The notes below the pieces were generated by a model that did no database searches, was not told where the DNA came from, and worked only from the letters and a program-made list of their open reading frames with translations. This document shows, piece after piece, positions 1-64,000 of a DNA stretch of 64,000 nucleotides. Numbering within the stretch: position 1 is the first letter of the stretch; each line of letters opens with the position of its first letter. Source of the stretch: Cupriavidus basilensis (GTDB lineage: Bacteria; Pseudomonadota; Gammaproteobacteria; Burkholderiales; Burkholderiaceae); assembly GCF_000832305.1 (NCBI RefSeq), contig NZ_CP010537.1, positions 744,001 to 808,000 on the forward strand. The letters run 5' to 3'. The position numbers and the translations under genes are program-made.

Positions 1-894
1 ATCGTTCGCACGGTGCTGTTCCGGGCAACGACAGTGTTGATGCCACAGTGGGACGTGGAACGCTACTTCGAAGCAATCGAGCACGAGCGCGTGCAGCATG
101 CGTTCACCATCGGACCTCATGCGCCGGCGATCGCTGCCTACCCCCACGTCGCACGGCATGACCTGTCTTCCGTGCGTTCGCTGTCGACCTTGATGGGCGC
201 GGAGGCCATCGAACGCGCGACCGGCATGCCATCAATCAACATGTTCGGGATTACCGAAGGGTTGGTGCTGACAGGCACTCCGGAGTCGTCGATGAAGGCG
301 CGCCATGGCAGCGTAGGCATGCCATGCTCGCCCTACGACGAAGTGCGGCTGCTTCACCCTGGCACAGACGAGGAGGTACAGATCGGCGAGGCTGGGGAGC
401 TGTGTTTCAGAGGGCCTTCGACGCTGCGCGGCTACTACGCGGCGCCGGAGATCAACGCGGTCAGTTTCACCCCAGACGGTTTCTTCCGGACCGGCGACCT
501 GATCCGGGCCGCAGTGATCGACGGGCAGATCGTTTACCGCTTCGAAGGCCGGATGCGGGACAACATCAACCGCGGCGGCGAAAAATTCGGAACGGAGGAC
601 ATCGAATACCTGATCGCTCGCCATCCGGCAATCGCCGACGGTAAGGTGGTGGCGATGCCCGATCCGATCTATGGGGAGAAGGCGTGCGCGTTCCTGATCA
701 TCCGAGACGGCCACAAGGTGCCTACCGTCGGGGAGCTGGGCGAGTACTTGCTCGCGCACGGCGTGGCCAAGTTCAAGCTGCCCGAGCGGATCGAAGCCTG
801 CGACGCTTTTCCGACCACTCGTGTCGGCAAGCTTGATCGCGCGCATCTACGCGCAACGATCGCGGGAAAAATCGACGAAGAGTCAGTACATTGA
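1..894 (+). CDS. Aryl-CoA / aryl-AMP ligase, 3' part (salicylate-activating candidate)
   Basis: The reading frame is open from the first base, so the 5' end lies outside the window; about 298 residues are visible. The remaining part carries the C-terminal half of an ANL-family adenylate-forming enzyme: FGITEG, then GEAGELCFRGPSTLRGYY, the hinge region RTGDL, INRGGEKFG, and the late catalytic lysine in GKLDR. These motifs are closest in style to EntE/DhbE-type 2,3-dihydroxybenzoate or salicylate AMP ligases. Family knowledge: such enzymes adenylate an aryl acid and pass it to CoA or a carrier. Inference: with the thioesterase, flavin hydroxylase and gentisate dioxygenase downstream, it probably makes salicylyl-CoA (compare SdgA/SdgB of Streptomyces). 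Substrate is not proven. Confidence 0.85.
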   Translation: MVRTVLFRATTVLMPQWDVERYFEAIEHERVQHAFTIGPHAPAIAAYPHVARHDLSSVRSLSTLMGAEAIERATGMPSINMFGITEGLVLTGTPESSMKARHGSVGMPCSPYDEVRLLHPGTDEEVQIGEAGELCFRGPSTLRGYYAAPEINAVSFTPDGFFRTGDLIRAAVIDGQIVYRFEGRMRDNINRGGEKFGTEDIEYLIARHPAIADGKVVAMPDPIYGEKACAFLIIRDGHKVPTVGELGEYLLAHGVAKFKLPERIEACDAFPTTRVGKLDRAHLRATIAGKIDEESVH

Positions 895-908
895 GCCGGG
901 CGACAATC

Positions 909-1355
909 ATGCGTACCTACCGCTATAAGCGACGCCTGCACTGGAGCGAATGCGACCCTGGTGGCATCGTCTTCTTCCCCCACTACTCGCGCTGGATGGT
1001 CGATGGGCTGAACGAGATGCTCTTCTCGCTCGGAATAGACCCCACCGCGATCCTTGACGAAAAGACGCGCGGCGGTCTGCCGGTGGTGCAGTTGTCAATG
1101 CAATTTTTCGATGCGCCTACACTCCATTCCTACCTATGGCATGAGATCGCCGTCGAAAAGATCGGCGGGAAGTCACTTGGCTTCGTCCATCGCTTCCTGC
1201 GCGAAGACACCCTGCTCATGGAGGCACATGAGACCCGGGTCTGGGCCGTACACGCGGTCGGAACCACAACCTCGATGCATGCCCGTGTCGTGCCGGAATC
1301 GGTACGCGCACTGCTCATGGGCGACGACGCCGAGGTATTGGAGACAAACACATGA
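909..1355 (+). CDS. Acyl-CoA thioesterase, 4-hydroxybenzoyl-CoA thioesterase family
   Basis: 148-residue hotdog-fold thioesterase. The N-terminal motif ECDPGGIVFFPHYSRW carries the Asp that is nucleophile or base in 4HBT enzymes. A TTG at 891 in the same frame overlaps the stop of the ligase and would add six residues; I chose the ATG at 909 because MRTYRYKRRLHW fits the normal family start, but coupling from 891 is possible. It lies between the aryl-CoA ligase and the flavin hydroxylase. The likely role is to release free gentisate from gentisyl-CoA, so that the downstream dioxygenase can act on it. The stop codon overlaps the start of the next gene, so these genes are probably translated together. 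Confidence 0.85.
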   Translation: MRTYRYKRRLHWSECDPGGIVFFPHYSRWMVDGLNEMLFSLGIDPTAILDEKTRGGLPVVQLSMQFFDAPTLHSYLWHEIAVEKIGGKSLGFVHRFLREDTLLMEAHETRVWAVHAVGTTTSMHARVVPESVRALLMGDDAEVLETNT

Positions 1356-2494
1356 AGATCAATATCATAGGCGGCGGCCCGGCGGGCCTGTACGCAGCCC
1401 ATCTCCTGAAGCGCGAGCGTCCTGACGCGACGGTCCATGTCTACGAGCAGAACGATGCGCATACGACCTTCGGATTCGGCGTCGTTTTCTCGGATCAGGC
1501 GCTAGATCTTCTGCGGGCAAGCGACGCGGAAACGCTCGAGATGATCAGCTGCGGGCTGGAGACATGGCGGGACATCGAACTGCGGATCCATGGTCAGACC
1601 ATCCGGATCGACGGCGTCGGTTTCACGGCCATCGCCCGCCTGAAATTGCTGGAAATTCTACGCCAGAGGGCTGAATCGGTAGGTGCCGTACTGATCAACA
1701 ATCGGGTCATCACCCGCCTGGACGACTTGGACGCGGCCGACCTCGTCATCGGCGCTGACGGCGTGAACTCCCTGGTGCGTCGCACGCATGAGCAAGCGTT
1801 CGGCGCGCGCATCGATTACCTCGATAACCGCTTCGCATGGTTCGGTGCCACGCGCCCGTTTGATCGCCTGACTCAGACTTTTAAGAAACTACCCCAGGGC
1901 TTCTTCAACGCTCACCACTACCGCTATTCGGCAAGCATGAGCACGTTTCTGGTGGAGGTCGATGCGTCGACCTTCGAGCGAATCGGTTTCGAGCACATGA
2001 GCGAGGATGAATCGCGGCGCTACTGCCAGGAGGTGTTTGCCGACGAACTGGCCGGTGCGTCGCTGGTGGTCAACCGGTCCCTGTGGCGACGCTTTCCCAA
2101 GATCAGCAATGCACGCTGGTCGGTCGGGAACTGCGTGCTCGTGGGCGACGCGCTTCGCACCGCACATTTCTCTATCGGCTCGGGAACCCGTCTGGCACTG
2201 GAGGACGTACAGGCGCTCGCGCAGTCGGTGGCAGATTACCCCGACAGCGTCCCCGACGCGCTGGCCAGCTTTGAAGCCCGCCGCCGGCCCATTGTGGAGA
2301 AGATCACCGCCGCAGCGAATCAAAGCGCCGATTGGTACGACCACTTTCCTCAACACATGGAACTGCCTGCATGGGAGTTCGCGATGGACTACATCGGCCG
2401 CACGGGACGCGTCGATCCAGATCGCTTGCGCAGCATGTCACCGCAGTTTGTAGATGGCTACGACGCGTGGCAGGCCGCCGCCGCTTCGTCATAA
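1352..2494 (+). CDS. Salicylyl-CoA 5-hydroxylase-like FAD monooxygenase
   Basis: 380-residue class A flavoprotein. An FAD-binding GxGxxG is at residues 6-11 (IGGGPAGLYAA), the mid-protein GADGVNS motif is present, and the late GDALRTAHFSIGSGTRLALED is the usual GD motif in the form typical of aryl-CoA hydroxylases (salicylyl-CoA 5-hydroxylase SdgC and the monooxygenase half of 2-aminobenzoyl-CoA monooxygenase/reductase). Unlike the latter it has no fused old-yellow-enzyme domain. The ATG overlaps the thioesterase stop. Expected reaction: NADH- and O2-dependent 5-hydroxylation of salicylyl-CoA to gentisyl-CoA in the cytoplasm. The specific substrate is inferred from motif style and neighbours. 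Confidence 0.8.
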   Translation: MKINIIGGGPAGLYAAHLLKRERPDATVHVYEQNDAHTTFGFGVVFSDQALDLLRASDAETLEMISCGLETWRDIELRIHGQTIRIDGVGFTAIARLKLLEILRQRAESVGAVLINNRVITRLDDLDAADLVIGADGVNSLVRRTHEQAFGARIDYLDNRFAWFGATRPFDRLTQTFKKLPQGFFNAHHYRYSASMSTFLVEVDASTFERIGFEHMSEDESRRYCQEVFADELAGASLVVNRSLWRRFPKISNARWSVGNCVLVGDALRTAHFSIGSGTRLALEDVQALAQSVADYPDSVPDALASFEARRRPIVEKITAAANQSADWYDHFPQHMELPAWEFAMDYIGRTGRVDPDRLRSMSPQFVDGYDAWQAAAASS

Positions 2495-2562
2495 GCGGGA
2501 GCTCAATGCTCGCCATCTTCGTTGGCGGCGGCGGAAGAAACTCGAACGAGGAGACAAAACAC

Positions 2563-3075
2563 ATGACATCGACTGCAACCATCAACGCATCGCTTGCCCA
2601 CACCATGGATGGCAAGTCGATGACATTCTTTCAGTGGCGGGCAATTGGGCTCTGCTTCCTGATCAACATGCTTGACAGCTTCGACGCGATGGTCATGGCG
2701 TTCACCGCGGCATCCGTCAGTGCACACTGGTCCCTGACAGGGGCGCAGCTGGGCTACCTTCTCAGTGCCGGCCTGGTCGGTATGACCGTCGGATCGCTGT
2801 TTATCGCCCCGTGGGCGGACCGCATCGGCCGGCGCCCGTTGGTGCTTCTGTGCATCGTTGTCGCCGGGCTGGGGAGAATCGCTTCCGACTATGCCAGGAC
2901 GCCAACGCATCTTGGCCTGCTGCGCTTCGTCACCGGACTTGGCATCGGCGGTATCCTCGCCAGCAGCTACGTGATTGATGGCGAATACGCGTCTGCCGGA
3001 GCGTACGAGCGTAGCAGCAGGGTAGGATTTGTCCCGGCCTGCGATGAGGCTGGGATCAACTGTGCCCCCAACTAA
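2563..3075 (+). pseudogene. Truncated MFS transporter (aromatic acid:H+ symporter type)
   Basis: A good ribosome site (ACGAGGAG) precedes ATG 2563. The 170-residue product starts like an AAHS-family major facilitator: the TM1 motif LINMLDSFDAMVMAF, then the loop 2-3 signature DRIGRRPLV and TM4 with GLGIGG. After GEYAS the similarity stops and the frame ends in an unrelated tail. Full-length members have about 440 residues and 12 membrane segments; only about four are left. The missing two thirds are not found downstream, since the gentisate dioxygenase gene starts 60 bp later, so this is a deletion rather than a simple frameshift. It was probably the aromatic acid importer of this operon. Confidence 0.85.
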
Positions 3076-3135
3076 CTACCAGATTTCGCTCAGAACTGCG
3101 ACTCATCCCGAGGGTGAGGGCGCACGGAGAAAAGC

Positions 3136-4164
3136 ATGAACGTCGAGCAAGAGAGACAACGCTATTACGAGAATCTGCGGCCCTTGAACCTCGCACCGCT
3201 CTGGAGCGTGCTGAAGAAACTCGTGCCCGCCGAACCGGTACCGGAAGCTCAACCCTGGTGCTGGAACTGGGAGGATGTCTACCCTCAGCTGCTTCGCGCA
3301 GGACCGCTGATTTCAGCCGAAGAAGCGGAGCGCCGTGTTCTGGTGCTGGAGAACCCGGGCCTGCCCGGAAAATCACAGGTGACGGACACTCTCTACGCGG
3401 GGATCCAACTAATCTTGCCCAGCGAAGTCGCGCCTGCGCATCGCCACACGCAGTCGGCGCTACGCTTTGTCCTGCACGGAACCGGCGCATACACGGCCGT
3501 TGATGGCGAGAAGACGCGGATGAACCGGGGCGACTTCATTATTACGCCCTTCTGGACGTGGCACGACCACGGCCATGAAGGCACGGAACCAGTTGTATGG
3601 CTGGACGGGCTTGATGTGCCGCTTGTCAACTTTCTGCGGGCGGGGTTCCGCGAGAGTCATGAGGAGAAGGCACAGCCATCGACGCGAGTGAGTGGCGAAA
3701 CGGCCGCCCGCTTTGGCTCAGGCATGCTGCCGCTCCAGTGCGACCGGGGCAATGCCACGTCGCCGATCTTCAGCTACCCGTACGAGCGCTCCCGCGAGGC
3801 GCTTCACGTCCTGGCCGGTGTCGAAGCGCCGGACCCCCATCTGGGCATCTGCCTTAAGTATGTGAATCCGCTGAACGGCGACTGGGCCATGCCCACGCTC
3901 GGCACGACACTACGCTATTTCCCGCGCGGGTTCTCTACCCGGCCGTATCGCTCTACCGAAAGCCTGGTCCTCGTCTGCGTTGAAGGACGCGCTAAAGTCA
4001 CGATCGAGGAGGGGCCTACCTTTTCGGTGGGCCCTAACGACATTGCAGCAATTCCAGGCTGGTGTGCCTGCACTATCCACGCGGAGGAGGACTCGGTCTT
4101 CTTCAGCTATTCAGATCGGCCTGTGCACGAGAAGCTTGGCTTGCTGCGCGAGCAACGCGACTAA
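3136..4164 (+). CDS. Gentisate 1,2-dioxygenase
   Basis: 342-residue bicupin protein of the usual gentisate dioxygenase length. Iron ligands are visible as H102 and H104 in PAHRHTQSALRF and H143 in WTWHDHG. A second cupin lies in the C-terminal third, around residues 240-330. The start has a clear ribosome site (CGGAGAAAAGC). Family knowledge: Fe(II)-dependent cleavage of gentisate between C1 and C2 to maleylpyruvate. It follows the salicylyl-CoA hydroxylase genes and precedes a fumarylacetoacetase-fold hydrolase, which fits ring cleavage after release of gentisate from CoA. This is the first of three gentisate dioxygenase-like genes in the window. Confidence 0.92.
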   Translation: MNVEQERQRYYENLRPLNLAPLWSVLKKLVPAEPVPEAQPWCWNWEDVYPQLLRAGPLISAEEAERRVLVLENPGLPGKSQVTDTLYAGIQLILPSEVAPAHRHTQSALRFVLHGTGAYTAVDGEKTRMNRGDFIITPFWTWHDHGHEGTEPVVWLDGLDVPLVNFLRAGFRESHEEKAQPSTRVSGETAARFGSGMLPLQCDRGNATSPIFSYPYERSREALHVLAGVEAPDPHLGICLKYVNPLNGDWAMPTLGTTLRYFPRGFSTRPYRSTESLVLVCVEGRAKVTIEEGPTFSVGPNDIAAIPGWCACTIHAEEDSVFFSYSDRPVHEKLGLLREQRD

Positions 4165-4189
4165 CCCTCACTCTCTTGAAAGCATCATC

Positions 4190-5047
4190 ATGAAACTCTG
4201 CATCTTTGACGACGACCGCATCGGTGTCGCCCTCGGACAGGATGTCGTCGACATTACCGATGTCTTCGCTTCGTCCTTTCGCCCAACCTGGCCTTATCCG
4301 AAGTATGACTGGATCATCAACAACTTCGAGAGCGTGCGGCCCCACATCGACGAGGCCATAGAGTCCGGGCGACGCGTTCCGCTTGCCAGTGTCCGTCTCC
4401 GCGCCCCTGTGGCCAATCCCGGAAAAATCATCGCCGCGCCGATCAACTACAAGGATCACATTGCAGAGGCCAACAACGACCCACAGATTAATCATGGGAA
4501 AACGTTCACGGACCTGAGCACGCTCGGGGTTTTCCTGAAGGCAAACAGTTCAGTCATTGGTTGTCATGAGGACATCAGGATTCCGTTCCCTGATCGCCGC
4601 ACAGATCATGAAGTTGAACTGGCGGTCGTGATTGGCCGTGAAGCCAAGAAGGTGTCGCGGGAAAACGCTCTCGCTTTCGTGTTTGGGTATTGCATCGGAC
4701 TTGACATGACGGTGCGCGGCCCCGAGTTGCCTGATTTCCGTAAGTCGGCGGATACGTTCTCTGTTCTCGGCCCCTGGATCGTCACAGCGGACGAGATCCC
4801 GGAGCCCAACTCCCTAGATCTGAGCATCCACGTCAACGGCGAACTGCGCCAGCAGTCGAACACCAAGTACCTGATCTATGACGTGCAACGGCTGATCGAG
4901 TACGCATCGGCGATGTACACGCTGTATCCCGGAGACGTAATCATGACAGGGACGCCCGCCGGCGTGAGCCCGGTCACTTATGGTGACATTCTGGAAGCGA
5001 GTGTTTCCGGTATCGGGACGATGACTGCGCGCGTGGCCGCAAATTAA
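4190..5047 (+). CDS. Fumarylacetoacetate hydrolase-family protein (maleyl-/fumarylpyruvate hydrolase)
   Basis: 285-residue FAH-fold hydrolase. The metal-binding acidic motif is HEVELAVVIG, followed by GYCIGLDMTVRG and the C-terminal signature GDVIMTGTPAGV. ATG 4190 is chosen because MKLCIFDDDRIGVA is the normal beginning of this family; the frame is open further upstream but overlaps the dioxygenase. It would hydrolyse the ring-cleavage product. No maleylpyruvate isomerase gene is visible anywhere in the window, so either that enzyme is encoded elsewhere or this hydrolase acts directly on maleylpyruvate, giving maleate and pyruvate. Confidence 0.88.
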   Translation: MKLCIFDDDRIGVALGQDVVDITDVFASSFRPTWPYPKYDWIINNFESVRPHIDEAIESGRRVPLASVRLRAPVANPGKIIAAPINYKDHIAEANNDPQINHGKTFTDLSTLGVFLKANSSVIGCHEDIRIPFPDRRTDHEVELAVVIGREAKKVSRENALAFVFGYCIGLDMTVRGPELPDFRKSADTFSVLGPWIVTADEIPEPNSLDLSIHVNGELRQQSNTKYLIYDVQRLIEYASAMYTLYPGDVIMTGTPAGVSPVTYGDILEASVSGIGTMTARVAAN

Positions 5048-5194
5048 GCCTCCAAGCTGCGATGTCGGCGCGAGCAGTGCTTTTGCAGCCCCACTGCATG
5101 AAGGTAGCGAACCCCGCACGCCGAATGTGGCGGGGGGGCCGCCGCTGTTCTCATCGGGATCATCAAGACTGGCTGCAGCACATGACGCTACGCC

Positions 5195-5214
5195 CGGTGT
5201 GCACGTGCACGCCG
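5195..5214. promoter_or_regulatory. Near-perfect 20-bp palindrome upstream of leuC
   Basis: The core GTGCACGTGCAC at 5199-5210 is self-complementary and is extended on both sides by CGG and CCG with one mismatched pair. It lies about 75 bp before the leuC start in the 239-bp gap after the hydrolase gene. It could be an operator; no regulator can be assigned from sequence. Confidence 0.35.
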
Positions 5215-5286
5215 AAGAGAACCCCCCAAACCACAAGCGCGGATCTGCACCGTTCCTGAAGGACGGGTCCGTCCGCCCCCTGCATC

Positions 5287-6696
5287 ATGGCCAAGACGCT
5301 CTACGACAAACTTTGGGATGACCACGCTGTCCACGTCGAGGAAGACGGCACCACGCTGCTCTACATCGACCGGCACCTGCTGAATGAAGTGACCAGTCCG
5401 CAGGCGTTCGAAGGCCTGAGGATGTCGGAGCATCCGGTATGGCGCATCAGCGCGAACCTGGCGGTGTCGGACCACAACGTGCCGACCACTAACCGCAGCC
5501 AGGGTATTGCCGACCCGGTGTCGAAGCTGCAGGTCGATACGCTGGACGCCAACTGCGACAGCTTCGGCATCACCCAGTTCAAGATGAACGATCATCGCCA
5601 GGGCATCGTGCACGTGATCGGGCCGGAGCAGGGCGCCACGCTGCCCGGAATGACGGTGGTGTGTGGCGACTCGCATACCAGCACGCACGGCGCATTCGGC
5701 GCGCTGGCGCACGGCATCGGCACTTCGGAAGTCGAGCACGTGATGGCCACGCAGACCTTGCTGGGTAAGAAGACCATGAACATGCTGGTTAAGGTGGAAG
5801 GCAAGCTGCCGCGCGGCTGCACCGCCAAGGACATCGTGCTGGCCATCATCGGCAAGATTGGCACCGCGGGCGGCACCGGGAACACCATCGAGTTCGCCGG
5901 CTCGGCCATCCGCGACCTGACCGTGGAAGGCCGCATGACGGTCTGCAACATGGCCATCGAAGCCGGCGCGCGCGCCGGCCTGGTGGCGGTGGACGATGTT
6001 ACGCTGGAATACTTCAAGGGCCGCCCGTATGCGCCGCAGGGCGTAGAGTGGGACCAGGCCGTGGGTTACTGGCGCACGCTGCATTCGGATGCGGGCGCCA
6101 AGTTCGACCTGGTGGTCGAGCTGCGTGCAGAAGAGATCCGCCCGCAGGTGACCTGGGGCACCTCGCCGGAAATGGTCATCAGCATCGAAGACCGCGTGCC
6201 GGATCCAGACAAGGAAAAGGACCCGAACAAGCGCACTGCGATGGAACGAGCGCTAGAGTACATGGGCCTGCAGCCCAATGTTCCGGTCGAGAGCATCAAT
6301 ATCGACAAGGTCTTTATCGGCTCGTGCACCAACAGTCGTATCGACGACATGCGCGCCGCCGCGTGGGTGGTGCAGAAGCTGGGTCGCAAGGTCGCGTCGA
6401 ACGTGAAGCTGGCGCTGGTGGTTCCGGGCTCGGGCCTGGTCAAGGAACAGGCCGAGCGCGAAGGCCTGGACGAGGTCTTCAAGGCCGCGGGCTTCGAATG
6501 GCGCGAGCCGGGCTGCTCGATGTGCCTGGCCATGAATGCCGATCGCCTCGAGCCGGGCGAGCGCTGCGCATCGACTTCGAACCGTAACTTCGAAGGCCGC
6601 CAGGGCGCGGGTGGACGCACGCATCTGGTCAGCCCGGCGATGGCAGCTGCCGCCGCCATAGAAGGCCATTTCGTAGACGTGCGCAAGCTTCTCTAA
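5287..6696 (+). CDS. leuC: 3-isopropylmalate dehydratase, large subunit (LeuC)
   Basis: 469 residues, the normal length for bacterial LeuC. The three 4Fe-4S cysteines are at C347 (IGSCTNSR), C410 and C413 (GCSMCLAMN). The motif [20 protein letters not shown] is intact. The protein starts [10 protein letters not shown] as in beta-proteobacterial LeuC. With LeuD it interconverts 2- and 3-isopropylmalate in leucine synthesis. It is followed by leuD after 29 bp, but leuB and asd do not follow, as they often do in the housekeeping locus. The location next to a gentisate module suggests a second copy; a role as maleate hydratase is an alternative because those enzymes belong to the same family. Confidence 0.93.
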
Positions 6697-6725
6697 GCGG
6701 CTAGATATCAGGCAAGGACCAAGAC

Positions 6726-7376
6726 ATGGAAAAGTTCACCATACACCGCGGCCTCGTGGCCCCGCTCGACCGCGGGAACGTCGACACCGACGCCATCATC
6801 CCGAAGCAGTTCCTGAAGTCGATCAAGCGCACCGGCTTCGGCCCCAACCTGTTCGACGAGTGGCGCTACAAGGACGTCGGCGAGCCCGGTATGGACAACA
6901 GCAAGCGTCCGCTGAACCCGGACTTCGTGCTAAACCAGCCGCGCTACCAGGGCGCGTCGATCCTGCTGGCGCGCCGCAACTTCGGCTGCGGCAGTTCGCG
7001 CGAGCACGCCCCGTGGGCGCTGACGCAATACGGCTTCCACGCCGTGATCGCGCCCAGCTTTGCCGATATCTTCTTCAACAACTGCTACAAGAACGGCCTG
7101 CTGCCGGTGGTGCTGACCGAGCAGCAGGTCGACCACCTGTTCAACGAGACCAATGCCTTCAAGGGCTACCAGCTCACCATCGACTTGGACAAGCAGGCGG
7201 TGATCACGGCGTCGGGCCAGGGCTACGAGTTCGACATCGCGCCGTTCCGCAAGTACTGCATGCTCAACGGCTTCGACGATATTCGCTTGACCCTGCGCCA
7301 CGCCGACAAGATCAAGGTTTTTGAGGCCGAGCGCGTGGCCAAGATGCCGTGGCTGAAGCCCCGTCTTGCCGGCTGA
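6726..7376 (+). CDS. leuD: 3-isopropylmalate dehydratase, small subunit (LeuD)
   Basis: 216 residues, the expected size. Swivel-domain motifs are intact: [14 protein letters not shown] near the N-terminus and [15 protein letters not shown] in the middle, which shapes the substrate pocket. An AAGGA ribosome site stands before ATG 6726. It forms the heterodimer with LeuC directly upstream. The coding quality and GC match leuC, so the pair appears intact and functional. The 358 bp that follow contain only an operator-like palindrome and IS remains, and no leuB is seen. Confidence 0.93.
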
Positions 7377-7603
7377 TCTATTTCCATTGCGGATTCAACG
7401 GGTCGACCGGCCGGTAGTCGCGATGTCCTCGACGTACAGAGTGGGCGAGACGGAAGTACGAGAGGGCGCGCTATCACAAACGGCTTGCGAGGAATGGCTA
7501 CGCAAGGCGTGGAGTGAAGTAAAACTGCTTCCTCAGGGCCTTTTCCAAAGATGTTGTAAATAATAAACAAAAAGGTTAGCGCTTTCTGCGTTGGCCTCCG
7601 TAC

Positions 7604-7622
7604 GGTTCTGTCGCAGTAAGTT
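7604..7622 (+). repeat. Solo IS6-type terminal repeat-like sequence
   Basis: GGTTCTGTCGCAGTAAG here matches 16 of 17 bases with the left inverted repeat of the IS6-family element at 33417 (GGTTCCGTCGCAGTAAG). No transposase of that family lies next to it, so it looks like one end left behind after a deletion or replicative event. Confidence 0.5.
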
Positions 7623-7649
7623 TCCCGCGTACTGATACGCGCCGAAATA

Positions 7650-7667
7650 GTTTCACTATCGTGAAAC
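7650..7667. promoter_or_regulatory. Perfect inverted repeat, operator-like
   Basis: GTTTCAC-TATC-GTGAAAC is a perfect 7-bp inverted repeat with a 4-bp spacer, a shape common for operators of IclR-family regulators of aromatic degradation. It sits 68 bp before the left end of the IS5-like element. No gene now follows in the expected direction, so the target may have been removed by the insertion. Confidence 0.4.
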
Positions 7668-7734
7668 ATAATGGGCGACTGCATTTGTGCCTATGCAATG
7701 CAGCCACCAGTTCGGTTCGGCCCGTCAGCGGTTA

Positions 7735-8619
7735 GAGCCCCTTTTTGAAAATTCGCCGCAGATGTGTTCTAACGTTCGGATGTGGAAAAAAGAACATCGA
7801 GAGCGGCAGGCAAGCATGGCAGCCAAGACACGGCGGTATCCGAGCGATCTGACGGATATGGAATGGGCAGCGTGGCGGGACTGCTGCCCAAGCCCGCACA
7901 GCGGGGGCGGCGCAGGAAGGCTGATCTGCGGGAGGTCATCAACGCCTTGCGATACCTGTTGCGCTCGGGGTGGGGCTGGCGCATGCTACCCAAGGACTTT
8001 CCGGCCTGGCAAACGGTGTACTGGTGGTTTCGCCGAATGATGCGCCGGTTCCTGTTCCAGACGCTTCATGACGCAGTGCTGATGCTCGATAGGGAGTTGG
8101 AGGGCAGGCGGCCTTGCCCAAGCGCGGGCGTGGTGGATAGCCAGTCGGTAAAGGCGCCAGCGGCGAAGGAACGCGGCTACGACGCGGGAATGAAGATCGT
8201 TGGACGCAAGCGGAATATTGCCGTGAATACGAACGGTTGGTTGCTGATGGTGAACTTGACGCCTGCAGACATCGACGACAGTACCGGGGCGCTGGCGGTC
8301 CTGGAGGCCCTAAAGAAGCGCTGGCCGGGGCTGAAGCATCTGTTTGCAGATGGCGCATACGATCGTCGCACGTTGATGGATAAATCCGCGACGCTCGACT
8401 TCGTCGTGCAGGTGGTGTGTCGCCATGAAGGTCAGATTGGCTTCGCGGTGCTACCCCGGCGTTGGGTAGTGGAACGTACCTTCGGTTGGATGATTCGCTG
8501 GCGACGCCTGGTCAGGGACTACGCGCGCCGTCCTGATGTGTCCGAGGCTATGGTCTATATCGCAATGGGCGGGCTGCTGCTACGCAGAATCGCCCATCCT
8601 TGAATTATCAAACGGGCTC
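7735..8619 (+). mobile_element. IS5-family insertion sequence, 885 bp
   Basis: The ends are imperfect inverted repeats beginning GAGCCC (left 7735, right end at 8619) and flanked on both sides by TA, consistent with duplication of a short TNA-type target. A single DDE transposase in two frames fills the element. Size and transposase type fit the IS427/IS1031-like groups of IS5. The exact group cannot be assigned by eye. Confidence 0.75.
7816..8603 (+). pseudogene. IS5-family transposase, read in two frames
   Basis: The start MAAKTRRYPSDLTDMEW (ATG 7816) is in one frame; after about 20 residues the sequence continues in the +1 frame as LLPKPAQRGRRRKADL and runs to 8603. The catalytic Asp-Asp-Glu residues are present (VVDSQSVKAP, LFADGAYDR, WVVERTFGW). 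One insertion or deletion near 7875 separates the parts. This may be an inactivating frameshift or a programmed shift as in some two-frame IS5 members; no convincing slippery run was seen at the junction, so I favour a mutation. Confidence 0.75.
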
Positions 8620-8637
8620 TAAGCCCAGCCGCGCCGA

Positions 8638-8952
8638 CTATCTCGGTGCGGCAGGATCGTTGACCACCACGGCATCGCGAATCACTGCGGCAACTTCATC
8701 GCCTTGCGCGTTGCGCATGTTCCACGTACGGATGCGACTCGACGTAAGCGAGCACATGATGACACCATCCAACTCTATCAGACCAGAAGGATCGCCTGGT
8801 GGCGCACGTCGGGCCAGATACGCGGGAGATGCAACGGCGATGATGTGAGCCGGCACCAGCTCGAAGTCACCACCGATAGCGGCGTCGTAGCCTTCAGCGA
8901 TCAGGACTACCGCAGCAGGGCTCTCGAAATGCCCCTCGGGCCGGATGCGGCG
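8638..8952 (-). pseudogene. LysR-type regulator fragment (effector-binding domain)
   Basis: About 105 residues on the minus strand match part of a LysR substrate-binding domain: AEGYDAAIGGDFEL, IIAVASPAYLARRAPP and SSRIRTWNMRNAQGDEVAAV. The DNA-binding half is missing, and the C-terminal end stops at 8638 next to the IS5-like element. The fragment is fused in frame to the start of an IS66 tnpB gene, so recombination or insertion joined two unrelated coding sequences. Confidence 0.65.
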
Positions 8953-9452
8953 GTACCCGTGGTGCGGCTTGGCAGCGCCGAACACGGCCACGACCCGTAC
9001 CAGAGCAGCGTCAGTGCCAGCGCGCATGTCCAGCGGTTCGACGGCCATCCAGACCGCTTCAGCCTTTATCACCGCGGCAGATCTCGCAGCCAGCTGCCGC
9101 ACTCAATAGCCAGTGCGCCAGGCCAGGTCATCACAACACTCAGTGCAACTCGGCGCACCTCCACACGGATCTCTCCTGTTGGTGTCGACGGCGCGGCCGC
9201 TGCGGGCATTTGGACTGGTACGAATCCAGCAGCGATCGGACGGGCGGCGCGCGAAGCAGTGTCGGCTACATCGAGCACCGCGGGCACGCGCTGCTGGATT
9301 TCCGCGTCCCGGACCCAGTGTCGAAAGAGATTTGCTTTGATGCCCAGCGACATTGTTTCAGCCGCCATCGAAATTCCCGGCTGCGCTGCAGAGGCGACCG
9401 CATCTGCCTTGAAGTCGTCAGTGTGCAGGCGTCGTCGACGCCGCTAGCTAGA
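8953..9452 (-). pseudogene. IS66-family remnant: tnpA and start of tnpB
   Basis: Reading the minus strand, 9069-9440 encodes the IS66 helix-turn-helix protein TnpA without a start: HTDDFKADAVASAAQPGIS, then KANLFRHWVRDAE and the typical C-terminus MTWPGALAIECGSWLRD. It overlaps the first 50 residues of tnpB (WMAVEPLDMRAGTDAALVR, ending PHHGY near 8953), after which the LysR fragment follows. tnpC is absent here. Confidence 0.7.
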
Positions 9453-9483
9453 AGCTGAAGGAGAGATAGTGTGCAGCTTCGCC

Positions 9484-9517
9484 GCCTTGCATCGCCAGTG
9501 TGCTGGCGATGCAAGGC
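9484..9517. terminator. Strong 15-bp perfect hairpin
   Basis: GCCTTGCATCGCCAG and its exact complement are separated by TGTG. There is no long T-run. It lies just beyond the IS66 remnant and may be a bidirectional terminator or a structural end of the element. Confidence 0.5.
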
Positions 9518-9752
9518 AATCACCGGAGATCAATAGTCTCCACAACTTTGGACTCGCTAACTCAACATCGACACGTCCAAAGGGGGCAAGTCAGGATATA
9601 TCGCTCCGCAGATGCGCGATTGGCGTCACCCAGAGTTCGTAGGAACGCAACGACCTCGGCTTTGCTGGGCATCACGCGCCGACAATTGAATTTGCAGGGT
9701 AGGTTGTCCAGACGACGCTGGCTAGACCGATGGCGGCCCCCCAAGCTGTGAA

Positions 9753-10589
9753 TCAGCGGTGGTCCGTGGAAATCGACAAGCGCTCCCACGCCTCGATCTC
9801 AACCAGGCGCTTCTTCAAATCGTTCCGAACCGTCTCGATGGCATCGGAGCCAAGTAGCAAGTGCAGGGGCGGCGTTTCTGCATGTGCTACCTGCACGACG
9901 GCAGTCCCGAGCTTGGCGGGGTCGCCAAGCTGCTGGTGATTGAAGCTTCTGTAGGCAGATTCGACCTTGCTACGGACTTCTTCGTAATCGTCGATGGGGT
10001 TCCCGGAAAACCGCGCCGAACTGTCATCAAGGAAGTCTGTGCGGAAATGTCCTGGTTCAACCACCGTGACGTGGATCCCTAGGGGCGCGACATCACGGGC
10101 CAGATTAACGCTGAAACCCTCCACAGCGAACTTGGACATACCGTAGAGCGTGCACAGGTCGAAACCCACCAAGCCGCCAACCGAGCCAATATTGATGATG
10201 TGGCCGGAGCGTTGACGACGCAACGTCGGTAGAACCGCCCGTGTCATGGTCGCGAGTCCGAACACGTTCGTCTCAAACTGACGTTGCAAGTCATCCGCGG
10301 AAGATTCTTCGAAAATACCGAGATGACCATAGCCTGCATTGTTCACGAGTACATCGATCGTGCCGAATCGTGCAATGGAAGCGTCCACAGCAGCCTGCGT
10401 CCCGCTGGCGCTGGTCACGTCGAGAGGAAAAACAAGGAGTCGCTCTGTGTGCTCACTGAATGCGCTACGAGCTGTCTCCACGTTCCGCGCGGTGGCAACC
10501 ACGTTGTCTCCTGCCGCAAGGGCAGCGCGTGCAATGTGAGCGCCCAAGCCACGGGCTGCGCCCGTAATCAGCCAAGTTTTCCTATTCAT
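9753..10589 (-). CDS. Short-chain dehydrogenase/reductase
   Basis: 278-residue classical SDR. The NAD(P)-binding motif TGAARGLG is at residues 8-15, NNAG is in the middle, and the catalytic Ser-Tyr-Lys set is visible in INIGSVGG and YGMSK. ATG 10589 is chosen because MNRKTWLITGAARGLG is the normal family start; the frame is open upstream but those codons have no support. It is divergent from the AraC-type gene at 10817, with an inverted repeat between them, so that regulator probably controls it. The substrate is unknown; members of this group act on alcohols or ketones. Confidence 0.9.
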   Translation of the reverse strand: MNRKTWLITGAARGLGAHIARAALAAGDNVVATARNVETARSAFSEHTERLLVFPLDVTSASGTQAAVDASIARFGTIDVLVNNAGYGHLGIFEESSADDLQRQFETNVFGLATMTRAVLPTLRRQRSGHIINIGSVGGLVGFDLCTLYGMSKFAVEGFSVNLARDVAPLGIHVTVVEPGHFRTDFLDDSSARFSGNPIDDYEEVRSKVESAYRSFNHQQLGDPAKLGTAVVQVAHAETPPLHLLLGSDAIETVRNDLKKRLVEIEAWERLSISTDHR

Positions 10590-10684
10590 CTGTATTCCTT
10601 GAGTTGGTTTGACCTCAGGTTGCCCCAGGGCCTCTTTGAGCGAGGGACAGCGTCCATGCGTCAAGACGAGATCCCAGATGAAAT

Positions 10685-10706
10685 TTTGGCGTTGCCTAAC
10701 GCCAAA
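10685..10706. promoter_or_regulatory. Perfect 9-bp inverted repeat in SDR/AraC divergent region
   Basis: TTTGGCGTT-GCCT-AACGCCAAA lies between the two divergent genes, about 100 bp from each start. Position and symmetry suggest an operator for one or both genes, possibly bound by the AraC-type protein, although AraC sites are more often direct repeats. Confidence 0.45.
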
Positions 10707-10816
10707 GGCTAGGTCAATTCGTATTCGATCATTGCCTATTCCTATGATTTGCCGGATTCTGTGGCAAATTTCGTATAAGATCCTTGCCAATTAACTGACC
10801 TATCAGTGTTCTGGAT

Positions 10817-11758
10817 ATGAGTGAGCAGATTTCGTCGACACGACAAGAGATGGTGACGCTGCTGAAACAGCTCGCGCCGCAAGAAGGCTTCACTCGATCG
10901 TTGCTCGACGGGGTGCGGTTCATGCGAGTGGACAGATCTCTTCCCCGCACCCCCGCGTTCTACGAACCCGGCATTGTGATCGTCTGCCAAGGGCGTAAGC
11001 GCGGGTACTTGGCAGAACGGGTCTACTGCTATGACGCCCAACACTACTTAGTGCTAGCAGTGCCCCTGCCGTTCTCTAGCGAAACTGACGCTAGTCCGGA
11101 GGAACCGCTGCTCGCCGTTTCAGTTCGGCTGGACATGGCAGCGGTGGCAGATCTGGTCTTGGAATTGGGTCATCAGGGTTCAGGTATGCTGACCGCCCCT
11201 GAGGGAATTCTCTCTACGCCATTGGATGCAGCGTTAGCTGACACTACGCTGCGACTGTTGCGCGCACTAATGTCACCTGTCGAGGCTAAGGTGCTAGGAG
11301 CCGGAATTGTGCGCGAGCTTTGTTTCCGAGTTTTGGTCGGTGAACGAGGTGGTGCGATCCGGTCTGCATTGGCGAACCACGGTAACTTTGGGCGAATCTC
11401 TCGCGCACTTCGACGCATACACCGCGAGTACGCTGAACCGCTGGACGTTGCTCTTCTAGCCGGCGAAGCTGGCTTGAGCATGCCAACCTTTCATGTGCAT
11501 TTCAAGGCTTTTGCTAGAACATCTCCAATCCAATACATCAAATCCGTAAGGCTGCATCAGGCCAGACTGCTGATGATTCGCGACAACGCCACAGCCGCAG
11601 TTGCCGCAGCGCGGGTCGGCTACGAAAGCGCTTCCCAGTTCAATAGAGAATTCAAACGATTCTTTGGACGTAGTCCAAGAGAGGAGGCTAGGGAACTGAG
11701 GACTGCTTTCTCGCTCCTACCTCCCACGCAACTGGAAGGAATAGCAGACACACATTAG
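10817..11758 (+). CDS. AraC-family transcriptional regulator
   Basis: 313 residues. The N-terminal half resembles the AraC_N type I sensor domain (TPAFYEPGIVIVCQGRKRGY, residues about 45-65). The C-terminal 100 residues carry two helix-turn-helix units: DVALLAGEAGLSMPTFHVHF and VAAARVGYESASQFNREFKR, followed by FFGRSPREEAR. It is transcribed away from the SDR gene and most likely controls it. The effector is unknown. GC content is lower than in the neighbouring leuCD genes. Confidence 0.9.
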   Translation: MSEQISSTRQEMVTLLKQLAPQEGFTRSLLDGVRFMRVDRSLPRTPAFYEPGIVIVCQGRKRGYLAERVYCYDAQHYLVLAVPLPFSSETDASPEEPLLAVSVRLDMAAVADLVLELGHQGSGMLTAPEGILSTPLDAALADTTLRLLRALMSPVEAKVLGAGIVRELCFRVLVGERGGAIRSALANHGNFGRISRALRRIHREYAEPLDVALLAGEAGLSMPTFHVHFKAFARTSPIQYIKSVRLHQARLLMIRDNATAAVAAARVGYESASQFNREFKRFFGRSPREEARELRTAFSLLPPTQLEGIADTH

Positions 11759-11809
11759 TGTCGGTCCGATTCTTCGTTCGGCGTTGCGACGCATAAAGCG
11801 CGAAGTTGT

Positions 11810-12730
11810 CTACGGCGAATAGCGGAGAGACTCTACGAGCAGGGTAAATGCGGCAGAGGGGTGCCGACGGTTTGGATAGTAAAGGTGATAGCCCGGTATA
11901 TCAGGCGTGTACTTGTCGAGAATTTGCACAAGACGTCCATCGTCTAGAAACGACTGGACTTGGTCCAAGTGGATGTATGCCAAGCCATGACCGTCGAGCA
12001 CCGCATCGACGAGAAGGTCGATCGTGTTCACAACCAGTTGCCCTTGACCTCGCACTCTAATCTCCCGCCCCTCCCGCATCAGACGCCACCCAATGACCGC
12101 ACCGGATGTTGGCAGTCGGAAGTTGATGATCCGATGCTCGGTCAACTGCGCGGGAGTGGTTGGAGCAGGAAATTTCGACAGGTATGAGGGTGCGGCAACT
12201 ATCGCCATCGGAATGTCCGGTCCCAGTCTTACCGCCACCATGTCCTTGGCAATCTCGCCGCCCAAGCGGATGCCAGCGTCGAACTGATCTGCAACCACGT
12301 CGACCAATGCGTGATCGACCCTGATCTCCACGTGTATGTCAGGGTTGTCGCCAAGAAGGCGCTTCATCGCCGGCATGAGAATCGTCTTGGCCGCATGCTC
12401 GACCGTCGTGATCCGGATCGTGCCGGCGGGTCGGTCGCGCAGTTCACCCAATGACCCGACCGCGGAGTCCAGGTCGCGCATCATCGGGCCAAGCCTTGCA
12501 AGTAGGCGCTCGCCCGCCTCGGTAGGTGCGACGCTACGCGTCGTGCGCGAAAGCAGCCTGATCCCCAAGCGCTCTTCCACCCGACGCACGATCTGGCTCA
12601 GCGCCGACTGAGCCATGTCGAGGCGCTGGGCCGCCTTCGTGAAGCTGCGCTCCTCAGCAACAGCCACGAAGGCAGCCAAATCGGCGATTTCATCGCGTCG
12701 CATGTCGATCCTCTTGCTGGGTTCATTCAA
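11810..12730 (-). CDS. LysR-family transcriptional regulator
   Basis: 306 residues with the LysR winged helix at the N-terminus (FTKAAQRLDMAQSALSQIVR, then RLGIRLLSRTTRSVAPTEAG) and a type 2 periplasmic-binding-like effector domain after about residue 95. An internal ATG ten residues in (MRRDEIADL) is an alternative start. It is divergent from the flavin oxidoreductase gene at 12871, and the intergenic sequence carries a LysR-type T-N11-A palindrome. This points to control of the oxidoreductase and the SnoaL-like gene behind it. Confidence 0.92.
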   Translation of the reverse strand: MNEPSKRIDMRRDEIADLAAFVAVAEERSFTKAAQRLDMAQSALSQIVRRVEERLGIRLLSRTTRSVAPTEAGERLLARLGPMMRDLDSAVGSLGELRDRPAGTIRITTVEHAAKTILMPAMKRLLGDNPDIHVEIRVDHALVDVVADQFDAGIRLGGEIAKDMVAVRLGPDIPMAIVAAPSYLSKFPAPTTPAQLTEHRIINFRLPTSGAVIGWRLMREGREIRVRGQGQLVVNTIDLLVDAVLDGHGLAYIHLDQVQSFLDDGRLVQILDKYTPDIPGYHLYYPNRRHPSAAFTLLVESLRYSP

Positions 12731-12748
12731 TTATCACATGAATGATAA
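12731..12748. promoter_or_regulatory. LysR-box-like inverted repeat
   Basis: TTATCA-CATGAA-TGATAA is perfectly symmetric and contains a T-N11-A arrangement typical of LysR binding sites. It touches the LysR start codon and is about 120 bp upstream of the divergent oxidoreductase start. Confidence 0.55.
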
Positions 12749-12870
12749 AGGCAAGGCATTTTATGCGCCTAGTCGGATCAATTGGCTGGGACTACAGTGC
12801 TGCTGTGCACCCCACGGCCAGCCTGGCGAATTCAACGCTGGCACCGCCCAACTCTACGAGACCATTTGTG

Positions 12871-14013
12871 ATGCGCTCTTCACCTCTTTTCGAAAAATTC
12901 AGCTTTGGAAATGGCGTCACACTCCGCAATCGCGCAGTGATGACGCCGATGACAACCTGGTCCGCCAATCCAGATGGGACAGTGTCGGATCAGGAGCTCG
13001 TCTACGTTGAGGCGCGGGCCAAGGACGTCGGGATGGTGATCACTGGGTGTACGCACGTCTCGCCGGAGGGGATCGGCTTCACAAACGAATTCGCCGCCTA
13101 CGACGATCGCTTTATCCCAAGCCTGCGCAGGCTCGCGCAAGCAGCAAAGAGTGGGGGTGCCCCCGCCATTCTCCAGATCTTCCATGCCGGCACCAAAGCG
13201 GTGCCCGAACTTGTGCCAAACGGTCGAGTCGTCGGCCCGAGCACGATTCAGGTGCCTGCTGGCTTGTTCAACGCCGGCGGAAACATCTCCTCCGAGCTGA
13301 CCCACGACGAGATCGAAATCATCATCAGGGCGTTTGCTGATGCGACTCGACGCGCGATTGAGGCCGGCTTCGACGGCGTCGAGCTACATGGCGCGCACGG
13401 ATTCCTCATCCAGGACTTCTTTTCGCCGCTCGCAAATCAGCGCAATGATCAATGGGGTGGCACATTGGAGGGCCGACTGCGCTTTCCGCTGTCCGTTGTT
13501 CATGCCGTTCTACAGGTCATCAAAGAGCATGCTGGCCGGCCGTTTCTGCTGGGCTATCGTGTTTCCCCGGAAGAGCCCGCCGAGGGTGGGTTGCGCATTT
13601 CTGATACAAACCTGCTGATTGATCGGCTAATCGAGGCTGGCGTTGATTACATCCATGCGTCGCTGTACGACGTACTAAATGGTATGCCGTCCGACGGCAG
13701 TGCAGGAAAGACTACTGCGCAACTTCTCATAGAGCATGTGGCCTGGCGGGTTCCCTTGATCGCGGCGGGCGGCATGAAAACGCCAACACAGGCAGAGGCG
13801 GCGCTGAATAGCGGCCTTTCCTTAACCGCCATCGGTCAAGGGCTTATCATGAACCCGAACTGGGTCGCGCTCGCCAAGAGCGACCGTGCGGAAGAGATAG
13901 TGACCGCCCTCGACCCCGCGTCGGCGCCAAGCCTGACCATCCCGGACAAGCTCTGGGCCGTCATCCAAGCTGCTCACGGCTGGTTCCCGATACGGGAGCG
14001 CCAGCCGGCATGA
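12871..14013 (+). CDS. Old-yellow-enzyme family NADH:flavin oxidoreductase (ene-reductase)
   Basis: 380-residue FMN TIM-barrel protein. Visible motifs are LRNRAVMTPMTTWSA at the N-terminus, VELHGAHGFLIQDFFSPLAN with the two substrate-binding histidine/asparagine-type positions, and NDQWGGTLEGRLRF. ATG 12871 is chosen because MRSSPLFEKFSFGNGVTLRN aligns with normal family starts; earlier in-frame starts would add 43 unrelated residues. The size without an added FeS domain fits YqjM/YqiG-type reductases of activated C=C bonds. It is controlled most likely by the divergent LysR protein. Confidence 0.88.
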   Translation: MRSSPLFEKFSFGNGVTLRNRAVMTPMTTWSANPDGTVSDQELVYVEARAKDVGMVITGCTHVSPEGIGFTNEFAAYDDRFIPSLRRLAQAAKSGGAPAILQIFHAGTKAVPELVPNGRVVGPSTIQVPAGLFNAGGNISSELTHDEIEIIIRAFADATRRAIEAGFDGVELHGAHGFLIQDFFSPLANQRNDQWGGTLEGRLRFPLSVVHAVLQVIKEHAGRPFLLGYRVSPEEPAEGGLRISDTNLLIDRLIEAGVDYIHASLYDVLNGMPSDGSAGKTTAQLLIEHVAWRVPLIAAGGMKTPTQAEAALNSGLSLTAIGQGLIMNPNWVALAKSDRAEEIVTALDPASAPSLTIPDKLWAVIQAAHGWFPIRERQPA

Positions 14014-14136
14014 CGGGGAACCCGTCTAGGCAGTGCGTCAACACAGTTGTGTTGTATGGCCGGCAATTGGACCGGCCCTATATTGGTCTCGCGAAACGTC
14101 GCGTGGCCTCGGAGTAAGGCATTTGGAGGAATGATA

Positions 14137-14547
14137 ATGAGCGAAGCATTTAACGAAGAATTGGTCGCGATTGAAGCGAGAGCAGTCGACTACTTGACCG
14201 CCTTCAACCGCGCTGATGCCGCCGCCGTGGTAGCGACATACGCTGATGACGGCGTGCTGATGGCCCCCGGCAGGCCGGCAGCGGTGGGCAAGGACGAACT
14301 GGCCATAGTCTATCCGAAAGTCTTCGAAACCGTCGGTTTCGCCATGGCCTATGAAATAAAGGAGGTTGTGCAAATCAGCGCCGACTGGGGTTTCGTGCGG
14401 AGCGCCACCGAGGGCACCGAAACCAACAAGGCGACCGGCGTCGTCATGCCCGCGGCGTATCAGGAACTGTTCCTGCTACGTAAGTCGGCCACCGGAACGT
14501 GGCAGATTGCACGATACTGCACGTCTAAGATCAGCCCTGCCGGCTGA
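14137..14547 (+). CDS. SnoaL-like / NTF2-fold small protein
   Basis: 136 residues. YLTAFNRADAAAVVATYADD near the N-terminus and ADDGVLMAPGRPAAVGKDEL are typical of the SnoaL/DUF4440 NTF2-like superfamily, which includes isomerases, hydratases and non-enzymatic proteins. A strong ribosome site (TTGGAGGA) stands 6 bp before ATG 14137; the ATG at 14131 is too close to it. It follows the oxidoreductase by 123 bp in the same direction. The function cannot be named. Confidence 0.75.
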   Translation: MSEAFNEELVAIEARAVDYLTAFNRADAAAVVATYADDGVLMAPGRPAAVGKDELAIVYPKVFETVGFAMAYEIKEVVQISADWGFVRSATEGTETNKATGVVMPAAYQELFLLRKSATGTWQIARYCTSKISPAG

Positions 14548-14743
14548 GCCGCTTACCGACGAAAACACTGCTTTGCCGTCGAGCGGACTGGCGACATTTA
14601 GCACGCAGTCGGATCATGCAGACGCCCCAATCCCCATCGTATGTAAGGCCTTGCGGAACGGCGGACGTAAGTCGCCGTTCGCGCCCTTTCCAGGGATATC
14701 CCCCATTTCTAGCGGTCGTTGGAAGTAGAGGCTAGGCCATGAT

Positions 14744-15480
14744 GACGTCCCCCCAATAGTGATGGGACTTAAAACTAGAGCTCGGTCATTTCTGACGATC
14801 TGACCTTGTGGGCCATGGCGTACTCGCTCGGGGTCAGTTTGCCGAGCGAGCCGTGCGGTCGTTGATGATTGTGATCACGCCGCCAGGCTTCAATGATCTG
14901 CTTCGTGTGGTCCAACGATGTGAACTCATGCTTGTTCAGGCATTCGTCGCGAAACCGTCCATTGAATGACTCGCAAAGCCCGTTGTCGGTTGGCTTTCCG
15001 GGGCGTGTGAAGTCCGGTTGCACATGGTTCTCCCAAGCCCAGGCATCGAGCGCTCTGGAGGTGAATTCGGTGCCATGATCTACCGTGATGCACGCTGGCA
15101 GTCGGGTCACCCTTCCGACCCGGCTGAGGGCCTCGACGACGCTGGCGCCCGTTAATCGGAATCCCACCTCAAGCAGCGGGCTCTCGCGACTCCAATTGTC
15201 GACCACGGTCAGCACCCGAAACGCCTGCCCATTAGACAACTGATCGTGGACAAAATCCATGCTCCAGCGCTGGCCAAGTGTCGTCGGCATCGGCGCTGGG
15301 CCGCGGTGTAGGCTCAGACGCTTCTTTCGACGCACCCGCTACGCACCTCCAGCCCCTCTAGGCAATACAGTCGATGCACCCGCTTGAAGATTCACGTGCC
15401 AACCCTCGCGACGCAAGAGAATGTAGATGCGCTCATAACCGTCGGGTGTGAAGCTCCAATGACAATGTGTTTCCCGACCG
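14744..15480 (-). pseudogene. IS3-family transposase OrfB remnant
   Basis: On the minus strand, 15335-14775 encodes the rve/DDE core of an IS3 OrfB: QRWSMDFVHDQL, TVDHGTEFTSRALDAWAW and KPTDNGLCESFNGRFRDECL, ending in NHQRPHGSLGKLTPSEYA. The preceding HTH region (YERIYILLRREGWHVN and KRVHRLYCLEGLEVRS) is present between about 15340 and 15440 but in two other frames, so at least two frameshifts are present. OrfA and the second terminal repeat are missing. The end near 14744 has the C-rich TGACGTCCCCCCAATAGTG sequence. Confidence 0.8.
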
Positions 15481-15758
15481 ATGGACCGTCCTGGCGACAA
15501 GATTGGGGAGCCGAGAGAAGGCTGGTTTCGGGCGAGATTGCGGATGCTAATGGCTTCGTCCAGCCAAGTGGGACTGGAACTTGTGCTTGGAAAGGCGCTG
15601 GATGGCCTGATGACACACCCGGTCGCTGGCGGCGTTTCAACGGTTTCGGGGCGTGGCCAAGCCGATGCCAAGGCGAGACCGCCCCAACGCGGGCCCTGAA
15701 GACAAAAAGGACGCTTCAGTAGAATCCCCTATTTCTTCCACGTCCGAAATAATTAAAC
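15481..15758. other. Stretch without recognisable gene
   Basis: Between the IS3 remnant and the TetR-type operator no open frame on either strand has recognisable similarity. It probably contains the decayed rest of the IS3 element, but the other terminal repeat was not found. Confidence 0.5.
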
Positions 15759-15782
15759 TACATACCGACCCGACGGTTTGTA
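15759..15782. promoter_or_regulatory. Candidate TetR operator, copy 1
   Basis: TACATACCG-ACCCGA-CGGTTTGTA: two 9-bp half-sites matching in 8 of 9 positions around a 6-bp spacer. The same design occurs at 19984-20007 (TACAAACCG-GGCAGA-CGGTATGTA), giving the consensus TACAWACCG-N6-CGGTWTGTA. It lies about 190 bp before the dioxygenase gene that heads the operon containing the TetR gene at 19066. Confidence 0.7.
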
Positions 15783-15970
15783 AGATGCAGGGCTGAGGGT
15801 GGGGCGATTTGGAGCACATCTCCGGCACTGCCGCTGGCGTAGGGTTGGCGGGTCCAGTTCCGACCTGTACAACACCAAGCAATTCGAGGGGGCGTGATGA
15901 GAGAGGTCGTGCCATACCGCATGGTGCGGACCATCATCCAGGTCACAACTCGACATGGCAAAGGAAAAAA

Positions 15971-16951
15971 GTGTCTGAAATCCTGCAAGACGTCTCTATT
16001 GCTGACTACGATGCGATCCGCGACGTTGATGAACTCGTACGAGCAATCGATTCCCGCGATTGCACCCCAGGCTGGGTTCAGCGTTCTGAACCTTTGATGT
16101 GGGCTACGCCGCGATCACGCTTCGTGCCAGCCCATTGGCGCTATGCGGAGATGCGGTCGGCCCTGGTCGCCGCCGGACGTGTGATAGGCACGGATCTCGC
16201 CGAGCGGCGCAATTTTATCTTGCGCAACCCGATCCCCGGCAATGACTTTGCCACCACCCGGACGCTGGTTGGGGCGTATCAGTCGATACTGCCTGGTGAG
16301 AAGGCCCGTTCACACCGGCACTCCTCACACGCGCTGCGGGTGATCATTGAATCCCACGGATCCTATTCGGTTGTAAACGGCAAGCGGCACCCGATGGAAA
16401 GCGGCGATATAGTCCTGACGCCTGGTGGGTATTGGCACGGGCATGGCCACGATGGCGACGAGCAGGCATTCTGGTTCGACTGTCTCGACCTGCCACTCGT
16501 GCACCTGCTCGAACCGATGACTGTCCAGGAGCATCCGCTTCAGTGGGAGGCGGATGTTGAAGAGGTGATCGAATCGCCAATGCGCCTGAGTTGGTCGGGC
16601 ACGCTCAGCAAACTTGCGCAATGTGTGGACGAGGACCGTCACTTTGGCAACACGGTCGACCTGACGTCCGAGCAAATGTCGACGATCACGATCAAGGTCC
16701 ACGAATGGACTGCGGGCTGGAAGAACGATCCCTATCGGCAGCGCACAAATACGATCTATGTCGTCCTGCGCGGCAATGGCCGCAGTGTCATCGGCGATTC
16801 GCACTTCGAGTGGGGCTTTGGCGACGTGATCGCCGTGCCGATGAATGTGAGGGTGGCGCACGCCGTGGACCAGAACGCGATTCTGGTCGCGCTGTCGGAT
16901 GAAGGCTTAATGAAGCACTGCGGATACTACGCGCTGGAAGACTGTGAGTGA
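15971..16951 (+). CDS. Gentisate 1,2-dioxygenase-like cupin protein
   Basis: 326 residues from GTG 15971, chosen because an AAAGGAAAAAA ribosome site precedes it and no ATG is available near it. Cupin iron ligands are visible: H115 and H117 in SHRHSSHALR and H156 in GGYWHGHGHDG. A second cupin unit occupies about residues 235-320. It is more divergent from standard gentisate dioxygenases than the copies at 3136 and 30475, but it heads an operon with a 3-hydroxybenzoate 6-hydroxylase and a fumarylacetoacetase-fold hydrolase, so gentisate or a substituted gentisate or salicylate is the likely substrate. Confidence 0.8.
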   Translation: MSEILQDVSIADYDAIRDVDELVRAIDSRDCTPGWVQRSEPLMWATPRSRFVPAHWRYAEMRSALVAAGRVIGTDLAERRNFILRNPIPGNDFATTRTLVGAYQSILPGEKARSHRHSSHALRVIIESHGSYSVVNGKRHPMESGDIVLTPGGYWHGHGHDGDEQAFWFDCLDLPLVHLLEPMTVQEHPLQWEADVEEVIESPMRLSWSGTLSKLAQCVDEDRHFGNTVDLTSEQMSTITIKVHEWTAGWKNDPYRQRTNTIYVVLRGNGRSVIGDSHFEWGFGDVIAVPMNVRVAHAVDQNAILVALSDEGLMKHCGYYALEDCE

Positions 16952-16967
16952 CAATAGGACGCAAACA

Positions 16968-18179
16968 ATGAAGCAAAGCGATCAGAACCCGATCATTGTG
17001 GTCGGAGGCGGGCTTGGCGGAGTCGCCACGGCGCTAGGACTCGGCAGACGCGGCAAGGCCGTCTGTTTGCTGGAGCAATCTGCGGAGATCGCGCCGATCG
17101 GGTATGGGGTACAACTGGGTCCCAACGTACTGCCGGCCCTGGCTCAGCTTGGGTTGGAGCGCGAAGTCCGGATGGCCTCCTACTATCCGGAGGAACTGAC
17201 GCTGTATGAAGCCTTCAGCGGTGAGGTGCTCGCACGCGTTCCTCTATGCGGGGCGGCCTTCGACGGTCGCTATCCTGCGCCCTATATTGCCATCCACCGG
17301 GTCGATCTGCATGAAATACTGTTGAAGGCGTGTCGCGCACTGCCGAATGTCTCGCTGAACCAGGCGACGACGGTGACCGGCTTTACACAGGACGCCGAAC
17401 GCGTGTATGTGGAGAGCAGCACCGGGCAGAAGCTCGAAGGCAGCGCGTTGATTGCGGCTGACGGGTTGCGGTCGCGAATCCGCGCTCAGCTATACCCCGA
17501 AGACCAGCCCTACGATACCGGCTATATTGCGCACCGTACTATTGTCGCCATGGCGGATGTTCCCCCGTTGATGCGCAAGCGCCGCGGCGTGACGATGTGG
17601 ACCGGTCCGGGTTTCCACGTAATTTACTACCCATTGCGCGATGCCACGGAGATGAATATCGTGGCTGTATTCGAAACGCCTACGGATGGTTCGGAAATGA
17701 ATGACGAGGGCTATTCGAAACATATCGCTCGAGTGTGTGCCGATGCGCAGCCAGAAGTAAAGGAAGTGGTCTCGATCGTCAATTTGGAGCGGCGCTGGAG
17801 CATTGCGGACCGCCATCCCATCCGCAAATGGCGTCGCGGGTTGGTCGTTCTGCTCGGTGATTCCGCCCACGCGACTCTGCAGTCGTTGGCGCAAGGTGCC
17901 GGCATGGCGATCGAAGATGCGGTGACGCTCAGCGGGCTGATCGACGAACACGGTAGCGACTACGAGCAAGCCTTTGGCAGATTCGAAACACTCCGATTTG
18001 GACGAACTACGCGGGTACAACTCGAGTCTCGCGCACTATGGCATACCTATCACTGCGATGGCGTGGACGCGGAAATCCGAACCCAGCAACTGCAGGAGCG
18101 GACTCCCGAAGATTTCTACCGCTGCCTTGACTGGCTCTGGAAATCGCAGCCATTTAACCATTCGAAGGAGAACTCATGA
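16968..18179 (+). CDS. 3-hydroxybenzoate 6-hydroxylase-like FAD monooxygenase
   Basis: 403 residues from ATG 16968; a GTG at 16944 that overlaps the dioxygenase stop is an alternative and would add eight residues. The FAD motif VVGGGLGGVATALGLGRRGK is at the N-terminus, the DG motif appears as AADGLRSRIR, and the GD motif is GDSAHATLQSLAQGAGMAIE. Length and style match 3-hydroxybenzoate 6-hydroxylases (for example NagX, MhbM), which convert 3-hydroxybenzoate to gentisate with NADH and O2. The position directly after a gentisate dioxygenase-like gene supports this. Confidence 0.87.
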   Translation: MKQSDQNPIIVVGGGLGGVATALGLGRRGKAVCLLEQSAEIAPIGYGVQLGPNVLPALAQLGLEREVRMASYYPEELTLYEAFSGEVLARVPLCGAAFDGRYPAPYIAIHRVDLHEILLKACRALPNVSLNQATTVTGFTQDAERVYVESSTGQKLEGSALIAADGLRSRIRAQLYPEDQPYDTGYIAHRTIVAMADVPPLMRKRRGVTMWTGPGFHVIYYPLRDATEMNIVAVFETPTDGSEMNDEGYSKHIARVCADAQPEVKEVVSIVNLERRWSIADRHPIRKWRRGLVVLLGDSAHATLQSLAQGAGMAIEDAVTLSGLIDEHGSDYEQAFGRFETLRFGRTTRVQLESRALWHTYHCDGVDAEIRTQQLQERTPEDFYRCLDWLWKSQPFNHSKENS

Positions 18180-19069
18180 AGCTGTGCAGATTCAATGGCG
18201 ACCGGCTCGGTTGCGTCGAGAACGACACCGTCTACGATGTCACGGCCGCGCTCAACGCGCTGCCGGCGTTGCGCTGGCCGGCAATTCTAGGTGACCCGCT
18301 AATTCGGCATCTCGATATTCTGCGTGAAGCAGTTGGCGTTGCCCGTCGCGGCGCAAACGCACAGAAGCTGGACGAAGTCCGGGTGCACAGTCCACTGACA
18401 AATCCTTCCAAGGTAATGGCGGCCCCGGCTAACTACCGTCTACACGTCGAGCAGGATACGAAGGACGCGGGCGTCGATGCAGGCGTTCATCGCATGGCAC
18501 TTGAGGGGGTGGACCGGCCTGCGGAGTACTATGGCTTGTTCCTCAAGGCAGCCTCTTCCGTGGTGGGTCCCACCGAGGGCGTGCAAATTATTCTGCCGGA
18601 TCGCCGTACCGACTATGAGGTCGAGCTGGCGGTGGTGATCGGCAAGCCAGGTCATTCGATTCAACGCGAGCACGCGCTGTCCCATGTGGCTGGCTACTGC
18701 ATCGGGCTTGACATGACCGTGCGCGGCAAGGAGGATCGGAGCTTTCGCAAATCGCCCGACAGCTACACCGTGCTCGGACCGGCGTTCGTGAGCGCAGACG
18801 AGATCGCGGACCCGCACGCCCTGACACTATCGCTCTGGGTGAATGGGGAGCGCCGCCAGCATAGCTCGACCGGCGCCATGACGTTGGACATCCCGGAACT
18901 GATCGCGATCGCCTCAACAATGTATACACTACAGCCGGGCGACGTGATCCTGACCGGCACTCCGGAAGGTGTCGGCGCCGTTGCCCCAGGCGACGAAATC
19001 CGCGCTGCATGTTCTGGAATCGGAGAAATGTCGGTGCGGGTTACCCAACATCCAAGCTCATTGACATGA
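18176..19069 (+). CDS. Fumarylacetoacetate hydrolase-family protein (fumaryl-/maleylpyruvate hydrolase)
   Basis: 297 residues. The metal motif YEVELAVVIG, the conserved GYCIGLDMTVRGKE and the C-terminal GDVILTGTPEGVG are present. The ATG overlaps the hydroxylase stop (ATGA), which indicates translational coupling. It would split the gentisate ring-cleavage product into pyruvate and a C4 acid. As in the first module, no maleylpyruvate isomerase gene accompanies it. Confidence 0.88.
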   Translation: MKLCRFNGDRLGCVENDTVYDVTAALNALPALRWPAILGDPLIRHLDILREAVGVARRGANAQKLDEVRVHSPLTNPSKVMAAPANYRLHVEQDTKDAGVDAGVHRMALEGVDRPAEYYGLFLKAASSVVGPTEGVQIILPDRRTDYEVELAVVIGKPGHSIQREHALSHVAGYCIGLDMTVRGKEDRSFRKSPDSYTVLGPAFVSADEIADPHALTLSLWVNGERRQHSSTGAMTLDIPELIAIASTMYTLQPGDVILTGTPEGVGAVAPGDEIRAACSGIGEMSVRVTQHPSSLT

Positions 19070-19743
19070 AATCCACAGCAACTTCTTCGACGAAACGCCG
19101 GCGCACACAAGCGGAACGGACTCAAGAAACGCAGCAGAAGCTAGTGCGCGGCGCCATTGCGTTGCTCAAGCGGAAGCGGTACACAGGCTTTCGCACGGCC
19201 GATGTCGCGGAAGAGGCTGGTGTCTCCAAGGGCGCCCAGACGCATCATTTCCCGTCAAAGGACATGCTTGTGCTCGAGGCGCTGGAAGAGGTCTATCGGC
19301 AGACGCAAGAGAACGCGATGAAGCGCATTGCCCAGGCAAAGGCATCGCCTGAGGAATTTGTTGAACTGTTGGTCGCTGATAGCGAATCATTTTTCTTGAG
19401 CGACGACTTTTTGCTATCGCTGGACCTGATGATGGTGGATCCGCAATCCCCGCTTGGCGTAGGCGTTAAAGAACTGGCACAGCGTTACCGGCTTCCGGTC
19501 GAGAAGGCCTGGGTCGATGCACTGATTGACGCCGGCAATGATCGTGCCAAGGTGACGCAGGTGGTCGGTCTGACCTACGCGCTCGCCCGCGGCTTTGGCG
19601 TCCGCCAACTGATCAGCGACCCCGGGGACGATTTCCACCTGTTAATGCAGTCTTGGCTCGAAACGGCACGCGCCATGCTGGAGCACAAAGCCTGTTCCGC
19701 CCGACCCAGTCGCACACCCCGAGCGGTGCGCAAGGCTGGCTGA
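19066..19743 (+). CDS. TetR-family regulator of the gentisate operon
   Basis: 225 residues from ATG 19066, which overlaps the hydrolase stop. The N-terminal helix-turn-helix reads FRTADVAEEAGVSKGAQTHH, followed by FPSKDMLVLEALE. The C-terminal ligand domain is not diagnostic. As the last gene of the operon it is probably autoregulated. Near-identical inverted repeats at 15759-15782 (before the operon) and 19981-20010 (before the Bug receptor gene) are the best candidates for its binding sites. The ligand could be 3-hydroxybenzoate or gentisate. Confidence 0.88.
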   Translation: MKSTATSSTKRRRTQAERTQETQQKLVRGAIALLKRKRYTGFRTADVAEEAGVSKGAQTHHFPSKDMLVLEALEEVYRQTQENAMKRIAQAKASPEEFVELLVADSESFFLSDDFLLSLDLMMVDPQSPLGVGVKELAQRYRLPVEKAWVDALIDAGNDRAKVTQVVGLTYALARGFGVRQLISDPGDDFHLLMQSWLETARAMLEHKACSARPSRTPRAVRKAG

Positions 19744-19980
19744 TCGGCTGCATCTCGACAAAATAGGGGGGGGTGGGTCATACCCTAATTTTCAGCGCCT
19801 GTGTATCGGCGAAGTCGAGACAGCCTTGTCGGCTCGCATACCAAGAATAGTGCAAAAGCACACTATCACGACATTCCTTGCAACGCCGCAACCCCACTGT
19901 AGCGGCTAGGCCCCATGAGATGCGCATCGGCGCGAGCCATGGGGAACCCTAATGGAAATTGAGTTCCGTGAGGGGTCTTA

Positions 19981-20010
19981 TTATACAAACCGGGCAGACG
20001 GTATGTATAA
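19981..20010. promoter_or_regulatory. Candidate TetR operator, copy 2
   Basis: TTATACAAACCG and CGGTATGTATAA form a 12-bp inverted repeat with 11 matching positions around the spacer GGCAGA. The central 24 bp match the site at 15759-15782. It sits about 50 bp before the start of the Bug receptor gene, overlapping where a promoter is expected. The 315-bp gap after the TetR gene holds nothing else that I can identify. Confidence 0.7.
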
Positions 20011-20058
20011 ATTTCTGAGCATACAAGATCGGAATCGGATACCAAAGGAGACTCCACC

Positions 20059-21057
20059 ATGAAGCGCGATAACCCCACTTCCGCTACGCGGCGCCACACA
20101 CTTTCTGCACTATTGGCGGTAACTCTTTCGACAGTTGCAGGACGGCCAGCTTTAGCCCAGCGGTTTCCCAACAAGCCATTCAGGATCGTCGTGGGTAGCC
20201 CGCCCGGTGCGTTAGGCGACGTACTCTCTCGTCTCCTGGGCCAGAAGCTTTCCGAAGCGACCGGGCAGCCCGCCGTTGTCGACAACCGCCCTGGCGCAAG
20301 CGGCTCCATTGCAGCGGACTTGGTTGCCAAGGCGCAGGCCGACGGCCATACGCTGCTGATCGCACCGGATAGCGTGGTGGTTGTCAATCCCTTTGTGTTC
20401 CCGAAGCTGACCTACAACCCGGCCAAGGACTTCCGCTCTGTCGCCCTGCTGGGAAAGGCTACGCTTGTTCTGGTGGTTAGTCCGGCACTTGGCGTCAGAA
20501 CGCTCCAGGCGTTTGTAAAACTCGCCAGATCAAAGCCCGGGGCCATCAATTTCGGGACCGGAGGCGCAGGGCACCCCACCCATATGGCGATGGAGCTTGT
20601 CATGGACCGACTTGGGATAAAGCTCACCCACGTTCCCTACAAGGGAACCTCGCCCGCCTTGCAGGGGCTGATGGGAGGTGAAATAGGCTCCATGGTTGTG
20701 GGCGTGGCGGAAGCCATGCCCCTGATCACGGCTGGCAAGCTCGTACCGCTTGCAACAAGCGGGCCGGCGGCCAAGGAGATCTTCCCGGCCTTGCCGGAGC
20801 TCAAGGCTTCCCACCCGGATCTCGATATAGCGGTCTGGTTCGGCATGTTCGCCCCAGCTGCAACACCCACGGACGTCGTGTCGCGGTTGAACGCAGAGGT
20901 CAATCAGGCACTTCAGCAAGCCGACATCAGGAGGCGGCTTAGAGAATATGGGCTAACTCCGCTGCCCGGCGGGGCCACCGCGCTGGACACCCTGATAGCG
21001 CTGGACAGGGCGCGCTTCGGCCCGCTGGTCAAGTCCCTTGGCATCGCCCTTGAGTAG
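20059..21057 (+). CDS. Tripartite tricarboxylate transporter receptor (TctC/Bug family)
   Basis: 332 residues. A signal peptide ends near residue 34 (twin Arg TRRHTLSALLAV, then PALAQ). The mature part begins RFPNKPFRIVVGSPPGALGD and contains VVDNRPGASGSIAADLVAKA, typical of Bug solute-binding proteins. These periplasmic proteins bind carboxylates; many have no cognate TctAB genes nearby, as here. A ribosome site AAAGGAG precedes the ATG. The shared operator suggests co-regulation with the gentisate operon and hence a role in capture or sensing of an aromatic acid. Confidence 0.9.
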   Translation: MKRDNPTSATRRHTLSALLAVTLSTVAGRPALAQRFPNKPFRIVVGSPPGALGDVLSRLLGQKLSEATGQPAVVDNRPGASGSIAADLVAKAQADGHTLLIAPDSVVVVNPFVFPKLTYNPAKDFRSVALLGKATLVLVVSPALGVRTLQAFVKLARSKPGAINFGTGGAGHPTHMAMELVMDRLGIKLTHVPYKGTSPALQGLMGGEIGSMVVGVAEAMPLITAGKLVPLATSGPAAKEIFPALPELKASHPDLDIAVWFGMFAPAATPTDVVSRLNAEVNQALQQADIRRRLREYGLTPLPGGATALDTLIALDRARFGPLVKSLGIALE

Positions 21058-21188
21058 CTGACCCAATGCACGGCCCAGGCCTGATCATGCCACCCTATTG
21101 CCGTGTCCAGAATTAATGCCGCTCCCCCGGCATTCCATAGCGCTTTACCTTCGTCACATATAAAAAATAGGCTAGGAGACAAGAGTAA

Positions 21189-22322
21189 ATGAAGCAGTCA
21201 TCATATAAGAGGGAGAAGGGATTCTGCACCTCTCAGCTAACGTTTCGGATCGCGTTGCTTGTGGCAGCGGCTACAACATTTGGAACAGCGCAAGCCCAGA
21301 GCGTCAGTCTCTATGGCGTGGTGGATACGGGCATTGAATATGTCAGCAACATCGGTCCGAGCCGATCCGACTCCTTCCGCATCCCGACGATTACAGGCTC
21401 AGTGCCGTCTCGCTGGGGGCTGCGAGGAAAGGAAGACCTCGGGGGCGGAACATCCGCCGTTTTCGTGCTCGAATCAGGTTTTGGGGTTGACCAAGGTACG
21501 CTGAACCAGGGAGGTCGGCTTTTCGGCAGGCAAGCGTATGCCGGACTCTCCGGTAGTTGGGGGACGTTGACGGTAGGGCGGCAGTACTCGCAAATATATT
21601 GGGCGCTCATCGGCGACACCATGGGGCCCAATATATTTGCCGCGGCAGATCTAGATACTTATCTCGCAAATTCACGTGTGGACAACGCCATCGCGTACTC
21701 CGGAAAGTTCGGTGCATTCGCGGCCGGCATTACTTATTCATTGGGACGCGATGCCGTATTGCCAGCAGCAGCTGGCGGATGCGCTGGAGAGTCACCGACC
21801 GACTGGAAGGCGTGCAAGGCATTCTCGGCAATGCTGAAATACGACACGGGATCGTGGGGATTGGCAACGGCATTTGATCGCAATTTCGGCGGTGCTGGGG
21901 CCGGTTCACCATTACCCGCGAGTTCGCAGACAGATACCCGCATCCTCGTCAACGGCTATGCGAAGTACGGTATCGCTGCGTTTGGTGGTGGACTCGTCCA
22001 CCGCAAGAACGAGGGTGCACCCTTCCCTACGAGCAACTACTGGTTTGCCGGCGTAACCGTGTCACCGACGGCGCAGATTGACCTTGACCTGCAATACGGT
22101 CTTTTGAGGGTCCGGTCCAGCCCTGCCGGCGCATCCCTTGTCGCACTGCGGGCAATGTACAACCTGTCGAAGCGTACGGCGGTTTATGTGACGGCGGGCA
22201 GGATCTTCAATCAGGAAAAGTCCACACTTACCATTGACGGCGGAAATCTACCTACCTCCAATACGCCGCTACCCGGCGTGGGACAGACTGGTGCAATGGT
22301 CGGAGTTAGGCATGTGTTCTGA
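21189..22322 (+). CDS. General porin (OmpC-like, beta-proteobacterial)
   Basis: 377 residues. A signal peptide with cleavage after AQAQ is followed by SVSLYGVVDTGIEY, the hallmark N-terminal strand of Burkholderiales trimeric porins. Further hallmarks are SRWGLRGKEDLGGG, GFGVDQGTLNQGGRLFGRQA and the C-terminal aromatic residue in GVRHVF required for outer-membrane assembly. It follows the Bug receptor gene by 131 bp and may carry the same aromatic substrate across the outer membrane. Confidence 0.92.
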   Translation: MKQSSYKREKGFCTSQLTFRIALLVAAATTFGTAQAQSVSLYGVVDTGIEYVSNIGPSRSDSFRIPTITGSVPSRWGLRGKEDLGGGTSAVFVLESGFGVDQGTLNQGGRLFGRQAYAGLSGSWGTLTVGRQYSQIYWALIGDTMGPNIFAAADLDTYLANSRVDNAIAYSGKFGAFAAGITYSLGRDAVLPAAAGGCAGESPTDWKACKAFSAMLKYDTGSWGLATAFDRNFGGAGAGSPLPASSQTDTRILVNGYAKYGIAAFGGGLVHRKNEGAPFPTSNYWFAGVTVSPTAQIDLDLQYGLLRVRSSPAGASLVALRAMYNLSKRTAVYVTAGRIFNQEKSTLTIDGGNLPTSNTPLPGVGQTGAMVGVRHVF

Positions 22323-22577
22323 AAGGGCGACAGAAATGAAATATGGAGGAGACAACAAGCAGGCGATCATGTGACTTTGCGTGCGGAAGAAATCAGATTG
22401 AATCCAACGGAGACTAGCTGGGTACGCTAGAAGTCTCCCTTCGGTAACCATGGGTGAGCAGGCGTGCCGGCGAACGGAGCGGCCTTGCCGCCACGAACCT
22501 TCGGAGGGTCGCGCGACTCCTCGGGCTGACGGCATCCGGTAATGCCGAACAGTCAGGGTTGATTGCGACAAATCTTT

Positions 22578-23666
22578 ATGTTTCCTTTAAACAGCTGGTA
22601 CGTGGCCGGATGGGACCACGAGATTGGGCGGAAATTGCTGGCAAAGATGATCTGTGGCATCAAGGTTGTCCTTTACCGCAAGACCGATGGAAGCGTTGCT
22701 GCGCTCGAGGATGCTTGCTGGCACCGCCAGTTGCCGCTTTCGTTGGGAACCCTGGAAGGAGACACGGTGACCTGCGGCTACCACGGTCTGAGTTTCAACG
22801 GTGATGGCCGGTGTACCCACATGCCGTCTCAGGAAACCATCAATCCGTCCGCGTGTGTACGTAGTTTTCCTATCGTTGAGCAGCACCGTTTTGTGTGGAT
22901 CTGGATGGGCGAAGCGCATCTCGCGGACCCGTCGAAGATTCCGGATTTCCATCAGAATGAAAATCCTGAATGGGCTGGCGATGGTGGTACAACGCACCTC
23001 GAGTGCGATTACCGGTTACTGGTGGACAACCTGATGGATCTGACGCACGAGACCTTCGTGCACTCATCCAGCATTGGCAACCGAGCCGTGGCAGAGGCTC
23101 CCTTCACGGTGTCTCGTACTGAAGAATCGGTTATCGTGACGAGGTGGATGATCGGTATCGACCCGCCACCGTTCTTCAAGAAGCAACTCGGCGGCGAGTG
23201 CCTGGTCGATCGTTGGCAGATCATCACGTTTCGCGCACCGAGCGCCGTCACTATCGATGTCGGCGTGGCCCGGACCGGCACCGGTGCCCCTCAGGGTGAC
23301 AGGAGCAAGGGGGTGACCGGCTTTGTCATTCATGTCAGTACACCCGAGACGGAGCGATCATGTCACTACTATTGGGCCTTCCTGCGCAACTACCAGCTAT
23401 CGAGTCAGAAGTTGACGACGGAATGGCGTGAGAGTGCGAGAAGCATCTTGGCCGAAGACAAGACAATCCTTGAAGCCCAACAGAAGGCTGTGGACTTCTA
23501 TGGGGATCGCGACTTCAACCCACTTAGTATCGACAGCGGCGTCATTCTCGCCCGCCGCCGGATTGAAGAGATGGTGGCTACCGAGCGCCAGAACGTCAAT
23601 GGCTACGCGAAGCCGATCATTCCTATCGTTGCCGCGCCAACGCAGATCGGGGAGATGGCAAAATGA
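22578..23666 (+). CDS. Rieske oxygenase subunit, VanA-like aromatic O-demethylase
   Basis: 362 residues. The Rieske 2Fe-2S ligands are C47 and H49 (ACWHRQ) and C66 and H69 (TCGYHG). The mononuclear iron facial triad region is DNLMDLTHETFVH. The start MFPLNSWYVAGW is typical for vanillate demethylase VanA. The ATG at 22578 has a weak ribosome site. With VanB it would demethylate a methoxybenzoate to the hydroxybenzoate plus formaldehyde. The position behind the 3-hydroxybenzoate/gentisate operon makes 3-methoxybenzoate a possible substrate as well as vanillate. Confidence 0.87.
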   Translation: MFPLNSWYVAGWDHEIGRKLLAKMICGIKVVLYRKTDGSVAALEDACWHRQLPLSLGTLEGDTVTCGYHGLSFNGDGRCTHMPSQETINPSACVRSFPIVEQHRFVWIWMGEAHLADPSKIPDFHQNENPEWAGDGGTTHLECDYRLLVDNLMDLTHETFVHSSSIGNRAVAEAPFTVSRTEESVIVTRWMIGIDPPPFFKKQLGGECLVDRWQIITFRAPSAVTIDVGVARTGTGAPQGDRSKGVTGFVIHVSTPETERSCHYYWAFLRNYQLSSQKLTTEWRESARSILAEDKTILEAQQKAVDFYGDRDFNPLSIDSGVILARRRIEEMVATERQNVNGYAKPIIPIVAAPTQIGEMAK

Positions 23667-24619
23667 CCCGTAAGTACACCGCAAGCCTGAGAGCCTATCG
23701 GGATGTATGTTCCGACGTACGAATGTTTGAATTCAGCGCGGAGGGATTCCCGACACGATTTCAGGTCGGCAGTCACATCGATGTCTGGTGTGGCGATGGT
23801 TCGCGTGCTCATGTACGCTCGTATTCCTTAATCGGAAGCCATTTCCAGAAGGACTCTTTTCTGATTGCAGTCCGTAAGGTTCCGAACTCGCGCGGAGGAT
23901 CCTCGTTCATGTGGAACCTTGAGACCGCCCAAAGCCTGCAAGTCAGTGCTCCGCTCAGCGAATTTCCCCTATCGGACCGCTGTGTGCCGAAGCTGCTGAT
24001 CGCGGGTGGAATCGGCATTACGCCGCTGGTGAGCATGGTCGAGCAACTCGATGCGGATGACTCGGACTTCCGCTTGCTCTACGCAGGCCGCAGCCGCGAA
24101 ACGATGCCGTTCCTGAATGAGCTTGGCGAGCGACTCGGCGACAGACTGACCATCTATGACGAAGGCGCGGGCCGGGTTCTCGATATTGCAGTGACGATCG
24201 GTAGCCTTCGCAGAGACGCAGAGCTGTATGTCTGTGGGCCACTTGGCATGCTCAATGCTGCGCGCGCGGCATGGGAGAATGACGGGCGGGACTCCGCCGA
24301 CCTGCGCTTTGAGACTTTTGCCAACAGCGGGAGCTTGCCAACGACAGCATTCCGGGTATCCGTTCCGCGGCTGAAGCTTGACCTCGACGTGGGCCCAGAC
24401 CAGACGCTGCTCGAGGTCCTGGAGGCAGTGGGCGCTGACCCCTTGTACGGTTGCCGCAAGGGGGAATGCGGGCTTTGTGCTGTTGAGGTTTTGGACTTGG
24501 ATGGCACGATTGATCATCGCGACATATTCTTCAGCGATGAGCAGAAAAGAAGTCGCCAGAAGCTATGTGCATGCGTGTCGCGTATATCGGGCCGGTGTGT
24601 GACAATTGATCTTCCATAG
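23663..24619 (+). CDS. VanB-like oxidoreductase (flavin, NAD and 2Fe-2S domains)
   Basis: 318 residues; the start overlaps the VanA stop (ATGA). A ferredoxin-NADP reductase-like module holds the flavin motif VRSYSLIG and the nucleotide-binding stretch IAGGIGITPLVSMVEQL. The C-terminal plant-type ferredoxin domain carries the cysteines CRKGECGLC with a distant fourth cysteine near KLCACV. It delivers electrons from NADH to the VanA-like oxygenase. Family members are about 315 residues, so it is complete. Confidence 0.9.
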   Translation: MTRKYTASLRAYRDVCSDVRMFEFSAEGFPTRFQVGSHIDVWCGDGSRAHVRSYSLIGSHFQKDSFLIAVRKVPNSRGGSSFMWNLETAQSLQVSAPLSEFPLSDRCVPKLLIAGGIGITPLVSMVEQLDADDSDFRLLYAGRSRETMPFLNELGERLGDRLTIYDEGAGRVLDIAVTIGSLRRDAELYVCGPLGMLNAARAAWENDGRDSADLRFETFANSGSLPTTAFRVSVPRLKLDLDVGPDQTLLEVLEAVGADPLYGCRKGECGLCAVEVLDLDGTIDHRDIFFSDEQKRSRQKLCACVSRISGRCVTIDLP

Positions 24620-24631
24620 AGACTTTCAAAA

Positions 24632-24647
24632 AGCCCCCCGCGGGGCT
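24632..24647 (+). terminator. Terminator-like hairpin after vanB
   Basis: AGCCCC and GGGGCT form a GC-rich stem around CCGC, preceded by AAAA, 13 bp after the vanB stop. The T-run after the stem is poor. It probably ends the vanAB transcript. Confidence 0.5.
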
Positions 24648-24704
24648 GCCAACCTTTTCGGCAGGTTGTTAACCTTGGTCACCTGAAAAACTGGAACCGG
24701 GGGG

Positions 24705-25026
24705 ATGAGCGCGGTGATCATTGATGACGAACTGTGGGCACTGATCGAACCTTTGCTACCGCCGGCGAAACCGTGACGCAGGAAATACCCAGGAAGACGC
24801 CCGGTTTCGAACCGAGCTGCACTGAACGGCATCCTGTCCGTGTTCAAGACCGGGATACGCTGGTGTGACCCGTCGACCAAGTTGGGATTTGGTTCGGGTT
24901 TGACCTGCTGGAGGCGCGTGCGCGACTGCCACAAGGTCGGCGTATGGAAGCGATTGCACGAGCTACTGCTGGCGAAGTTACGCGAGGCCTGCGAGCTCGA
25001 TTTCTCACGAGCTGTTGAGGACGTTA
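24705..25026 (+). pseudogene. IS5-family transposase, 5' fragment
   Basis: MSAVIIDDELWALIEPLLPP starts a typical IS5-type transposase, which is interrupted by an in-frame TGA at 24774 and goes on as NRAALNGILSVFKTGIRWCD and KLREACELDFSRAV. Similarity stops near 25026, where an RND-pump fragment begins. Only the N-terminal third is left, and the DDE core is absent. Confidence 0.75.
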
Positions 25027-25824
25027 ATTCTGCTAGCGGTGCCCGCTGTGCGCCGTTCGCAGAAGGTGGGCAAGATCGATGTGCGCATGGAGGAGCCCAT
25101 CATCCGCCGGCGCGATCGCATGCCGACCATTACGGTCCGCGGCGATATTGCCGATGGACTGCAACCGCCCGACGTATCGACAGCCATCAGCAAGCAGCTT
25201 TGGCCGATCATCGAGAAACTGCCCGGCGGATACCGCATTGAACAAGCGGGGTCGATCGAGGAATCGGAGAAGGCGACGAAGGCCATGCTGCCGCTGTTCC
25301 CGATCATGTTGGTGGTTACCCTGCTGATTCTCATCTTCCAGGTGCGGTCCATCGCGGCGATGGTCATGGTGTTCCTGACCAGCCCCCTCGGCCTGATTGG
25401 CGTGGTGCCGATGCTGATTCTGTTCGGGCAGCCGTTTGGCATCAACGCACTGGTCGGCCTGATTGCGCTGTCGGGCATCTTGATGCGCAACACGCTGATC
25501 CTGATCGGCCAGATTCAGCACAACAAAGAGGAAGGGTTGGACCCGTTCAGGGCCGTTGTGGAAGCCACCGTCCAGCGTGCGCGGCCGGTGATTCTGACTG
25601 CGTTGGCCGCCATCCTGGCCTTTATTCCGCTGACCCATTCGGTGTTCTGGGGGGCACTCGCTTACACGCTTATCGGCGGGACGTTTGCCGGGACGATTTT
25701 GACCCTGGTATTCCTGCCGGCCATGTACTCCATCTGGTTCAAGATCCGCCCCGGTAATGCGGCCAACGCCCAGCGGGATCGGCATGAGCAAGCGCAGCCA
25801 GCCGGAAAACTGGTGCCCGAGTAA
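25027..25824 (+). pseudogene. RND efflux pump permease, 3' fragment
   Basis: About 265 residues match the C-terminal quarter of an AcrB-type RND permease: the porter-domain end RRRDRMPTITVRGDIADGL, then five hydrophobic segments with FPIMLVVTLLILIFQVRS, LTSPLGLIGVVPMLILFG, GINALVGLIALSGILMRNTL and GALAYTLIGGTFAGTILTL. Full-length proteins have about 1040 residues. The 5' side is replaced by the IS5 fragment. A different RND fragment covering the N-terminal quarter is at 60597-61456. Confidence 0.8.
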
Positions 25825-25920
25825 TGGTGATCCGCAAGGGCATGTGCTCGCCACATTGCCTCTGATCTCAATTCACTTGCATCGCGCCCACTCCATGGGG
25901 GGGCAGCAGCATTTTGTCTC

Positions 25921-25979
25921 CCCGCCAGCCCATTTCTACCTCCGTGTCTCCGTACCTTTAGGGCAGGCGGGTTTTTTTT
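25921..25979 (+). terminator. Rho-independent terminator-like structure
   Basis: CCCGCCAGCCC at 25921 pairs with GGGCAGGCGGG at 25961-25971 (one mismatch, 29-base loop) and is followed by a run of eight T. It lies about 100 bp after the RND fragment and could be its original terminator. Apart from this, 25825-26172 shows only a doubtful 77-codon minus-strand frame (25936-26169) that I cannot recognise. Confidence 0.5.
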
Positions 25980-26172
25980 CTATGCCGGAATGTCTGTTAA
26001 CGACAGAGCGGTGCTGCGCAAGATATACATCTACGGTTATCTCAACCGCGTGTAGCCGAGCCCATGCCAGGAGCGTAGGCGACGTGCCGTCCTCTACCTG
26101 CAGATCGCTAGGACAGCTGATGTATACGCCGACGTTATCCTGCCAACGCTCATTGGTTGACGCTGCCATTGG

Positions 26173-26257
26173 TCAGGCGGTCCCATTTTCGGTGAGACTG
26201 AATTCCTTCGACATCGCCTCGCGCATGACGAACTTCTGCACCTTCCCGTGATGGTCA
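26173..26257 (-). pseudogene. Acyl-CoA ligase, last ~27 codons
   Basis: On the minus strand the peptide HGKVQKFVMREAMSKEF and a short tail end at the stop 26173. GKVQKFVMRE is the conserved C-terminus, with catalytic lysine, of fatty-acyl-CoA synthetases. The rest of the gene is missing, cut where group II intron sequence starts. Confidence 0.55.
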
Positions 26258-26319
26258 TTGGTCTCGGCGAGAAGAAGGGGCGGCGTTATCCTGCCGATGA
26301 ACGCGGTCAACCTGCGGGG

Positions 26320-27267
26320 ATGAGCGGCGTGAAATCGGCGAAGCCGTATAACATTGCGAAGCGCACGGTATGGGAAGCATACCGGCAGGTCAAGGCCAAC
26401 CGTGGAGCTGCCGGGATCGACGATGAAACCATAGCCGAATTCGAGCAGAACCCGTCGAAGAGATCATGGACCGCTGATGAAAGTGGTGTGCACCCACATC
26501 AGGGAAGACTGGAAACTGTTATACATCGAACGGCGGCTGGTTGCACCGTTCGAGACAACGGACGGGGTACGTGTGCCCCGCACGTGGGGGGACACTCCGG
26601 GGCGGTGTCGTCAGTCTGATCCTGATGAACCTGTTCATGCATCACCCATTCGACCGATGGATGCACCGCACCGGCCCCAACTGTCCGTTTGCCCGCTGCG
26701 CGGATGACGCGGTGGTTCACTGCCATAGCCGCAGGCAGCCGGAATACGTGATGCGGTCCATTGCAACACGGCTGGCCGCTTGTGGGCTGACGACGCATCC
26801 GGAGAAATCGAAGATCGTGTTCTGCAGAGACAGCAACCGCAGCGAACGCCATCCGCATGCGAGCTTTAGTTTCTCGGTTTTACGTTCAGGTCGAGGAAGG
26901 CGCGCAGCACGCAAAGGGGACCTTTTACCAGCTTCCTGCCGGGAGCCAGCGAGAGTGCCTTGAAGCTGATGCGGCAGGCAGTGCCGGGTCTGGCGGCTTA
27001 CCCGCCAGACCCATGTAACGCTTGCCGACGTGGCTAGACTGTACAACCCCGCGATACAGGGGGGGGAATTACTATGGCGAGTCCTACAAGACTGCGATGC
27101 TTCGCATCTTCCGGCACATCGACTGTGCTCTGGAGCGTTGGGCCCGACGGAAGTATAAGGGCCTGCACCGGCGCAGGCGACGAAGTGCCGAATGGCTGGA
27201 CAGGATGCGCCGTACCAACCAGATGCTGTTTGCTCACTGGCGTGTGGTCGCGCCGCAGGCTGGATAA
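26320..27267 (+). pseudogene. Group II intron reverse transcriptase/maturase, frameshifted
   Basis: Pieces lie in three frames. TVWEAYRQVKANRGAAGIDD (RT0) is in the first, IREDWKLLYIERRLVAPFE in the second, and GVVSLILMNLFMHHPFDRWM and CPFARCADDAVVHC in the third. The YADD active-site box reads CADD. The maturase end YKTAMLRIFRHIDCALERWA and RRRSAEWLDRMRRTNQMLF returns to the first frame. Several indels and an internal loss are needed to explain this. The gene cannot make a functional protein. Confidence 0.78.
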
Positions 27268-27270
27268 CGG

Positions 27271-27304
27271 GATCCGCATGACGCGAGAGTGTCACGTACG
27301 GTTC
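27271..27304 (+). ncRNA. Group II intron domain V-like hairpin, degenerate
   Basis: 34 bases (5' GATCCGCATGACGC, 3' GTCACGTACGGTTC) match the length and shape of domain V, with a GAGA-type loop and the bulged distal stem. Compared with the usual GAGCCGTATGAC 5' strand, two changes weaken the lower stem. It follows the maturase stop closely, as expected. Confidence 0.6.
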
Positions 27305-27453
27305 TGCGAGAGGCTCGGGGGGCGGTTCCCCGGGTTTACTTACCACGCTGTGGTGACGGTGCCGGTTTGGCAATGAGGTCCGATGCATTCGCTATGACGC
27401 GGCGATCTCGAGCGCCGAGATGCGGCGGGCCGAGAATTCCCGTTCAAAATCGC

Positions 27454-27501
27454 GACCCGGACCCGGACCCGGACCCGGACCCGGACCTGGACCTGGACCA
27501 G
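27454..27501. repeat. Hexanucleotide tandem repeat (GACCCG)5 (GACCTG)2 GACCAG
   Basis: Eight 6-bp units in a row, five of them identical. They would encode Asp-Pro or Gly-Pro repeats in open frames, but no gene around them is convincing. The rest of 27305-27698, between the intron relic and the GntR gene, shows nothing recognisable. Confidence 0.9.
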
Positions 27502-27698
27502 GCAGTGCAGCCCGGAACAGACCGTATCCTTGCTGCAAGTCAGGGCGCCTGACGAAATCTCCCTCGCCACCTTTTTCACGCTCTCGAAAGAGAGGCAATT
27601 TTCCTTTGGTCTACGTCAAAGCCGGCTCGCGCGCGAGGCTGTGTCACTGAAGCCACTCGCAGCGTGGATGGGCGCCTGCCGCAACCTGCAATCGCCGG

Positions 27699-28439
27699 CT
27701 AAGATCGCTGTTTGGGAGGTGATTTCTCCGCCTTGGCCAGATAGGAGTGCAGCTTCTTAAGGTGCTCTGACATCAACAGGGAGGCTAGCTCGACCTCGCG
27801 CGCCCGAATGTGTTGCAGAATGCGGCAGTGCGTCTTAACGGTCGTCGGCAAGGGCACCGCATTGTACCGTTGCAGTAGCGAGGAAACCAGGTCGGTAAGG
27901 GCGCCGACCAGCAGCACCATCACTTCGTTGTGTGTGGCCCGTGCGAGGACGCGATAGTAGTCCAGCAGTTGGGCTCGACGCTCTATCAGCTTGCCTTCCT
28001 TGGTGAGCGCTTCAGTCAACTCGATGCTGTGCTGTAGCGCGTCGAAGTCTGCCTCGGTGCCTCGCATGCAGGCGAGGCGAATGACTGCGTCCTGAACGAT
28101 GGCCCTGCTCTCCGTCAGATCCTGGATCGAGATGCTGCCAAAACTCAGCAGGTCGTTCAGCGAGCTGGAGACCACGGACGAGCCAACCTGCGAGATGTAG
28201 GTTCCGCCCTTTGGACCTTTGCGCAGTTCGATCACGCCTGAACGCTCGAGGCTTCTCAGAGCCTCTCGGACTGCCGACCTGGAGGTTTGAAATCCCTCGG
28301 CGAGATCCCGTTCCGAAGGCAGCTTGTCGCCTGGCTTGAGGGCGCCGCTTGCCAGCTGCTCTTTGATCTTTTTGCAGATGTCCTCGAAGACCCGTGTCGG
28401 CCTGTCAGTCGTCACGCTTGAATCTGGAGTTGGCACCAT
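27699..28439 (-). CDS. GntR-family regulator (FadR subfamily) of the third gentisate operon
   Basis: 246 residues from ATG 28439; a TTG ten codons upstream is a weaker alternative. The winged helix shows LPSERDLAEGFQTSRSAVRE and LRSLERSGVIELRKGPKGG. The C-terminal all-helical FCD ligand domain covers about residues 110-235. It is the last gene of a five-gene minus-strand operon. Three palindromic sites TGGTCNGACCA at 33307-33345 upstream of the operon have the shape known for FadR-subfamily operators, so autoregulated repression relieved by a carboxylic acid is likely. Confidence 0.9.
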   Translation of the reverse strand: MVPTPDSSVTTDRPTRVFEDICKKIKEQLASGALKPGDKLPSERDLAEGFQTSRSAVREALRSLERSGVIELRKGPKGGTYISQVGSSVVSSSLNDLLSFGSISIQDLTESRAIVQDAVIRLACMRGTEADFDALQHSIELTEALTKEGKLIERRAQLLDYYRVLARATHNEVMVLLVGALTDLVSSLLQRYNAVPLPTTVKTHCRILQHIRAREVELASLLMSEHLKKLHSYLAKAEKSPPKQRS

Positions 28440-28513
28440 ACCTGGAAATCGCACTGGATAGATAAGCAAAATGTGGGGCCGAAGATGAACAGCACTCCCT
28501 TGTCGCGCAGGCG

Positions 28514-29482
28514 CTACTCAGCAACTACGCCGGCAGCCTTGATCATGGCGGAGGTCTGCTGGCTTTCGGCTCGGATTGTATCAGCCAGCATCTTGCCATC
28601 GCCGGCTACAACGGTGAGACCCTTCGCATGGACTTGCTGCTCGACGAACACCGGATCCCTCAGCACTTCCGCTACGGCCGCCCGGATCTCTTTGACTACG
28701 GCGTCTGGCGTACCGGCCGGCGCAAACAGCGCATACCAGATCGAGCTCTTGGCATAGGGAAAACCTTGTTCCACCGTGGTCGGCACGGACGGGTACTGGC
28801 TCAGTCTGGTATCGGCCGCCACTGCCAGCGGCTTGAGCCTGCCGGACTTGATATGGGTTTCCATCACGGCGACGCTGCCGCTGGCAAGCTGCACGTCACC
28901 CGCCAGCAATGCAGTCAGATTCTGCGAGATGCCGTTGTAGGGCACATGCAGGAGTTGAATCTTCTCGTGATCGTTGATCGCGGAGAAGAGCAGGTGCGGC
29001 TGGCTGCCGTTCCCGTAGGAGCCGAAGTTCAGGCTGTCCGGCTTCTTCCTGGCCAGATCCACCAGCTCCCTGAGGGAATTTGCGGGCAGCTTGGCATTGG
29101 CCACGATCAACTGGTCGGCCTTGACCATCATGATGACCGGCGCAAAACTCGTCTCGGGATTGTACGGCAGCCTTTTGTACAGGAAGCGGTTTGAGACGAC
29201 AGTCTGGTTCACCGTCGCCAGCAGTGTGTAACCGTCTGCAGGCGCGCGCGCCACAAATGCCGCGCCAATCGCGGAGCCCGCGCCGGCCTTGTTATCCACG
29301 ACGATCGGCTGCTTCCAACGGGCAGTCAACCGACTTGCCATGGCGCGGACGAGGACGTCGATGCCGCCCCCGGCGGCGAACGGGACGATGACGTTGACGG
29401 GCTTTTCCGGATAGGCGGCCAGCACCGGCGCGGCAGCGAGCAGCAAGGCGCTGGATGCGAACAGCGTTATCTTCTTGAACAT
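28514..29482 (-). CDS. Tripartite tricarboxylate transporter receptor (TctC/Bug family)
   Basis: 322 residues from ATG 29482, chosen because MFKKITLFASSALLLAAAPV is a proper signal peptide; the frame is open upstream without support. The mature protein starts AYPEKPVNVIVPFAAGGGID and contains VVDNKAGAGSAIGAAFVA, as in Bug receptors. It probably binds an aromatic or dicarboxylic acid in the periplasm. It sits between the hydrolase gene (108 bp away) and the GntR gene (74 bp), all on the minus strand. Membrane partners TctA/TctB are not encoded in the window. Confidence 0.9.
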   Translation of the reverse strand: MFKKITLFASSALLLAAAPVLAAYPEKPVNVIVPFAAGGGIDVLVRAMASRLTARWKQPIVVDNKAGAGSAIGAAFVARAPADGYTLLATVNQTVVSNRFLYKRLPYNPETSFAPVIMMVKADQLIVANAKLPANSLRELVDLARKKPDSLNFGSYGNGSQPHLLFSAINDHEKIQLLHVPYNGISQNLTALLAGDVQLASGSVAVMETHIKSGRLKPLAVAADTRLSQYPSVPTTVEQGFPYAKSSIWYALFAPAGTPDAVVKEIRAAVAEVLRDPVFVEQQVHAKGLTVVAGDGKMLADTIRAESQQTSAMIKAAGVVAE

Positions 29483-29590
29483 GTTGTCTCCTGATCTTCT
29501 TGTACGGGTGCCGCCGGCAGTCCTTGCCTGCACCGGTTTATCGGACGTCGCGGCACGGTCCGCGATGTTGGTCACAAGGCCCGGTCCGTT

Positions 29591-30478
29591 CTAGTATGCA
29601 CGTGGAGCCACGGCTTCGCGTTCCTTGACGTCCAGACTCATTTCACCCACGCCCTGGATGGCAATCTTCAACGTATCGCCTGCCGCGAACGCTCCAACGC
29701 CTTCCGGTGTGCCGGTAGCGATGACATCGCCAGGCGACAGCGGCAGCACCGACGAGATCAACTCGATCAGCTCCGCCACGCCAACGATCATGTCCTGTGT
29801 TGACGCTTGCTGGCGCAGTTCGCCATTGACCCATAGCTGGTTGCTCAACCCGTGTGGATCGCCGACCTCGTCGGCCGTGACGATCCATGGCCCCAGCGGG
29901 GTGAAACCCTCAAAGGATTTGCGCATCGAGCGCTCTTCTTCCGCGACGCCGGGTTCGATTCGCATGGTGGCGTCGATCAGGCAGGCATAGCCGAACACGT
30001 ATTCCATGGCGTGTTCGCGTGGAACATCGCGACCCGCTTTCCCAATGATGATCGCCAGCTCGGATTCGTGATCGAAGCGCCGGGTGGAACCCTTGGGCAG
30101 GAAAATCGTACCGCCGGCCCCAACCAGGGAGCCGGGTGCCTTCAAGAAGAAGCCTTGTTCCCTGGCGCTACGGCCGCCCTTGGTGACGACGCGATCCCCC
30201 AGTTCGCCGATGTGCTTGCGGTAGTTTGCCGGTGCGGCAAATACATGCGGCGGGCAGGGCGCGGCAGGAAGCAGGCGCACCGCATCCAGGCGTCGAGGGA
30301 GGCTTGCCGCGCGACATCGCTTGAGTTCCTCCTGAACACTGTCCCAGTTGGCGATGAGCCAGTTCAACCGCTGCTGCGGAAAAGCGTCGATACCGGCAGG
30401 TACCACCGCGGTGACATCGTACAGTTGGTCTCCTTCCACCAGACCAATCCGGTAATCGTCGAACGACCCGATCTTCAT
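29591..30478 (-). CDS. Fumarylacetoacetate hydrolase-family protein
   Basis: 295 residues. The N-terminal style MKIGSFDDYRIGLVEGDQLY, the metal motif HESELAIIIGKAG and the C-terminal GDVIATGTPEGVGAF place it with ring-cleavage-product hydrolases. The sequence between differs from the other copies: GYACLIDATMRIEP replaces the usual GYCIGLDMTVRG. The ATG overlaps the dioxygenase stop (ATGA), so it is coupled to it. The expected role is hydrolysis of maleyl- or fumarylpyruvate. Confidence 0.87.
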   Translation of the reverse strand: MKIGSFDDYRIGLVEGDQLYDVTAVVPAGIDAFPQQRLNWLIANWDSVQEELKRCRAASLPRRLDAVRLLPAAPCPPHVFAAPANYRKHIGELGDRVVTKGGRSAREQGFFLKAPGSLVGAGGTIFLPKGSTRRFDHESELAIIIGKAGRDVPREHAMEYVFGYACLIDATMRIEPGVAEEERSMRKSFEGFTPLGPWIVTADEVGDPHGLSNQLWVNGELRQQASTQDMIVGVAELIELISSVLPLSPGDVIATGTPEGVGAFAAGDTLKIAIQGVGEMSLDVKEREAVAPRAY

Positions 30479-31524
30479 GCCAGTTCCTCTCTAAAGTAAC
30501 CCAATGATTTCAGTACCGGCAGATCGTTGACCTGCCACAGCAGGGCGTCTTGCCCGCCGGTGTTCTCATGTGCGTGCCAATCCCATGGCGCAACCGTGAA
30601 GAGGTCGCCCGCGCACCACGCGAAGCGCTGGTCCCCGACGCTGGTCGCCCCTTCGCCGCGCATGACGTAGTAGAGCTTGCTGCCGGTGTGGCGCCGCTTC
30701 CGCCCCACAAAGCCGGACCGCAGCAGCTGCATCCGCATGGCGAGCGTTGGCATGGCAGGGCCGCCGCCCAGCGGATTGCGATACTCGAGCGCAACATCGT
30801 CATACGCATCACCCGGCATGCCCGCGGCGGCTGCGATAGCCTTCTCGGCCATGTCGAAAGGGTAGGCCAGCAGGGGGTTGGCGCCGCCGGCGCGAGGCTG
30901 CGCCCCAGGAGGCATCATCAAGCCGCTGCCGAATTGGCGCCAGCTCCGGTCCGGCATCGTGTCCACCGGCTGCAGGCCATCCGTGTAGGGTTCGAAGAAC
31001 GTGGCTTCCAGCGCTTGCATCAGCGAGATGTCAAGGACGTCAAGCCAGATCATGGGCTGGTCGCCCCGATGCACGTGATCGTGCCACGCCCACGATGGCG
31101 TCAGCACGAGATCGCCCGTGCGCATCGGATAGCACTCGCCATCCACCGTCGTCCATGCTCCCTCGCCTTGCATGATGAATCGCAGGGCATTGGCAGTGTG
31201 GCGGTGCGCGGTGGCGACTTCGCCTGGCAGGATGACCTGGATCGAGGCCCAGAACGTATTGGTGGTGCCGCGCGGCAGGCCGGGGTTGTGCAGGCGCAGT
31301 GTCCGGCGCGGCCCACCTGCGGTCAGGTCGACCTCCTGACCGATGCGTTCCAGCAAGGGGCACAGATCCTCCCAGCGCCAATGCACGGACTGGGTCGCAG
31401 GCTGCGGGCTGCGCGTGAACAATGGGGGATCGTCTGGCTGGTGCACTCGGCAGTGGTACTTTGCCAGGTCCTGCTTCAGTGCACGTCTGCGATCCGCGTC
31501 CTGGCCGATGAGCTCGTCTGACAT
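30475..31524 (-). CDS. Gentisate 1,2-dioxygenase
   Basis: 349 residues from ATG 31524, one base after the hydroxylase stop. Iron ligands are H107 and H109 (TAHRHTANALRF) and H148 (WAWHDHVHRG). The order of motifs, including VHWRWEDLCPLLER at the N-terminus and NPLGGGPAMPTL in the second cupin, matches standard gentisate dioxygenases. It opens the ring of gentisate between C1 and C2. It lies in an operon with a flavin hydroxylase upstream and a hydrolase downstream. Confidence 0.92.
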   Translation of the reverse strand: MSDELIGQDADRRRALKQDLAKYHCRVHQPDDPPLFTRSPQPATQSVHWRWEDLCPLLERIGQEVDLTAGGPRRTLRLHNPGLPRGTTNTFWASIQVILPGEVATAHRHTANALRFIMQGEGAWTTVDGECYPMRTGDLVLTPSWAWHDHVHRGDQPMIWLDVLDISLMQALEATFFEPYTDGLQPVDTMPDRSWRQFGSGLMMPPGAQPRAGGANPLLAYPFDMAEKAIAAAAGMPGDAYDDVALEYRNPLGGGPAMPTLAMRMQLLRSGFVGRKRRHTGSKLYYVMRGEGATSVGDQRFAWCAGDLFTVAPWDWHAHENTGGQDALLWQVNDLPVLKSLGYFREELA

Positions 31525-31525
31525 A

Positions 31526-33196
31526 TCAGATCTCGGCCAGTTGGTAAGCGCGGCGCGGAACAGGACTGCCAGAGGCACCCATGCCCCGCACGACATCGAC
31601 GATGCGGCGGGCATCTGTGGGGACAGTGTCGCCACGCCATGCCACCGAGCCGTCCGGTCGTACCAGCACCAGGCGGCGTCCATAGATGGCCCGGGCTTCG
31701 CCTTGCGCGATATCGGCCACCTCCAGCGGCAGACCGACCTCTGCAGCCGCCTGCGTGATGGCATCCACCCCCGGAGGATGATCGCCAAAGCGCAGCAGTA
31801 CGTAGTGCTTGCCGAAAAGGTCTAGCGTGGACTTTCCTTTGGAAAGCCACACGTGGGGCGCGCGCGATCCCGGCCTCGCGCTCTGCGTGTACCGCGCCAC
31901 CTCGTTGGGCGGGGCGGGCGTGCCATCGGGAACGACGATCGGCGAATCCTCGTAGACATAACCGAGATGGATGCCGATGGAGAACCATTCGCGCTTCATC
32001 ATCTCCGTATAACGCGCACCGTACTCACGGCGTGCTGCATCGATATGCACGTTGTCGCTGTCGAAGATGGCCGCTTCAGGCTTGACCACCCGCGGCGACA
32101 GCATCCGCCGGAGATTCTCTCCGGCTTCTGTGACGTTGCGCACCGCGACAGGCCGCTGCTCATCCTCGTAGGAATCGAGCAGAAGGGGGCCGCCCCAGCC
32201 CTGCAGCGTGCCAGCCAGCTTCCAGCTCAGGTTGACCACATCGAGGATGCCCGTGTTCATACCGAAGCCGCCTGTCGGGGAGGTCAGGTGTGCAGCGTCG
32301 CCGGCGATGAAGACCCGTCCCTTGCGGTAATGGTCCGCCACCAGTTGCCGCCTGACCCAGGGCAGGACCGAGAGGATCTCGAAGTCGAACTCCCGTCCCA
32401 CGGCTCGAACGATGGCGCGGCGGATCTCGTCCTCACCGAGCGTGCGCTTTTCGGCGTTGCCTACCAAAGAGAATCGCCATTGGTCACGGCCGTTGATGGC
32501 CACCAGCGTCGCCCAGGTGCCCTCCGGTCCGATGAAGATATAACGGTAGCCGGGCTGCTTGGTGTGAAGCCGCTCGAGCCCGTCGCAGCGGAAGATGACG
32601 TTGGTAGTGTAAGTCAGTACGGCATCGCCCGACATGCCGATACCGAGTGCCTGGCGCACTGCGCTGGCACCGCCGTCGCAGCCCACCAGGTACTGCGCTT
32701 CGATCTGGTGGCGTGCTCCGGTTTTCCCATCCTTGACCGTCACGATTACGTGGTCACCACGGTCTTCCAGTGTCTCCAGCTCCGTCTCGTACACCAATTC
32801 CGCGACCCCCGTGCTGGCGGCAAAGCGCTGCAGCACCGGATCGAAGAAGTTCTGCGGGCAGCGCTCACGCTTTTGCGGGCTTTGTGGCGGACATGTTTCG
32901 TTTCTTGGCGCGGGGAATGTCTCCCGGCCGAACTCATATCCGTTCAAGTCGGTTACCCAGGCACAGTCCTGCGGGTAGTCCCGGTTGTAGCCGGCCTGTT
33001 CCACCGCCTCGACGATGCCCCAACGCCGGCACAACTCCATGGTTCTGATGCCGACCATGTCCATGCGAGGCTGAGGAACGACTCCGTTGCTCCTCTCGAT
33101 CAGGGTGCACTTGACACCACGCCATCCGAGATCGCCCGCCAATGCCAGGCCGACCGGTCCGCCTCCCACGATCAGCACCGGGGTCTTCTGGATCAT
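31526..33196 (-). CDS. FAD-dependent aromatic hydroxylase (MhpA/PheA-TfdB family)
   Basis: 556 residues from ATG 33196, with a good ribosome site (GGAGGGA). FAD-binding motif VLIVGGGPVGLALAGDLGWR, DG motif GCDGGASAVRQALGI, and GD motif FIAGDAAHLTSPTGGFGMNT. The C-terminal 150 residues form the thioredoxin-like domain seen in phenol, resorcinol and 3-(3-hydroxyphenyl)propionate hydroxylases. It is the first gene of the operon. Context suggests hydroxylation of a monohydroxybenzoate or related compound to gentisate or a substituted gentisate; the true substrate cannot be read from sequence. Confidence 0.87.
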   Translation of the reverse strand: MIQKTPVLIVGGGPVGLALAGDLGWRGVKCTLIERSNGVVPQPRMDMVGIRTMELCRRWGIVEAVEQAGYNRDYPQDCAWVTDLNGYEFGRETFPAPRNETCPPQSPQKRERCPQNFFDPVLQRFAASTGVAELVYETELETLEDRGDHVIVTVKDGKTGARHQIEAQYLVGCDGGASAVRQALGIGMSGDAVLTYTTNVIFRCDGLERLHTKQPGYRYIFIGPEGTWATLVAINGRDQWRFSLVGNAEKRTLGEDEIRRAIVRAVGREFDFEILSVLPWVRRQLVADHYRKGRVFIAGDAAHLTSPTGGFGMNTGILDVVNLSWKLAGTLQGWGGPLLLDSYEDEQRPVAVRNVTEAGENLRRMLSPRVVKPEAAIFDSDNVHIDAARREYGARYTEMMKREWFSIGIHLGYVYEDSPIVVPDGTPAPPNEVARYTQSARPGSRAPHVWLSKGKSTLDLFGKHYVLLRFGDHPPGVDAITQAAAEVGLPLEVADIAQGEARAIYGRRLVLVRPDGSVAWRGDTVPTDARRIVDVVRGMGASGSPVPRRAYQLAEI

Positions 33197-33306
33197 TTTG
33201 TCCCTCCATTCTTCATTTAAGCCGACGCTGCTGCCCGCTAACCAGAACCGTCGACATAACTCGATAAAGCATTCCACCTCGGGGCATGCGCCGGACATTA
33301 TTAAGC

Positions 33307-33345
33307 TGGTCAGACCAAATTGGTACGACCATGTTGGTCTGACCA
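33307..33345. promoter_or_regulatory. Three palindromic operators at 14-bp intervals
   Basis: TGGTCAGACCA (33307), TGGTACGACCA (33321) and TGGTCTGACCA (33335) follow each other at exact 14-bp steps. Each is a dyad of the TGGTNNGACCA or TGGTCNGACCA type used by FadR/PdhR/LldR-like GntR regulators. They lie 111-150 bp upstream of the hydroxylase start and match the GntR gene at the end of the same operon. Confidence 0.75.
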
Positions 33346-33416
33346 AATTGTAACGAAGTAGATCATTTGCGCGAGTTGGTAGAAACCCTGGGGCGACGAT
33401 CGAGAGTTGAGGTGAA

Positions 33417-34259
33417 GGTTCCGTCGCAGTAAGGGTGCCGAGGTAGAAGTGTCGGTCGCGACACCCGAAGCCACAAGATGAGCCATCACACGAAGGGCCC
33501 ACGAAAGAGCCTGCCGACAGGGATTGCCAAGGTGCTCAAGCGCGTGCATACCTCGCTGGAGGTGATCCTGCTGTGCGTGCGCTGGTACGTCGCGTATTCG
33601 TTGAGCTTGCGCGATCTCGAAGAGACGATGGCCGAACGCGGCATCGCGGTCGACCATTCCACTGTGCCCCGCTGGGTGATCAAATTTGCTGCAGCTATTC
33701 GAGAAGACGTTTCGCCGGCATCTGCGTCCGGTGGGTAACAGCTGGCGCATGGACGAAATCTACATCCTGGTCAAAGGCCGGTGGACGCACCTCGACAGGG
33801 CCGTGGACAAGTCCGGCAGGACCATTGACTTCCTGCTGCGCGCTCGTCGTGATACCGCCGCCGCTCGCCACTTCCTCGAGAAGGCCATCGCCCAGAATGG
33901 AGTGCCGCAGACTGTCACGGTGGACAAGAATCGTGCGAACCTGGCGGCCCTGCAGGCAATCAACGCCGAGCGGGAAACGCTCATCAAGATCCGGCAAAAC
34001 AAGTACCTGAACAATCTCGTCAAGCAGGACCATCGATCCATCAAACGCCGGGTCAGGCCGATGTTGGGATTCCAGACCTTTCGCTGCGCGCGCATCATCC
34101 TGGGCGGCATTGAGACCATGCGCATGATCCGTAAGGGGCAGATGGCTACCCCAAAGAGGAGCAATCCGTCCGCGGCCGAGCAATTCTGCTCGCTGGTCGC
34201 ATAAGCGCTTGCTACTCGGACACCGCCGGCTGCACCTACACCCTTATCGCGCCGGAACC
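33417..34259 (+). mobile_element. IS6-family insertion sequence, 843 bp
   Basis: Terminal inverted repeats of 19 bp match in 16 positions: GGTTCCGTCGCAGTAAGGG at the left and GGTTCCGGCGCGATAAGGG as the complement at the right. No 8-bp target duplication is seen (GAGGTGAA left, CATGGTTC right), so the flanks have probably recombined since insertion, as is common for IS6/IS26-type elements. Confidence 0.8.
33478..34204 (+). pseudogene. IS6-family transposase, frameshifted
   Basis: The N-terminal part (ATG 33478) with SLRDLEETMAERGIAVDHST is followed, after a one-base shift near 33686, by LFEKTFRRHLRPVGNSWRMD and the DDE core in another frame up to 34204. The first two acids are visible (RMDEIY, TVDKNRAN), but the position of the catalytic Glu reads NNLVKQDHRSIK instead of the family's NN(I/L)VEQDHR, a Glu-to-Lys change. 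The transposase is therefore damaged twice. Confidence 0.8.
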
Positions 34260-34307
34260 CATGGTTCTCTCCAGAAAGAGTGGTTCTGTTGGCAAGTGAG
34301 GAAATGA

Positions 34308-35440
34308 CTACAGGCTGCGCGCAATCAGCATGCGCTGAATCTCGCTGGCGCCTTCGTTGATTTGGGTGATGCGGGCGCCGCGGTAGTGGCGTTCGACCGG
34401 GTAGTCTTCCAGGTAGCCATAGCCGCCATGGATCTGCAACGCTTTAGAGCAGACGCGCTCGGCCATCTCATACGCATAAAGCTTGGCCTGCAATGCCTCC
34501 GACAGGCATGGCAGGCCTTCGCTGCGCATATGCGCGGCTCGGCGCACCAGCAGGCTTGCGGCGTTGAGCTCGGTTGCCATGTCGGCCAGCATGTTGGCGA
34601 TCGGCGGATGCTGGCGCAACGCACGGCCAAACTGAATGCGCTCGCCGCATAGCAGCACGCGGCCTCGAATGCCGAGCGCGCAATGCCAATGGCCTGCGCG
34701 GCGATGCCGATACGACCGCCTTCCAGGTTTGAAAGGGCGAGACGCTGCCCTTCGCAGGGCTCGCCCTGCAGGGCATCGTGCGGTACGACGCAGGTTTCCA
34801 GCGTGATGGCGCACGTGTCGGAGGCGCGGATGCCCAGCGTCTTTTCCGGGGCGCGGACGATAAATCGTGGCGTATCAGCAGGGACCACGAAGGCCGAAGG
34901 GCCTTTCTTGCTGCGCTCTGGATCAGTGGCAGCGAACACCACCGCCACGCCAGCACGCAGGCCGTTGGTGACGAACTGCTTGCTGCCGTTGAGCACCCAG
35001 CCGCCCTCGTTGGGGCGTGCGCGCGTGCGCAGGTTGTGCGCTTCGGAACCGGCCTGCGGCTCGGTCTGGCAGAAGGCGCCGATCACCTCGTCGCTGGCCA
35101 GGCGCGGCAGGTAGCGCTCCTTCTGCGCGTCGGTACCGTAGTGCAGGATGGGTCCGCCGCCGACCGAGTTGTGCACACTCATCAGCGTGGCACATGCGGC
35201 GCAGCCGGCCGCGATCTCTTCGATTGCGAGCGCGTAGACGATGTAGTCGGTATACGTGCCGCCCCATTCCTCCGGCACGATCATGCCGAGTAGCCCGAGT
35301 GCGCCCATGTCGGCGACGACGTTGTCGGGTAGGCGGCCGTCGCGGTCCCACTGCGCGGCGCTGGCGGCTAGCCTCTCGCTGGCAAAGGCGCGTGCGGAAT
35401 CACGGATCATCGTCTGCTGTTCGGTGTACTCGCTGTGCAT
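34308..35440 (-). pseudogene. Acyl-CoA dehydrogenase with one frameshift
   Basis: The N-terminal two thirds read well from ATG 35440: [52 protein letters not shown] and [19 protein letters not shown]. Near 34657 one base is missing, and the C-terminal third continues in another frame ([56 protein letters not shown]) to 34308. The restored protein would have about 377 residues, normal for short-chain acyl-CoA dehydrogenases. All active-site motifs remain, so the frameshift may be recent or a sequencing error. It is divergent from the thiolase gene. Confidence 0.85.
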
Positions 35441-35601
35441 GGGATGGTTGCGGTGGTGTTCCTGTGGAATTTATGTCGGGAAGAGTCTGGCGACGTTCCG
35501 TAAGTCATGCTGATTGCGGGGCCATGCCGGCAGTGTAGGGATGCCCGATGCGGTCCCCAATGGCAAAAGCCGCCAACCTTCCTTAATTCGTTTGCTATTC
35601 A

Positions 35602-35617
35602 GGTCGGACCATGGTCC
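35602..35617. promoter_or_regulatory. Overlapping palindromes before the acyl-CoA dehydrogenase gene
   Basis: GGTCGGACC (35602-35610) has the same core as the GntR-type sites at 33307-33345, and it overlaps GGACCATGGTCC, a perfect 12-bp palindrome. It lies 160 bp upstream of the acyl-CoA dehydrogenase start. Operator function is a guess. Confidence 0.35.
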
Positions 35618-35747
35618 AACGATGGTTGCCGAGTTTTCGTTTGATGTCTCAGCATGCTCGCGGTTGTAAGGCACGCCCAAAGGGACGCGCCGCCTCACTT
35701 ATCTACCTCCATCACTCGTGAACAGGGACACCGAAGAACCGTAAAGA

Positions 35748-35761
35748 ATCACAGCTGTGAT
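35748..35761. promoter_or_regulatory. Perfect 14-bp palindrome ATCACAGCTGTGAT
   Basis: A fully symmetric site 149 bp upstream of the thiolase start, in the gap between the divergent acyl-CoA dehydrogenase and thiolase genes. It is a candidate operator for the thiolase operon; the regulator is not known. Confidence 0.4.
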
Positions 35762-35909
35762 ATCGATCGCAGGGTGTCAGGTGCCCATTGCCGCTATTGC
35801 TGCTGCTTGCTGTAATGTCGCCACATCTCGATTTTCCCTGCCCGGCCATATGCTGTGCCGTACGAGATGGCGGCGATGCAGGTGGGCCGCAATATCAAGG
35901 AACAGACGC

Positions 35910-37097
35910 ATGACCCAGGCTGAGATTTATGTTGTTGGAGCAGCGCGCACCGCAATTGGTACGTTTGGCGGATCGCTTAAGGACGTACCAATGAGCCGGC
36001 TCGCCACCATCGTGGTGCGGGAGGCAATGTCGCGGGCCGGAGTTGCGCCTGAATTGGTCGGACAGGTTGTCATGGGAAACGTGATCCCAACGGAGGCGCG
36101 AGATGCCTATCTGTCCCGAGTCGCCGCCATCGAGGCGGGAATTCCGCCAGAGACGCCAGCATTCAATGTCAATCGACTTTGTGGATCTGGCTTGCAAGCC
36201 ATTCTGCTCGCCGCTCAGGCGTTGGCAGCCGGTGACGCTGAGATCGCGGTCGGGGCAGGAGCGGAGACGATGAGTCGCGGGCCATACCTGTTACCCAGTG
36301 CGCGATGGGGAACGCGAATGGGCGACGCGTCGGTGCAAGACTATATGCTTGGCATTCTGCATGACCCGTTCCATCGATTTCACATGGGCTTGACGGCAGA
36401 GTACGTCGCAAATCAGGAGAACGTCTCACGGGAGATGCAGGACGCCCTGGCCCTTGCCAGCCAACAACGAGCCGGTCGTGCGATTGCGGAGGGGCGTTTT
36501 AAGGGCCAGATTGTCGGTGTCGAAATCGACGGGCGCAGCGGCAAAGTATGCTTCGATACGGATGAGCACGTGCGTGCCGACGTCACACTGGAACAATTGT
36601 CAAAAATGAAGCCAGCATTCCAGCCGAGTGGCGGAACGGTAACAGCGGGTAATGCGTCGGGTTTGAATGATGGCGCCGCAGCGGTAGTACTCGCAACACG
36701 GGCGGCGGTGGAGCGGCATGGCCTCAAGCCACTGGCGCGGCTGGTTAGTCACGGCCATGCCGGGCTAGATTCGCGCGTCATGGGACTTGGCCCCGTCCCG
36801 GCAACCAGAATCGCCCTCCAACGCGCTGGCCTGGATGTATCGGATCTCGATGTAGTCGAGGCGAATGAGGCATTTGCGGCTCAGGCCTATGCAGTAACGC
36901 GTCTTCTAAACCTTGATCCGGAAAAGGTAAATCCGAACGGATCGGGAATCTCATTGGGCCATCCTGTTGGTGCGACCGGCGCCATCATCGCGACCAAGGC
37001 CATCTACGAGTTGCACCGCGTACGTGGACGTTACGCGCTTGCAACGATGTGCATTGGGGGCGGTCAGGGTATTGCGGCCATTTTTGAGCGGGTCTGA
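35910..37097 (+). CDS. Acetyl-CoA acetyltransferase / beta-ketothiolase
   Basis: 395 residues from ATG 35910 (AAGGA ribosome site), chosen because MTQAEIYVVGAARTAIGTFG is the usual thiolase start. The nucleophilic cysteine is in NRLCGSGLQAI, the histidine in NGSGISLGHPVGATG, and the second cysteine in MCIGGGQGIA. It cleaves 3-ketoacyl-CoA with CoA or condenses two acetyl-CoA. The 3-hydroxyacyl-CoA dehydrogenase gene follows after 18 bp, giving the last two steps of beta-oxidation. It belongs to a group of CoA-ester genes up to 42295. Confidence 0.92.
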   Translation: MTQAEIYVVGAARTAIGTFGGSLKDVPMSRLATIVVREAMSRAGVAPELVGQVVMGNVIPTEARDAYLSRVAAIEAGIPPETPAFNVNRLCGSGLQAILLAAQALAAGDAEIAVGAGAETMSRGPYLLPSARWGTRMGDASVQDYMLGILHDPFHRFHMGLTAEYVANQENVSREMQDALALASQQRAGRAIAEGRFKGQIVGVEIDGRSGKVCFDTDEHVRADVTLEQLSKMKPAFQPSGGTVTAGNASGLNDGAAAVVLATRAAVERHGLKPLARLVSHGHAGLDSRVMGLGPVPATRIALQRAGLDVSDLDVVEANEAFAAQAYAVTRLLNLDPEKVNPNGSGISLGHPVGATGAIIATKAIYELHRVRGRYALATMCIGGGQGIAAIFERV

Positions 37098-37115
37098 GAG
37101 AGACGGGGTGACAAC

Positions 37116-37967
37116 ATGACTATCCAACGTATTGGGGTTATCGGTGCGGGATTGATGGGCAACGGTATTGCACAAGTCAGCGCGCAGGCGGGCTTCTCGG
37201 TATCGATGATCGACGTATCCGGAGATGCGCTAAGAACGGGACTGGCAACCATCACAGCTAATCTGGACCGGCTCGCTAAGAAGGGAAAGCTCAGCGACAC
37301 AGAATGCATGGCGACGCTAGCGCGCATCGACGCTACTGCGGACTATAAAGCCTTGCAAGATGCGGACCTGATCATTGAGGCCGCGACCGAGAATCCCAGC
37401 CTAAAGATGCAGATTCTCCGGCAGATTGAGAGCATCGTAAGGCGCGATGCAGTGATAGCGACCAACACATCTTCCATATCGATCACGCAATTCGCGGCGG
37501 TTCTTGACGAGTCCGTGCGCTTCATCGGAATGCATTTCTTCAATCCGGTGCCCGTGATGGCGCTGGTCGAGTTGATCAGGGGCGTCCAGACTTCGGACGC
37601 CACGCATGTTGCCGCGTCCTCGTTTGCCCAGCGCATCGGTAAGACTCCGATAACAGTCAAAAACTCGCCTGGGTTTACGGTGAACCGTATTCTCGTGCCG
37701 ATGATTAATGAGGCGGTGTTCGTGCTGCAAGAGGGACTCGCATCGGCTGGGGACATTGATGCTGGGATGACGCTCGGTTGCAACCAGCCAATCGGCCCTC
37801 TGGCTCTTGCGGATCTGATTGGTCTGGATACGCTGCTGGCCGTGATGCAGGTGTTTTACGACGGCTTTAACGATCCGAAATATCGGCCTGCGCCACTGCT
37901 AAAGGAACTCGTTGCGGCGGGTAGATTGGGGCGTAAGAGCGGACGGGGATTCTACGTCTACTGTTGA
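37116..37967 (+). CDS. 3-hydroxyacyl-CoA (3-hydroxybutyryl-CoA) dehydrogenase
   Basis: 283 residues, the short single-function form. The NAD-binding motif GVIGAGLMGNGIAQVSAQAG is at the N-terminus. The catalytic histidine region MHFFNPVPVMALVELI and the C-terminal helical domain ending GRKSGRGFYVY are present. It oxidises (S)-3-hydroxyacyl-CoA to the ketoacyl-CoA that the upstream thiolase can cleave. The two genes form a tight pair. Confidence 0.92.
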   Translation: MTIQRIGVIGAGLMGNGIAQVSAQAGFSVSMIDVSGDALRTGLATITANLDRLAKKGKLSDTECMATLARIDATADYKALQDADLIIEAATENPSLKMQILRQIESIVRRDAVIATNTSSISITQFAAVLDESVRFIGMHFFNPVPVMALVELIRGVQTSDATHVAASSFAQRIGKTPITVKNSPGFTVNRILVPMINEAVFVLQEGLASAGDIDAGMTLGCNQPIGPLALADLIGLDTLLAVMQVFYDGFNDPKYRPAPLLKELVAAGRLGRKSGRGFYVYC

Positions 37968-38260
37968 CGAAGCCGGCTATCTCGCGGAGCCTATTTGCAC
38001 CTCGATGTCCTCTGGAATCGTCGTGACCGCTCAGGCAGCGCCGATCTGGCGCCAAATAATGTCTCGGAGACGACATATGCACGGAGCGAGTCATGTCCCT
38101 ATGTAATCTCTGCATAGCACAGGTTGACCGTCCCGGCCATTTCCCTCCGCGCCCGGCCAGGACCGGCTTGGCGCGTAGGGCTACTGGTCAGAATGCCTTC
38201 GTCTAACAATGCAAAGTCTGCGGACATGCGTTCCTGCTCGCCGCCGTCGACCAGGACGCA

Positions 38261-38290
38261 CCGCGGATCCTCGGTGGCGAGGATCCGCGG
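38261..38290. repeat. Perfect 13-bp inverted repeat with GTGG loop
   Basis: CCGCGGATCCTCG and its exact complement surround GTGG. It is followed immediately by GGCCCTGAGGGCC, another short palindrome. There is no T-run. It may be a REP-like or mobile-element structure. Confidence 0.6.
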
Positions 38291-38621
38291 CCCTGAGGGC
38301 CTTTGGGGGCGCCCGGCCGGTGCTGGCTGCGAGGCGACCGGCGATCTAGCGCGGGCGAGCCGCCTGCCGCCGTCAGCATTGCTGGCAGTCCCAGCCCAAC
38401 GCTTGGCGATTGACCACAGATTCTGGCCTGACGGAAACAATGAAAGATTAGGCACGGATCCTATGTGGAGAATGCGTTGCACGGCCGTTCTCTTTCGGGT
38501 CATGGGCCTCTTACAAGCACCACCACGGCGTGCAGGCCTGAAGCTGGGCTTCACGGACGAAGGCTATAGCTCTCGCCATTACCTGGGATCGTCCTGTGAC
38601 CAAAATTAGCGCCGCATTATC

Positions 38622-38638
38622 ACATATGTAGTATGTGT
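38622..38638. promoter_or_regulatory. Inverted repeat CACATA-N5-TATGTG before the first MaoC gene
   Basis: A 6-bp perfect dyad about 85 bp upstream of the MaoC-like gene. The core ATCACATATGT recurs at 57079-57089 in the other CoA-related divergent region. It is a possible operator of the IclR-type protein or of an unlinked regulator. Confidence 0.4.
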
Positions 38639-38720
38639 CGAAACTGCGTCATACAGTGCCTACCTTCGTCCATACTGATTCAGGCTAAGTGTTTGCCATC
38701 TAACAAGTGAGTCAGTGGAT

Positions 38721-39230
38721 ATGAAGCAAGAGATGATAGATCGAGCTACTTTGCGCACGAAGGGCTATTGGTACGAAGATTTCGAAACGGGGCGCGTTTT
38801 TGAACACCATTGGGGACGAACACTGTCGCAAGCTGAAAGCGCTATCTTCACGTCTCTGACGCTACATTTTAATCCGCTCTACACGAATGCAGAGTATGCA
38901 CGCGCGTTGGGGCATGCTGATACCCCGTTGAATCCATACCTTGTATTCAACACGGTGTTTGGATTGTCGGTGCAAGACCTCAGCGAGAACGGCGTGGCAT
39001 TCCTCGGCGTTGATGAGTTGAAGTTTCACGAGCCGGTCATGCCCGGCGATACGATCACCGCTCGCTCCACTGTGGTGCAACGCCGCCCGTCACAGAGCAA
39101 TCCGAAGACCGGTATCGCGACCTGGCATACCGAGGGCTTCAATCAGCATGGCAAGAGGGTGTGCGATTTCTTGCGATCGAATCTCATTTTGCGAAGAGAT
39201 CTTGTATCGGAGCAAACTGCCCAATGTTGA
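38721..39230 (+). CDS. MaoC-like hotdog hydratase/dehydratase
   Basis: 169 residues from ATG 38721; a GTG two codons earlier is an alternative. It carries LHFNPLYTNAEYARALGHAD, VFNTVFGLSVQDLSENG and FHEPVMPGDTITARSTVV, the pattern of MaoC proteins annotated as mesaconyl-CoA hydratase or beta-methylmalyl-CoA dehydratase. The usual Asp and His of the hydratase motif (GDxNPxH) are replaced here by His and Tyr (LHFNPLY), so classical R-hydratase catalysis is uncertain. It probably hydrates an unsaturated acyl-CoA of the CoA-transferase/lyase pathway encoded next to it. Confidence 0.78.
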   Translation: MKQEMIDRATLRTKGYWYEDFETGRVFEHHWGRTLSQAESAIFTSLTLHFNPLYTNAEYARALGHADTPLNPYLVFNTVFGLSVQDLSENGVAFLGVDELKFHEPVMPGDTITARSTVVQRRPSQSNPKTGIATWHTEGFNQHGKRVCDFLRSNLILRRDLVSEQTAQC

Positions 39231-39261
39231 GGGCCATAATCTAATGGCGTAAGAACGCTAG

Positions 39262-39656
39262 ATGATAACAGCGCAGGCGTGGAATTACGCAATGACTGAA
39301 GTATTTCCGTTAGCAAGCAACCTGGATCCTTTGAAAGGCGACATGGCAATGACGTCGTTTAAGAAGCTCGCGGGTTGGGATACTCGATCCAAACTCCATA
39401 AGAGTATGGATGGTTCGCAATGCGAAAGATCAGGTGTCGGCCAATCACGAAAAATTTTTGCACGCATGGACAGCATTGCTGATTACACGAACCAACAACG
39501 TGCAGGAAAAAACATTGTCTCAGCGAGGCGAAGCGCCTTGAATTAATTGCAGGCAAGCCACTCCGCATATTGTCGGACGATAGGCTAATCACTGATTCCG
39601 AAAGAATATCCGAGATTCGGCGGCGGATCATCTCCAGCCGCCTTCTAGGGAAATGA
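39262..39656 (+). pseudogene. Acyl-CoA dehydrogenase relic with large internal deletion
   Basis: ATG 39262 starts a frame with NYAMTEVFPLASNLDPLKGD, recognisable as the N-terminal region of an acyl-CoA dehydrogenase (compare LREVLPIANKLDPDKGE in the intact gene at 54364-55536). At 39570-39656, in a different frame, SERISEIRRRIISSRLLGK and a stop match the C-terminus of the same family (GTSEIQLRIISDRLLGK). Some 775 bp of the middle are missing. The end of the relic overlaps the start of the next gene as ATGA, which keeps the old coupled junction. Confidence 0.75.
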
Positions 39657-40138
39657 CTATGAAAATCCATACCCTGACCGGTGTCGACAACTACTTCGAG
39701 GACTTTCAAGTGGGCGATGCAATGAAGCACGCACGCTCGAAGACACTTGAACCGCTCGAACAAGTTCTTATAACCAATATTGTTATGAACAGCGCTGCTG
39801 GCCATTTTGATGAAGAGATGATGAAGGGCACAGCATTCGGGAAACGCCTAAGCTTTGGGGGTGTCAACATCGCAATGTTTGTTGGTCTGGCCAGCCAAGA
39901 CACAGCGGAGAATGCGATATGTGAGTTGGGCATGGACAAAATTCGGCTGAAGGGACCGGTGTTCCACGGTGACACATTGACTGCCTATACCGAGGTAATC
40001 GAGAAACGTCCAGCGGAACGCGAAGATGCCGGTATTGTCCACTTCAGGCACTATGGCGTGAAGCAGGATGGTTCCGAGGTATTCGAGGCGGAGAGGACGG
40101 TACTCATCAAGCGTCGATCGCATTGGGGGATCCGTTGA
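39653..40138 (+). CDS. MaoC-like hotdog hydratase
   Basis: 161 residues. The ATG at 39653 overlaps the stop of the acyl-CoA dehydrogenase relic; ATG 39659 is also possible. Motifs: NYFEDFQVGDAMKHARSKTL at the start, MNSAAGHFDEEMM with the hydratase histidine, GVNIAMFVGLASQDTAENA, and KGPVFHGDTLTAYTEV. It belongs to the same broad group as the protein at 38721 but is clearly different from it. Its stop overlaps the CoA-transferase start (TGATG). Together with the CoA transferase and CitE-like lyase it forms an activation-hydration-cleavage unit. Confidence 0.85.
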   Translation: MTMKIHTLTGVDNYFEDFQVGDAMKHARSKTLEPLEQVLITNIVMNSAAGHFDEEMMKGTAFGKRLSFGGVNIAMFVGLASQDTAENAICELGMDKIRLKGPVFHGDTLTAYTEVIEKRPAEREDAGIVHFRHYGVKQDGSEVFEAERTVLIKRRSHWGIR

Positions 40139-41361
40139 TGTCGACCGCGGGCTTCGGCGCGCTCGATGGCGTGCGGGTTATCGATATGACCCAAATGCTT
40201 GCGGGGCCGTTCTCTACACAACTGCTTGCAGACCACGGCGCCGAAGTGATCAAGATCGAACCTGTCGACGGAGAAGGAAGTCGTAAGACGGGCCCATTCT
40301 GTGACGACGATTTGCGGCGCGAGTTCGGAGGATATTTCGCTTCTGTTAATCGAAACAAGAAGTCCATTGCACTGGACTTGAAGCAACCCGATGCCCGTGA
40401 AGCGTTACTGCGACTGACGGACCGCGCCGATGTGCTGGTGGAGAACTACCGCGCCGGGGTAATGGATCGACTAAACCTCGGTTATGAGGTTCTACGGGCA
40501 CGCAATCCAAAGCTGATCTATGCGGCAATTCGGGGCTTTGGAGACGGCCGGACTGGAAAAAGCCCATATGTTGATTGGCCAGCTTTCGACGTCGTCGCAC
40601 AAGCGATGGGTGGATTGATGGGGATTAACGGACCGGACGCCGCAACGCCGATGAAGGTGGGGCCGGGCGTTGGTGATTTGGTACCCGCTATGCTGTGTGC
40701 ATTTGGGATTGTTTCTGCCCTCCATAGCGCTACGAAGACTGGGGAAGGTCAGTTTGTCGATGTCGCAATGGCAGACAGTGTGTTGGCGCTATGCGAACGG
40801 ATCATTCATCAGAAGTCCTTCCAAAACCTGACACCGCACCCGGAAGGAAATAAACATCCTTTGCTTGCACCGTTCGGCATGTTTCGAGCACAGGACGGTT
40901 TTATCACCCTGGCCGCGCACACCGATGCTTGGTGGAGAGTACTGTGCCGGCTGATCTCCCGCGAGGATCTGATTGTCGACAGTCGTACAGCAACTGCTGA
41001 CGCTCGTATCAAGAACCGAGACTTTCTATATGCCGAGGTGGAGCGTTTCACTTCGCATAAGACCAAGCGGCAGCTGTTGGAGCTGTTGGGGGGGAAACTG
41101 CCTTTTGGGCCCGTTTACGACGTCGACGAGATTCTCGCCGACCCACATTTCACGCATCGCGAAATGATCGTGGAAGTACCGCATCCGGGAGTAGAGAGGA
41201 ACGTCCGGATTGCGGGCATTCCGGTCAAGATGAGCGCCACACCTGGGAAGGTTCACACCCGCGCGCCCTTGCTCGGCGAGCACACCGATCTGTTGCTTCG
41301 TGAAATCGGCTATGCCGACACGGAGATCCGCGCGCTGCGAGAGCTGCGCACAATTGCCTAA
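40138..41361 (+). CDS. CaiB/BaiF-type (class III) CoA transferase
   Basis: 407 residues. The N-terminal motif GVRVIDMTQMLAGPFSTQLL, EVIKIEPVDGEGSRKTGPF, and GPGVGDLVPAMLCAFGIVSA with the catalytic Asp of class III transferases are all present. It is translationally coupled to the MaoC gene before it, and the CitE-like gene follows after 10 bp. Likely reaction: transfer of CoA from succinyl-CoA or acetyl-CoA to a dicarboxylate such as itaconate, mesaconate or citramalate. The exact acid cannot be read from sequence. Confidence 0.9.
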   Translation: MSTAGFGALDGVRVIDMTQMLAGPFSTQLLADHGAEVIKIEPVDGEGSRKTGPFCDDDLRREFGGYFASVNRNKKSIALDLKQPDAREALLRLTDRADVLVENYRAGVMDRLNLGYEVLRARNPKLIYAAIRGFGDGRTGKSPYVDWPAFDVVAQAMGGLMGINGPDAATPMKVGPGVGDLVPAMLCAFGIVSALHSATKTGEGQFVDVAMADSVLALCERIIHQKSFQNLTPHPEGNKHPLLAPFGMFRAQDGFITLAAHTDAWWRVLCRLISREDLIVDSRTATADARIKNRDFLYAEVERFTSHKTKRQLLELLGGKLPFGPVYDVDEILADPHFTHREMIVEVPHPGVERNVRIAGIPVKMSATPGKVHTRAPLLGEHTDLLLREIGYADTEIRALRELRTIA

Positions 41362-41371
41362 GAGGAAAATG

Positions 41372-42295
41372 ATGCACCAAACCTCCCCGCGGCCAACGCG
41401 CCGCCGTCGTGTCCAGTTGGCAACGCCTGGCTCGTCCGAAAAGATGATGGAGAAGGCGGCGTCCAGCAACGCCGATCATGTCTTCCTAGACTTGGAAGAC
41501 GCTGTCGCCCCCAACCAGAAGGTAGCAGCAAGAAAGAAGATTATTGACGCACTGAATCATCTCGATTGGCAAGGAAAGGTACGCTGCGTCCGCATCAATG
41601 ACTTGTCGACCGAGTATGCCTATGAGGATATCATTGAGATCGTCGAAGGGGCCGGTCATAACCTCGACACCATTATGATGACGAAGGTGAACGGGCCTGC
41701 GGACGTACTTTTTGCCGACCGTTTGCTATCGATGATGGAGAAGAAGCTGCGTCTTCCCCGGCGTATCGGTCTGGAGGCGCTTATCGAGGAAGTGCCGGGC
41801 CTGCAGAATGTGGAGGCGATCGCGCAGTCGACTGAGCGACTGGAATGCTTGATTTTCGGCATGGGCGATTTTTCCGCCGCAATGGGTGTCAATCTTGAAT
41901 CCATTGGTAACACCGGTGGTTACCCCGGTGATATCTGGCATTACGCGCGTTTTCGGCTCATCATGGCTTGCCGTGCCGCTGACATCGATCCCGTGGATGG
42001 GCCGTGGGCGGAATTCCGTGACTCCGAGGGATATCGCAATGAGTGCAGGCGCGCCGGCACGCTCGGCTGCGTCGGGAAGTGGGCGATCCATCCCAGCCAG
42101 ATTGAAATCGCGCTAGCCGAGTTCAGCCCGGATCCAGCCAAGGTAGCGCAAGCGCGTAAGCTAGAAAGTGCTTATGTACAGGCGGAAGCCGAGGGCTTGG
42201 GCGCCATTAATGTCGATGGGGTCATGGTTGATGTGGCGACCATGCGGCTCCTACGCAATACAGTGCTGAAAAAGGCGCAAATGTATGGTCTGTAG
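41372..42295 (+). CDS. HpcH/HpaI-CitE family lyase (malyl-/citramalyl-CoA lyase-like)
   Basis: 307 residues from ATG 41372 (AGAGGA ribosome site; ATG 41369 is too close to it). TIM-barrel motifs include HVFLDLEDAVAPNQK, GLEALIEEVPGLQNVEAIAQ and LIFGMGDFSAAMG with metal-binding acids, then GKWAIHPSQIEIA. The size fits L-malyl-CoA/beta-methylmalyl-CoA or citramalyl-CoA lyases, which cleave the hydrated CoA ester to acetyl-CoA (or propionyl-CoA) and glyoxylate or pyruvate. It ends the MaoC-CoA transferase-lyase unit. Confidence 0.87.
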   Translation: MHQTSPRPTRRRRVQLATPGSSEKMMEKAASSNADHVFLDLEDAVAPNQKVAARKKIIDALNHLDWQGKVRCVRINDLSTEYAYEDIIEIVEGAGHNLDTIMMTKVNGPADVLFADRLLSMMEKKLRLPRRIGLEALIEEVPGLQNVEAIAQSTERLECLIFGMGDFSAAMGVNLESIGNTGGYPGDIWHYARFRLIMACRAADIDPVDGPWAEFRDSEGYRNECRRAGTLGCVGKWAIHPSQIEIALAEFSPDPAKVAQARKLESAYVQAEAEGLGAINVDGVMVDVATMRLLRNTVLKKAQMYGL

Positions 42296-42378
42296 CCTTA
42301 CGCCTCGGTGAGCGATCTAGGGAGTGGTGCATTGTGTTCATTGTGTGATAATGAGTAGACGGCTATGTAAGTCTGAAA

Positions 42379-43212
42379 ATGAATAGTATGCGCACTCCCA
42401 AGACTCCCAAGACTCCAAAGACTCCAAAGGTGGATGCTGATCTCTCCAAAGGTGAGGAAAGCGGTGTGATTAAATCCGCCAAGCGAGTGCTCGAAGTATT
42501 CGAGTTTTTCGCCGAGCGTCGACGTCCCATCTCCGTCGGGGAATTGGCAGCGGCGCTGAACTATCCGCAATCCAGTAGCTCGGTACTACTCAAAAGCTTA
42601 GTGAAACTACGCTACCTGGACTACGATCGAAATGCGAGACTGTACGCACCGACGATGCGGGTTGCCCTCCTCGGCGGATGGGTTCATGACCAGCTATTCA
42701 CTGAAGCAAGTCTTTCTAAGGTCATCGATGGATTGCACGAGGCGTCTGGGCAGACCGTAATGCTTGGCATGCGGAATGACGCCTATGTGCAATATATCTA
42801 TTTAGTTCAAGGGGCGAACACAGAGATTCCCTGGTATATCAAGCCTGGCTCCTTGCGTCCTTTAGCGCGCTCTGCACTTGGTAAAGTGCTGTTGAGCCGC
42901 GAGACCGATGTGAACGCAATGCTGCTATTGCGCCGGATCAATGCCGAAGAGTCAGATCCTGCTAATCGGGTACCCTCGGCCGATCTGCTTCGTGAGCTGG
43001 ATATGATCCGACAACAAGGCTACGCGTACACCGAAGGTACAGTTAATCCATCTGCCGGTGTCATCGCGATTGAGTTGCCGACTCCCGCGAGTCAGCCGCC
43101 GATGGCGGTCGGGATAGGTGCTGCGATAGAAGTGTTACGTGCGAACCGTCAAACGTATCTCGATATGTTGAGAGAAGCAGTAGCGCCCTACCAGTTGAAG
43201 CCCCAACGTTGA
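42379..43212 (+). CDS. IclR-family transcriptional regulator
   Basis: 277 residues. A short N-terminal arm with four Thr-Pro-Lys repeats precedes the IclR winged helix (RVLEVFEFFAERRRPISVGE, ALNYPQSSSSVLLKSLVKLR). The effector domain contains RPLARSALGKVLLS and EGTVNPSAGVIAIELPTPAS. It follows the lyase gene by 83 bp in the same direction and probably controls the dicarboxylate-type operon upstream. Confidence 0.9.
   Translation: MNSMRTPKTPKTPKTPKVDADLSKGEESGVIKSAKRVLEVFEFFAERRRPISVGELAAALNYPQSSSSVLLKSLVKLRYLDYDRNARLYAPTMRVALLGGWVHDQLFTEASLSKVIDGLHEASGQTVMLGMRNDAYVQYIYLVQGANTEIPWYIKPGSLRPLARSALGKVLLSRETDVNAMLLLRRINAEESDPANRVPSADLLRELDMIRQQGYAYTEGTVNPSAGVIAIELPTPASQPPMAVGIGAAIEVLRANRQTYLDMLREAVAPYQLKPQR
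42394..42429 (+). repeat. 9-bp tandem repeat in the iclR-like gene
   Basis: Four copies of ACTCC(C/A)AAG encode the Thr-Pro-Lys repeats at residues 6-17 of the regulator. Copy number could vary by slippage and change the length of the N-terminal arm. Confidence 0.9.
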
Positions 43213-43314
43213 GCCTTCATGCAATACATCAATCGCTTAGGCGCCCCGATTGACGTCTTGCGGAGACAAGCAGCGGTGGCGGACGGCAGGAACGTAACGA
43301 GAGTCGCGCTCTCA

Positions 43315-45000
43315 TCATGGCCGCAAGACCGTGGGGGCGGGCTCGGCTCCGGCGAATGGGTAGTCCAAGCTGAAGTGCAGGCCGCGACTTTCGTGGCGTG
43401 CTAGGGCGCTTGTGACGATGAGTTGTGCGACGTCAATCATATTCCGCAAGACTAGCGATGTCGAGCTGGCAGGGGCCTTTCTTCTCCTACGCTCGTGCTC
43501 GCGATACATTCTGTTAATTTCCGCCTGCGCTTGATGGAGCCGTTCGTTGGACCGGACGATGCCGGCATGAGTTGACATAAGTTCGCGCAGCGTGGTTATA
43601 GTGGAATTGATCGATAAATTCTCAAATTCCGTAGCCAGTCTCTCATCTGGTCGCGGTCGAATGCCACAATGCAGTTGTGGCAGCGTTGAGTTCGCCAGCG
43701 TATCGGTTGTCTGCTCCGCAATCTTCTGTGCCGCTGCGCGCGCAATCACGATGCATTCAAGTAGAGAATTGCTGGCCAGCCGATTGGCGCCATGAAGGCC
43801 GGTGCATCCGGTTTCGCCTACAGCGTACAGTCCGGCGAGGTCAGTGCGTCCAGACAGGTCGGTCAGCACTCCTCCGCAGGTGTAGTGGGCCGCCGGGACA
43901 ACTGGAATTGGATCCCGAGTGATGTCAATGCCGATTGCCTTGCAACGTGCGAAGATCGTCGGAAAGTGTGATGTCAGGAAGGACGCCGAGCGATGTCGAA
44001 TGTCTAGGTAAACATACTTCGCCCCGTATTTGGCCATTTCCTGCTCGATGGCGCGCGCTACAACATCGCGGGTCGCCAGCTCGGCCGCAGGGTCATACGC
44101 GAGCATGAAGCGTTGGCCGTCGTGGACGCGCTTGAGAAGTCCACCTTCGCCGCGAACCGCTTCGGAAACTAGAAAGGTATCTCCGACCGGATGGTACAGG
44201 GACGTGGGATGAAACTGCACGAACTCCATGTTGGCAACGCGGCAGCCTGCACGCCAGGCCATCGCGATTCCATCGCCGGACGCTGAGGCTGGATTTGTTG
44301 TGTGAAGGAAGACATGGCCTGCGCCCCCCGTTGCCAGAACGGTACTGGCTGCCGCAATCGTCTTTGTGCTGCCGGTGCGAACATCCAGAACGTGAAGTCC
44401 CACGCAGGTATGATTGGACGAACCGGGGACTCCCGAAGTGAGCAGATCTACCGCGAAATGGTGCTCGAAGATTTTGATTCTTCGATGGCTGCGAACTTTG
44501 GCGCCCAGCGCCTCCATGATGGCGCGGCCAGTTGCGTCAGCGGCGTGAACAACGCGGCGTTGACTGTGGCCACCTTCACGCGTCAGATGTAGTCCGGATT
44601 CGGCATGGTCGTCCGGCGTGAAGTCGACGCCATGGGATCGTAGCCACGCGACCGCTTCGGGACCCCGCTCGACAATATAGCGTGCTGCCGCTTCGTCGCT
44701 CAGCCCGGCGCCTGCGCAAAGAGTATCGCCGATATGATCTGCGAAGCTGTCGCGCCTATCCAGCACCGCGGACACGCCTCCTTGCGCCAGCACACTTGCC
44801 CCTTGTGTTAATGCTGTCTTGCTGACGAGTGCTACATCGTAGCGCTGTGCCAGTTCCAAGGCAGCCGTAAGACCAGCAAGCCCGCTCCCGACAATGGCTA
44901 CATCGAATAAGGCGGCTGGTGGCATCGCGAGAGCCTGATTTCTGTGCATTTTGTTAGTGTCAAAAACCACGGATAGCTTGTCTTCGGTTGCGAACGACAT
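43315..45000 (-). CDS. nadB: L-aspartate oxidase (NadB)
   Basis: 561 residues. The FAD motif VAIVGSGLAGLTAALELAQR, the succinate dehydrogenase/fumarate reductase-type signature HLTREGGHSQRRVVHAADAT, and ETGCTGLHGANRLASNSLLE are all intact. It oxidises L-aspartate to iminoaspartate, the first step of NAD synthesis. ATG 45000 gives a 20-residue extension before the usual start; MPPAALFDVAIVG at codon 26 is another possibility. nadA and nadC are not near, and the gene stands between catabolic genes, so it may be a second copy or an amino-acid/succinate-type oxidase recruited to the cluster. Confidence 0.88.
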   Translation of the reverse strand: MSFATEDKLSVVFDTNKMHRNQALAMPPAALFDVAIVGSGLAGLTAALELAQRYDVALVSKTALTQGASVLAQGGVSAVLDRRDSFADHIGDTLCAGAGLSDEAAARYIVERGPEAVAWLRSHGVDFTPDDHAESGLHLTREGGHSQRRVVHAADATGRAIMEALGAKVRSHRRIKIFEHHFAVDLLTSGVPGSSNHTCVGLHVLDVRTGSTKTIAAASTVLATGGAGHVFLHTTNPASASGDGIAMAWRAGCRVANMEFVQFHPTSLYHPVGDTFLVSEAVRGEGGLLKRVHDGQRFMLAYDPAAELATRDVVARAIEQEMAKYGAKYVYLDIRHRSASFLTSHFPTIFARCKAIGIDITRDPIPVVPAAHYTCGGVLTDLSGRTDLAGLYAVGETGCTGLHGANRLASNSLLECIVIARAAAQKIAEQTTDTLANSTLPQLHCGIRPRPDERLATEFENLSINSTITTLRELMSTHAGIVRSNERLHQAQAEINRMYREHERRRRKAPASSTSLVLRNMIDVAQLIVTSALARHESRGLHFSLDYPFAGAEPAPTVLRP

Positions 45001-45127
45001 TGATTTCAGCTTAACTGAAGATCCCCGGAAATAAGTGCCTCTCTGTCAAATATCACGAGTCTGATGTTATCTCTGTCTCTCCCCGGACTCGCAGGTACGC
45101 ACTAATATCTCAAGAAGGAGGGTCGCC

Positions 45128-45184
45128 TTGCGAGCAAATTGCAGAGCCGCCTGTTTCTTTGCACCTCGCAATTCGATTCCATGA
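45128..45184 (+). CDS. 18-codon leader peptide overlapping the acyl-CoA ligase start
   Basis: A near-perfect ribosome site (AAGGAGGG, 45115-45122) does not serve the ligase ATG, which lies 59 bp further on. It is correctly placed for TTG 45128, which opens an 18-codon frame (MRANCRAACFFAPRNSIP) whose TGA overlaps the ligase ATG 45181 as ATGA. This suggests translational coupling through a short leader. Translation is inferred only from spacing. Confidence 0.4.
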   Translation: MRANCRAACFFAPRNSIP

Positions 45185-46731
45185 TAATCACTGAGCTATT
45201 CGATCTGGCCGTTGCGGCTCATCCTGATCGCGCCTTTTTAATTGACGGCAAAAGAACTCTGACTTATCGAGATGTACAGGACGCTTCCTTGGGCGTCGCG
45301 GCGGGACTGCAAGCTATTGGTTTCGGAGAAGGGGCGCGCGGCGCAGTCCTGTCTGTCAATGATTCATCAGCGATTGTATGTATCCTTGGGCTGCTAAGAT
45401 CCGGTGTTGTTTGGTTGCCAGTCAATCCGAGAAACGCAATTTGCGAAAATACTCGAGCGTTGCAAATATTCAAATGCAACGTACTTTTTTTTCACAGTAG
45501 TTTTCTTGAATTGCTGCCCCAGATTCTTTCCGGCGCGCCGTGTATCCAGAGTGTCATCTGTATTGATAGAGACGATACCGACTATCCCCGCATGGGATCG
45601 TGGATGCCATCTCAACAGCCCGCATATCGCTCGTTGCCACCTGACCCTGATCGCCTTGCTGCTATAAGTGTGACGAGTGGCACGACCGGCAAGCCAAAAG
45701 GTGTGATGCTGACAGAGCGGAACTTTGTGGCGTTTACCCTCGGCTACGCACAGCTCCTACATGAGGATACGCCGCCTGTATTTCTTGCCGCAGCACCAAT
45801 CACCCATGTCGCTGGTCGCATGTGTTTCCCGGTAATGCACCTCGGCGGTACGGTAGTGCTACTGCCTTCTGCTGAGCCTCAGGCCATCCTTAAAGCGATC
45901 CAGCATTACAAGATTACGCGGCTTTTTCTACCTCCGACGGCGATCTACAACTTGCTGGACCAGCCCAATGTGCGCGCGATCGACTATTCGTCTCTGAAGT
46001 ACTTCGTTTTCGGTGGCGCTCCTATGGCTATTGCGAGGCTGAAGGAGGCGATTGACGTGTTCGGCCCTGTGATGACACAGGGCTACGGCCAAACGGAAGC
46101 CCCAATGCTGATTGCACAAATGTATCCTCAGGATTACTTCGTGAGCGGGGAGATCGCGCCCGACAGTCGGCTCATGTCGTGCGGCCGGCCGACTGCCGCA
46201 GCCGATGTGGCAATCATGGACGAGGGCGGGAACGTACTGCCTCCCGGTATGGAAGGGGAAATCGTCGTGCGGGGAGCGTTTGTGATGTCTGGCTACGAGA
46301 ATGATCTCGCGGCCACGGCCGAAGTCTCCGCATTCGGATGGCACCACACCGGGGATATCGGCTGCTTCGATGCTGATGGCTTTCTCTTCATCGTGGATCG
46401 TAAAAAGGACATGATCATATCCGGTGGATTTAACGTCTATCCTGCCGAGATAGAACGGGTGCTCTTAGATCAACCTGGTGTTCAGGACTGCGCTGTAATT
46501 GGTGTTCCCGACGCCAAGTGGGGGGAAGCGGTGAAGGCGGTTGTTCAACCAGTTCCCGGCCACGAGGTCGATCCGACGCTCCTGCAGGCCGTTTGCCGGA
46601 CAAATCTGGGAGGCGTGAAAACGCCAAAGTCCATCGAGATCTGGTCATCGCTCCCGCGAAACGAGGCGGGTAAAGTCCTGAAGCGAGAAATCCGACGGCA
46701 ATTTTGGGTCGACAAAGACCGGCGTATCTGA
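45181..46731 (+). CDS. Acyl-CoA synthetase (AMP-dependent)
   Basis: 516 residues. The P-loop-like motif TSGTTGKPKGVML, the A5-type region TQGYGQTEAPML, the hinge HHTGDIGCFDADGFLFIVDR and the late catalytic lysine in AGKVLKREIRR are present, so it is a complete ANL ligase of fatty-acid or aryl-CoA type. It is divergent from nadB and may be translated through the leader frame at 45128. A porin, a CitE-like lyase and an enoyl-CoA hydratase gene follow in the same direction, suggesting it activates the substrate of that set. GC content is low compared with the first 35 kb. Confidence 0.87.
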   Translation: MIITELFDLAVAAHPDRAFLIDGKRTLTYRDVQDASLGVAAGLQAIGFGEGARGAVLSVNDSSAIVCILGLLRSGVVWLPVNPRNAICENTRALQIFKCNVLFFHSSFLELLPQILSGAPCIQSVICIDRDDTDYPRMGSWMPSQQPAYRSLPPDPDRLAAISVTSGTTGKPKGVMLTERNFVAFTLGYAQLLHEDTPPVFLAAAPITHVAGRMCFPVMHLGGTVVLLPSAEPQAILKAIQHYKITRLFLPPTAIYNLLDQPNVRAIDYSSLKYFVFGGAPMAIARLKEAIDVFGPVMTQGYGQTEAPMLIAQMYPQDYFVSGEIAPDSRLMSCGRPTAAADVAIMDEGGNVLPPGMEGEIVVRGAFVMSGYENDLAATAEVSAFGWHHTGDIGCFDADGFLFIVDRKKDMIISGGFNVYPAEIERVLLDQPGVQDCAVIGVPDAKWGEAVKAVVQPVPGHEVDPTLLQAVCRTNLGGVKTPKSIEIWSSLPRNEAGKVLKREIRRQFWVDKDRRI

Positions 46732-46868
46732 ACCAAAGTTATCACAACCTTGATATGTCGTCAGGGAGCGCGTCCCCCTCTTGTCTGGGCTCCGCGCTGC
46801 TTTTACCCTGTGTCCGGGACAAAGTCTTTAATACCTAAAGATACATTAAAAAATCAGGAGACGAATAT

Positions 46869-47981
46869 ATGCGAATGGCCGCCGTGTGCATGGCGCTTGG
46901 TATCACTTGTGGTTTCGATGCCAACGCGCAATCTAATATTACCTTGTATGGCGTGGTTGATACGAACATTGAGTATGTGAATCACTATTCCACCGTCACG
47001 CCATCGGTGGCTAATGGATTTGCTACGGGGCCTGCTGCGAACCGCGTGGCGATGATGCCGGGCGGTCTGTCGGGTTCGCGCTGGGGCTTGCGGGGGACCG
47101 AAGAGCTGGGCGGAGGTTTGCAGGCATTATTTGTGCTCGAGAGTGGCTTTGGTGTAGACGACGGGAAACTGCAGCAAGGTGGGCGAATCTTCGGCCGCCA
47201 AGCCTTTGTAGGTTTGAATAGTGCGATGGGTCAGCTCACCTTTGGGCGGCAATACTCGACCATGTTCGACACCATTTCCAATTTCGCACCGTCGCGCTAT
47301 GCCACTCAGTATGAGCCCGCGATCGCACTACTCGGATTAGGATATCGCGCTGACAATAGTCTCAAATACGTGGGCAAGTTCGGCGGTTTCAACCTGGAAG
47401 GCCACTGGTCTTTTGGTAATGGCGTCGCGGGTGCAGGTGAAGTGCCGGGACAATTCCGGCGAGATACTAGCTATGGTGGGGCAGTATCGTATGAAAGTGG
47501 TCCGCTCGGTTTCGCGCTTGTATATGACCAATATAATCCGACGCTGACAGCGTCTGGCGCAACCGGTACCTTCAAAAAGGTAGCCGGTGCGGCTAGTTAT
47601 GCGATCGGTGATGCCAAATTGATGGGTGGCTACCGCTGGGGGCGGAGTGACGGCGCGAGCGGCGATACTCTATTGCGCGACAACTATTACTGGATCGGTG
47701 TGACCTATCAGGTGACCGCTCCGTGGGGTATTTCTCTGGCATATTACTACGACGACGTGCGCGAATTGGCGGGCAATAATATTAATAATCCTTGGCAGGT
47801 AACATTCATTACAAACTACAGCTTTTCGAAGCGAACCGATGTTTATCTGACGACGGCATATGTCAAAAATTCCGGGATCAACTTTGACACATCCGCCATC
47901 AACTTCGCAAATGGCTACTTCCTCGGCCAAGGTAAGAACGATATGTTCGCAGCGGCCATTGGTATTCGGCATAAATTCTGA
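46869..47981 (+). CDS. General porin (OmpC-like)
   Basis: 370 residues. A short signal peptide ends at DANAQ, then SNITLYGVVDTNIEYVN. SRWGLRGTEELGGG, GFGVDDGKLQQGGRIFGRQA and the terminal IGIRHKF match Burkholderiales porins, like the gene at 21189. It sits between the acyl-CoA ligase and CitE-like genes and probably lets their substrate pass the outer membrane. Confidence 0.9.
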   Translation: MRMAAVCMALGITCGFDANAQSNITLYGVVDTNIEYVNHYSTVTPSVANGFATGPAANRVAMMPGGLSGSRWGLRGTEELGGGLQALFVLESGFGVDDGKLQQGGRIFGRQAFVGLNSAMGQLTFGRQYSTMFDTISNFAPSRYATQYEPAIALLGLGYRADNSLKYVGKFGGFNLEGHWSFGNGVAGAGEVPGQFRRDTSYGGAVSYESGPLGFALVYDQYNPTLTASGATGTFKKVAGAASYAIGDAKLMGGYRWGRSDGASGDTLLRDNYYWIGVTYQVTAPWGISLAYYYDDVRELAGNNINNPWQVTFITNYSFSKRTDVYLTTAYVKNSGINFDTSAINFANGYFLGQGKNDMFAAAIGIRHKF

Positions 47982-48167
47982 TATTCCTCAAAAGTGCAGA
48001 TTATCATGCGATGGCATTGATCCCATTGGTAACGTTGAAAAGTGACGTCTAAATTTTACATTCCGATATTATCGAAGCTCGATGTCGGTGATTATCGCTA
48101 GATCTCGGAAGAAAGTTAATACGTGCTCGAAGTTTCTACCCAAAAAATCTGGTGAGGGGGGCAGACG

Positions 48168-49079
48168 ATGGCAAACTTAATTCTTAAAAAGCATTTAAAC
48201 ATGTCTCGAAATAGACATCGTCGATCGGTACTTTACACGCCCGGCGCAAATGTGCGCGCGCTTGAGAAAGCGAAACTGCTAAATGCAGACGGATTTATTC
48301 TAGACCTAGAAGATGCCGTGGCGCCGGATGCAAAGGAAGATGCGCGCGAAAATGTGGCACGTGCTATTGAAAGTGGAGGTTATGGTGGGAAGGAGGTTCT
48401 CGTACGCATCAATAGCCTCGACACGAAATGGGGGAAAGGCGATCTTGAAATAGTTGCTCGGAGTGCGGCCGACGGCATTGTGATTCCGAAAGTCGAAAGC
48501 GCGGAGAATGTCCGTGAGGTGCGGGCAATCATGATCGAAGTCGGGGCCCCGGAGTCAATGCGGATCTGGTGCATGATCGAAACTCCAAGAGGAGTTCTTC
48601 GAGCGGAAGAGATAGCTGGGAGTGACGCGCAACTGGGCGGCTTGATCATGGGTACCAGCGACCTTGCGAAGGAATTGGGGTGCGCGCACACGCGAATGCG
48701 TTTGCCGATGCTCGCCAGTTTAGGAAGATGCGTGCTTGTGGCGCGAGCGTACGGCCTGAGCATTTTGGACGGGGTTCATCTGGATCTCGATGACGCAAAA
48801 GGCTTTCAGCTATCTTGTGAACAAGGCAGGGAGTTCGGTTTTAATGGTAAGACCCTGATTCATCCGAAGACCATAGATAAAGCAAATGAAATTTTCTCTC
48901 CAAATCAAGATGAACTGAATTGGGCGAAAAAGATCATTGCAGCCTACCGGCAGGGGGTTGCCGAAGGTAAAGGAGTTGTTGTCGTGGACGGTCACCTCAT
49001 TGAAAACTTGCACGTTGCGGCCGCGCAAGAGCTACTAGAAATAAGCAAAGCGCTATCGGATAGCACTGGCGAGGCATGA
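48168..49079 (+). CDS. HpcH/HpaI-CitE family lyase, second copy
   Basis: 303 residues from ATG 48168 (ribosome site GTGAGGGGGG); MSRNRHRRSVLYTPG at codon 13 is the usual family start, so translation may begin there. Motifs: GFILDLEDAVAPDAKEDARE, IPKVESAENVREVRA, RIWCMIETPRGVLRAEEIAG, GTSDLAKELG and NGKTLIHPKTID. It is closer to citrate lyase beta/CoA-ester lyase sequences than the 41372 protein and probably cleaves a 3-hydroxy-3-carboxyacyl-CoA. The enoyl-CoA hydratase gene follows. Confidence 0.86.
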   Translation: MANLILKKHLNMSRNRHRRSVLYTPGANVRALEKAKLLNADGFILDLEDAVAPDAKEDARENVARAIESGGYGGKEVLVRINSLDTKWGKGDLEIVARSAADGIVIPKVESAENVREVRAIMIEVGAPESMRIWCMIETPRGVLRAEEIAGSDAQLGGLIMGTSDLAKELGCAHTRMRLPMLASLGRCVLVARAYGLSILDGVHLDLDDAKGFQLSCEQGREFGFNGKTLIHPKTIDKANEIFSPNQDELNWAKKIIAAYRQGVAEGKGVVVVDGHLIENLHVAAAQELLEISKALSDSTGEA

Positions 49080-49183
49080 TGACAACCCAGAAACCAGGCG
49101 ATGGCTGGAAAGTGTCAGTGAGAGTCCATTTGAAAGAACCAGATATTGCATAGGATTTCGGATCTTGGAGTTAGGGAGTAGTA

Positions 49184-49957
49184 ATGATCAGAAAGGTATT
49201 TGTAGAGAATCAGGGTGCGGTTTCAGTTATCACGATGGACGCTTCCCCAGGGCTGAATACAGTGGATCCGGAATTCTGCGCTCAGATGCTGGCAGCGCTT
49301 GATGAGGCAACTCATTCGCCTAACACACGAACCGTTGTGCTACAAGGATCGCGAAAACTATTTTCCGCTGGGGGGAGTCTGCCTTATATAAAGCATACAC
49401 TCGAAAGCCCAGGCGAACTTCTGGCTTCGTTAATCGATGCCTTTCATGAAGTGATTTTGACCATCCGCAGGATTCCAATTCCCGTGATCGCGAGCGTGCA
49501 CGGTGCGGCCGCTGGAGCTGGGTTTTCGCTCGCAATGGCTTGTGACCTGATTGTCGCCGCGGACACGGCGCGCTTCGTTGTCGGATATTCAAAGTTGGGG
49601 ACCTCAAGTGATGGTGGGCTGACATTCCAGCTTTCCAGGAGGCTCGGTTCGCGGCGCGCAATGGAGGTATTTTTGCTCATGGAATCATTGGACGCTGCCC
49701 TTGCTTGCGAGATGGGGTTGGTGAACCGTGTAACAAACGAAATCGACTTGCGAAGGGACACCTTGCTACTGGCGGAGAGGCTGGCCGCTCAGGAGCCGGA
49801 GGCAGTTTGCGCGATCAAAGGCCTGCTCAATTTGTCCACAGGACCGGGTCTGGAAGAGCATTTGCAGCGAGAAAAGCACGCGTTTCTACGCTGTGCTGCG
49901 ACTCCAGAGTTCCGAGAGCGTGTAATGAACTTTGGCGGTCCGGTCAATAAAGGCTAA
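49184..49957 (+). CDS. Enoyl-CoA hydratase/isomerase family protein
   Basis: 257-residue crotonase-fold protein. The oxyanion-hole segments are visible as SRKLFSAGGSLPYIK and ASVHGAAAGAGFSLAMACDL, and the second conserved region as YSKLGTSSDGGLTFQLSRRL. The two catalytic Glu positions of classical hydratases are not both evident in this region (SSDGG instead of a Glu-containing stretch), so isomerase or hydrolase activity is also possible. It follows the CitE-like gene by 104 bp. Confidence 0.87.
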   Translation: MIRKVFVENQGAVSVITMDASPGLNTVDPEFCAQMLAALDEATHSPNTRTVVLQGSRKLFSAGGSLPYIKHTLESPGELLASLIDAFHEVILTIRRIPIPVIASVHGAAAGAGFSLAMACDLIVAADTARFVVGYSKLGTSSDGGLTFQLSRRLGSRRAMEVFLLMESLDAALACEMGLVNRVTNEIDLRRDTLLLAERLAAQEPEAVCAIKGLLNLSTGPGLEEHLQREKHAFLRCAATPEFRERVMNFGGPVNKG

Positions 49958-50078
49958 ATCAGCGATAGCCGACCTACGATGAGAAGCGAAGAAGCCAGAT
50001 TGGCTTAGGGCGGCATGAAATACGTTTTAGGAAAGCCATCGCTGGTGAACCTATGAAATAGAAGTTGGAGACACGAAG

Positions 50079-51050
50079 ATGATAAGGAAAATATTTTTTG
50101 GATTAGTGTGCATATTTGTTGGTACGCAACCTTGTTTTGTTCCTATCGCTTCCGCGCAGCCGTACCCTAGCCGAGCTATACGAATGGTGGTTCCGTTTGC
50201 GGCTGGTACAGGAACCGACGCAGTAGCGAGAATCATTGGGCAGGCGATAAGTAAAAACGCGAATGTGCCCGTCGTGGTAGACAATTTCCCCGGGGCAAAT
50301 GGATTCATTGGTGCAAAGGAAGTAGCGCGAGCGCCCGCTGACGGCTACACGATCCTTATGACTACGAGCACAACCCATGCGGCAAATGCGGCAATGTTTA
50401 AACAGTTGCCTTATGATCCGATAAAGGACTTTGAGCCCGTGGGGAAAACCGGGGACGCCACACTGGCGTTGGTTGTTAGATCAGATAGCCCTTATCGAAA
50501 TATTTCCTCATTTGCTAATACCATTAGATCGAAAAAGTCTCTGACTTTTGGTGCTTCCAGTGCCTCTACTCGTATTGCCGCGGAAATGCTAAAGCTTCGT
50601 CTCAAGGGTAATCTGTTGTATGTTCCCTATCGGTCATCGCCACAGGCACTTACGGATCTCTTGGGCGGACAGTTCGATTTCATGACATGTGACCTCTCCC
50701 CGGCATTACCACTAATACGCGCCGGAAAGCTCACGGCCCTTGCCGTGACATCGAAGCAACGAGATTCCCATCTGCCAAACGTTCCGACTATCGCGGAAAG
50801 TGGGCTCCCTGGATTCGAACTAACTGCTTGGTCTGCGGCCTTCGCACCTGCACGAACCCCGAAGGCCGTTATTGACCGTCTCAATTTTTTCCTTCGGCAA
50901 GCGCTGGAAGATGAAGGTGTCCGGAAACAGATGATCGAGAAAGGGGTGACACCGTCCTATTCAACTAGTGAGGAATTAGGAATTTTTGTGGTTCAGGAGT
51001 CAAAGAAGTGGGCTCAGGTGGTAAGAGATGCCGGAATTAGTCCGGAATAG
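50079..51050 (+). CDS. Tripartite tricarboxylate transporter receptor (TctC/Bug family)
   Basis: 323 residues with an N-terminal signal peptide (IFFGLVCIFVGTQPCF) and the mature start QPYPSRAIRMVVPFAAGTGT. VVDNFPGANGFIGAKEVARA and VPYRSSPQALTDLLGGQFDF are typical Bug motifs. The gene is AT-richer than the other Bug genes in the window. It belongs to the porin/CitE/enoyl-CoA hydratase set by position and may bind the acid degraded by that set. Confidence 0.9.
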   Translation: MIRKIFFGLVCIFVGTQPCFVPIASAQPYPSRAIRMVVPFAAGTGTDAVARIIGQAISKNANVPVVVDNFPGANGFIGAKEVARAPADGYTILMTTSTTHAANAAMFKQLPYDPIKDFEPVGKTGDATLALVVRSDSPYRNISSFANTIRSKKSLTFGASSASTRIAAEMLKLRLKGNLLYVPYRSSPQALTDLLGGQFDFMTCDLSPALPLIRAGKLTALAVTSKQRDSHLPNVPTIAESGLPGFELTAWSAAFAPARTPKAVIDRLNFFLRQALEDEGVRKQMIEKGVTPSYSTSEELGIFVVQESKKWAQVVRDAGISPE

Positions 51051-51574
51051 AACTATTTGAATGCTCGACACGCTCGACACGCTCGACGGCGAGGCGAGTA
51101 TACCAGGGGAAAATGAAGCGGTGGTGATCCAAGCTGGCGGAAGACATTCTCCGCTTGGGGAATATCCCTACAGCAGACAGGAAAACGAGCGCCAGGGAAA
51201 TCTGCTCGAGGCTTCAATCGATTACTCCCGCGGAGTGATTCTCTCGCGTCGCTGCATCCAACGGCAGGATTGCAGGCGGTCTTGGCGAGTCCCGGGACCG
51301 GTCTCTCACTGACGATGACGCGTGACCTCGTTCTTACCTCGCGGTCGGCACGCTTCAGTGTGGCCATCCAAGGTTTGGAACATTAAGCGACGGTGGGCAG
51401 AAGTTCCAATTGGGATGCGCGTCGGCACGCCGGGAGCAATGGGAGTGTGTCCCTGCGCTCGACGCGGTAACCGGGCGAGTTGGGAACTCCCAGACCGTCG
51501 GAGAGCTCTTGATTAATAAAGAAAGCACGGAGACGGAAGGGGTTGGGTTGGTTCCTATAACAATGGAGACAGAA
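51051..51574. other. 524-bp gap with a short tandem repeat
   Basis: Apart from three 9-bp units GCTCGACAC/GCTCGACGG at 51063-51089 and the upstream region of the MFS gene, no gene or clear regulatory site is visible. Open frames here have no recognisable content. Confidence 0.6.
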
Positions 51575-52903
51575 ATGACATCAAAGGTTGTGTTACCTCA
51601 AATTTGTGACGTTCCGTATTCAGATGAGTCGATTGATTCTACCTACAGGAAGATCAGCTGGCGCCTCATCCCATTCATTTTTCTATGCTATGTCATGTCA
51701 TTTTTGGATCGAATAAACATTGGCTACGCGCAGTTGCAGATGAAGCATGATTTGGGATTGAGCGATGCAGCTTATGGACTTGGCGCCGGTATTTTTTTTG
51801 TTGGCTACCTGATGTTTGAGGTGCCAAGTAACTTGTTGTTGCAGAAGATCGGTGCAAGAAAGACGCTCTTCCGAATCATGTTTCTATGGGGAATCACGTC
51901 CGTTTGCACGATGTTTGTCACCAACCATTTTCAATTTTTTATCGTTAGATTTTTACTCGGCATATTCGAGGCGGGGTTCTTTCCCGGTGTGATTCTTTAT
52001 CTCACATACTGGTACCCTGGCCGCCGACGCTCTCAGATCCTCGCGCTGTTTATGACGGGCATCGTGGTCGCGGGACTGATAGCCGGCCCTGTGTCGGTCG
52101 GAATTATGGAGGCTTTTAATGACGTTTATGGTTTGCGGGGCTGGCAGTGGCTGTTCGTGTTGGAGGGATTACCCAGCACGTTGCTCGGGATCGTCGCTCT
52201 CGTGTATCTGACGGATCGCCCGAGCGATGCGCGCTGGCTCAGCCCAACGCAACGCGCGATCGTCGCGCACGAGGTTGAAAATGAGCTTCGCGACGTTGAG
52301 ACGGGTCGCACGACCAAAAGTACCGAAGTTTTTCGTGATTTCCGAGTGTACTTCTTCGCCTTGAGCTTGTTTGCGGCTGTATGTGGCGGCTATGCCATTA
52401 CCTTCTGGCTTCCTCTGATGATTAAGGGATTTGGAGTTACTGAGCCTACTCAGATCGGGCTGTACTCGATGATCCCTTATGCACTCACTGGCGTTGTGAT
52501 GGTTTTATGGAGCCGACATTCTGACCGGGTCATGGAAAGGCGTTGGCATTTTGCATTGGCGGCCTTCGCGGCAGCCGCAGGTTTTATCCTGATTCCACTC
52601 AGCAAAGATAGTTTTCCTCTCGCAATGGGCGCGTTGTCGCTAGCCTCGGCCGCTTCTATTTCGGCGTTGCCGGTGTTTTGGGCGATGCCGACGGCATATC
52701 TGAGTGGAAAGGCAGCAGCCTCTGGTATTGCATTCATTAATGCGCTGGCGACGCTTGGCGGTGTGCTGAGCCCATGGCTCATCGGGACGATCAAGACGAT
52801 GACAGGGAGTCAAGATAACGCGCTCTATGCCATCGCTGCCGTGCTGGTGCTTGGGGGTGTGACCGTGCTGGTTAGCGTACGAGCCAGGGAAGCAGCGCAT
52901 TGA
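51575..52903 (+). CDS. MFS transporter, anion:cation symporter family
   Basis: 442 residues, 12 predicted membrane segments. ATG 51575 has GGAG at a correct distance; ATG 51563 is possible. LCYVMSFLDRINIGYAQLQM is the TM1 signature of the ACS family (phthalate, tartrate, glucarate carriers), followed by the loop motif KIGARKTLFRIM and RFLLGIFEAGFFPGVILYLT. It probably imports an organic anion with protons across the inner membrane. It ends the low-GC block that starts near 38 kb. Confidence 0.9.
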   Translation: MTSKVVLPQICDVPYSDESIDSTYRKISWRLIPFIFLCYVMSFLDRINIGYAQLQMKHDLGLSDAAYGLGAGIFFVGYLMFEVPSNLLLQKIGARKTLFRIMFLWGITSVCTMFVTNHFQFFIVRFLLGIFEAGFFPGVILYLTYWYPGRRRSQILALFMTGIVVAGLIAGPVSVGIMEAFNDVYGLRGWQWLFVLEGLPSTLLGIVALVYLTDRPSDARWLSPTQRAIVAHEVENELRDVETGRTTKSTEVFRDFRVYFFALSLFAAVCGGYAITFWLPLMIKGFGVTEPTQIGLYSMIPYALTGVVMVLWSRHSDRVMERRWHFALAAFAAAAGFILIPLSKDSFPLAMGALSLASAASISALPVFWAMPTAYLSGKAAASGIAFINALATLGGVLSPWLIGTIKTMTGSQDNALYAIAAVLVLGGVTVLVSVRAREAAH

Positions 52904-53198
52904 GCCTTGCCGATGTAACATGAGGCTGCACGATGTTCGTCATCTTGAACGGGGGTGGATCTGAGCCCCCGGCCTCCATCCTCGCATTGAAGACGTACGT
53001 GGGTGCAACATAAGTGCCTGCGTGTGCCGCTCAGTTCGAGACACCAAGCGCGTCACACCTCATAGGCACAGGCTAGACCCCTCGTTGTTGCGCCATAAAG
53101 CCGAGCTTCATATCGACTCCTTGGCGAAGAAGCTAGGCAGGCGTCATCGCACCCCATTTGTCATGGACTTGGCGTCTTCCTCTGACCGTGGGTGACGG

Positions 53199-53696
53199 CT
53201 ACAGATCGACCACTTTACGCAGAAACGCTGAGGAGACCCGCCTGTGTCCCTCGTCGGGATTGCACTGCACGGACACGGTCTTCTGATTGGCGCTCGCGAC
53301 GGTGCCGATACGCTTGTGCAGGTGCTGGTCCGTAAAGGCCACCGTGTCACCGACCATGAAGTCAGCACGTTGCACGCGGGGCGGTGGTGGAGAAGCCTGC
53401 GGTGACGGTTGAGCCGCCGCGGTGGCATCGGCGATGACCGCGGCATACGGCAAAGCCCAGCGGCAGCGCGTTGCGGTGTCCTCAACCACAGCCTGGGTCT
53501 GCCGCAAATCAAGGATACGGCCCCACCGCAGCGGCTGGATGAGATCGTCGGCGACGTAGCTGACGGTCATGCCGATATACAGGTGCCGGCGCCTCTCCTG
53601 GATCCGCGTCGGATCGTCGAGCATCCGACCGATGGTCAGATACAAGCGGTACAGGTCGGCGCTCGGGGCGAGGCGCAATGCGTCAAGAACGTCCAT
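53199..53696 (-). CDS. Hypothetical protein with SH3-like segments, IS66-associated
   Basis: 165 residues from ATG 53696. Two similar segments, RRHLYIGMTVSYVADDLIQP (about 36-60) and DFMVGDTVAFTDQHLHKRIG followed by VASANQKTVSVQC (about 111-143), look like small SH3/KOW-type barrels separated by a proline-rich linker. The start overlaps the end of an IS66 tnpC fragment, so it is likely a passenger or neighbour of that transposon. No function can be named; binding of nucleic acid is a guess from the fold-like pattern. Confidence 0.6.
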   Translation of the reverse strand: MDVLDALRLAPSADLYRLYLTIGRMLDDPTRIQERRRHLYIGMTVSYVADDLIQPLRWGRILDLRQTQAVVEDTATRCRWALPYAAVIADATAAAQPSPQASPPPPRVQRADFMVGDTVAFTDQHLHKRIGTVASANQKTVSVQCNPDEGHRRVSSAFLRKVVDL

Positions 53697-54290
53697 GACG
53701 CACAGTTTACCGGTTGGCGTGGCAGCGGTGGCAGTTCGTGGAGCCGGCTGATGGGGTGGGCTGGCAGGCGCTCCAGGGTATCCTTGAGCCGGGCATAGGG
53801 CTCGATACCGTTCAGGCGACAGGTACCCAGCGGCGACTACATCGTCGCGGCGGCACGCTCGCGACGCGGCGAGTCCGCGAACATAAAATTCGCTCTGCCA
53901 ACGGAAATTTGGCGGATGGCGCGTTCGAGGCGAATGTTGTCCGGCTCCAGGATACCGCTTTCGGCGTAGCGCACGAGCGGTCGCAGTGCCTTGCCGACGG
54001 CTGCTCCAAGGTCTGCTTGGCCAGCAAGCCATGGGTAATGCCTAGCAGCCACTGGTGGAACTGGGACGGCGCAGTTGTTGAGCCTGTTTGGTCTGGCGAA
54101 TCTGGCGCTCGCCAGGAAGCGGTTGCTGGCTTCACAGGGGAGCAATCTGTTCTGAGCGCGCAAAGCGCGCCGGGAAAGGTGCGACGCAAGGCAAGTACCA
54201 GCCTGAATTGGCCTTCTTCTCTCACATTACGAAAGCCAAGGTCGGGTTTACCTGCATCGCTGCTCGCCGACCTCATTGATCAGCGTTTCT
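53697..54290 (-). pseudogene. IS66 TnpC transposase, 3' fragment
   Basis: Minus-strand peptides match the end of IS66 TnpC in shifted frames: WLAGQADLGAAVGKALRPLV, EPDNIRLERAIRQISVGRAN with the catalytic-Glu helix, and a C-terminal piece CRLNGIEPYARLKDTLERLP ending near 53715. At least one frameshift at about 53840 separates them. The N-terminal two thirds are missing. Confidence 0.7.
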
Positions 54291-54363
54291 TAATGAACTT
54301 TGCGCCTTGATCGGCGAATAGGTTCGGTTAGTTCATGTAGCTTCATCGGCGTTAGCTTTACGC

Positions 54364-55536
54364 TTACTTGCCCAGCAGCCGGTCGGAGATGATGCGAAGC
54401 TGGATCTCGGACGTGCCTTCGAAGATCTTGGTGAGGCGCGCATCGCGCCAATAGCGTTCCATAGCATGAAGCGTGGTGTAGCCTGCACCGCCGAGGATCT
54501 GAATTCCCTCACTGGTGACGCGTTCTGCCATTTCTGTGGCAAACAGCTTGACCATTGAGGCTTCCAGGTCACAGCGGCCGCCAGTGTCGATTTGTGTGCA
54601 TACGAAGTGGTTCAACTGGCGCGCGGCCTCGATCTCGGTGGCCATCTGGGCGATCTTGAAGCGTATTGCCTGGAAGCAGCTTATCGGCGAACCAAACTGC
54701 TCGCGCTCGTCCGCATAGGCGATCGCGTCTTCCAAAGCTCCCCGCGCCAATCCGATAGCGCGTGCCGCCGTGTGGGCGCGCGCCTTCTCAAGCCCATGGG
54801 TGGCGAGATAGAAGCCTTTGCCCTCTTCTCCGAGCAAGGCGTCGGCCGGCACACGAAACTCGTCGAACGAGAGCTCCCAGGTCTTCCAGCCGTGGTAACC
54901 AATCTTGGGGATGGGGGCACCATTGATGCCTAGTGGAAGCTTGCCGCGCTCCTTTGGAATCATGAATGCCGAGAGCCCCTTGTGCTTCTTCCCTTCTGGC
55001 GCGGGACTGGTGCGTGCGATGACCACGAGATAGTCGGCGCCATCGGCAAAAGTGCACCAATACTTGTTGCCATGAATTATCCAGGAGTCGCCATCACGCT
55101 TCGCGCGGCAACTGATATTCCCGATGTCAGAGCCGGCGTTGGACTCTGACATTGCGAAGGCGCCGAGCCATTCGCCCCGGGCGACGCGTGGAAGAATCTC
55201 CTTTTTTTGCTCGGGAGTCAGCATTTCCATGCCTGGCACGTTATTCGCACGCGCGATGAGCGAGGCAACACTCATCCAGCCGCGCGCGAGTTCCTCGGCC
55301 ACCAGGCAGTATTCGAATACACCTAGGCCAAGACCGCCGTAGTCTTCGTCGATCAGAATACCGAAGTATCCCATCTCTGCCATCTTCTCTCGCAGCGACA
55401 TCGGAATCTCGCCCTTGTCTGGATCGAGCTTATTGGCGATAGGAAGCACCTCGCGAAGCGTGAACTCACGCGCCTGCTCCTGAATGGCGCGCCGTTCCTC
55501 GGTCATGTAAGCGCGGGCAATGACGTCTTGACTCAT
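54364..55536 (-). CDS. Acyl-CoA dehydrogenase
   Basis: 390 residues, complete. MGYFGILIDEDYGGLGLGVF, FAMSESNAGSDIGNISCRAK (FAD-binding), WIIHGNKYWCTFADGADYL and the C-terminal QILGGAGYTTLHAMERYWRD and FEGTSEIQLRIISDRLLGK are in place. It lies 17 bp after the MmgE/PrpD gene on the same strand. The substrate is not clear; the variant sequences suggest a dicarboxylic or branched acyl-CoA. The relic at 39262-39656 is from a related gene. Confidence 0.93.
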   Translation of the reverse strand: MSQDVIARAYMTEERRAIQEQAREFTLREVLPIANKLDPDKGEIPMSLREKMAEMGYFGILIDEDYGGLGLGVFEYCLVAEELARGWMSVASLIARANNVPGMEMLTPEQKKEILPRVARGEWLGAFAMSESNAGSDIGNISCRAKRDGDSWIIHGNKYWCTFADGADYLVVIARTSPAPEGKKHKGLSAFMIPKERGKLPLGINGAPIPKIGYHGWKTWELSFDEFRVPADALLGEEGKGFYLATHGLEKARAHTAARAIGLARGALEDAIAYADEREQFGSPISCFQAIRFKIAQMATEIEAARQLNHFVCTQIDTGGRCDLEASMVKLFATEMAERVTSEGIQILGGAGYTTLHAMERYWRDARLTKIFEGTSEIQLRIISDRLLGK

Positions 55537-55553
55537 TGGGATGTTCCAGAGGG

Positions 55554-56927
55554 TTATCGAAGCATGGACATCAGTACTCCAATGTCCGGGAGTTGTTCTA
55601 GCTCTGCGATGGCGCGAAAGATCGACGTGGCCCGATCTGCACCTACGACTGGGACAGCCAGGGCAAAAAACTTGGACCCGAGCCGATGGCGCTGCCGCGC
55701 GAGGTCGGATTCGGGAAGACCACTATCGTGATGGCCTGTGAACTGGCGACCATCGTATGTATGAATGCGTACCTGGACCAACATGCGCGGCCATTCCCCA
55801 GGCATGAACTGCACGCGCACTCGATCGCGCAGCGCTACCAGGTCGGCCCGTTGTACCATCGCATCAGAATAGACTGCAGGGGACGAAGTGTCTGCTCCAG
55901 TAACGGCGAGCGCCGCATTTAGTCGCAGGCTGAATTTCGCTTCTAGACCGGTGCGTGGCTCGCGAATGTCGCACATGTTTTGCGCGCCAGACTCCACATC
56001 CAGCTCGATGCGGTCGATATCGTCAGCCGCCAATCGATGCTGACGGCACAATTCGCGTATGGCTTCGATTGACGCATGCGTGCCGTAGCAAGCGGCGTGG
56101 TACTTGAAGAGGTTGTGATTCAGATAGCTGTCTTGCTGCGGAATGGCCGATGCTGCATCGATGGCGGGGAGCTGACTTGTGGCATCGGCGAAGCCTTGTG
56201 TCGCCTCGAGAAGGTCCGCTCGCCCCGTGAAACCGCGTGCGGCCAGTTGTGCGCCGGTCACCCCGTTTTCTGCCGCCTTGCCCGCATGTAGCGGCTTGCA
56301 CATGGTCCCGAATTGCGCTTTCACGCCGCCAGCCTGGGTGCCTGCGATGCCCAGTGCAATGGAGGTGGTGCTTGCGTTCAGTTGCATGAGGCAGGCAGCG
56401 GCACAGGCTGCGCCAAAGCTACCCACCGTGGCCGTGCCGTGAAACCCTCTCTCATAGTGGTCGCGCCCGAGGTACTGACCAACCATGCCGACCATTTCGT
56501 AACCTGCTACGAAGGCGCGAAGCACGGCATCCCCGCTCAGCCCCCGCGCTTCCGCGACCGCGAGCGTGGCCGGCAATACGGCAGCCGTAACATGCACTTG
56601 AGCAGCTACGTTGACATCGTCGTAGTCGATTGCATGGCCAATAGCACCATTGATTAGGGCGGCTTGACGTACGCTTACGCGCTTGCCTCTACCCACCAGG
56701 GTTGCAACATGCTGCCCCCCGTCCTCTATGGCCTGGTCTATAAGCAAGCCGACAAGCGGATCCTGCGAGCCTGAGAGTGCGACACCAACCCAGTCGAGTA
56801 CACACTGGCGTGCCAGCTCGACGTGGTCCGATCGCAAGGGCGCGTCCGCGAACGACATGGCACGCGCCACAAGTGCGCGTGTGATCTGAGAGCGTACTGG
56901 TTGCAGATCGGTGAGTGCGCCGTTCAA
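55554..56927 (-). CDS. MmgE/PrpD family protein
   Basis: 457 residues from TTG 56927, selected because GGAG stands seven bases before it and the product then begins at the normal family position; the frame is open for 390 more bases upstream without resemblance to the family. Motifs: CVLDWVGVALSGSQDPLV, INGAIGHAIDYDDVN, GGVKAQFGTMCKPLHAGKAA and KYHAACYGTHASIEA. The family includes 2-methylcitrate dehydratase (PrpD), iminodisuccinate epimerase and cis-aconitate decarboxylase. A dehydratase or decarboxylase acting on a tricarboxylic or substituted dicarboxylic acid is likely. It precedes the acyl-CoA dehydrogenase gene. Confidence 0.87.
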   Translation of the reverse strand: MNGALTDLQPVRSQITRALVARAMSFADAPLRSDHVELARQCVLDWVGVALSGSQDPLVGLLIDQAIEDGGQHVATLVGRGKRVSVRQAALINGAIGHAIDYDDVNVAAQVHVTAAVLPATLAVAEARGLSGDAVLRAFVAGYEMVGMVGQYLGRDHYERGFHGTATVGSFGAACAAACLMQLNASTTSIALGIAGTQAGGVKAQFGTMCKPLHAGKAAENGVTGAQLAARGFTGRADLLEATQGFADATSQLPAIDAASAIPQQDSYLNHNLFKYHAACYGTHASIEAIRELCRQHRLAADDIDRIELDVESGAQNMCDIREPRTGLEAKFSLRLNAALAVTGADTSSPAVYSDAMVQRADLVALRDRVRVQFMPGEWPRMLVQVRIHTYDGRQFTGHHDSGLPESDLARQRHRLGSKFFALAVPVVGADRATSIFRAIAELEQLPDIGVLMSMLR

Positions 56928-57480
56928 GTCTGTCTCCGCAGGTCTTTTCTTTCCATCGTCAATATTCTGAGCCAGAAAGTGCAAATTTACTTGCGGCTTC
57001 GGAAAGGAATCATGCATGTGATACGGAAGAAGTTTTTGAGAGCTTATTTCCCGCGCGCGCGCCAGCAAGATAAGAGAGATCACATATGTGTTATTTGGCT
57101 CGACGACTTTACACGCTATTGCGGAAAAGCGAGCATTCGGTAAAGGAGGGTTAAGACCGGCGAGAGTGATCGCTGTCGTCCAGTTCGCCTTCGGCGTTCG
57201 CTGCCAATCAATGTAAGCCCGGAGCCAGGATATGTGGAACCGCGCGACGCGTGGTAATTCGGTGGCGATGCCGAACCCCGATGAGGTGAGCCAGAGCGCA
57301 ACGACTTCGTCCCTCATGCGTCCTGCGCAATCAAGGAAATAGGCGCTGAATTCTGGCGTGGATGGTCGTAGACGGCCCCTTCATGCAAGCGTCATCGACA
57401 ACAACAACTAGCAAGTGGAGGCGTGGTCGATCTTCAACTGTAGTTCGTCGGAGGCCACCCTAGCTGTGCATGAACCTAAT
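56928..57480. other. 553-bp divergent region between prpD-like and GMC genes
   Basis: No recognised gene. It contains the perfect palindrome CACATATGTG at 57081-57090 inside GATCACATATGTGTTAT, and an ATCATGCATGTGAT near-palindrome at 57010. Both are candidates for operators controlling the divergent genes. Confidence 0.5.
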
Positions 57481-59106
57481 ATGAATTCCTCAACTCACGA
57501 TACAGAGTTTGACTACATTGTTGTAGGTGCGGGCTCAGCAGGTTGTGTCCTGGCAAACCGTCTGAGTGCTTCGCCGAACGTCAGTGTGCTTCTCCTGGAG
57601 GCCGGGAAGGATGCCGAACCGTTCTGGGTTCGCACGCCGGCGGGTGTTGGGAATCTCTTCTTCAACGAGCGGCTCAACTGGAAGTTTTTTACGGAGCCGG
57701 AAGCAAACCTTGGCGACCGCCAAGTGTATTGGCCGCGTGGAAAGATTTTAGGCGGCTCCAGTTCGATCAATGGCATGGTCTATGTTCGAGGCTTTGCTAG
57801 TGATTACGACCGATGGCAGGCGCAAGGGAATCCTGGCTGGGCTTGGAGCGATGTACTGCCGTATTTCAAGCGAGCCGAACACAACGATTATGGCGCCAGC
57901 GAGTCTCGTGGGGTCGGAGGCCCGCTTCACGTTTCGTTTCCACATCGCCAGCATCCGACGACCGAGGCGTTTGTGCGGGCAGGTGCAGCGGTTGGTCTTA
58001 CACGACATGACGACGTGGTTGCCGGCGGTGATGCGGAAGGGGTGGGTTACCTTCAGCACACCATTGGCGAAGGCCGGCGCTGGTCGAGCGCGCATGCCTA
58101 TGTAAGGCCAGTGCGCCAGCGTACCAACCTAGCCATCGAGAGTGAGGCGGTGGTGACTCGATTACACCTCGATGGCCGCTGCGTAGTAGGTGTCGAGTAC
58201 ATACGTCGAGGACAGAGCCGGACGATACGAGCGCGGCGCGAGGTGATCCTCAGTGCAGGGGCGATCGGTTCACCGCATCTGCTTATGTTGTCGGGCATTG
58301 GCCCCCCAGATCACCTGCAGGAGATGGGGGTGCGGGTGCGGCATGCGCTGCCCGGCGTAGGCTGCAATCTGCAGGATCATCTGGCCATCAACGCCTGCTA
58401 TGAGGTCCGCAAAGACGCCTCACTGAATGCCGCGCTTTCCGGGTGGCACAAATATCTCAACGGTGTCGATTACCTGCTGCATCGGCGCGGCCCGCTCGCC
58501 ATTGGAGCTTCGCACGCGGTGGCTTTTGTTTGCAGCAGTACTTCCATCAAGGTGCCAGATATCCAGTTGAGCTTCCGGCCACTGAGTTTCGCCTTTGATT
58601 CAAAGAACAAGCTGCGAATGCATACCTTTGCTGGCGTTCAGTTCGCCAGCGCAATGCTTCGGCCGCGCTCACGTGGACAAATTCTGCTTCGCTCGCCCAA
58701 TCCCTTCGACGCGCCCGTTATCCATGCCAATTACCTTACCGATCCCGATGACATGCGGGTCATGGTTGCGACGCTGGAGTGGACCCGGCGTCTTGCGGCC
58801 ACGGCGCCATTGGCTGACATGGTGGTTCGTGAGTATCTACCCGGTGAAAATGTACGATCGGCTTCAGAGGTGGTCGAGTTCATCCGGCGCAGCAGCCAAA
58901 CACTGTTCCACCCGGCAGGCACGTGCAAGATGGGCTCCGACTCCTTGGCGGTAGTCGATGAAAGGTTACGTGTGCGCGGCATCGAAAACCTACGCGTGGT
59001 CGACGCGTCAGTGATGCCAACCATTGTGAGCGGCAACACCAACGCCCCGACGATCATGATTGCGGAGAAAGCATCTGACATGATCTTGGAAGACGCCCGC
59101 AGTTGA
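57481..59106 (+). CDS. GMC-family alcohol oxidase/dehydrogenase
   Basis: 541 residues from ATG 57481. FAD-binding motif YIVVGAGSAGCVLANRLS, GGSSSINGMVYVRG, GAIGSPHLLMLSGIGPPDHL and the C-terminal catalytic histidine region TLFHPAGTCKMGSDS with GNTNAPTIMIAEKASD. This is the pattern of choline dehydrogenase-like GMC enzymes, which also include polyethylene glycol and alkyl alcohol dehydrogenases. An aldehyde dehydrogenase gene follows at once, so the pair oxidises a primary alcohol to the acid. Confidence 0.92.
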   Translation: MNSSTHDTEFDYIVVGAGSAGCVLANRLSASPNVSVLLLEAGKDAEPFWVRTPAGVGNLFFNERLNWKFFTEPEANLGDRQVYWPRGKILGGSSSINGMVYVRGFASDYDRWQAQGNPGWAWSDVLPYFKRAEHNDYGASESRGVGGPLHVSFPHRQHPTTEAFVRAGAAVGLTRHDDVVAGGDAEGVGYLQHTIGEGRRWSSAHAYVRPVRQRTNLAIESEAVVTRLHLDGRCVVGVEYIRRGQSRTIRARREVILSAGAIGSPHLLMLSGIGPPDHLQEMGVRVRHALPGVGCNLQDHLAINACYEVRKDASLNAALSGWHKYLNGVDYLLHRRGPLAIGASHAVAFVCSSTSIKVPDIQLSFRPLSFAFDSKNKLRMHTFAGVQFASAMLRPRSRGQILLRSPNPFDAPVIHANYLTDPDDMRVMVATLEWTRRLAATAPLADMVVREYLPGENVRSASEVVEFIRRSSQTLFHPAGTCKMGSDSLAVVDERLRVRGIENLRVVDASVMPTIVSGNTNAPTIMIAEKASDMILEDARS

Positions 59107-59143
59107 TACGAAAATCCTAGGTCTTTTGTACATCTTTCATGAT

Positions 59144-60577
59144 ATGACTACATATACACTCAACCACTTCATTGATGGAAGTGAGCGCCTGCCCGCTGGC
59201 GGTTCCTACATCGACGCATTCGATCCGCGCAGCGGCCGGGTCATTAGCCAAGTCGCCCTGGGTAATGAGGACGATGTTTCGGCCGCAGTCACTGCGGCAG
59301 CCGATGCATTCGGAAAATGGCGCGATATGCGTCCGATCGCGCGCGGCCGGCTGCTGACTCAGGTAGCACTCGCTATCCGTGCACAGGCGAAAGAGTTGGC
59401 GGCCATCGAATCACGGGAAACCGGAAAATCGCCGTTGCAGGCGTTGGCCGAAATCGAAGGTACTGCACAGTATTTCGAATTGTTCGGCGGGTTGGCGACC
59501 GCGCTGATGGGGGAGACCATTGGCCTGGGAACCGGCTACCACTCATATACGATTCGCGAACCCTACGGTGTGGTCGGAGCTATATTGCCGTGGAACGCGC
59601 CGATCAACCAGGCAGGCCGGGCTTGCGCGCCAGCGCTGGCGGCTGGAAACACCGTCGTCGTCAAGCCCTCGGAGGCAACTTCAGGCTCGGTATTGGCACT
59701 GGCGCGTATTCTGGTCGAATGCGGCGTGCCTCGAGGCGTGCTCAATGTCGTTACCGGCGTGGGGTTGGAGGCTGGCCAGGCGTTGGTGGTTCATCCTCAA
59801 GTGCGAAAGATCACATTCACTGGATCGCTACGCGCTGGGCAAGCCATCGCAAGGTTGGCTGCCGATCGGATATTGCCGCTCACGCTCGAACTAGGTGGAA
59901 AGTCCCCCGACATCGTCTTTGCCGACGCCGATCTCGCCGCGGCCGCGCCAGGCGTTCTCAAGGGGTTTCTGACCCATGCCGGTCAAGTGTGCTTGTCGGG
60001 TACTCGAATTCTGGTAGAACGCTCGATTCATGATGAATTCGTGGTGGCGATGAAGAAAGCCATGCAATCCTATGTCGTTGGTGCAGTTGATGGCACCGTC
60101 GGTCCGATGACGACCCACGCACAGTACCAAAAGGTCCAAGAGTACTATGCCATAGCAAGAGCGGAAGGTGCGGTGGCGGCGGTGGGCGGCCGCTTGCCCG
60201 ACGATCCGGCGCTGGCCGATGGTTGGTTCGTGTTGCCAACGATTTATACGGGCGTTGACAATTCCATGCGCATTGCCCGCGAGGAGGTATTCGGTCCGGT
60301 CGCCTGTGTGATGCCATTCGATGACGAGGCCGAGGCAATCCGGATTGCGAACGACAGCGACTATGGTCTCGCCGCCGGCATCTGGACGCGCGATTTGGCT
60401 CGCGCCCATCGCATGGCGACCTTGCTAGAGGCGGGACAGGTCTATGTCAACGAATACATGGCCGGCGGAGTCGAAACGCCGATGGGTGGCTACAAGCTGA
60501 GCGGGTACGGTCGAGAGAAGGGACTTGAGGCGCTGCGCAACTATACGCATCTCAAATGCGTGACGATACGACTATGA
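59144..60577 (+). CDS. Aldehyde dehydrogenase
   Basis: 477 residues from ATG 59144; a TTG six codons earlier is a weaker alternative. The Asn motif PWNAPINQAGRACAPALAAG, cofactor site FTGSLRAGQAIARLAA, catalytic Glu in TLELGGKSPDIVF and catalytic Cys in HAGQVCLSGTRILVE are all present. NAD(P)-dependent oxidation of an aldehyde to the acid is expected, taking the product of the GMC enzyme encoded directly upstream. Confidence 0.93.
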   Translation: MTTYTLNHFIDGSERLPAGGSYIDAFDPRSGRVISQVALGNEDDVSAAVTAAADAFGKWRDMRPIARGRLLTQVALAIRAQAKELAAIESRETGKSPLQALAEIEGTAQYFELFGGLATALMGETIGLGTGYHSYTIREPYGVVGAILPWNAPINQAGRACAPALAAGNTVVVKPSEATSGSVLALARILVECGVPRGVLNVVTGVGLEAGQALVVHPQVRKITFTGSLRAGQAIARLAADRILPLTLELGGKSPDIVFADADLAAAAPGVLKGFLTHAGQVCLSGTRILVERSIHDEFVVAMKKAMQSYVVGAVDGTVGPMTTHAQYQKVQEYYAIARAEGAVAAVGGRLPDDPALADGWFVLPTIYTGVDNSMRIAREEVFGPVACVMPFDDEAEAIRIANDSDYGLAAGIWTRDLARAHRMATLLEAGQVYVNEYMAGGVETPMGGYKLSGYGREKGLEALRNYTHLKCVTIRL

Positions 60578-60596
60578 GGATTACGAATCGGACTCC

Positions 60597-61456
60597 ACGA
60601 CGCCCCTACTGATTTCTGCCGCAGGCATTCTGGCGTTCTTCACGCTCGGGCGTGCGGAAGATCCACAGTTTGCGGGTAAGCAGATGACGATCGTCACTGC
60701 CTGGCCGGGAGCGACGGCTCGGGAGATGCAGGATCAGGTGGCGGAACCATTGGAAGAGCGCATGCAGGAACTGCGGTGGTACGACAGCACGGAAACCTAC
60801 ACACGGCCCGGTTTGGCCTTCACCATGGTTTCACTGCTTAATAGTGCCCCACCGTCGGAAGTTCAGGAGTAGTTCTATCAAGCCCGCAAGAAGATTGGGG
60901 ACGAGGCCAAGAAATTGCCTGCGGGTGTCATTGGCCCGTTGGTCAACGACGAATATGCAGACGTGACGTTTGCGCTCTTTGCCCTCAAGGCCAAAGGGGA
61001 ACCACAGAGACTGCTGGTGCGCGATGCGGAAGCACTGCGTCAGCAACTACTGCATGTTGCGGGTGTGAAGAAGGTCAACATCATCGGGGAACAACCTGAA
61101 CGCATCTTCGTGTCCTTCTCCCATGTTCGTCTGGCTACGCTGGGGGTTACACCGCAGGACATCTTCGTCGCGCTCAATAGCCAGAACGTGCTGACCCCTG
61201 CCGGATCCATTGAGACCAAGGGGCCACAGGTCTTCCTTTGCATCGATGGTGCGTTCGACAGAGCCCGATCGTCGCGCAGGGGCGGACGCTGAAATTGTCG
61301 GATGTGGCGACCGTCGAGTGTGGTTATGACGCCCCCGCCACCTTCCTGGTCCGCGACGGCTGCGAACCGGGATTGTTGCGCGGTGTCGTGATGCGCGACA
61401 ACTGGAACGGGCTCGACCTTGGCAAGGCACTTGAGGCGGAAGTCGCTAAGATCTGA
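60597..61456 (+). pseudogene. RND efflux pump permease, 5' region fragment
   Basis: About 285 codons match residues near 20-300 of an AcrB-type permease: LGRAEDPQFAGKQMTIVTAW, PGATAREMQDQVAEPLEERM, RLATLGVTPQDIFVALNSQN and LSDVATVECGYD. There is no start codon region, a CAG-to-TAG change stops the frame at 60870, and a frameshift occurs near 61260. The fragment ends at 61456. The C-terminal quarter of a similar protein is found 35 kb away at 25027-25824. Confidence 0.8.
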
Positions 61457-61508
61457 GCCAGCCTGGAGCAAGCAGCTGCCCCAGGCTGTCCTCAGAAAGT
61501 CCTTGGGC

Positions 61509-62687
61509 TCAAAATTTGTGCGTGTAGCCGATGGTGTACCACTGAGACTTCGCCGAGATATTCGTACCTGTGCTCGGTCCCGTTCCGGTTACCGTCCGGG
61601 GGATATCGTACTCCAGTGCGAAGGTTACAGTATTGGCTTTATCGACGTTGTAGCTGAATCCCGCCGTAACGGACTTCGTTGTGATGCCGTTCGCATAGAA
61701 GTTCGCTAGAGTATGGTCCGAATCAATAAAGGAATTGGCGGCGCTGAATCCGGCCCGTACTGTCCAACTGGGGTTGATGTCGTATGACACACCGATTCGA
61801 AAGACGTTCTGATCGTGCCAGTTGAATGTAGCTGGATCGTTGTAGCCTGCTGCTCCACTCCAAAGGATTCGAAGAAAATCTGCACCGATGGTTAGTCCGG
61901 AAAGTGGCCTCACTGCGATGCCTACTCCGTACTTCGATGGACTATCTAGATGCCCGTTGCTTGATGCCAGAAGGTCGTCACGATAGCCTGCAAGCGGGCT
62001 GAACCGCGTCTTCGTATAGTACGACGCCCCGAGGCTAACCATCGGGGTCAGGTCCCACAGAACGCCGAATCCGGCTCCGATTCCCCCTGCGTATGAGTCG
62101 CCGTGGGTGGGAACGGCGGCAGGACCGCCAGGACCGGCGCCGACCACACCGTTTGCTCGAAACTGTTGCGCGCCAATGATGAGCGACGCGCCCAGCGATA
62201 CATTTGAGGCTGGCTTGTAGGTTACCGTTGGACTGGTTCTGACGATCATGAGGCTTGACCGGGCGTCAGCAAGCCCCGGAATCGGTAGAGCTGGCGAGCT
62301 GTACTTGGTCCCAAGGCCTGCGCCGGTGACGGACACACCGACGGTCCACCGTGGATCAATTTGATAGTTGAATCCAAAGCCTGGAGCGGGTTGAATGACG
62401 TTGGAAAAGTGCGAGTTCGTTTCGGTGCCGAACGAAGCATTTACCCTTGCGGAAACCAGCACACCATACAGGTCCAGCCTTGTGCCGACCCCGGCCATGC
62501 CCGCAGGATTGTCTGCCGCAGCGGTCGCTCCTTGGGGGATCGCGATGCCGACGCCGCCCATGCCGGCTGCCAGCGCGCCGTTGGCCGACAATTCTGATCC
62601 ATTATTCGCGCGCGCGGTGTTGCACGCTAGGTTGAAGCCCAAGACCAAGAACGAGACAGCCGCTACTTTCTTCCTACGGGGGTACAT
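61509..62687 (-). CDS. OmpP1/FadL-family outer-membrane transport protein
   Basis: 392 residues from ATG 62687. A signal peptide (SFLVLGFNLACNTARA) is followed by NNGSELSANGALAAGMGGVG and AAADNPAGMAGVGTRLDLYG, the N-terminal hatch region with the NPA motif of FadL/TodX proteins. The C-terminus SQWYTIGYTHKF ends in Phe, as required for beta-barrels. It imports hydrophobic compounds such as fatty acids, alkanes or aromatic hydrocarbons. It is not close to a regulator, and the 454 bp upstream show no gene. Confidence 0.9.
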   Translation of the reverse strand: MYPRRKKVAAVSFLVLGFNLACNTARANNGSELSANGALAAGMGGVGIAIPQGATAAADNPAGMAGVGTRLDLYGVLVSARVNASFGTETNSHFSNVIQPAPGFGFNYQIDPRWTVGVSVTGAGLGTKYSSPALPIPGLADARSSLMIVRTSPTVTYKPASNVSLGASLIIGAQQFRANGVVGAGPGGPAAVPTHGDSYAGGIGAGFGVLWDLTPMVSLGASYYTKTRFSPLAGYRDDLLASSNGHLDSPSKYGVGIAVRPLSGLTIGADFLRILWSGAAGYNDPATFNWHDQNVFRIGVSYDINPSWTVRAGFSAANSFIDSDHTLANFYANGITTKSVTAGFSYNVDKANTVTFALEYDIPRTVTGTGPSTGTNISAKSQWYTIGYTHKF

Positions 62688-63104
62688 TTTCGTCTCCGAG
62701 TTATATTTGTTCGCGCCACGTGCCACCACCGCTAGCCCGGAATTCGGGCCAAAACAAGGCTTGCATCAGCTTGGACACATCCATTTGTCGGTGTGTGAGT
62801 TGATCGTTTTCCCTATTGGCGCGGCACAGATAGCATGAAGGAGGACATGGATGCTGGCTTGCCGGATGTTGCGGTCATTGGGGAATGTTGCTCTGGAAGT
62901 TCGAACAAACGGCGCGAGCACGAATCATGTATCGTTGGACTGACTTCCATGAAAATTCCGGTGATCACGTCACGCAACTCCGCACTCCCGCGTGTAGGGA
63001 AGCCGAGAGCGTGCTGGACGCAGCAGAGCACTGTGAATGCTGAAATGGGGAGCGAACGATGAAATGGGAGGCGAGCGATTGTCCGCCACTGAGGGTTACG
63101 GCTA
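62688..63104. other. Gap upstream of the FadL-type gene
   Basis: No convincing gene on either strand; a 75-codon plus-strand frame (62835-63062) has no recognisable motif. It must contain the promoter of the FadL-type gene. Confidence 0.5.
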
Positions 63105-63130
63105 GGCGAAGCTGGGATGCCAGCTTCGCC
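63105..63130 (-). terminator. 11-bp perfect hairpin after the right-edge hydrolase gene
   Basis: GGCGAAGCTGG and CCAGCTTCGCC surround a GATG loop, 12 bp after the stop of the minus-strand hydrolase gene. No T-run follows. It is likely a terminator or mRNA-stabilising hairpin. Confidence 0.55.
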
Positions 63131-63141
63131 TACGCGAAGCG

Positions 63142-64000
63142 TTAGTGCGACTTCGTTTCGGTGCGGACCAGGTTTTCTATGGCTCCGATGCCGTCAATTT
63201 CCACCCTTACACGGTCGCCGCTGCGCAGAGGGCGCGGTGGCTTGTGGCCCCAGCCTACGCCTCCTGGTGTGCCTGTAAAGATGACGTCACCCGGCTCTAG
63301 TGTCATGACTTTCGAGAGATGCTCTATCTGGGCATAGCAGTTGAAGATCAGATTCCTGGTGTTGGATTTCTGACGCAGTTCTCCATTGACGAAGCACCTG
63401 ATGGGAAGCTCGTGAGGGTCGTTGATGTCGTCTGCCGTGACAATCCAAGGGCCGAACGGTGCATGCGTATCGAACGACTTCCCGAGAAGGAACTGGGTTG
63501 TCCGGAACTGCCAATCTCTCACGGATACGTCGTTCGCGGCACAGTACCCGAATATGAACTTGTGTGCGTCGCTCTTTGAAACGTGACGGCAACGACGACC
63601 AATGATGAACGCGAGCTCGGCTTCGTAGTCGAGGGCATCCGAGACCATTGGGATTTCGATTGCGGAGAATGGGCCGGTGACTGCCGTCGGCATCTTGGCG
63701 AACCATAGCTGGTCTGTTGGGGGTTCCATCTTGGATTCCGCAACATGATCGGCGTAGTTCAGACCGATGCCAAGAATCTTGCCCGGCCTTGGAACGGGCG
63801 CCAGCAGTGTGACGCCATCGAGCCGAACGTCGGCGCGAACGCGCGTCACCAAGCGGGCCAAAGCGTCTTGCCATTGGCACCAATTCTCAATCAAGTTAAC
63901 GGTGTCAGCGGGTACGCCTGGGATGTGGAGGCTGACGTCAATGATCCCATCATCGACGACGAGGCCAGGGCGTGGACGGCCTGGGGTTGTTTCAAAAGTA
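63142..64000 (-). CDS. Fumarylacetoacetate hydrolase-family protein, 5' end outside window
   Basis: The frame stays open to the right edge, and the peptide GLVVDDGIIDVSLHIPG upstream of residue ENWCQWQDAL belongs to it, so the gene starts beyond 64000. Motifs: GKILGIGLNYADHVAESKME, YEAELAFIIGRRCRHVSKSD, FIFGYCAANDVSVRDWQFRT, GKSFDTHAPFGPWIVTADDI and GDVIFTGTPGGVGWGHKPP. This is a standard FAH-fold enzyme of the 2-hydroxyhepta-2,4-diene-1,7-dioate isomerase/acylpyruvase type, different in style from the three gentisate-linked copies. The substrate is unknown. Confidence 0.9.
   Translation of the reverse strand, partial: TFETTPGRPRPGLVVDDGIIDVSLHIPGVPADTVNLIENWCQWQDALARLVTRVRADVRLDGVTLLAPVPRPGKILGIGLNYADHVAESKMEPPTDQLWFAKMPTAVTGPFSAIEIPMVSDALDYEAELAFIIGRRCRHVSKSDAHKFIFGYCAANDVSVRDWQFRTTQFLLGKSFDTHAPFGPWIVTADDINDPHELPIRCFVNGELRQKSNTRNLIFNCYAQIEHLSKVMTLEPGDVIFTGTPGGVGWGHKPPRPLRSGDRVRVEIDGIGAIENLVRTETKSH

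Follow-up and report, generated by a model that had tools for sequence, protein, structure and literature searches.

In the window, a stretch of 64,000 nucleotides from the genome of the soil bacterium Cupriavidus basilensis, two matching 24-base operators probably allow one TetR-type repressor, a relative of the cumate switch repressor, to silence an aromatic ring-cleavage operon together with the gene for a nutrient-catching protein. The features concerned are as follows.

15759..15782, + strand: predicted operator 1, TACATACCG-N6-CGGTTTGTA, an exact match upstream of the catabolic operon
15971..16951, + strand: cupin ring-cleavage dioxygenase, gentisate 1,2-dioxygenase-like (TIGR02272, 192 bits; cut-off 442)
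16968..18179, + strand: FAD aromatic monooxygenase, 3-hydroxybenzoate 6-hydroxylase-like (NF006021, 369 bits; cut-off 459)
18176..19069, + strand: FAA-hydrolase family enzyme, fumarylpyruvate hydrolase-like (PF01557, 169.6 bits)
19066..19743, + strand: predicted TetR/CymR-like repressor (PF00440, 38.7 bits; cut-off 24)
19941..19949, + strand: GGGGAACCC dyad, putative activator element upstream of operator 2
19984..20007, + strand: predicted operator 2, TACAAACCG-N6-CGGTATGTA, an exact match upstream of the Bug gene
20059..21057, + strand: Bug solute-binding receptor with a TctC domain (PF03401, 202 bits)
21189..22322, + strand: Gram-negative porin (PF13609), 131 bp after Bug and possibly co-transcribed
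22563..23666, + strand: Rieske oxygenase of the O-demethylase type, DdmC-like (PF00355 and PF19112), TTG start uncertain, possibly in the Bug unit
23663..24619, + strand: flavin/2Fe-2S reductase partner (PF00111, PF00175, PF00970), overlapping the Rieske gene

Pattern searches of the window found TACATACCGACCCGACGGTTTGTA at 15759-15782 and TACAAACCGGGCAGACGGTATGTA at 19984-20007, both with 0 mismatches, and the gene order is as an earlier note on this DNA had described it, with operator 1 ahead of the operon, tetR as its last gene and operator 2 before Bug. That note had also ascribed to the sites the same half-sites and the same 6-bp spacer; the arms are indeed common, but the spacer letters differ (ACCCGA vs GGCAGA), and 19 of the 24 bases agree. 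Even at up to 3 mismatches the two operators are the sole matches in the window, which bears out the claim that the motif occurs nowhere else in it; shuffled windows held a mean of 0.02 matches, and none of the 100 held two. Across the whole genome (8,421,483 bp, 2 contigs) there is no third copy at up to 2 mismatches, and at up to 3 the only addition to the two operators is a 3-mismatch site at C1:2095067, so the many unrelated copies that the earlier note would have counted as a refutation did not appear. A reversed-pattern control gave 2 matches per direction in the genome at up to 3 mismatches and 0 at up to 1, and base composition predicts about 0.00015 exact matches per genome if G+C is taken to be 63%, compared with 58% in the window itself. 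The arms alone (ACAAAC-N10-GTTTGT) occur at 7 genomic places with up to 1 mismatch, against 4 for the control, and 15 times in the window with up to 3 mismatches, against 15.0 expected; the operators therefore stand out only once CCG/CGG on the inside and T/A on the outside are included. Chance origin of both sites was rejected on the window, genome and shuffled-locus counts, and duplication of a single promoter was rejected on flanks that are unlike by eye.

The tetR gene is the fourth of the operon, with a start codon that shares bases with the stop of the gene before it. Its product carries the TetR_N DNA-binding domain and the all-helical regulator fold of the TetR/AcrR family; the predicted structure (mean pLDDT 86.9) is TetR-like, with EthR2 (6hrz_B) as best Foldseek match at a TM-score of 0.58 by query length. 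Aligned over 184 aa, the protein shares 39% identity with one of the CymR type, and its recognition helix is almost identical to that of CymR. The genome holds no second close relative, the next match scoring 38 bits vs 482. The CymR operator is ACAAACAGAC-N6-GTCTGTTTGT in the available text of PMC5224996. Set against that published form, the window sites are not an exact match but a variant, keeping the ACAAAC/GTTTGT arms with 10 bp between them where the CymR operator has 14, 4 bp wider. The cym-cmt regulon of Pseudomonas putida F1, known from the cumate switch, likewise encodes its TetR-family repressor close to a cluster for aromatic-acid catabolism and has operators ahead of separate catabolic units, whereas the enzymes of the window differ and a Bug-type receptor gene is included. 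Linkage to the cym/cmt genes for p-cymene and p-cumate is absent, the neighbours of tetR being the gentisate-type dioxygenase, the FAD monooxygenase and the FAH enzyme.

Comparison with related loci ties the site to the repressor. We analysed 81 loci of TetR relatives, the best 80 of 161 together with L118, and scored each site by its matching arm bases out of 16. In all six fetched operons with the order dioxygenase, FAD monooxygenase, FAH hydrolase, TetR, Bug, a corresponding site lies ahead of the run, with scores of 15 (L012), 15 (L118), 16 (L013), 16 (L014), 15 (L015) and 14 (L017). These are the only full syntenic operons among the loci examined; L018, a partial operon on a short contig with a 12/16 site, was left out of the six. 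At L016, whose TetR is 51% identical, a 14/16 site stands immediately upstream of tetR. Sites of at least 14/16 occur at 11 of the 81 loci (0, 0 and 0 in three shuffled sets) and sites of at least 13/16 at 17 (0, 1 and 0). The other 64 loci have no site of at least 13/16, as expected if distant TetR members use other sites, yet this limits generality. The dioxygenase was rejected as the carrier of the site: around 27 other gentisate-type dioxygenases (3.5-4 kb each) the best scores were 9-11/16 in 26 and 12/16 in L121, with none higher; for the six homologues of 36-56% identity scored first (six loci, four genomes) they were 9-11/16, with no TetR match. A TetR search extended to two more families within the order found 0/5 and 0/98; the wanted clade is not among them, and these counts do not inform the distribution. 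The site co-occurs with the TetR subfamily, its placement is conserved and it is rare, in keeping with the earlier prediction that it is a shared operator of the operon's own TetR.

We propose a model, with a probability of about 0.8, in which this CymR-like TetR binds both palindromes and represses its own operon and the Bug unit until an inducer releases it; binding, repression, the reach of the second transcript and the identity of the inducer are the parts that we infer. A dimer of TetR (19066-19743) would occupy the 15759 and 19984 palindromes and, as long as inducer is absent, would block transcription of the dioxygenase-monooxygenase-FAH-tetR genes, resulting in negative autoregulation, and also of the Bug-led unit, possibly including the porin, the DdmC-like Rieske oxygenase and the reductase. 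An aromatic acid, either the pathway substrate or an early intermediate, would release TetR, much as p-cumate acts on CymR. An activator bound to a GGG-N3-5-CCC dyad a short way upstream may be required as well for promoter output. The distance from operator 1 to the first gene of its operon is 188 bp. Operator 2 is separated from the Bug gene by 51 bp and overlaps what may be the -10 element (TATACA) of a candidate promoter, TTGAGT-17-TATACA, which was found by eye and is absent from the promoter scan's list.

The label of gentisate operon, which the earlier note had given these genes, is tentative, because the dioxygenase and the monooxygenase fall below their curated cut-offs and a canonical gentisate 1,2-dioxygenase (476 bits) lies elsewhere in the window, at 3136-4164. 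The gentisate-type dioxygenase reaches only 192.4 of the 442.1 bits for gentisate 1,2-dioxygenase and the monooxygenase 368.9 of the 459 for 3-hydroxybenzoate 6-monooxygenase. The dioxygenase, with a probable GTG start at 15971 inferred from homologues, has an H-x-H and a third H that align with 2d40; the best PDB matches of the monooxygenase, 4bjy and others, are named probable salicylate monooxygenase. The gentisate cluster of Cupriavidus necator H16 (GtdR/PgtdA), as far as the available text of PMC11603403 describes it, is regulated by a LysR-type protein, transports through an MFS member and employs a maleylpyruvate isomerase. It likewise groups enzymes of the gentisate dioxygenase, fumarylpyruvate hydrolase and 3-hydroxybenzoate 6-monooxygenase types in one cluster, whereas the cluster described here has TetR and Bug, and its operon lacks an isomerase gene.

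The Bug protein is 62-66% identical to the Bug that follows tetR in the six related operons (L012-L015, L017 and L118). There Bug directly follows tetR, and no operator lies between the two in any of the six; of the 7 loci with the operon, only the window was seen to have a second operator ahead of Bug. For this reason the joining of catabolism and uptake looks older, and the novelty of the window appears to be the second operator. A small regulon of catabolism and uptake, as had been predicted, is favored by the recurrence of a second-site receptor gene in Bradyrhizobium, but it may be wider than Bug on the uptake side: the porin, the DdmC-like Rieske oxygenase and the reductase may also stand under operator 2. 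The promoter and terminator scan is at chance level, so co-transcription of the porin and Rieske genes is judged purely by strand and spacing (gaps of 131 and 240 bp).

In the Bradyrhizobium-type CymR-like loci (L019, L022, L025 and others), an operator stands ahead of a Rieske dioxygenase operon with tetR as its last gene and, like in the window, a second one lies upstream of a solute-binding protein gene. The site there is TACAAGCAG-N6-CTGTTTTTA, unlike the window's, and the receptor gene, encoding a Bug or a Peripla_BP_6 protein, is divergent. We chose 27 loci for a site of at least 12/16 at 3.5-4.5 kb of the locus, five of them (L071-L073, L085 and L088) on the basis of coordinate instead of similar gene order. 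A minus-strand receptor-type gene is present in 15 of the 27, displaced in one (L032). A second site of at least 12/16 precedes the divergent receptor gene at 8 of these 15 loci, and the remaining 7 score only 9-11/16. Background windows gave 1 match in 1737 for the 27 loci (at 16515 in L021) and none in 1010 for the 15. These receptor sites are weaker (12/16) and fall into a few groups of related sequences.

Could operator 1 be the real TetR target while operator 2 is a look-alike, a remnant or without a role, Bug being expressed independently? The six relatives without an operator between tetR and Bug would fit, as would the loose arm pattern at 5 other genomic places with 1 mismatch. We consider this improbable: all specified bases of operator 2 match and its flanks are unlike those of operator 1 by eye, which is not like a passively copied promoter; it also lies 51 bp ahead of the Bug start codon, and Bradyrhizobium, too, has receptor genes downstream of a second site. 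Still harder to credit is that the palindromes are RNA hairpins or terminators. Such structures are suggested by 8 other genomes of the family sample, where a 24-bp palindrome of the same pattern is the core of a palindrome of ~44 bp whose arms vary in a paired way, and whose 3-kb loci hold no relative of this TetR or of P0121. The window palindrome, however, barely extends past 24 bp and lies upstream of genes; its conservation falls on the outer arms, around a more variable centre, as expected of a dimer site.

A narrower form of the two-operator model, to which we give somewhat less than even odds, makes this chiefly an O-demethylation regulon: operator 2 would serve Bug, porin, Rieske oxygenase and reductase, the lower pathway would be under operator 1, and a methoxylated or hydroxylated benzoate would act as inducer. 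The Rieske oxygenase has dicamba O-demethylase DdmC as its best PDB match (3gb4, 208.7 bits), and all genes run in one direction. Rhodococcus ruber R1 offers a parallel, in that a VanAB O-demethylase and a 3-hydroxybenzoate/gentisate route correlate with growth on 3-methoxybenzoate and 5-methoxysalicylate in the portion of PMC9867520 available. The gaps of 131 and 240 bp weigh against this form, as does the Rieske pair, which has no tblastn match in any of the 6 related loci; among these loci, the two from Variovorax have other extra genes.

In a broader context, it is tempting to speculate, though we would sooner bet against it, that these loci represent an undescribed type of aromatic regulon. 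In it, a CymR-like repressor would control a ring-cleavage or hydroxylation operon and, via a second operator, an exchangeable gene for a periplasmic receptor, which would be Bug in some species and Peripla_BP_6 in others. The promoters would be double-keyed, with the repressor palindrome over the core promoter and a GGG-N3-5-CCC dyad ~30-40 bp upstream for an activator. Since the repressor would control the receptor gene, the receptor may help to determine how much inducer its own repressor encounters. The comparison yields an operator code, open to testing, for a subfamily of CymR-like TetR proteins that accompanies aromatic pathways of more than one kind. It also points to what may be a new repressor-operator pair akin to the cumate switch, and it gives a handle on the ligands of receptor genes, Bug proteins being a large group in which most members have no known ligand.

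The dyad upstream suggests a putative activator. GGG-N3-5-CCC lies at a similar place in 9 of 13 operator promoters, which were taken from 23 main promoters displayed, and in 0 of the 10 left out (L016, L019, L023, L025, L026, L032, L033, L041, L046 and L058). It was first noticed on dioxygenase-type promoters, and the interval of -45..-22 was set after all promoters had been seen; 4 of 5 in the Rhodoferax-type group have it, which is thus not a clean hold-out. The strict dyad TAGGGAAANCCCTA has 0 exact matches in the genome. For GerE there are 44 genome matches, none within the window and the nearest at C2:660110. Compared to the PAS-LuxR type activator core GGGAWWTCCC, the GGG-N3-5-CCC dyads differ in the centre. 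With 1 mismatch, TAGGGWAWWCCCTA matches the genome 5 times forward and 6 times reverse, the control once in each direction; the matches of TAGGGWAWWCCCTA all lie outside the window. By eye, the dyad at operator 2 also overlaps an inverted repeat, CCCCATG/CATGGGG, and this repeat could be a different structure.

Both 24-bp palindromes reported in the earlier note, at 15759-15782 and 19984-20007, fit the operator pattern with its N6 spacer at 0 mismatches, and the two-operator observation is correct. The claimed layout is also borne out: operator 1 lies ahead of a dioxygenase operon ending in tetR, which encodes the repressor-family protein predicted to bind both sites, and operator 2 lies before the gene for a Bug (TctC-type solute-binding) receptor.

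Features around the two predicted operators
15759-15782: operator 1, before the dioxygenase operon
15971-16951, plus strand: cupin dioxygenase, first gene after operator 1
16968-18179, plus strand: FAD monooxygenase, second gene
18176-19069, plus strand: FAA hydrolase, third gene
19066-19743, plus strand: tetR, its start overlapping the stop of the FAA hydrolase gene
19984-20007: operator 2, 51 bp ahead of the Bug gene
20059-21057, plus strand: Bug receptor, first gene after operator 2
21189-22322, plus strand: porin, after Bug
22563-23666, plus strand: Rieske oxygenase, after the porin
23663-24619, plus strand: reductase of the Rieske oxygenase, after its gene

The earlier note saw no further copy in the window, and these are indeed the sole matches in its 64 kb at up to three mismatches; the genome-wide search proposed earlier returned the same two sites alone at up to two mismatches (8.42 Mb). 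The inner CCG/CGG sets the two palindromes apart; the outer arms by themselves are less special, matching 7 genomic places at up to one mismatch versus 4 for a control. In a same-family sample, the pattern occurred at up to one mismatch in 9/398 genomes, namely that of C. basilensis and eight of another genus. Those eight share one sequence, which forms the centre of a longer palindrome whose arms show paired changes, and no relative of the operon's TetR or of the CymR-type protein P0121 was found in their 3-kb loci (best tblastn E-value 0.70), so we regard them as something else. In these loci (L004-L011), a palindrome of ~44 bp surrounds TACAAACCGTCTAGACGGTTTGTA around 1501-1524.

Comparison with relatives of the operon supports the proposed small regulon of catabolism and uptake well, with its operators as predicted sites. 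Scanning the TetR alignment against the genome_contigs collection gave 161 loci with relatives, of which the best 80 were analysed together with a Variovorax boronicumulans plasmid locus, L118. Sites matching at least 14 of the 16 arm bases occurred in 11 of these 81 loci, versus 0, 0 and 0 in three shuffled sets. Among them, six (L012, L118, L013, L014, L015 and L017) hold the complete dioxygenase-monooxygenase-hydrolase-TetR-Bug run at 50% identity or more, and each of these is accompanied by an operator with 14-16 arm bases matched. It lies shortly upstream of the dioxygenase in four; in the two Variovorax plasmids it lies ~3.9 kb further upstream, ahead of additional genes, among them one for a further Bug receptor. 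Among 27 other gentisate-type dioxygenase loci (3.5-4 kb), the best arm score was 9-11 in 26 and 12 in one; the six closest control dioxygenases (36-56% identical, four genomes) scored 9-11, with no TetR match. Bug directly follows tetR in all six full-run loci, with no site of at least 11/16 in the gap, so a single operon probably already combined catabolism with uptake. In the window they were probably split, then re-joined through the second operator. The receptor-coupling layout recurs across loci. In a limited open-access literature search, none of the titles and abstract openings listed dealt with regulation of a dioxygenase-Bug operon of this kind by a TetR/CymR-like protein. The Variovorax operons are extended versions (L012 991-9730, L118 1952-10681), all behind one operator, with SnoaL-like (annotated in L118), F420_oxidored-type, second Bug and fumarate-reductase-like FAD enzyme genes.

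A parallel is seen in Bradyrhizobium-type loci, where a related TetR gene comes last in an operon that combines a ferredoxin reductase gene with genes for a Rieske dioxygenase; this operon is preceded by a site TACAAGCAG-N6-CTGTTTTTA. A divergent receptor gene, encoding Bug in five species and Peripla_BP_6, another receptor family, in three, has a weaker site of its own 71-114 bp upstream. Sites of at least 12/16 were present within 220 bp upstream of the receptor gene in 8/15 loci, the other seven scoring 9-11, against a background of 1/1737 windows (all 27 loci chosen here for a main site of at least 12/16) and 0/1010 (the 15 receptor loci). Because the sequences form a few related groups, these may perhaps count as three independent cases rather than eight.

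TetR is 39% identical to P0121 across 184 residues, and P0121 is 99% identical to CymR across 94% of the CymR sequence compared. The segment that would hold the recognition helix in this family reads GVSKGAQTHHFPSK in TetR and GVSRGAQSHHFPTK in P0121. The CymR operator, CuO, is given as ACAAACAGAC-N6-GTCTGTTTGT in PMC5224996 and also appears in PMC1654148 and PMC12868391; its arms are spaced by 14 bp, in contrast to 10 bp in the window's sites. CuO also admits a reading as a pair of overlapping 24-bp units shifted by 4 bp, either of which agrees with the window site at 12/16 arm bases; this suggests, by inference only, a single dimer on the window's site and a composite site in CuO. TetR is thus predicted to act in a CymR-like mode, but it lacks CymR's operator and gene-context features.

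By eye, a candidate promoter, TTGAGT-17-TATACA, ends within operator 2; it was not listed by a promoter scan that itself performed at chance level. A GGG-N3-5-CCC dyad lies ~30-40 bp upstream of the operator in 9/13 promoters (GGGGAACCC at operator 2), compared with a mean of 0.2 and at most 2/13 in 300 shuffles, and 2/195 other upstream windows. The full dyad is absent at operator 1, L012, L118 and another comparison locus, L037, and in 10 further promoters outside the 13 counted. It looks like a putative activator site, placed over the -35 region or just upstream of it, and it resembles the PAS-LuxR core GGGAWWTCCC, which offers a possible lead; GerE had no match inside the 64-kb window.

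The operon had been called a gentisate operon. The gentisate label is tentative, as both the dioxygenase (192 bits, cut-off 442, gentisate 1,2-dioxygenase model) and the monooxygenase (369 bits, cut-off 459, 3-hydroxybenzoate 6-monooxygenase model) fall below their model cut-offs. The dioxygenase's N-terminal cupin retains the histidine pattern, presumably the metal ligands, and its C-terminal half aligns weakly. Two gentisate dioxygenases in the genome exceed the cut-off (contig positions C2:2220762 and C2:747151), the latter at window 3136-4164. The canonical gentisate cluster of C. necator H16 (PMC11603403) includes an isomerase and a regulator of the LysR type. Since the closest PDB entry to the Rieske oxygenase is DdmC, dicamba O-demethylase, a hydroxybenzoate/gentisate-type route could plausibly be preceded by an O-demethylation step; PMC9867520 reports for Rhodococcus ruber R1 that growth on 3-methoxybenzoate and 5-methoxysalicylate correlates with having a VanAB O-demethylase and a 3-hydroxybenzoate/gentisate route.

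The gentisate 1,2-dioxygenase at 3136-4164 is canonical (476 bits) and belongs to a second ring-cleavage cluster (1352-5047) together with an FAD hydroxylase and an FAH enzyme; the cluster's aromatic-acid MFS transporter ORF looks truncated (247 aa, covering about the first third of the family model). In a third cluster, at 28514-33502 on the minus strand, a gentisate-dioxygenase-like gene (30475-31788, 268 bits) is accompanied by genes for a large FAD monooxygenase and an FAH enzyme. Three gentisate-dioxygenase-type clusters within 64 kb suggest an aromatic catabolic island. Two fragments also lie nearby: part of an insertion element's integrase core (rve) at 14775-15335 (minus strand), ~420 bp upstream of operator 1, and an ORF at 25015-25824 that agrees with the C-terminal part alone of an RND (ACR_tran) efflux pump, an apparent remnant.
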